20,567 bases of DNA, taken from the IMG/VR virus record IMGVR_UViG_3300027770_000308, positions 1 to 20,567 of that record. The stretch is one strand, 5' to 3'. Under the pieces are notes generated by a model, which had not been told where the DNA came from, searched no databases, and saw only the letters and a list, made by a program, of their open reading frames with translations. Origin of the DNA: a virus. The position numbers and the translations under genes are program-made. This document shows, in pieces, positions 1 to 20,567 of this stretch (its first letter is position 1; each line of letters begins with the position of its first letter).

Positions 1-583
1 TCTTTTCCATCTCTTCTGATTTATCATCGAAGAATTGTGATAATTTTTGGTTGAATGGGTATGAGTCATAACTTCTTAACTCCAATTTTTCTTGTGGAGT
101 CTTTTCTCTGTATTTCTCAATTTTGTTTTCAAGAGCATTTAACTTGTTCATGATTGCATCCATCTCACCTAATCTTGATTCCAATTTACCTAATTGTCCG
201 AATAAGTTTTCAAAGTATTCATCTTGTTTTGATTGGGTGTCTTTTTGAGTGGTAACCAAGTCAGTAATATCAAGTTCTTCGCTATCAGTACTTTCGTCTT
301 TACCCTTTTCTTCTGATTCCCCATCGTCTCCGATTTTTTCAACGTCGGGGTCATTCTCAACATCAATTGCTGTTGGTGCAGCATCTGCTGCTGGTACTTC
401 CCCACCTGGCGGTGGTGGTGGAACTGCTCCTGCTTCTGCAGGTGGTGGTGGAGGTGTAGCTCCCGCTTCAGGTGCCAAAGCACCTAAATCATCAGGTGCT
501 GGTTCTGCCGCCTGTTCCAAGATGTATTTGTTAATACTTCTATATCTTTCGATTTCACTTAATATTTTTCTGTCTATACTCAT
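1..583 (-). CDS. Acidic proline-rich coiled-coil protein, function unknown (3' end outside window)
   Basis: The frame opens with ATG at 583-581 and stays open to the left edge, giving 194 visible residues with the C-terminus missing. The product has three parts. A short basic N-terminal helix starts MSIDRKILSEIERYRSINKY. A low-complexity Ala/Pro/Glu segment (about residues 25-70) contains two PPPPP runs in a repeated EAGA(T/V)PPPPP unit, followed by a very acidic stretch (about 72-105). A heptad-like helical segment (about 115-160, LFGQLGKLESRLGEMDAIMNKL) looks like a coiled coil. There is no signal peptide or membrane segment. It starts 4 nt after the stop of the 74-residue gene, so it is probably co-transcribed and possibly coupled to it. 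The position after the baseplate genes suggests a virion or assembly protein, but I do not recognise the family. The polyproline runs would make translation depend on EF-P. Confidence 0.8.
   Translation of the reverse strand, partial: MSIDRKILSEIERYRSINKYILEQAAEPAPDDLGALAPEAGATPPPPPAEAGAVPPPPPGGEVPAADAAPTAIDVENDPDVEKIGDDGESEEKGKDESTDSEELDITDLVTTQKDTQSKQDEYFENLFGQLGKLESRLGEMDAIMNKLNALENKIEKYREKTPQEKLELRSYDSYPFNQKLSQFFDDKSEEMEK
411..470. repeat. Two tandem 30-nt units encoding a proline-rich decapeptide
   Basis: On the plus strand, 411-440 and 441-470 are adjacent 30-nt units that both start GGTGGTGGTGGA and continue with a similar GCTCC(T/C)GCTTC(T/A) segment. Read in the gene (minus strand) they encode the EAGA(T/V)PPPPP repeat of the left-edge protein. 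The length keeps the reading frame, so copy number could change without breaking the gene. Confidence 0.75.
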
Positions 584-587
584 TGTA

Positions 588-812
588 TTAGCCGTTTAAT
601 AATTGTTTTATACCGTTAGCAGTTTCAACTCTAACTCTTCTGTTGGCGGTTGTTTGGTGTCCTGCTCTTTCAATAAGACCATCTCTTTCTCTTACAGTAT
701 AACAATCACCTGTATCTAAGTCGCAAACTTGCTTAGTTCCGTCACCGTTATCTTCTTGAGAAAATCTTGTAGATTTACCAAGGTAGTTGTCTAATGCTGA
801 TTTAATATCCAT
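588..812 (-). CDS. Conserved-looking small phage protein, function unknown
   Basis: This is a 74-residue soluble protein starting at ATG 812 and ending with TAA. The centre contains two cysteines nine residues apart and a charged block (VCDLDTGDCYTVRERDGLIE, about residues 29-48). The C-terminal part is basic and then ends in GIKQLLNG. The CxLxxGxCYxxxxRDGLIER arrangement looks like a short conserved beta module that I associate from memory with small unknown proteins of large phages. No function can be assigned. It lies 33 nt after the 2455-residue hub-like gene and 4 nt before the coiled-coil gene. A 15-nt motif shared with the tape-measure leader (TATTTATATAGAAAC in the coding direction) ends 6 nt before its ATG, so it may have its own expression signal. 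Confidence 0.8.
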   Translation of the reverse strand: MDIKSALDNYLGKSTRFSQEDNGDGTKQVCDLDTGDCYTVRERDGLIERAGHQTTANRRVRVETANGIKQLLNG

Positions 813-818
813 AATTGT

Positions 819-833
819 GTTTCTATATAAATA
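819..833 (-). promoter_or_regulatory. Repeated intergenic 15-mer before the 74-residue gene (candidate promoter or leader element)
   Basis: TATTTATATAGAAAC in the coding direction lies in the 33-nt gap between the hub-like gene and the 74-residue gene. The same 15 nt occur at 15540-15554 before the tape-measure gene. Its plus-strand reading contains the octamer TATAAATA (826-833), the -10 consensus of T4 late promoters, but oriented away from the gene. Whether it is a promoter, an mRNA leader element or chance in AT-rich DNA cannot be decided by eye. Confidence 0.35.
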
Positions 834-845
834 TATGGTTATTTA

Positions 846-3800
846 TTAAATTTCAAATGAGAATGGGAACCATTGAGTTGCGGTTTCGTATTGGCTAACA
901 CCAACAGTCTTTTGAGCAACTAAACCAAATTTACACAATATCCTTGTGGTACCTGGTGGGATTGGAATATTTTCATTATCAAATTCAAATAAAATAGCAT
1001 CATTACAAATTTGATATTTAAGTCCATTCACAAAATTATCATTTATTTGACTATTGTTGGCGTTTAAAATTCCAGAACCTAAAATAACTTGTTGGTATTG
1101 GTTATTAGATGTCGCACTTAATGTCACAAATTGATAAGACATTGTAGTATCGTCTTCAGTGTAGAAGAAATCCCAAGGCGATAACGCAGGATTTCCATTA
1201 GGATATAAATCAGAATTTATTGTAACAATCAAACAATCACCAGCAAATCCTGTTGTTCCTGTCATAACAATTGCTCCCGTTTGTTGAGTATTTGTGTTGG
1301 TATTTGGTAAAACATTTGGTACAACTGTTGGTGGTGCGGCAGTTGTTTGTAATGGATTATAAGTAAATAACGTAGAACTACTTCCACTTCCATGCGTTCC
1401 ACTTAAACTTATTGGGTTGTTTTGTAAATTTGTTAATCCGTTATTAGTATACGGAACAATCACAACAACATTAACCGCACTATTAATTGTAATACCTGTG
1501 GTTACTGTAACACCATTTATAGTTGCCGCAGTCACCGTACCTAAATCATCACCAGTAATATTCAATATAGTTCCTGTTACACCTGTTAATGGTGAGAATG
1601 AAGTAATTGATGGTGGAAGACATACTGGTCCTGGTAATGTTGTTGTGTTAAGATTATTTTGGGGTTGAGCCATTGCTAACTGAACCGCCATAGATGTCTG
1701 ACTTGCTCCATTAACCGCAACATCACTAAATCCAACTTCTTTTGCGGATGCAACACCTTTCTTTAATGTATCAAACAATGTTTCGAATTCCGTTAAGTGT
1801 CCGTCAAAATATTCTGATGTAATATTTTGATTTGTTGCCGTTGGTGGTGTCCAATAACACACATAATATTTATCAACCCCAATTGGACTATTTCCATTTT
1901 CACCGTAACGTATTCTTGTTATGTTTGGAGTTAATCTGGCAACCATGAAACTTAAAAAGTCGTCAATAGTATTAAAATTAGCAATTGGTTTTACAACAGG
2001 AGTACTACTCGTTGAACCTGAAAGTGAAACACAAGATGCCTGTTGTTGAATGAAATATTGAGTACTTGCTCCCCAATATGTATCTAACGCAGCATTGACA
2101 AAATTACCATTATAACCATAAAACTTATTTTTATTAAATGTTGTTATATAACACATTAAATAAATTAAAAGTTGTAAATCAGGATTACTTGTTTTATTTT
2201 TAATTGCGGTTGCCAGCTCTTGTGGTGTTAATGATATGGTCGTAGATTCGACAAAATCACCCCAAGTACTATAGTTTGTATTAAGACTATTTGTACACGT
2301 GTTAGTTGCTGCCGCGGCATTATCACCAGTTTGTGATAAAATAGCACTTTTATTAATTTCTGTAATTGGAACGTCAGGTGTATTATCTTTCTTACTTTTA
2401 ATCGCGCTTTCAATTTGTGTTAAAAGATTTAAATTAATACTTTGTAATAAATTATCAATTGACGGTAAATCATAAATACCTTGTCGTATTCCACCAAAAG
2501 ATGTTTCAAATTGTCCTGGAGTTATGGTGTGGTTAACTTCTGTTATTAAATAAGGACCATTAAACATTGGAACGTGTCTAAGATTAAAATACATTGTTGG
2601 TTGTAATAACGCATTACCCAAACAAATAACCTGACATTGATAACTTCTTTGTTTATAAAGATTATACAACCCAACATTTTGAGTCGCAACATTTCTACCA
2701 CTTGCTTGGTCAACCATATTTAATTGTGTCTGAACACTTTCTGAAGTTGCCTTACCATTAGCCATTGAAACACTAAATGAATAAAATATATTTTGATTTC
2801 TTGTACCCACATCAACATTAAATCCAACACATTTGTTAGATAAAGCCCAATCTTTTTTTCCTACTTGGTTTTCAATCAATGGGTTTTCAGACGCTCGTCT
2901 TAAATCAAAGGCATCGTCCCTAAATCTTGAGTTTCCTTTTGGTAAATCTAATTGTGCTGATGGAATACCAGCATAGAAACAAATTAATTTTGGGCCAGAT
3001 TTTCTATAATCAACATCTAAGAATGTCCCCCACATATTATCGGCAAACTCTAAAGACCCTTCGGCACTTTGAGATAATGTTGTTCCGTCCGCATCCTGCA
3101 CATTATAAAAGTTAACATACGCAGGTAATGGCATCACATTAAATTTATTTTTAATTAACAAACCACTAAGGAATGTAAAGACACTCATTTCCATGTTAAG
3201 AGAACTTTCTTCAAATGTCTTATCACCCAATAACATGTCTTTTAAAGCAAAGATGTCAACGATAACCGTATCTCCAACATTTCTTGATGCTCGGTCTAAG
3301 AATAGAAAATCTTCAAATAAAGTTCTGTTTGTAAAATCACCACCAGCAATCCATTTATCATTTAGTGCTTTAAATACCTCATAATTTTCAACTTTGCTTT
3401 GTTGACCATCAATAACACTTTGTATTTTTTTCTGAGGTAATTCTTGTTGATTAGGTAAATCAGCCCTAACTTTTGTTAAGATTTGATTTAAAAAAATATT
3501 TTGTAATTCTGATGTCCCATCGAAATATGTTTGAAGTCTTGTTTTAAACTCGGTACTTGTAATCGTTGGTGTATTTAATTTTTGTGTCGCATATTGTTTA
3601 ATTAATTGTGAACATAACACAATATTATCAACCGAAAATTCAATATTATTATTAATAAAGAAATCGGTTATATATGAACCATTGTCAGTATAAACCAAAT
3701 TTTCAATTGTTGAGAATCCAACTTCAGTTTCTAATGCAAGCCAAGCTTGTTGATATATTGCCTTTGATTGTTGTAAAGTAATTGTACCATTTGCTGATGG

Positions 3801-6800
3801 TAATGAATTTGTTACATATGGATTAAAATCAATTGGGTCCACAATTGGATTTGTTCCACCATTAGACGCAAGGAAAGAATCTACAACTCTTCTTTTGTAA
3901 TTTGCAGGATTACCATATTTTAACATCACATCAAACTCCAAGAATGATTTAATTGTGTTTGAAAATGTGGTTAATTGAGCATTACCAAGTGTATTAAAAT
4001 ATTCTGTCGTTGTTGTTGACGATGAATTCGAATTAACCGACATTAATTTCCTAAACAAGTATTGGAAGTTTTTATAGATAGCATTCTCATCTACAGGTGA
4101 TTGTCCAATAGGTACTACAATCTGAGGTCCTAAATCAATATCAGTAACTGGTTTGGAGAAGTTTAAAAATTCTTGTTCAAATTTATCCAAAATACTTTTA
4201 TCGAAAACTGAAAATATTTCTTCAATATTAGAATATTCATTATCGATTAATAATTTAAACGCAGCTTGTTTTGTATTACCCGTATTAATTTTATTAATAT
4301 ACGCTTCAGGATTTGGCTTAGCAATCTCATCATTATTAAAATATCCGTAGTTTGGTGCAGACCATAATAATCTAACCGAACCATTATAAATTGATGCATT
4401 ATCAATAAACGGACAAACTTGTACATTATTTTGTAAACATTCCATACTAACTTGGTTAATTGGTGAACCAAAAGATGGAACTATAAAATAACCTGGGCTT
4501 GTAGTATTTTGATTTGGAGAGCAAGTTCCTGATGACGCAACAAAATCAATAACAGTATCGGGTAAAACTACAGACCATGTTTGAATTGTTGATTTAGGTA
4601 CCCCACCAAGAGCAGTAAAAATTGAACTGGTTGGGTTAATATTTGAATCTGTAAAGTTAAATACTTTCATACCACCATTAATACTTGTTTGTATTTCTGT
4701 ATCGGTATATCCACTATACAAGTCATATCCATTATAAAACACATTAAAGTCATTAATTACTTTTGGATAAAAACCTGTTTGTATTTTTGAATTGTTATTA
4801 ACAAGACTTTGTAATGTTATACTTTTTTCACCGTCAAATAAAAACTTATATGTTTTAGTATCTGAACTCGTTACAGGGTCAAAATTAACTTTATAATTAA
4901 AGTTGTCCCACGCAGTTTCAATAAAATCAACACCAGTCGCTTTGTATGTTTTATATCTATACCATACTGAACCCATTTTTAACACCCAAGCATATGGCAT
5001 TTTGTGGATAGCTCCAAACTTTTTGAAACAAGACGCAATGTAATCTAATTCTGTCGAAGCCCCGTATGTTTGATATCTTTCTTTAAGAGATGCCAATGGT
5101 AGCGAATTAAGAAATAAATACGCAGCTTGAACGTATGGATACTTATCACTCTTTCTCCAATTATAAACTCCGTTTTGAATTGCATTTACCATGTATGGTG
5201 TATTCAACATGGTGGTGGTTGTTTCGGTAGTTACGTTTGTTGATGGTCTTAAGAAGTTAACATAACCTTCGGTTGGTATAAACTTGGTAGGATTTTTTCT
5301 TCCATCATAAAATACTGACAAGTTTGTTGCGGTTATTTCTGTTGTTGGATTTGTAACCAATAAATACGAAAAATTAGTGACAGGTCTGTTTGTAGTATAA
5401 TCATAAACACTATTAAAGTTTGAAATAACATTTCTATCTTTGAATACTTTTAAGACTTGATTTGTATTATATACCGAATTATTAACACTACTGTTACTTT
5501 GACTCATATTATTTGCAACCCAAGTTGGATTGGTAAATGGATAGGTATCAATAATAATTGGGGTGTTTGACGCATTTTGAACTAATTGTTCCAACGCCTC
5601 GTATTTAGCCGCCATTTGTGGTTCTTTACCTAAATCATTAATAGTAAGAATGTTAAATGAATTCTCCGTTAAATTTTTAATATATGGTGTAACATAAAAA
5701 TCTCTAATAAATTCTTGGTAAGATTTACCTGTTCCATTATTTGAGAAATTCTGTAATGTTTGAACATAATTTTGAGCGGTAATATTATAGTTTTTAAGTT
5801 TTAAAGTTAAATAAGGGGAACTTACACCTAAACTACTTACAATATTATTTGTTTCAGAACTAAGTACCAAATCACTTAATTGACTTAATTGATTCGCGTT
5901 TGCTCGAATAAATCCCGAATAATTTGAAGTAAGAAATTGTCGTTCCCATATTTCATAAAAGAATTTAACTTCTTCTTTATTAACATATGCAATACCATTT
6001 GAGGGATATTCGATAGCGTTTATATTAATAATATTAGTGGTAGACTGACTATCTGTTGGTACTTGAGCTATTGGTGGGTTAAACTTTTGAGTTAATCCTC
6101 TCATATACTCTTCAACAAATTCAACCTCAGGCCATTTATCATATAGATAACCTTGAGTAATATCAACAACGGAAGGGTCTGCAAGATACTTTAATTGAAA
6201 TCTTCCTTTTTTATCTTCAGGGGTTTCAACAAAAAACTGAGGCCAAGGGTATACAGGTATTTGACTTGTCGATAATCCTTGATTTTGACTTTTAGCTTGT
6301 GCTGATATTTTAACATTTTGTCTTGTATCAGTACCAGGTGCCGATGATGGGTTATCTAAAATCGCAAGTTGTCTAACAGGGTCATATTTAACATTCCATG
6401 CATTGGTGTGAACCTCATCAAGTAATCTGATAAACGCTTCAGCTGACGCCATTACAACTGCACAAATATTTCTAACTGTTGGTCTAAACCCAAGTCCTAT
6501 TGTACTGTCCTCAATTTTTCTTGAGAAATCCGCAGTTAGAGCGGTTTCATATTCTCCAAGTTTTCTATTTGCTTCCGCCTCCATTTGAGCTATCAAATTT
6601 TCAAACCTAGGAATACTTTTACTATCTACAGTATTTGATTTAAAAATATATAAAGGGTTAATAATAACATTATCTGACTTTTCAGATTGGGTGATTGATT
6701 GAATACCCGTTGTTACGTCAAATTTTTGACCCAATAATTGTTCCAAATACTCTTTAATTGATTTGGTGTCCCCCGTTGTTGGAGCCAAAATACCCGTTAA

Positions 6801-8213
6801 ACTTACCGTTGTTTTATTTAAATCAATATCAGTCAAACTGACATTAATTAACATAGTATCATTAGTAATACTATTTTTAACAGGAGAAGGTCCCGCAACA
6901 CCTAACGTGGGATTTGACGCCAATAATTTATTATATTCAATAGTATATCCGCTGAGTAAACTACGAGCAGAATTTTGAGCACTTGTATTAAGTTCAGGTT
7001 TTAAAGCGTAAACATAAGTACCATTTGTTAAGACAATTGGTTTTGTATTTATGTATTTATTATACCAAGAACTACTTGCACCATAAATTGTATCATAATA
7101 TTTTCCTAAAGTTTCTTTGTAAGCCCTAATATTAGTTAATGGTTGCACATCAACTTTAGTATACGAACTAATGACTGTTTGTTCAAATAAATCAAGTTTG
7201 TTCATTAATTGAGCAAATGTTAATTCAGGGAAATTAGGTTCAAGTAATCCTTTTGCTTTGTATTCACTATAAACTTCAACAACTTTTTGGTAACCTTTTT
7301 CACTAACAATTTGAGTAACAACATTATCACTACCATTACTTGCTTGACCAACAGCGTTTGATTGACTTTGTTTTGTTGTTGTTTCTATACTTTTATTACC
7401 ACCTTCAACAGATGTTGGTGATTTAGAAATATCAAACCTTGAACTATACATGTGAGGTGTAGCCAATAGGTTACCCATAGAAATTTCATTCAGGATATTA
7501 AATTTATATCCCACAAACTCTAACGTAACCCCATAGTTACCACTAAATGAATTGAACCTAGCATTAAAAGTTGTTAGGTTTAATTGATATTTAATCGCTT
7601 GTCCATAATAACCTTTAAGTGTTAAATAGAATGGTGGATAGGGTAAATTAAAAAATGCGGCATATGGTGAATTATCACCTAATTGGAATAACGCCCTTCC
7701 TTGAACATCCTCCAACTCTATACTCACAGTTGGTATAAACGATGTATTAGTTGTAACTCTAATTGATGTAATACCTAATAAACCATTATCTGTGGATTTA
7801 TTTCCAGGATTATTTACCGTAACCTTATTGTATGGTCTAGTGCCATCCTTTGGGTCAATAATTTCATTACGAATTTGATTATCACCTAAACCATTTTTTG
7901 AGTTTTTACCTGTTAACTCATCATAATATCCTGATGTAAGTGAGGTACCTTCAGTTGGTCTTAAGAAATTCATCTTAGCAACCGAAATAATTCTAATTCT
8001 ATCTTCAGGACTACCACCAACCGCCAATTTAGTTCTTGGTAAAACTTCTGCTTCAAGATTGGCAAACATAACCAATTTCTCATGGTCAACCAATCTTTCA
8101 CGAATATTTCCGAATGCGTCAATAGTTTTATTTGGGTCAACAACAATAATGTTGTTATAGTCAAATTCAACTAATATATTTCCGCTGTTGTCTCCTGGTG
8201 TATTACCTGCCAT
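846..8213 (-). CDS. Giant baseplate hub-like structural protein (2455 aa) with C-terminal IPT/TIG domain
   Basis: ATG at 8213 overlaps the end of the 107-residue gene by 11 nt. The ORF is intact and ends with TAA at 846. Visible parts: an N-terminal structural region (about 155-265) with SIELEDVQGRALFQLGDN, FNLPYPPFYLTLKGYYGQ and FNSFSGNYGVTLEFVGYKFN, a pattern I associate with large phage baseplate proteins; a very long Asn/Thr/Tyr-rich middle; a segment at about 1865-1910 (PTMYFNLRHVPMFNGPYLIT, then EVNHTITPGQFETSFGG) like the closing strands of hub proteins of the gpD/gp27 type; an alpha-helical region at about 1995-2095; and an IPT/TIG immunoglobulin-like domain at about 2185-2275 (ITSFSPLTGVTGTILNITGD). 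The last ~150 residues are unrecognised. It is far longer than T4 gp27 (about 390 aa), so several baseplate functions are probably fused. Family-level call is moderate; exact role is inference. Confidence 0.65.
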   Translation of the reverse strand: MAGNTPGDNSGNILVEFDYNNIIVVDPNKTIDAFGNIRERLVDHEKLVMFANLEAEVLPRTKLAVGGSPEDRIRIISVAKMNFLRPTEGTSLTSGYYDELTGKNSKNGLGDNQIRNEIIDPKDGTRPYNKVTVNNPGNKSTDNGLLGITSIRVTTNTSFIPTVSIELEDVQGRALFQLGDNSPYAAFFNLPYPPFYLTLKGYYGQAIKYQLNLTTFNARFNSFSGNYGVTLEFVGYKFNILNEISMGNLLATPHMYSSRFDISKSPTSVEGGNKSIETTTKQSQSNAVGQASNGSDNVVTQIVSEKGYQKVVEVYSEYKAKGLLEPNFPELTFAQLMNKLDLFEQTVISSYTKVDVQPLTNIRAYKETLGKYYDTIYGASSSWYNKYINTKPIVLTNGTYVYALKPELNTSAQNSARSLLSGYTIEYNKLLASNPTLGVAGPSPVKNSITNDTMLINVSLTDIDLNKTTVSLTGILAPTTGDTKSIKEYLEQLLGQKFDVTTGIQSITQSEKSDNVIINPLYIFKSNTVDSKSIPRFENLIAQMEAEANRKLGEYETALTADFSRKIEDSTIGLGFRPTVRNICAVVMASAEAFIRLLDEVHTNAWNVKYDPVRQLAILDNPSSAPGTDTRQNVKISAQAKSQNQGLSTSQIPVYPWPQFFVETPEDKKGRFQLKYLADPSVVDITQGYLYDKWPEVEFVEEYMRGLTQKFNPPIAQVPTDSQSTTNIININAIEYPSNGIAYVNKEEVKFFYEIWERQFLTSNYSGFIRANANQLSQLSDLVLSSETNNIVSSLGVSSPYLTLKLKNYNITAQNYVQTLQNFSNNGTGKSYQEFIRDFYVTPYIKNLTENSFNILTINDLGKEPQMAAKYEALEQLVQNASNTPIIIDTYPFTNPTWVANNMSQSNSSVNNSVYNTNQVLKVFKDRNVISNFNSVYDYTTNRPVTNFSYLLVTNPTTEITATNLSVFYDGRKNPTKFIPTEGYVNFLRPSTNVTTETTTTMLNTPYMVNAIQNGVYNWRKSDKYPYVQAAYLFLNSLPLASLKERYQTYGASTELDYIASCFKKFGAIHKMPYAWVLKMGSVWYRYKTYKATGVDFIETAWDNFNYKVNFDPVTSSDTKTYKFLFDGEKSITLQSLVNNNSKIQTGFYPKVINDFNVFYNGYDLYSGYTDTEIQTSINGGMKVFNFTDSNINPTSSIFTALGGVPKSTIQTWSVVLPDTVIDFVASSGTCSPNQNTTSPGYFIVPSFGSPINQVSMECLQNNVQVCPFIDNASIYNGSVRLLWSAPNYGYFNNDEIAKPNPEAYINKINTGNTKQAAFKLLIDNEYSNIEEIFSVFDKSILDKFEQEFLNFSKPVTDIDLGPQIVVPIGQSPVDENAIYKNFQYLFRKLMSVNSNSSSTTTTEYFNTLGNAQLTTFSNTIKSFLEFDVMLKYGNPANYKRRVVDSFLASNGGTNPIVDPIDFNPYVTNSLPSANGTITLQQSKAIYQQAWLALETEVGFSTIENLVYTDNGSYITDFFINNNIEFSVDNIVLCSQLIKQYATQKLNTPTITSTEFKTRLQTYFDGTSELQNIFLNQILTKVRADLPNQQELPQKKIQSVIDGQQSKVENYEVFKALNDKWIAGGDFTNRTLFEDFLFLDRASRNVGDTVIVDIFALKDMLLGDKTFEESSLNMEMSVFTFLSGLLIKNKFNVMPLPAYVNFYNVQDADGTTLSQSAEGSLEFADNMWGTFLDVDYRKSGPKLICFYAGIPSAQLDLPKGNSRFRDDAFDLRRASENPLIENQVGKKDWALSNKCVGFNVDVGTRNQNIFYSFSVSMANGKATSESVQTQLNMVDQASGRNVATQNVGLYNLYKQRSYQCQVICLGNALLQPTMYFNLRHVPMFNGPYLITEVNHTITPGQFETSFGGIRQGIYDLPSIDNLLQSINLNLLTQIESAIKSKKDNTPDVPITEINKSAILSQTGDNAAAATNTCTNSLNTNYSTWGDFVESTTISLTPQELATAIKNKTSNPDLQLLIYLMCYITTFNKNKFYGYNGNFVNAALDTYWGASTQYFIQQQASCVSLSGSTSSTPVVKPIANFNTIDDFLSFMVARLTPNITRIRYGENGNSPIGVDKYYVCYWTPPTATNQNITSEYFDGHLTEFETLFDTLKKGVASAKEVGFSDVAVNGASQTSMAVQLAMAQPQNNLNTTTLPGPVCLPPSITSFSPLTGVTGTILNITGDDLGTVTAATINGVTVTTGITINSAVNVVVIVPYTNNGLTNLQNNPISLSGTHGSGSSSTLFTYNPLQTTAAPPTVVPNVLPNTNTNTQQTGAIVMTGTTGFAGDCLIVTINSDLYPNGNPALSPWDFFYTEDDTTMSYQFVTLSATSNNQYQQVILGSGILNANNSQINDNFVNGLKYQICNDAILFEFDNENIPIPPGTTRILCKFGLVAQKTVGVSQYETATQWFPFSFEI

Positions 8214-8526
8214 AATAATAAAAATAGTTATCTAAGGCCGCTTTATAGTCCTGTAATGAAGGTAGTAGCGGATAAGGAATAATCAATACCGCTCCATCAA
8301 ATATATTATTTTCTAACCCTCCAAATTGTGGGTTAGCTTGTAATATTAACCAACCAAAATATGGTGAGTTATAATATTCTTGAGAAACAACATCCAGTCT
8401 ACTTCGAGCAACTTTATATATGTAGGATTTATCGGCGGGTTTTTGTGGTAATTGCACAAACGGAACAACAGTTTGCTCACCGTTGATTAAGAAATCACTA
8501 TATCTATTATAATATTGATATGCCAT
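8203..8526 (-). CDS. LysM-like baseplate protein (gp53 / tail protein X type)
   Basis: This 107-residue soluble protein has the pattern of a LysM-like tail module: SRLDVVSQEYYNSPYFGWLI at about residues 42-61, then LQANPQF and DGAVLIIPYPL at about 77-87. That matches the helix-plus-strand pattern (start-up helix, YYxxPxxxWxIxxxN, then I/V-x-G-x-x-L-x-I-P) seen in small baseplate wedge or tail-tube-completion proteins. Such domains in tails act mostly in protein-protein contact rather than peptidoglycan binding. Its ATG overlaps the stop of the 1692-residue gene as TAATG, and its own end overlaps the 2455-residue gene by 11 nt, so all three are probably translationally coupled and made in proportion. 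Assignment to gp53 itself is by analogy; P2 gpX-like is an alternative. Confidence 0.65.
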   Translation of the reverse strand: MAYQYYNRYSDFLINGEQTVVPFVQLPQKPADKSYIYKVARSRLDVVSQEYYNSPYFGWLILQANPQFGGLENNIFDGAVLIIPYPLLPSLQDYKAALDNYFYYYGR

Positions 8527-11500
8527 TAGTTGAACTTAACTTTTGAGATGAAAACATCACCTAAAGGTGATTCCTGTTCATCATCCCATGTTTTATTATT
8601 TGTGTTTTGGTTTTCAGTTGCCCCCAATCCTTTAATCAAAGCGATTTGACCTTCAGAGTTAGCATCATCAGTTGTATACGAGAAAAGTCGTTTTTTGGTT
8701 GGGTATGGAGTAAACTTCAAGAAGTTTTGTAACTTTTCTGTTTCCATATAAGTGATAAATTCTTTTGTTATTGTGTTTTCCTCAACAAATGCTGGTTTAG
8801 CAATTTGTTTCCAATATGCGTCAAACTCAGAATTTAATTTAACCCCATCCCATCCATTACCAATAAGTCCCGCATTATTAATTATATTACCAATCATTGC
8901 GGTTTTAAAGGTTTCATATTTTTTATCATCGACAACATCATCGGAAACAATCATATAAGTTCTTCTAAATTGAGTACTTTCAACATTACTAAATAATGGA
9001 GATTTACTAAACGGTACAAATATCTTTTCGTTATCAGGAAATTTATAATAATTATCAAAAACTAAAATACCTGTATATGAAACACTTTTAGATGTAAATG
9101 TTTGGTTAACATTTATAACTTTATTAAATTCGGTTATACCACTGTTGATTATTGCAATATCAAGTTTTAATTCCTCTAATGTATTTGTTGCACCTTGAGA
9201 ACTAACATCAACGTCAGGTGTTGGAGTTAAAACAAATGATGTAACATTACCATTTTTTTGTTGTGACCCATCAGTACCTTTACCACCGTTTCCTGGTTTA
9301 AAGTATGGAATTGTATTTGCTCTTGAAACATATTGAAGATATGATTGTTGGATGTTTACCATACTTTGAGTTATAGTTGTTACAGCGTTTTGATAACTTC
9401 CTTTTTTGTTTTTAACAAGACTAACATAATTTTCTTTAAGTTGTCTTATCACTTTAGGTGAAAAGTCTTTTTGGTTAGTGGTGGTTCCTTTCATGAATTG
9501 AATAAACCCATCATTTTCATCTTTAATGTCTGTAATTAATTCTTCAAAAATAACATCAATTCTTTTTTCGGTGTTATAAGGTTTACCAAATAATATTGTA
9601 TCTAAATTTTTAGTCTGCAAGAATTTACCATTAGAATAATTTCTTTCTAACATCCATTGTTGACGTAAAGCATTATTATATTGATTAACGGTTTCTTTGT
9701 TTTTATTAACAACATTTGTAAAATAAGTTTGAGTTTCAACCGCAAGCTTATCCATAAATTCTTGATACGCAATTGTACCTGTTTGTCCACTTTGAAGAAG
9801 TTCTGTTGTTATAATTGTACCAATTGTTGTTTCATTACTTAAAGCGTTATTAGGTGCTGCGTTATTAACTCCTGGAGGTCTAACATTACTTAACGCTGCA
9901 AATTGTAAAAAGTCTTTATCAAGTACTTGATAACTTGTATCAGTAACATCTGCCCTGTCATCATAAATTTCAGTATTTGCATAATAGTTGAACGTCAATG
10001 CGTTTTGTAATTTGTCAACAGATTCTTTTAATCCGCTACCACCAACAAAGTTAAACGACAGATTAATCTTCGCAATCATTGGTTGAACACCAATACCTTC
10101 AGGATTAATATCTAAATTTTCATACGCAATTGTTAAACTTGTTGGGATAATTTTAGTGTTATAAAAATCTCCAACTCTTAATATTAATACTGGAGGTGCT
10201 CCAAACGCTGTGTTTGTTGCATTATTATATTCCATTACATCCTTACCACCAATAGATTTAACCACAGGTATTGTATCACCAGGTCTCATACATTGTTGTA
10301 AGAATGTCAACCTTGTGTTAAGACCCTCAGGTGTCATTGAGTGAAATGCTGGTTGGAAGAATTTTAATTTATCTTTAAGGTTATCGTAAACCATAGGTGT
10401 TTCTTCCTTTATAACCTCAAAGTAATCACACTCCGATAATAATGACATTAAAACTCGTTTTGTAATATTATCTCTTGGTACCGTAACATCATTAACCGTT
10501 GTTTGAGTTTCAGTTGTTGTCACAACTTTACCTGTAACAGTTGTACTTGTTTGAGGTGCTTGTTGAGGTACGGGTTCTGGCTTTGGTGCGGTTAATGTTG
10601 AGTTAATACCTGATATGTATGCTCTTCTACAAGCCATTGCACTAGTTGTATAGATATCTTTTGAACCTGATTGTGTATCACCACCAACAGCGTTGACATC
10701 ATTGTCAGTACAATTAACCGTTGTTCCTGGCGATAAACCATCAATCGAATATGGAGCAGTAGTTGTTTTAGATTTTAATGGTTGTGAATTTGTATTTTCT
10801 CCAAATCCAGTACCACGAGTAACAATTAATCTTTTTTCTTTAACATAATTTGTGGTTGCAGGGTTTTCAGAAAAAAATCTAATAACAGAATTAATTCTTC
10901 TTTGGGCTAGTTCTTTATTGTAGGTCTCGGTTTGAGGAGCCGAACAACTTGAATCGATTGTAATTGTTATCGTACCTTGTTCACTATTTTTAATTTGTTC
11001 TGCAACATCAAGAGCAAATTGTTGAGCAATTTCATAATTTGAAGTAACAACAGTATTATAAAACTCATCCAACTGAACACCATTTGTTTTGCTCAAATAT
11101 GTTGGTTTTTCATCAATGTATTCGTCATACATTTCGGGATAGTTTGGAGATGTATTACGTTTTGGATAATCATTTGAGAAATAGAATCCTAGTTGTTTGT
11201 ATTTTTCAAAATATGAATTACTTCCTGGCGCTGGTGTGCTTGAGCTACTTGCTCCCGTACTACCATTACCCGCTCCACCACTTTGAGCTGTCTGAGGATA
11301 TGTTGTAATAGTACTAACCGCAAATTCCATCTGTTCTCTTGTGATTTCTTTAGAAGTAATCGCTTGTTGGATTTGAAATAAATCGTTTGGATTTATTGTA
11401 TAATATTTTTTAGCCAATTCATATAAATCATATTTTCTACATCCCGCAAAGAATGAGTCCAATATACTATCAATTCTTGGTTTGTTGGTTTCGTTAGCCA

Positions 11501-13604
11501 ACACTTTGTTAACAATAACATTTAATATTGACGGGTGGTCAACAACAATATCCCAAGTTAAACTACCAGTTCTACTTGTGTTTTTGTATGTGTAGATTGG
11601 TTCAGGTCTACCGATAAAATCACTTTGATTCCAATTTGCTTGAACTGACTCGTTAAAAACTAAATTATAAGGTGGGAACCACATAACTCTACCACCATTA
11701 GGACCTCTTTCACATATTGCCAAATCAGATACCGCCATACCAGGAGCGTTTGATGTTGCCCATGCCAAGTTTTCCAATGAGAACATGTATTTTTTAGCAT
11801 AACCATTATTCATAGTCCCAATAATGTTGGTCGAGTCTTGTCCACCTTCTTGTTTGTTTGGAGCTATGTTAAGATTATATGTCTTATCTAATACCGAATA
11901 AGAAAATCTTCTTCCTTCAGTTGTAATACCGTTAGTTTTTTGAAGGTCATTATATTGAAGATATGGAATATCTTTGGCAAACACCCTACAATACTCAGTA
12001 CCAACTTCCTGTCCAATTTCCCCAACATAAGTTAATACCCTTGAACCCTTTGTCATTTCTTTGTATCCATCGTTGAATACTTTACTGACTTGGTCCATCG
12101 CATTACCAACGTGTTGTAATCTTTTACCACCTTGTGGTTGGCTATCAATAATTCTTTGTGTCTTATCAAGTATAGAACCTTCTTTAAACGTTCTTTCTGT
12201 GGACTCTGTTGAGTTATAAGATGATGGTTTAAAGTCTTGGTCTTGGTCATATATTGCACCACCAATACCTACCTTTTTACCAGCATTACCTTTGTACTTT
12301 GGAGACACCCATGTGAATCCACCTTCAATACCACCACCATTACTATAAGTCGGACCGTTAGCACCCAAACGAATTTCCTTACTTGGACCTTCATATAACT
12401 CAGCTAACTCAGAAGGACCATAAACGGGGTCTTGTTGTTCATTACCAAACGCATCTGACGGTAATGCTCCCGATGGTGAGAATACTCTTGATGGGTCAGA
12501 AGATGTACTACCAACATAAAAGTTAGAGTTGTTGGTATTAGTCCCAACAATCGCTCCACCCAATCTATCTATTAAAGTTCTATCGTAGTTTGGCTTATAC
12601 TTGTTGTAGTTAATATTTTTAAATAAAATGGATTTTTGACCTTGACCTGTATTTTCGTAGAATATTTGAGTTCCTGTTTTATTAGCACCTAATAAATTAC
12701 TAATAAAATTTCCACCAGCGGCAATTGGATTGGCTAATAATGATTGTTGAAGTGTTGTTGGTTGTGGTGGATTGATACTTGTATCGAAATAAGAACCAGG
12801 AATTGTTGAGAATGGTAAAGTACTACCCGCTAAACTAAGAGCAAAATTGGCTGCAGCCCCTAACACATTCGAAGGTACCGTAATATTGTAGTTTGGTTCA
12901 ATTAAAGGAACCCTACCCGTTAAAATATTAACAAGGTTGGTACTACTATTAACGTTTAAGATATTTGCCCTACCAACAGTTTGTCTTATTAACTCCCTAC
13001 CGATACGGTCTTGGAACTCTTTCTTTAAAGTTTTTGCCCCCAATCGAGCTATGAATGAGTCATCACTTAATAAACCATTACTACCTTGTGGGTCAGGATT
13101 TAATAAAATAGATACAGGTGGATAAGATGATGGATTAAATCTAGGATATGGTTGACCGTTTGGTGGTCTATCTTGGTCGGGTGTTACAATTTCTAAAGTA
13201 GAAACCGCTTCACCAGCATCAAAGTTATTATTACTTGAATAGGCATTTAATGGTCTCCATAGTTGAGTTGCCGCAAATCCCGTGTCCACAATATGAGCGT
13301 CCTGTTGACCAGGACCATATTCACCTTGATTTGAAATAGTGTTTAAATTACCTGTAAGGTCAGGTGCTTGGTAGTATCCACCCTGATTTCCGTATCTGTT
13401 AAGTGGATAAAATTGTGAATTGGCAATGTATGGAGTATCAATTAGATAATCAGGACTATCAACAGGTGTTAAATCTCTTTGTATTACCTCAAAAGTTATT
13501 GGTGGGGTAGCAGGGGTAGGTGATTTAGCATATGGTACTAAATTTCGAACGATTAGTTTTTTTCTAAATCCTTCGGTACTAATATAATCTAACGGACTAC
13601 CCAT
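8526..13604 (-). CDS. Large baseplate structural protein (1692 aa) with embedded OmpA-like domain
   Basis: ATG at 13604, TAA at 8526; intact. The N-terminal ~530 residues are Gly/Asn/Pro/Ser-rich and poorly structured. Around 630-705 comes a conserved-looking block with WFPPYNLVFNESVQANWNQS, FIGRPEPIYTYKNTSRTGSL and DIVVDHPS, a pattern I associate with tail-tube-like or baseplate proteins. After a Gly/Ser linker, about 785-995 has the elements of an OmpA-like domain: LGFYFSNDYP, a helix, ITITIDSSCSAP, YNKELAQRRINSVIRFF, VTRGTGFGEN and a closing ACRRAYISG. A Pro/Thr linker follows, then a second structural block at about 1085-1200 (HSMTPEGLNTRLTFLQQC, VLILRVGDFYNTKIIP, NPEGIGVQPMIAKINLSF) and a helical C-terminal region. 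The gene lies between the tape measure and the coupled LysM-like gene. It is therefore most likely a baseplate or hub component that may touch the cell wall. The OmpA call is good; the precise baseplate position is unknown. Confidence 0.7.
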   Translation of the reverse strand: MGSPLDYISTEGFRKKLIVRNLVPYAKSPTPATPPITFEVIQRDLTPVDSPDYLIDTPYIANSQFYPLNRYGNQGGYYQAPDLTGNLNTISNQGEYGPGQQDAHIVDTGFAATQLWRPLNAYSSNNNFDAGEAVSTLEIVTPDQDRPPNGQPYPRFNPSSYPPVSILLNPDPQGSNGLLSDDSFIARLGAKTLKKEFQDRIGRELIRQTVGRANILNVNSSTNLVNILTGRVPLIEPNYNITVPSNVLGAAANFALSLAGSTLPFSTIPGSYFDTSINPPQPTTLQQSLLANPIAAGGNFISNLLGANKTGTQIFYENTGQGQKSILFKNINYNKYKPNYDRTLIDRLGGAIVGTNTNNSNFYVGSTSSDPSRVFSPSGALPSDAFGNEQQDPVYGPSELAELYEGPSKEIRLGANGPTYSNGGGIEGGFTWVSPKYKGNAGKKVGIGGAIYDQDQDFKPSSYNSTESTERTFKEGSILDKTQRIIDSQPQGGKRLQHVGNAMDQVSKVFNDGYKEMTKGSRVLTYVGEIGQEVGTEYCRVFAKDIPYLQYNDLQKTNGITTEGRRFSYSVLDKTYNLNIAPNKQEGGQDSTNIIGTMNNGYAKKYMFSLENLAWATSNAPGMAVSDLAICERGPNGGRVMWFPPYNLVFNESVQANWNQSDFIGRPEPIYTYKNTSRTGSLTWDIVVDHPSILNVIVNKVLANETNKPRIDSILDSFFAGCRKYDLYELAKKYYTINPNDLFQIQQAITSKEITREQMEFAVSTITTYPQTAQSGGAGNGSTGASSSSTPAPGSNSYFEKYKQLGFYFSNDYPKRNTSPNYPEMYDEYIDEKPTYLSKTNGVQLDEFYNTVVTSNYEIAQQFALDVAEQIKNSEQGTITITIDSSCSAPQTETYNKELAQRRINSVIRFFSENPATTNYVKEKRLIVTRGTGFGENTNSQPLKSKTTTAPYSIDGLSPGTTVNCTDNDVNAVGGDTQSGSKDIYTTSAMACRRAYISGINSTLTAPKPEPVPQQAPQTSTTVTGKVVTTTETQTTVNDVTVPRDNITKRVLMSLLSECDYFEVIKEETPMVYDNLKDKLKFFQPAFHSMTPEGLNTRLTFLQQCMRPGDTIPVVKSIGGKDVMEYNNATNTAFGAPPVLILRVGDFYNTKIIPTSLTIAYENLDINPEGIGVQPMIAKINLSFNFVGGSGLKESVDKLQNALTFNYYANTEIYDDRADVTDTSYQVLDKDFLQFAALSNVRPPGVNNAAPNNALSNETTIGTIITTELLQSGQTGTIAYQEFMDKLAVETQTYFTNVVNKNKETVNQYNNALRQQWMLERNYSNGKFLQTKNLDTILFGKPYNTEKRIDVIFEELITDIKDENDGFIQFMKGTTTNQKDFSPKVIRQLKENYVSLVKNKKGSYQNAVTTITQSMVNIQQSYLQYVSRANTIPYFKPGNGGKGTDGSQQKNGNVTSFVLTPTPDVDVSSQGATNTLEELKLDIAIINSGITEFNKVINVNQTFTSKSVSYTGILVFDNYYKFPDNEKIFVPFSKSPLFSNVESTQFRRTYMIVSDDVVDDKKYETFKTAMIGNIINNAGLIGNGWDGVKLNSEFDAYWKQIAKPAFVEENTITKEFITYMETEKLQNFLKFTPYPTKKRLFSYTTDDANSEGQIALIKGLGATENQNTNNKTWDDEQESPLGDVFISKVKFN

Positions 13605-13617
13605 TTATATCTTTAAC

Positions 13618-13625
13618 AATAAATA
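13618..13625. promoter_or_regulatory. AATAAATA octamer before the 1692-residue gene
   Basis: The 42-nt gap between the tape-measure stop and this ATG holds AATAAATA on the plus strand (TATTTATT in the coding direction), one base off the TATAAATA seen in other gaps. The same gap has a short direct repeat in the coding direction, CCTATT-CGA-CCTATT. It may be a member of the shared intergenic motif; the evidence is weak. Confidence 0.25.
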
Positions 13626-13646
13626 GGTCGAATAGGATTTTTTTTA

Positions 13647-15527
13647 TCATTTACCATAACTAACAACACTTTGATTTTTATTCGCAACCTTCGATTCAGA
13701 TAATTTAACAATATATTGTTTAAACTCCTCACTATTAAAAGCTGCGTTCAATTGTTGTTGATTTAATGTTGTACCAGGAGGTAAATCAAACTTAAATGTT
13801 ATTGTACCACCAACATCAACTTTACTACTACTATTATCGGTTTTTGAATCATTGGATGATGCCTTTTTAACCGCCGAATAATCCTCAGAAGTTCTTCCTC
13901 CAAAAACAGATGATGAGGCGGATTTAGACTCAAGAGCGTCTTTAGTTTTTTGTAATAGGTCTTTATTTGAACTTTTTTCATTTCCAGTCGCCCCTAAAAT
14001 ATCTTTGGCAACATTTTTAAATCCTGTTTCAATTGCACTAGTTCCTGTTATTTTTTGACTTGCGTCAACCATAATATCCTTTAACGCCTTAAGTCCATCT
14101 TTACCCAAAGCATTTGCGTCGCTAATAAGAACATCTTCAAGACTTTTTATTTGTTTTGCAAAATCATCAGCACTCAGTTTTTTAGCATCTTTTGCTAAAA
14201 ACAAATCTTTCATTACCTCGACAGCACTATTAACCTTACCAATAACTTTAGAACTTTCAGGAATTGCACTGTCAACAGAACTTGTTACTGCTTTGATTAC
14301 ATTACCCGCACCTACAACATTGCCCCTAACCACGGAACTACCCGCAACACCATAAGACCCTTTAGCCGCAGCTCCTTTAAGAGATGCGTCAATATCTTTT
14401 AACACATCTAATTGACTTTTTTGAATCTGTTCTAATGTTTGAGCCTCTCCTTTTTGTCTTTTTAACTCAAGGAGTTGTTCATTACTAATTTCACTTAATT
14501 TGATATCATCAATCTTACCTGTTTCGTCATTCTTAAGTTGAACAATGTATTCACCATCCTTCATTGTTGCCATGTTCGCTAACAATTCTTTATCTTCAGG
14601 TTTTTCAAAATTGATACTTGGACTAATGGTTGAAAGTCTTTTATCTAAATCGGCAGCGGCTAACGCAGTTTTTGAAAGTTCTGCGGCAGAAATACCCGTC
14701 ACGTCTGCCATTTCTTTTAACATTAAGATACCTTGAGGGTTTATCTTAAATGATTTTGTTTTTTCGTCAAATTCTGTGTATTGTTTTGTGGCTTTAATAA
14801 TACTATCTTGTAAAGCTCCTGGGTCATTAATTGATTGATTCATTAACGCGAATGGGTCAGATAAATTACCAATTGATATTCCTAATCTTTGGAATCCTGC
14901 AGCGGCTTCAATAGCCTTCTCAGGAGTCATTACATTATTTGCAAAATTCGCGGTGTTTTGCATATCAAACCTTAACATTGATGCTTGAGCTGCCATTTTT
15001 GTTAAACCTTGAACTCCGTTAGTAAAGTTGAATTGGTTCATCAGTTTCATGTTAGTAGCAACATCGGACATAACATCCTTAGCGTTTAAACCAACACTTT
15101 GAATATAAGCAATAGAACCCTCTAAATTTGTTCCAATTTGAGATGTTTCAATACCAACTTCGGCAAAATTTTCAACTAAAGTTTTAGAAGTAATATCTAA
15201 TATTTCTGACGCAGCATATAACTTACTTACTTGTTCTTCAGTTGCTAAAACATTTCTTCTTGAACCTTCAGCGATTTTGTTCATTGTATTACCAACGTCT
15301 GAAATCTTACCACCCAAAGTTAGGACACCAGAAGCCGCCTTTGCAACCGCATCGGACATTTCGTTCATTCGGCTTCTACCCTGTAAGAACGAGTTGTTAA
15401 GATTTTCTGACTGCTGATACATCTCAGCAATCGCTTCAAGAATTAAATCGGCTGGTTTTGATAAACTATTCAGAGTTTTCTCAAGGTCATTAACACTACC
15501 TACATCATCTAAATTATTTTCTGCCAT
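13647..15527 (-). CDS. Tail tape measure protein (626 aa)
   Basis: ATG at 15527, TGA at 13647. The protein is almost wholly alpha-helical and rich in Ala, Lys, Ser and Leu, without a signal peptide. Helical heptad-like stretches run from about residue 10 to 300, for example DLEKTLNSLSKPADLILEAI and DAVAKAASGVLTLGGKISDV. A second helical part at about 370-530 includes a Gly/Ala/Val segment near 395-425, and a Ser/Lys-rich low-complexity tail precedes a short beta-like end (GTITFKFDLPPG). Composition, length and position directly after tube and assembly chaperone all fit a tape measure. T4 gp29 has about 590 residues; with the usual ~0.15 nm per residue this one would specify a tail of roughly 90-95 nm, which is inference. 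No peptidase or lysozyme motif was seen in it. Confidence 0.75.
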   Translation of the reverse strand: MAENNLDDVGSVNDLEKTLNSLSKPADLILEAIAEMYQQSENLNNSFLQGRSRMNEMSDAVAKAASGVLTLGGKISDVGNTMNKIAEGSRRNVLATEEQVSKLYAASEILDITSKTLVENFAEVGIETSQIGTNLEGSIAYIQSVGLNAKDVMSDVATNMKLMNQFNFTNGVQGLTKMAAQASMLRFDMQNTANFANNVMTPEKAIEAAAGFQRLGISIGNLSDPFALMNQSINDPGALQDSIIKATKQYTEFDEKTKSFKINPQGILMLKEMADVTGISAAELSKTALAAADLDKRLSTISPSINFEKPEDKELLANMATMKDGEYIVQLKNDETGKIDDIKLSEISNEQLLELKRQKGEAQTLEQIQKSQLDVLKDIDASLKGAAAKGSYGVAGSSVVRGNVVGAGNVIKAVTSSVDSAIPESSKVIGKVNSAVEVMKDLFLAKDAKKLSADDFAKQIKSLEDVLISDANALGKDGLKALKDIMVDASQKITGTSAIETGFKNVAKDILGATGNEKSSNKDLLQKTKDALESKSASSSVFGGRTSEDYSAVKKASSNDSKTDNSSSKVDVGGTITFKFDLPPGTTLNQQQLNAAFNSEEFKQYIVKLSESKVANKNQSVVSYGK

Positions 15528-15539
15528 AACAATTTTTTA

Positions 15540-15554
15540 GTTTCTATATAAATA
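15540..15554 (-). promoter_or_regulatory. Second copy of the 15-mer before the tape-measure gene
   Basis: TATTTATATAGAAAC in the coding direction, identical to the copy at 819-833, ends 12 nt before the tape-measure ATG and follows a hairpin. The plus-strand reading contains TATAAATA at 15547-15554. Two identical 15-mers more than 14 kb apart, both immediately before a start codon, suggest a shared promoter or translation signal. Confidence 0.4.
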
Positions 15555-15557
15555 GAA

Positions 15558-15581
15558 GAAGGACTAATTTTTTAGTCCTTC
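15558..15581 (-). terminator. Hairpin after the overlapping chaperone frame (terminator or attenuator candidate)
   Basis: A perfect 10-bp inverted repeat, GAAGGACTAA / TTAGTCCTTC on the plus strand, encloses a 4-nt loop. In the coding direction its 5' arm contains the TAA stop of the 59-codon frame, and it is followed by CTTCTATTTATATAG, which is T-rich but lacks a clean T run. It separates the chaperone unit from the tape-measure leader. Confidence 0.5.
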
Positions 15582-15751
15582 CTATTATCTTCAATCCATT
15601 TATCCAGTAAATATTTTCTAACAAACAATGGCATCCGTTCAAAATCTTGATAAGAAATTTTCATTAATGTTGTCAGATAGTAAAATTCGTCTATCTGAGT
15701 TTTTCTATAATCAGAAGAAAGGGCGAAAAAAGTCAGCCCCAAACCCAACAT
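15572..15751 (-). CDS. 59-codon frame overlapping the chaperone gene in +1: likely frameshift extension (gpT-like)
   Basis: In the +1 frame relative to the 247-residue gene, the sequence is open from ATG 15751 (just after an in-frame TGA) to TAA 15572, overlapping the upstream gene by 41 nt and continuing 139 nt past its stop. Past that stop it encodes DYRKTQIDEFYYL, ISYQDFERMPLFVRK and YLLDKWIEDNRKD, a charged, amphipathic helical sequence that looks like genuine protein. It occupies the slot between tube and tape measure where many phages make a chaperone and a frameshifted longer form (lambda gpG/gpGT). A +1 slip at TTT TTT CGC (15731-15723) would fuse 243 residues of the chaperone to 50 of this frame, giving 293. 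Alternatives: a separate small protein reinitiated from ATG 15751 or from ATG 15664 (30 aa). No SD precedes either ATG. Confidence 0.6.
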   Translation of the reverse strand: MLGLGLTFFALSSDYRKTQIDEFYYLTTLMKISYQDFERMPLFVRKYLLDKWIEDNRKD

Positions 15752-16454
15752 TCACTGTTAGTTTTTCTCCTGACGGGGCTATAATTGTTTTAGTCATATC
15801 CAATCTTGGTTCGTTTTCATTCATAAAATTTCTTATGAATTTTGAGTCAGAGATTGGTAGTGACTCAACGAATTTTGCAATCATAGCTTTGTCGGTTGAA
15901 CCATCAACTTCAATAATTTCTTTTTGCATTCTCCATGTAATTCTAGGGACAACTCTACCTTGTGGATATGAGTCCGCCATTTTACCAATTTCCATAATTT
16001 CACCATAACTTAATGGTTTCAATTTAATCGTTGATTGAGATTTTGGTAATAGAACTTTAAATGAACCATCCGTGTCGGGATGTTGTCCGTTAATAATACT
16101 TAATTGGTCTAGTAATATCGTTGGACTAAACGGTTTTTTATTTGAGGGGTCTACAAGATTTAATGTAATTTCTGGACCAAATCCAGTGTTTCTTAAGAAG
16201 ATTAGAATTGCTTCAACATCCCCCTCAAGTAAATCTTCAACCTTAACATCTGGCTCATAGATTTTTGCCCTTAATAAATTCATCGTTAAATCGTTTCCCC
16301 CACCCATCAGAATGTTTTCATCCGACGCAGTTAGATAACCAACTTTAATTGATTTCTTTTTGTTTTTATAAAAAATACCTTGTGATGGTAATTGTACCAC
16401 ATCGTGTGGTAGTGTGAAATTGTCTTGACCGTGGTCTCTTGATTGATTGTCCAT
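15711..16454 (-). CDS. gp26-like baseplate/tail assembly chaperone (T4_baseplate family)
   Basis: ATG at 16454, TGA at 15711; 247 residues, soluble, no signal peptide. The N-terminal part has VVQLPSQGIFYKNKKKSIKV then GYLTASDENIL (about 20-50), the pattern 'LPSxGxFY...LTxxDExIL' that I associate with T4 gp26-like base plate proteins. The middle has KVEDLLEGDVEAILIFLRNTGFG (written here in pieces: KVEDLLEGD, VEAILIFLRN). The C-terminal end has FVESLPISDSKFIRNF, then APSGEKLTVNVGFGADFFRP and a final FF. T4 gp26 is about 208 residues, so the length fits. The gene lies between tube and tape measure, the usual tail assembly chaperone position, so it probably keeps tape measure or hub parts competent during assembly. 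A hairpin ends 9 nt before its ATG. Its 3' end overlaps a second frame in +1, discussed separately. Confidence 0.65.
   Translation of the reverse strand: MDNQSRDHGQDNFTLPHDVVQLPSQGIFYKNKKKSIKVGYLTASDENILMGGGNDLTMNLLRAKIYEPDVKVEDLLEGDVEAILIFLRNTGFGPEITLNLVDPSNKKPFSPTILLDQLSIINGQHPDTDGSFKVLLPKSQSTIKLKPLSYGEIMEIGKMADSYPQGRVVPRITWRMQKEIIEVDGSTDKAMIAKFVESLPISDSKFIRNFMNENEPRLDMTKTIIAPSGEKLTVNVGFGADFFRPFF
15723..15731 (-). other. Candidate +1 ribosomal frameshift site (TTT TTT CGC)
   Basis: In frame 0 the chaperone reads GAC TTT TTT CGC CCT. A Phe-tRNA (anticodon GAA) on the second TTT can move forward by one base and pair fully with TTC, while the A-site CGC, likely a scarce Arg codon at this base composition, favours a pause. 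The next codon is then GCC and the +1 frame runs on to 15572. The site falls inside the 41-nt window where both frames are open. The TTC TGA stop context at 15716-15711 is a weaker alternative because the shifted pairing is poor. Confidence 0.4.
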
Positions 16455-16463
16455 ATATAAAAA

Positions 16464-16493
16464 TAACCGTAAAGTTTATTAGCTTTACGGTTA
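16464..16493 (-). terminator. Intrinsic-terminator-like hairpin between tube and chaperone
   Basis: A perfect 11-bp inverted repeat, TAACCGTAAAG / CTTTACGGTTA, flanks an 8-nt loop. In the coding direction it is followed directly by TTTTTATATATGG, giving a five-T run. It lies 34 nt after the tube stop and ends 9 nt before the chaperone ATG. This would let tube mRNA be abundant and chaperone mRNA scarce by partial read-through. Confidence 0.65.
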
Positions 16494-16526
16494 AATATAA
16501 GTGAGTGTAATTTTATGTAAAGTGAA

Positions 16527-17015
16527 TTAGTAAACTAACACACATCTATCCATTCTTAAAGAAGCTGTGATATCCGCTAACGCATCTTGACTATAAGATA
16601 ACGCTCCGAAGTTTACATCAGTTAAGAATGTTCCATAAAGAATCCATTTCTCAACAACAACTCCTGTTGGGTCCAACATCTCAAGGTCGATGTCTTTTTT
16701 ATAACCCGCAGCATAACCCATACGACCTGTCACTGATTCAGCATGTAAACGAACCCACTCCATAAGAGCTTGAGCCGCTGAAGGTCCGATAGGGTCACGG
16801 AATTTAACACTGATAGGGTCCCAGTTAAATCTACCTGCCACAAATGTAGAGGTATTTAAAAATTGTATTTCAGTTGCACCAATCTTGATAGACGGTCTTG
16901 AAGCGCTTTCAACAAACCACTCGTTGATACCCAAACTTGACGGAAACCTTAAAATAAAACGGTTCTGTCGTTTTGGTTCGTAAGGTATCGGCATTTTCAT
17001 TAATAAATCAGCCAT
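16527..17015 (-). CDS. Tail tube protein (T4 gp19-like)
   Basis: ATG at 17015, TAA at 16527; 162 residues, matching T4 gp19 (163 residues). It has the tube family layout: an N-terminal strand block (PKRQNRFILRFPSSLGINEW, about 14-33), VESASRPSIKIG (about 35-46), the FNWDPISVKFRDPIGPSAAQ segment (about 63-82), a helix ALMEWVRLHAESVTGRMGY (about 83-101), then DIDLEMLDPTGVVVEKWILY and a C-terminal strand pair. It polymerises into the inner tube through which DNA passes. The leader is striking: 9- and 10-base A tracts (coding direction) within 30 nt of the ATG and no SD, consistent with very efficient A-rich initiation for a major structural protein. The upstream neighbour is the HAD gene rather than the sheath. 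Confidence 0.92.
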   Translation of the reverse strand: MADLLMKMPIPYEPKRQNRFILRFPSSLGINEWFVESASRPSIKIGATEIQFLNTSTFVAGRFNWDPISVKFRDPIGPSAAQALMEWVRLHAESVTGRMGYAAGYKKDIDLEMLDPTGVVVEKWILYGTFLTDVNFGALSYSQDALADITASLRMDRCVLVY

Positions 17016-17020
17016 GTTAT

Positions 17021-17050
17021 TTTAATTTTTTTTTGTTTTTTTTTTGTTGT
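17021..17050 (-). promoter_or_regulatory. A-tract translation leader of the tube gene
   Basis: In the coding direction this reads as two A tracts (10 and 9 bases) separated by a single C, 11-30 nt before the ATG, without any GGAG-like motif. A-rich unstructured leaders are a known route to strong initiation where SD pairing is weak, as in Bacteroidetes. It fits the high copy number needed for tube protein. Confidence 0.5.
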
Positions 17051-17058
17051 TTATATCC

Positions 17059-17066
17059 TATAAATA
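17059..17066. promoter_or_regulatory. TATAAATA octamer upstream of the tube gene
   Basis: The plus strand reads TATAAATA exactly (TATTTATA in the coding direction) 43 nt before the tube ATG, in the gap after the HAD gene. It is the same octamer as at 826-833 and 15547-15554. It could be a promoter for the tube transcript, which would run through the A-tract leader. Confidence 0.35.
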
Positions 17067-17118
17067 TAGTCTTGTTAAAAAATTTTTCTCTTTACTTTTA
17101 ATTTGTCGAGATTATTAT

Positions 17119-17949
17119 CTACTTATATTCCTTTTTAACGCCTCCAGCTGTAGAATAAGTCTTAACTATATTATCTGGTTTATCTTTAAAGTGTTTATTC
17201 ATTACTTCTACATTTCTTACATCATCATCTGAAAATCCAATACTAGGTTGCTCTGGAATAAAGTTATTTGAAACATCGTCTTTTATAAAGGCTCTTTTAT
17301 TTAATTTGTTTGCCATTTTTTTAATATAAGAAACAAATCCTTCCATGGCACGAACTTTTGCTTCTTCAGGGTTGGCGGCACCTTCTTCATCGTCAAAAGA
17401 CACTGGATGATATTTGTTAAGGTCCAAATACGATTTGATTAATTCATCGTCCGTCATATCATCTTCACCTACAAACGACCTGTATTTTTTAAGATTCTTA
17501 ACTAGTTGGTCTTTATCAATACCATTAAATCCGTCAATAATATAATTGTAAACGGCTTGTTTTAAAGTGTTGGGGTTGTGACCTCTCGCAGTAATGATTG
17601 AAAAAATTGACCCACTATTAATCGCTTCTTTAAAATCGTTAAATGCTGGTCCAAGTTTAGCTCTCATTGCATCCACCAAAAAATCTTTGTCACCTGCGGT
17701 TCTAAAGTTTCTAAATGGGTCTTCAGAAAAACCAACGATGGCGTCACCATTATAATCAAAATCTTCTTTTCCGATTTTACTTCTGTATTCTGCAAAATCA
17801 TCTGTACTCATACCAACTTCATCACCATCTTCAGTTTTTAACATTATCTTTGTTGGCATATGAACAATGTTGTCATCCCAATCAAACGCATAATATTTCA
17901 TATCTGGTGTCCCTTCACCTTTAAATCCTTCTCTAAGTTGTCTTTCCAT
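17119..17949 (-). CDS. HAD-superfamily hydrolase (putative phosphatase) between sheath and tube
   Basis: ATG at 17949 is preferred over a TTG at 17958 because it fits the ATGG start context of the neighbours; the stop is TAG at 17119; 276 residues. All HAD landmarks are visible: motif I YAFDWDDN (nucleophile D23, acid D25), motif II SIITARG (T120), a basic segment with FIKDD near 221-225 that may supply motif III Lys, and motif IV IGFSDDDVRN (acidic residues 241-243). About 95 residues separate motifs I and II, room for a cap domain that would set substrate choice. HAD enzymes of this type remove phosphate from small molecules, nucleotides, nucleic-acid ends or proteins; the substrate here is unknown. 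In T4 the sheath and tube genes are adjacent, so this gene interrupts a normally tight pair. It has a hairpin ahead of it and a separate leader after it. It could also be a virion-associated or assembly factor. Confidence 0.75.
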   Translation of the reverse strand: MERQLREGFKGEGTPDMKYYAFDWDDNIVHMPTKIMLKTEDGDEVGMSTDDFAEYRSKIGKEDFDYNGDAIVGFSEDPFRNFRTAGDKDFLVDAMRAKLGPAFNDFKEAINSGSIFSIITARGHNPNTLKQAVYNYIIDGFNGIDKDQLVKNLKKYRSFVGEDDMTDDELIKSYLDLNKYHPVSFDDEEGAANPEEAKVRAMEGFVSYIKKMANKLNKRAFIKDDVSNNFIPEQPSIGFSDDDVRNVEVMNKHFKDKPDNIVKTYSTAGGVKKEYK

Positions 17950-17963
17950 ACTTGGCAAATAAA

Positions 17964-17984
17964 GGGGGTATGATTAGTACCCCC
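17964..17984 (-). terminator. GC-rich hairpin after the sheath gene
   Basis: A perfect 7-bp stem, GGGGGTA / TACCCCC, with a 7-nt loop begins 10 nt after the sheath stop. In the coding direction it is followed by TTTATTTGCC, a broken T run. Five consecutive G-C pairs are exceptional in this AT-rich DNA. It likely terminates or stabilises the 3' end of sheath mRNA and reduces expression of the HAD gene, whose ATG is only 14 nt further on. Confidence 0.65.
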
Positions 17985-17994
17985 GTTAAGTTTA

Positions 17995-20567
17995 TTAAAT
18001 ATTCTCAAACGAAGCTCCTGTTGGAGTGATGAAGAATTCGATGTCGATGAATTCTAACGCCTTCGTAGGTTTTAAGTAAATTTTACCCGTTAATGTGTTT
18101 CTGTCTAAGTCTTCAGGTGAAGATGAAACAGTTACACGGAAATCGTATAAACCTCTATCTCTTCTTATTGAATCCAAGATAGGGTTAACACTATCCAAGA
18201 ATTGTTGTCTAACGATTTGGTCGTTTTGTTCGAACAATAATCTTACCGCTACCGCTGAAATCAATTTACGAGCTTGAAGTAATAGTCTTCTTACATTCAA
18301 TCTGTTAAGTGCTGTGTCAGCAACTTGTAATGTTTTATTACCCCAAATTACAGTTCCAACATCAGAGAAAGTTGCGATAGGGTTAATTCTACCTTGATAC
18401 AATGTATCTCTATCGGTTTGAGTAAGTTTTTGTCTAGCTTTGATTGAATTTACAAGACCTCTTGTGTAACCCGCAGATGCGAACCAAGGGAATGAAATGT
18501 TATCCGTCAAAGCTAAGTTTCTACAAACTTCACCTGTTGGTGGTAAGTAAATTTGTGTGTTGTTTACAGTATCTCTTGTTAAAATCCAAGGGTAGTAAGT
18601 TGCCGTATAGTTAGAGTCAATTCCTGTATTATCCAAATTATCAACAGCTTCTTGAGAATAAATAATATCTAAAGAATTAGTTGAGTCTGGTGTATACATG
18701 TTGTAGTCAGGAGTTGTACAGATATAAACTGAGTCAGCTCTTGAGTATTGAATCATATCTATAGCTTCCTCAACAAGATTTGAGTTGTTAATATAGTCGA
18801 TACTTGAACTCGCAAATACGTTAATGTTGGTTGCTTCAGGGTTTGCAAATGTTAAGATACCAAGCAAGTAAGCGTAGTAGTCAGTGTTTGCGAAATCTTG
18901 AGTATTGTTTTGAACCACAATTCTCTTGAACAATCCATCACCCGTTGCGTTTGGATATTTTGAAGAAGGATAAGCTCCCGCTAAATAACCCGAAGAACCT
19001 AATTGGTATCTATCTTGGTTAGTTCTCCATTCTCTATAAATGTCCCAACCATCAAATCCACCTGCAAAACATATAGTATATTTTCTTGAGTAGATAAAGT
19101 AGTATGGGTTTTCTTGTGTTTGTGGGTCTGCTCTAAAATCCGCAACACCACATTCAAACGCAGTTTCACCACTTGTTATTGACGTGTTCGCAATTGTAAC
19201 AACGGTAGCTCCTGAGTCCATGTGGAAACCTTTACTTAACACATTCCATTTTACTGAATCAGTTGCGATTTCCCAACCTGATTGAGGATTTTGTTTTCCT
19301 TTATAAGTTAAGAACGATTCGTCAATACCGTATTGTGTTGAGAATCCTAAGTAAGTTCTTCTTACAATATCACCTGGTGATTCCACAGTATTTGAACCAC
19401 CCGCAGCAGTACCAAATGGTGGGTTAGCAATTACCTCACCTGGATAATCGTATTTTGTTTTAAATTTAGGATATGGTGATGGGTAAATTGCAGTATCTTC
19501 ATATTCTCTTTGTGTGTAACCGTAGAAACCACAAGGTAACGAATCGATTGGATACTCATTCGCCATTTCAACCATAACATATCTTGATATCAACGCAAAT
19601 TCACCATTAGATGAACCAATTTTTTTAGCGACAAAGTTATTAGTTGCAGGGTCCATATTACAGTTTGTGAATTTTTCAATCACAACTGGGTTAGCGTCTG
19701 TATCAAAGAAATTTCTAATTAATACATCAAACGACATATTATTGTATGATAAATTAGCAATTGAAATTTTAATTTCAGTGTTCGCAGAATCACCATCAGA
19801 AATTGATATGAATTTAAATAAGTTATAAACTTTATTACCTCTTAATTCAGAAACTAAGAATGGTGTTTCAGGTGATTGGTATTTTTCTAAATTCCAAGCA
19901 ATTGATTGACTTGACTGACTTCTAGCACTAGGTAGAGCAATTAAATCACAATTTAATCCACGAACATAACCTTGATTGTATGCGTAATTTAAACTTCCTT
20001 GATAAATTTCCTCAACATAAATTGGAACTTCAAATCTTGATTTACCAAAATTATCTACACCTAAAACTTTAGTGATGTATTTTGCCGAAGATGCTAATAA
20101 CGAAGTCTCAAATGAGAATGTATTATTATCTTTAGTAACACCCGACAATAAAAAACCAGCAAAAGGTGATTGTGTGATACCCGAATATTGTCCTGTACAA
20201 ACTAATTGTAAATTATTTGGAACCCAAGTATTATTATTATCATAATCAATACCTACTTGGTAAACAGGTCCGTGGTCAACACTTGTTGTACTATTAACAT
20301 ATTCTGTAAGACCTCTTGAACGAAGGGTACCAACAACCATGTTATTGTAATCGGTGTAAGCAGTTCCCGTGAAACTATATGACTCACCTGTAATTGTACC
20401 AGTGAAAACACCAGTTCCTCCTGACACTAAATTAGTAACGTAATAGTAGAATGCGTATCCTGTATAATTATTTCCTGATGAAATGTCGAAGTTAGCATAA
20501 AACCACGGGTCATTTTCAGACGCAGATAAATCATTAAGTTCAAAATCGTTAATACAATTATAAGGAT
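17995..20567 (-). CDS. Contractile tail sheath protein (T4 gp18-like; N-terminus outside window)
   Basis: The frame is open from the right edge to TAA at 17995, with 856 complete codons visible. A GTG at 20427 lies inside the frame and is not a credible start, because coding continues upstream (for example NDPWFYANFDISSGNNY). The C-terminal ~170 residues match the sheath polymerisation domain: PIATFSDVGTVIWGNKTLQ, a helix LNRLNVRRLLLQARKLISAV, LLFEQNDQIVRQQFLDSVNP, then GLYDFRVTVSS and a final IDIEFFITPTG. Upstream blocks such as MVVGTLRSRG and EYPIDSLPCGFYGYTQREYE also fit the gp18 family. Sheath subunits surround the tube and contract to drive it through the envelope. T4 gp18 has 659 residues, so this one is at least 200 longer, suggesting extra surface domains in the N-terminal or middle part. 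A hairpin follows the stop. Confidence 0.93.
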   Translation of the reverse strand, partial: PYNCINDFELNDLSASENDPWFYANFDISSGNNYTGYAFYYYVTNLVSGGTGVFTGTITGESYSFTGTAYTDYNNMVVGTLRSRGLTEYVNSTTSVDHGPVYQVGIDYDNNNTWVPNNLQLVCTGQYSGITQSPFAGFLLSGVTKDNNTFSFETSLLASSAKYITKVLGVDNFGKSRFEVPIYVEEIYQGSLNYAYNQGYVRGLNCDLIALPSARSQSSQSIAWNLEKYQSPETPFLVSELRGNKVYNLFKFISISDGDSANTEIKISIANLSYNNMSFDVLIRNFFDTDANPVVIEKFTNCNMDPATNNFVAKKIGSSNGEFALISRYVMVEMANEYPIDSLPCGFYGYTQREYEDTAIYPSPYPKFKTKYDYPGEVIANPPFGTAAGGSNTVESPGDIVRRTYLGFSTQYGIDESFLTYKGKQNPQSGWEIATDSVKWNVLSKGFHMDSGATVVTIANTSITSGETAFECGVADFRADPQTQENPYYFIYSRKYTICFAGGFDGWDIYREWRTNQDRYQLGSSGYLAGAYPSSKYPNATGDGLFKRIVVQNNTQDFANTDYYAYLLGILTFANPEATNINVFASSSIDYINNSNLVEEAIDMIQYSRADSVYICTTPDYNMYTPDSTNSLDIIYSQEAVDNLDNTGIDSNYTATYYPWILTRDTVNNTQIYLPPTGEVCRNLALTDNISFPWFASAGYTRGLVNSIKARQKLTQTDRDTLYQGRINPIATFSDVGTVIWGNKTLQVADTALNRLNVRRLLLQARKLISAVAVRLLFEQNDQIVRQQFLDSVNPILDSIRRDRGLYDFRVTVSSSPEDLDRNTLTGKIYLKPTKALEFIDIEFFITPTGASFENI

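Follow-up and report, generated by a model that had tools for sequence, protein, structure and literature searches.

The OmpA-C/Pal domain (PF00691; PDB entries 3td5 and 4pwt) is found at the C-terminus of envelope proteins and has an Asp in its ligand pocket. TagL contacts diaminopimelate (DAP) through Asp486, Asn494, Leu497 and Arg501 in a crevice formed by three loops (PMC8253398), while PorE holds its peptide through Asp576, Asn584 and Arg591 by hydrogen bonds or a salt bridge, with hydrophobic contacts from Phe541, Tyr583 and Ile587 (PMC7192894). A critical role has been reported for D271 in the OmpA of Acinetobacter baumannii (PMC6572160), and in Treponema pallidum Tp0624 an Asp-to-Ala change is accompanied by undetectable DAP binding (PMC5104382). 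The D3 domain of the latter spirochaete envelope protein (5jir) is a divergent OmpA-like domain that retains the Arg but has lost the Asp throughout its family. OmpA-type domains are also attached to a contractile-tail machine in the T6SS anchors of the TagL/TssL type (7bba, 5m38 and 4b62); TagL, in which the Asp is retained, anchors the membrane complex of the firing cell itself. A different wall-binding fold, LysM, serves as a structural part of contractile baseplates: in phage A-1(L), the wedge and initiators encircle the LysM protein gp16 (PMC10966104), and in AlgoCIS a LysM domain accompanies the barrel of the tube initiator Alg7 (PMC8894135). None of the open-access titles and abstract beginnings covered by our literature search reported an OmpA domain in the baseplate or virion of a phage. 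Two phage proteins annotated as OmpA-like (A0A8S5RHQ6 and A0A6J5KTY6, of 338 and 411 aa, with matches no better than E 0.028 and 0.62, respectively) are, unlike the protein described here, not large baseplate proteins. The fold itself is known; deploying it in the baseplate protein of a phage, and with a Ser-type pocket, is the new variation here.

The window, that is, the whole stretch of DNA analysed, is the 20,567-base virus record IMGVR_UViG_3300027770_000308 from IMG/VR. Its minus strand carries a myophage tail module, in which PHROG matches identified the tail sheath (17995..20427, minus strand; phrog_23, E 1.6e-47; frame open to the window edge), the tail tube (16527..17015, minus strand; phrog_4542, E 3.7e-24) and the baseplate hub (15711..16454, minus strand; phrog_150, E 8.1e-12). 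Ahead of the open frame (8526..13604, minus strand) for the 1692-aa baseplate protein that carries the OmpA domain lie, in this order, the tube gene, the hub gene and, where a tape measure would stand, a 626-aa gene. A baseplate wedge-like gene of 107 aa adjoins it downstream (8203..8526, minus strand; phrog_7145, baseplate wedge subunit, E 6.3e-4). The gene for a 2455-aa putative hub-like protein (846..8213, minus strand) occupies the same place in the gene order as that for the 938-aa protein of Flavobacterium phage immuto_2-6A (MW353175). Neither Pfam nor PHROG gave a match for the 2455-aa protein; its positional counterpart in immuto ends in a VanY peptidase. Between sheath and tube lies a 279-aa gene (17119-17958), whose product begins KYYAFDWDDNIVHMPT and has no match in PHROG or Pfam; by eye, this start resembles that of HAD-type proteins. 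As to the idea that a wall-anchoring domain might position a hydrolase, Pfam detected no hydrolase domain in the 1692-, 2455-, 626- and 279-aa proteins of the window, nor in seven proteins of two relatives (L019 and L024).

In the 1692-aa protein, the OmpA domain appears to interrupt the fold of what is apparently a baseplate protein resembling tube initiators, a designation that we infer from one supported half of a barrel and from gene order. The presumed left half of this barrel (residues 635-700, 11505..11702; coordinates of residues are likewise on the minus strand) has profile matches in the immuto 716-aa protein, towards its C-terminus, and in the relatives of that protein in Mel-JY01 and LR756508 (P 1.3e-6 and 1.9e-5). 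These three comparators, which carry no initiator annotation themselves, rank first to third among 59 ORFs (P 0.00028 to 0.002; best other, 0.0076). The presumed right half (residues 1132-1197, 10014..10211) is collinear and weak (P 0.043), and a ranking that includes unrelated ORFs, in which the LR756508 match comes sixth and the Mel-JY01 match falls at another place, does not single it out. The two barrel parts are separated by ~14 residues in immuto, ~30 in LR756508 and ~430 in the window protein. At E ≤ 0.1, Pfam detected an OmpA domain neither in the protein from immuto nor in three ORFs of LR756508, and sequence searches of the PDB with the C-terminal parts of the comparators matched no solved initiator.

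Gene order is alike in immuto_2-6A, which reads sheath, tube (annotated ‘tail completion’), hub, tape measure, 716-aa protein, 101-aa wedge and 938-aa VanY protein. Compared with it, the window gene likewise stands after the tape measure and before the LysM/wedge and hub genes, a place that we take to mark the tube initiator. The same place was also taken as that of the initiator from PMC8894135. The window protein would share its likely baseplate place, and the presence of a wall-binding fold there, with parts of the Alg7/gp16 type, in which the fold is a LysM acting as a structural clamp rather than an OmpA domain.

Sequence scores for the OmpA domain are modest. Over residues 862-942 of the 1692-aa protein, PF00691 scores 22.2 bits (E 1.9e-4), under the Pfam cut-off of 27.2; a DNA-level search of the window record alone gives 27.7 bits, above it. 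All 13 sequences of the first alignment (window included) match PF00691 at E ≤ 1. Among large relatives, the seven PF00691 matches of the baseplate protein are all under the cut-off, and five of 12 large related records have no match at E ≤ 0.001, while one relative (L343) scores 28.6 bits, above the cut-off. When the domain was searched against the PDB with hmmsearch, the best E-value was 0.047, and 22 of the 24 matches up to E 10 were of the OmpA type; the core alignment (residues 600-1240) gave three weak matches, all OmpA-type and all inside the domain, and PDB sequence searches with the whole 1692-aa protein yielded nothing useful.

Structure prediction is more decisive. AlphaFold modelled residues 790-1010 from a 41-sequence alignment with a pLDDT of 90 and a pTM of 0.88, and the predicted elements follow the beta-alpha-beta-alpha-beta-alpha-beta order of OmpA-C, plus extra short elements. 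The best VIA-align match (Z 10.3, rmsd 3.1, 119 aligned) was 3td5_A, the A. baumannii OmpA in complex with a peptidoglycan peptide. The 50 rows listed comprised OmpA-type chains (OmpA, Pal, OprF, TagL, another T6SS anchor, PorE, YfiB, MotB, OmpATb, FopA1 and similar proteins), the remaining rows being chains of the Legionella T4SS outer-membrane cap. In a model of residues 600-1240, structural matches cover model positions 186-405, equivalent to residues 785-1004, with low confidence on either side. Foldseek retrieved no match to the domain at E ≤ 1e-3 (best, 5.5e-3; target TM 0.24-0.52 among the 50 rows listed); against viral models it gave one clear match, the uncharacterised A0A6J5L6C4 (E 3e-4). 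Taken from AlphaFold, VIA-align and PF00691, the domain spans residues 797-1004 (10593..11216), or ~785-1004 at its widest. The original prediction, which placed an OmpA-C domain at residues ~785-995 of a baseplate protein, is therefore confirmed at the level of the predicted structure as a domain of the OmpA/Pal/MotB type, and the comparison with OmpA and Pal that it had proposed returned both. Its closing ‘RRA’ helix was misplaced: the RRA motif opens the last strand, after a short helix.

The domain shares with OmpA-C/Pal the fold, the element order, the pocket Asn, Leu and Arg, the flanking aromatics and a cysteine pair near the last strand; it differs in a long insertion that separates strand 1 from helix 1 and in standing between linkers in a virion protein. 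The cysteines, C965 (10710..10712) and C992 (10629..10631), are invariant (95/95 each) and could form a disulfide. In E. coli OmpA, the sequence also has a cysteine pair near the last strand, and this pair is a disulfide. On both sides of the domain, low pLDDT marks a flexible linker, as had been predicted: an N-terminal one at residues 766-796 (11217..11309) and a C-terminal one at residues 1005-1042 (10479..10592). Across 95 sequences, these are 17-31 and 29-48 aa long and contain 52% and 38% Gly+Ser+Pro+Thr, respectively, compared with 29% in the whole core. Such low-confidence stretches on both sides of the model suggest a tethered rather than a packed domain.

The pocket loop, DSSCSAPQ (residues 884-891, 10932..10955), was located by the same spacing as in TagL and PorE, and S885-S886-C887-S888 stand in it where classical members read G-H-T-D. 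The spacing 0, +8, +11 and +15 of the DAP contacts falls on S888 (10941..10943; the Asp position), N896 (10917..10919; Asn), L899 (10908..10910; the hydrophobic contact) and R903 (10896..10898; the carboxylate-binding Arg). We measured conservation in 157 full-length cores from 160 loci (three partial ones were dropped), that is, 94 distinct sequences plus the window. All four positions are invariant in these 95 sequences, and the last three are kept in 73, 70 and 72, respectively, of 74 aligned relatives sampled without regard to the domain (see below). In the classical motif TD(x)7NxxLSxxRA, Asn and Arg are thus kept in 95/95 each, and the Asp is Ser in 95/95, so that, of the ligand-contacting Asp and Arg singled out for checking by the original prediction, the Arg is retained and the Asp is not. 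The ‘RA’ end is also altered, with residue 904 being Ile in 88, Val in six and Leu in one of the 95. For every PorE contact except the Asp, the window domain has a like residue: Y895 is kept in 93/95, and F809 (Phe in 91/95, Tyr in 4/95) pairs with PorE Phe541 on our reading of the beta1 motif.

The domain as a whole varies far more than its surroundings, with 17 of its 208 columns being invariant in the 95 distinct sequences against 162 of 360 in the flanks, counts that tally sequences rather than independent events. All four TagL DAP-contact positions are among the 17 (hypergeometric P 3e-5, relatedness ignored). Nine of the 17 (Y808, N811, P814, S888, N896, L899, R903, G935 and E936) lie at or just past the ends of strands 1, 2 and 3; G935-E936 (10797..10802; 95/95) belong to the loop after strand 3, as positioned from the AlphaFold strands. 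In the model, these nine residues would stand near the loops equivalent to those of the TagL crevice. Mean identity to the window over the other 94 sequences is 51% in the domain and 82% in the flanks, and median dN/dS, estimated from 144 pairs with 80-98.5% identity and usable dS, comes to 0.18 for the domain, compared with 0.05 and 0.04 for its two flanks. From these ratios, the OmpA domain is judged to be under purifying selection. Together with the identities and the invariant pocket, they indicate rapid drift in the domain at large but not in its crevice. Since the pocket Asn, Leu and Arg are conserved fold-wide in OmpA proteins, their invariance is no proof of binding.

To sample relatives blind to the domain, we used the pattern GDF[YF]NTK in the right flank, which matched at least 120 stretches, and examined the 80 loci listed. 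The left flank, OmpA domain and right flank were all present in 63; seven had both flanks without a significant OmpA match at first, and ten lacked a left-flank match, five of these having the OmpA domain. The possibility that some relatives are without the domain, initially raised by seven of 70 both-flank loci, was rejected on the scores of their inserts with the family profile or PF00691 or on motif. Each of these seven loci has an insert of comparable length, and the loop is GYAS, GKAS or GFAS in five of them. Searched alone (filters off; E-values for a set of seven sequences), five of the seven inserts score E ≤ 1.1e-4 with the family profile (11 to 56.5 bits); the L401 insert matches PF00691 at E 3e-5, and that of L327 has weak scores (0.052 and 0.027) plus the motif TGYASRQG...YNNKLAKDRA. 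The domain is therefore present in 69 of the 70 both-flank loci, and in the 70th, L327, on weak scores and motif.

None of the 74 aligned sampled relatives has Asp at the pocket position, which is Ser in 72, Lys in one and a gap in one; 20 of the 74 domains duplicate ones among the 95, and the other 54 have Ser in 52 and Arg in 52. At the equivalent loop, distant relatives read KGYASLAG, EGYASSQG or TGYASRQG, with intermediates such as VGSASAPA, so that the phage loops make a series GYASSQG, GSASAPA, SSCSAPA. The original prediction was right that the pocket Asp is absent, although the replaced loop was probably not of the GHTD type: because no sampled relative has Asp there, we prefer an inherited Ser-type loop to a GHTD lost in the window phage, and, judging by the aligned motifs, the window loop looks like a derived GYAS loop. 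In two distant relatives, L403, with Lys and Trp at pocket positions, and L333, in which the Arg is not aligned, the pocket Arg or the NxxLSxxR motif seems to have been lost with the fold seemingly kept; this apparent loss in two of 70 both-flank loci implies that parts of the family can do without the site, and it makes the two loci natural controls.

Ser-type loops also exist in cellular proteins. A search of genome contigs with a GYASPEG DNA pattern gave 80 loci among the matches listed, and the quartet Ser, Asn +8, Leu/Ile +11 and Arg +15 is exact in 64 of them; as the pattern preselects Ser, this demonstrates existence, not frequency. By record label, 63 of the 64 are from Bacteroidota (one taxonomy-checked) and one is an Omnitrophota MAG. 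S888, N896, L899 and R903 place the window domain in the same GYAS subclass, whose loop type is that of the distant phage relatives, whereas in the window phage it has drifted to SSCSAP. In four genomes with such loci, 30 of 46 OmpA matches were read by eye, giving 21 Asp-type, four ASPEG and five unclear. We know of no ligand for the Ser-type (GYASPEG) OmpA-like proteins of Bacteroidota, and none was given in the paper titles and abstract beginnings searched.

Orthologues, full or truncated, were present in 18 IMG/VR loci in the first scan, and a wider IMG/VR scan matched at least 599 stretches, 582 of them relatives, of which the best 80 were retained. Among 50,697 named phage records, there was no relative of the whole 1692-aa protein at E ≤ 1e-3, and the core or a relative’s domain gave chance-level matches at E ≤ 10; the first scan of genome contigs matched 53 stretches, none of them a relative. 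A bS21 gene (PF01165) is present in five of 12 large records with the baseplate gene (G003, G005, G006, G008 and G012). Phages with bS21, of up to 331 kb, have been predicted to infect freshwater Bacteroidetes (PMC9723584), and gene content makes it likely that the family corresponds to this group. The hosts of this large uncultured group of contractile-tailed phages are probably Bacteroidota. Separately, three of the 12 large related records have extra OmpA-type genes apart from the baseplate gene, in four frames of 381-405 aa (L172, G005 135568-135843; L173, G011 909-1217 and 1992-2273; and G004 3960-4247). The two that were fully read have ASASI and SSASI loops and, in common with a third, cut gene, the N-terminal motif MIKQ.W.I...E.NRIL.LHESAT, which may be a tag for packaging or targeting.

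We tentatively propose, as a reading somewhat short of an even chance, that a tethered Ser-type OmpA domain in a tube-initiator-like baseplate protein touches the host wall during penetration. In large myophages of this family, two flexible linkers would hang a GYAS-derived OmpA-C domain from the initiator-like protein. The barrel halves are close together in related phages without the domain, and here ~430 residues that include it would intervene, the left half being supported by profile matches and the right placed by position. Copies of the domain would be arranged around the end of the tail tube. Once sheath contraction has carried this tip across the outer membrane, the domain could touch the peptidoglycan stem peptide, or a close relative of it, through the conserved crevice, with the serine and backbone amides standing in for the aspartate carboxylate; this contact might steady the tip or signal its arrival. 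Within this proposal, prediction and alignment establish the fold, the linkers and the conservation, the place in the particle has partial support and wall binding is our inference. Retention of the Asn, Leu and Arg of the DAP pocket in 95/95 sequences favours wall binding, against which stand the uniform Asp-to-Ser replacement (given Tp0624 and D271 of A. baumannii OmpA), the lost ‘RA’ end, the relatives L333 and L403 apparently without the Arg and the structural precedent of LysM.

Several of these points would also suit a purely structural baseplate module that packs on the hub or wedge and binds no wall ligand, which we regard as the main alternative, serious but less probable. Such a module would readily tolerate replacement of the Asp throughout the 95 sequences and the seeming loss of the Arg in two distant relatives that keep the domain, it has LysM counterparts in contractile baseplates (gp53, gp16 and Alg7), and it fits a dN/dS about four times that of the flanks. 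A packing role sits less well with conservation that clusters in the crevice of an otherwise largely variable domain, and with low-confidence linkers on both sides that speak for tethering. Binding of another envelope or virion ligand, such as a different amino acid or a protein, in a co-receptor step rather than as a wall anchor, seems rather improbable to us: the Ser state, family-wide (72/74 sampled) and shared with a Bacteroidota subclass, argues for a ligand of its own, and faster evolution fits a host-facing surface, yet the phage domain retains the Asn, Leu and Arg of the DAP pocket and its aromatic positions, and the titles and abstract beginnings of the papers searched offer no ligand for the Ser-type class. 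Chance or over-reading as the source of the OmpA resemblance, which sequence scores that are weak alone might suggest, is hardly credible and was rejected at the level of prediction, given the confident AlphaFold model, the consistent VIA-align matches, the canonical GYAS/N/L/R motifs at the equivalent place in relatives and the PF00691 score over the cut-off in L343.

Little is known of how contractile phage tails behave beyond the outer membrane, and the solutions familiar to us are mostly hydrolases. A conserved, tethered wall-recognition fold in the baseplate would, if our preferred reading of wall contact is true, let the tail engage the wall without an enzyme. The phage domain also points to a Ser-type branch of OmpA proteins in Bacteroidota. 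More speculatively, and on balance doubtful at present, a lineage of large Bacteroidota phages may carry a host-type, Ser-type wall-recognition domain at the tube tip, a counterpart of the T6SS anchor used from outside, which would read the peptidoglycan past the outer membrane and so time or anchor DNA delivery.
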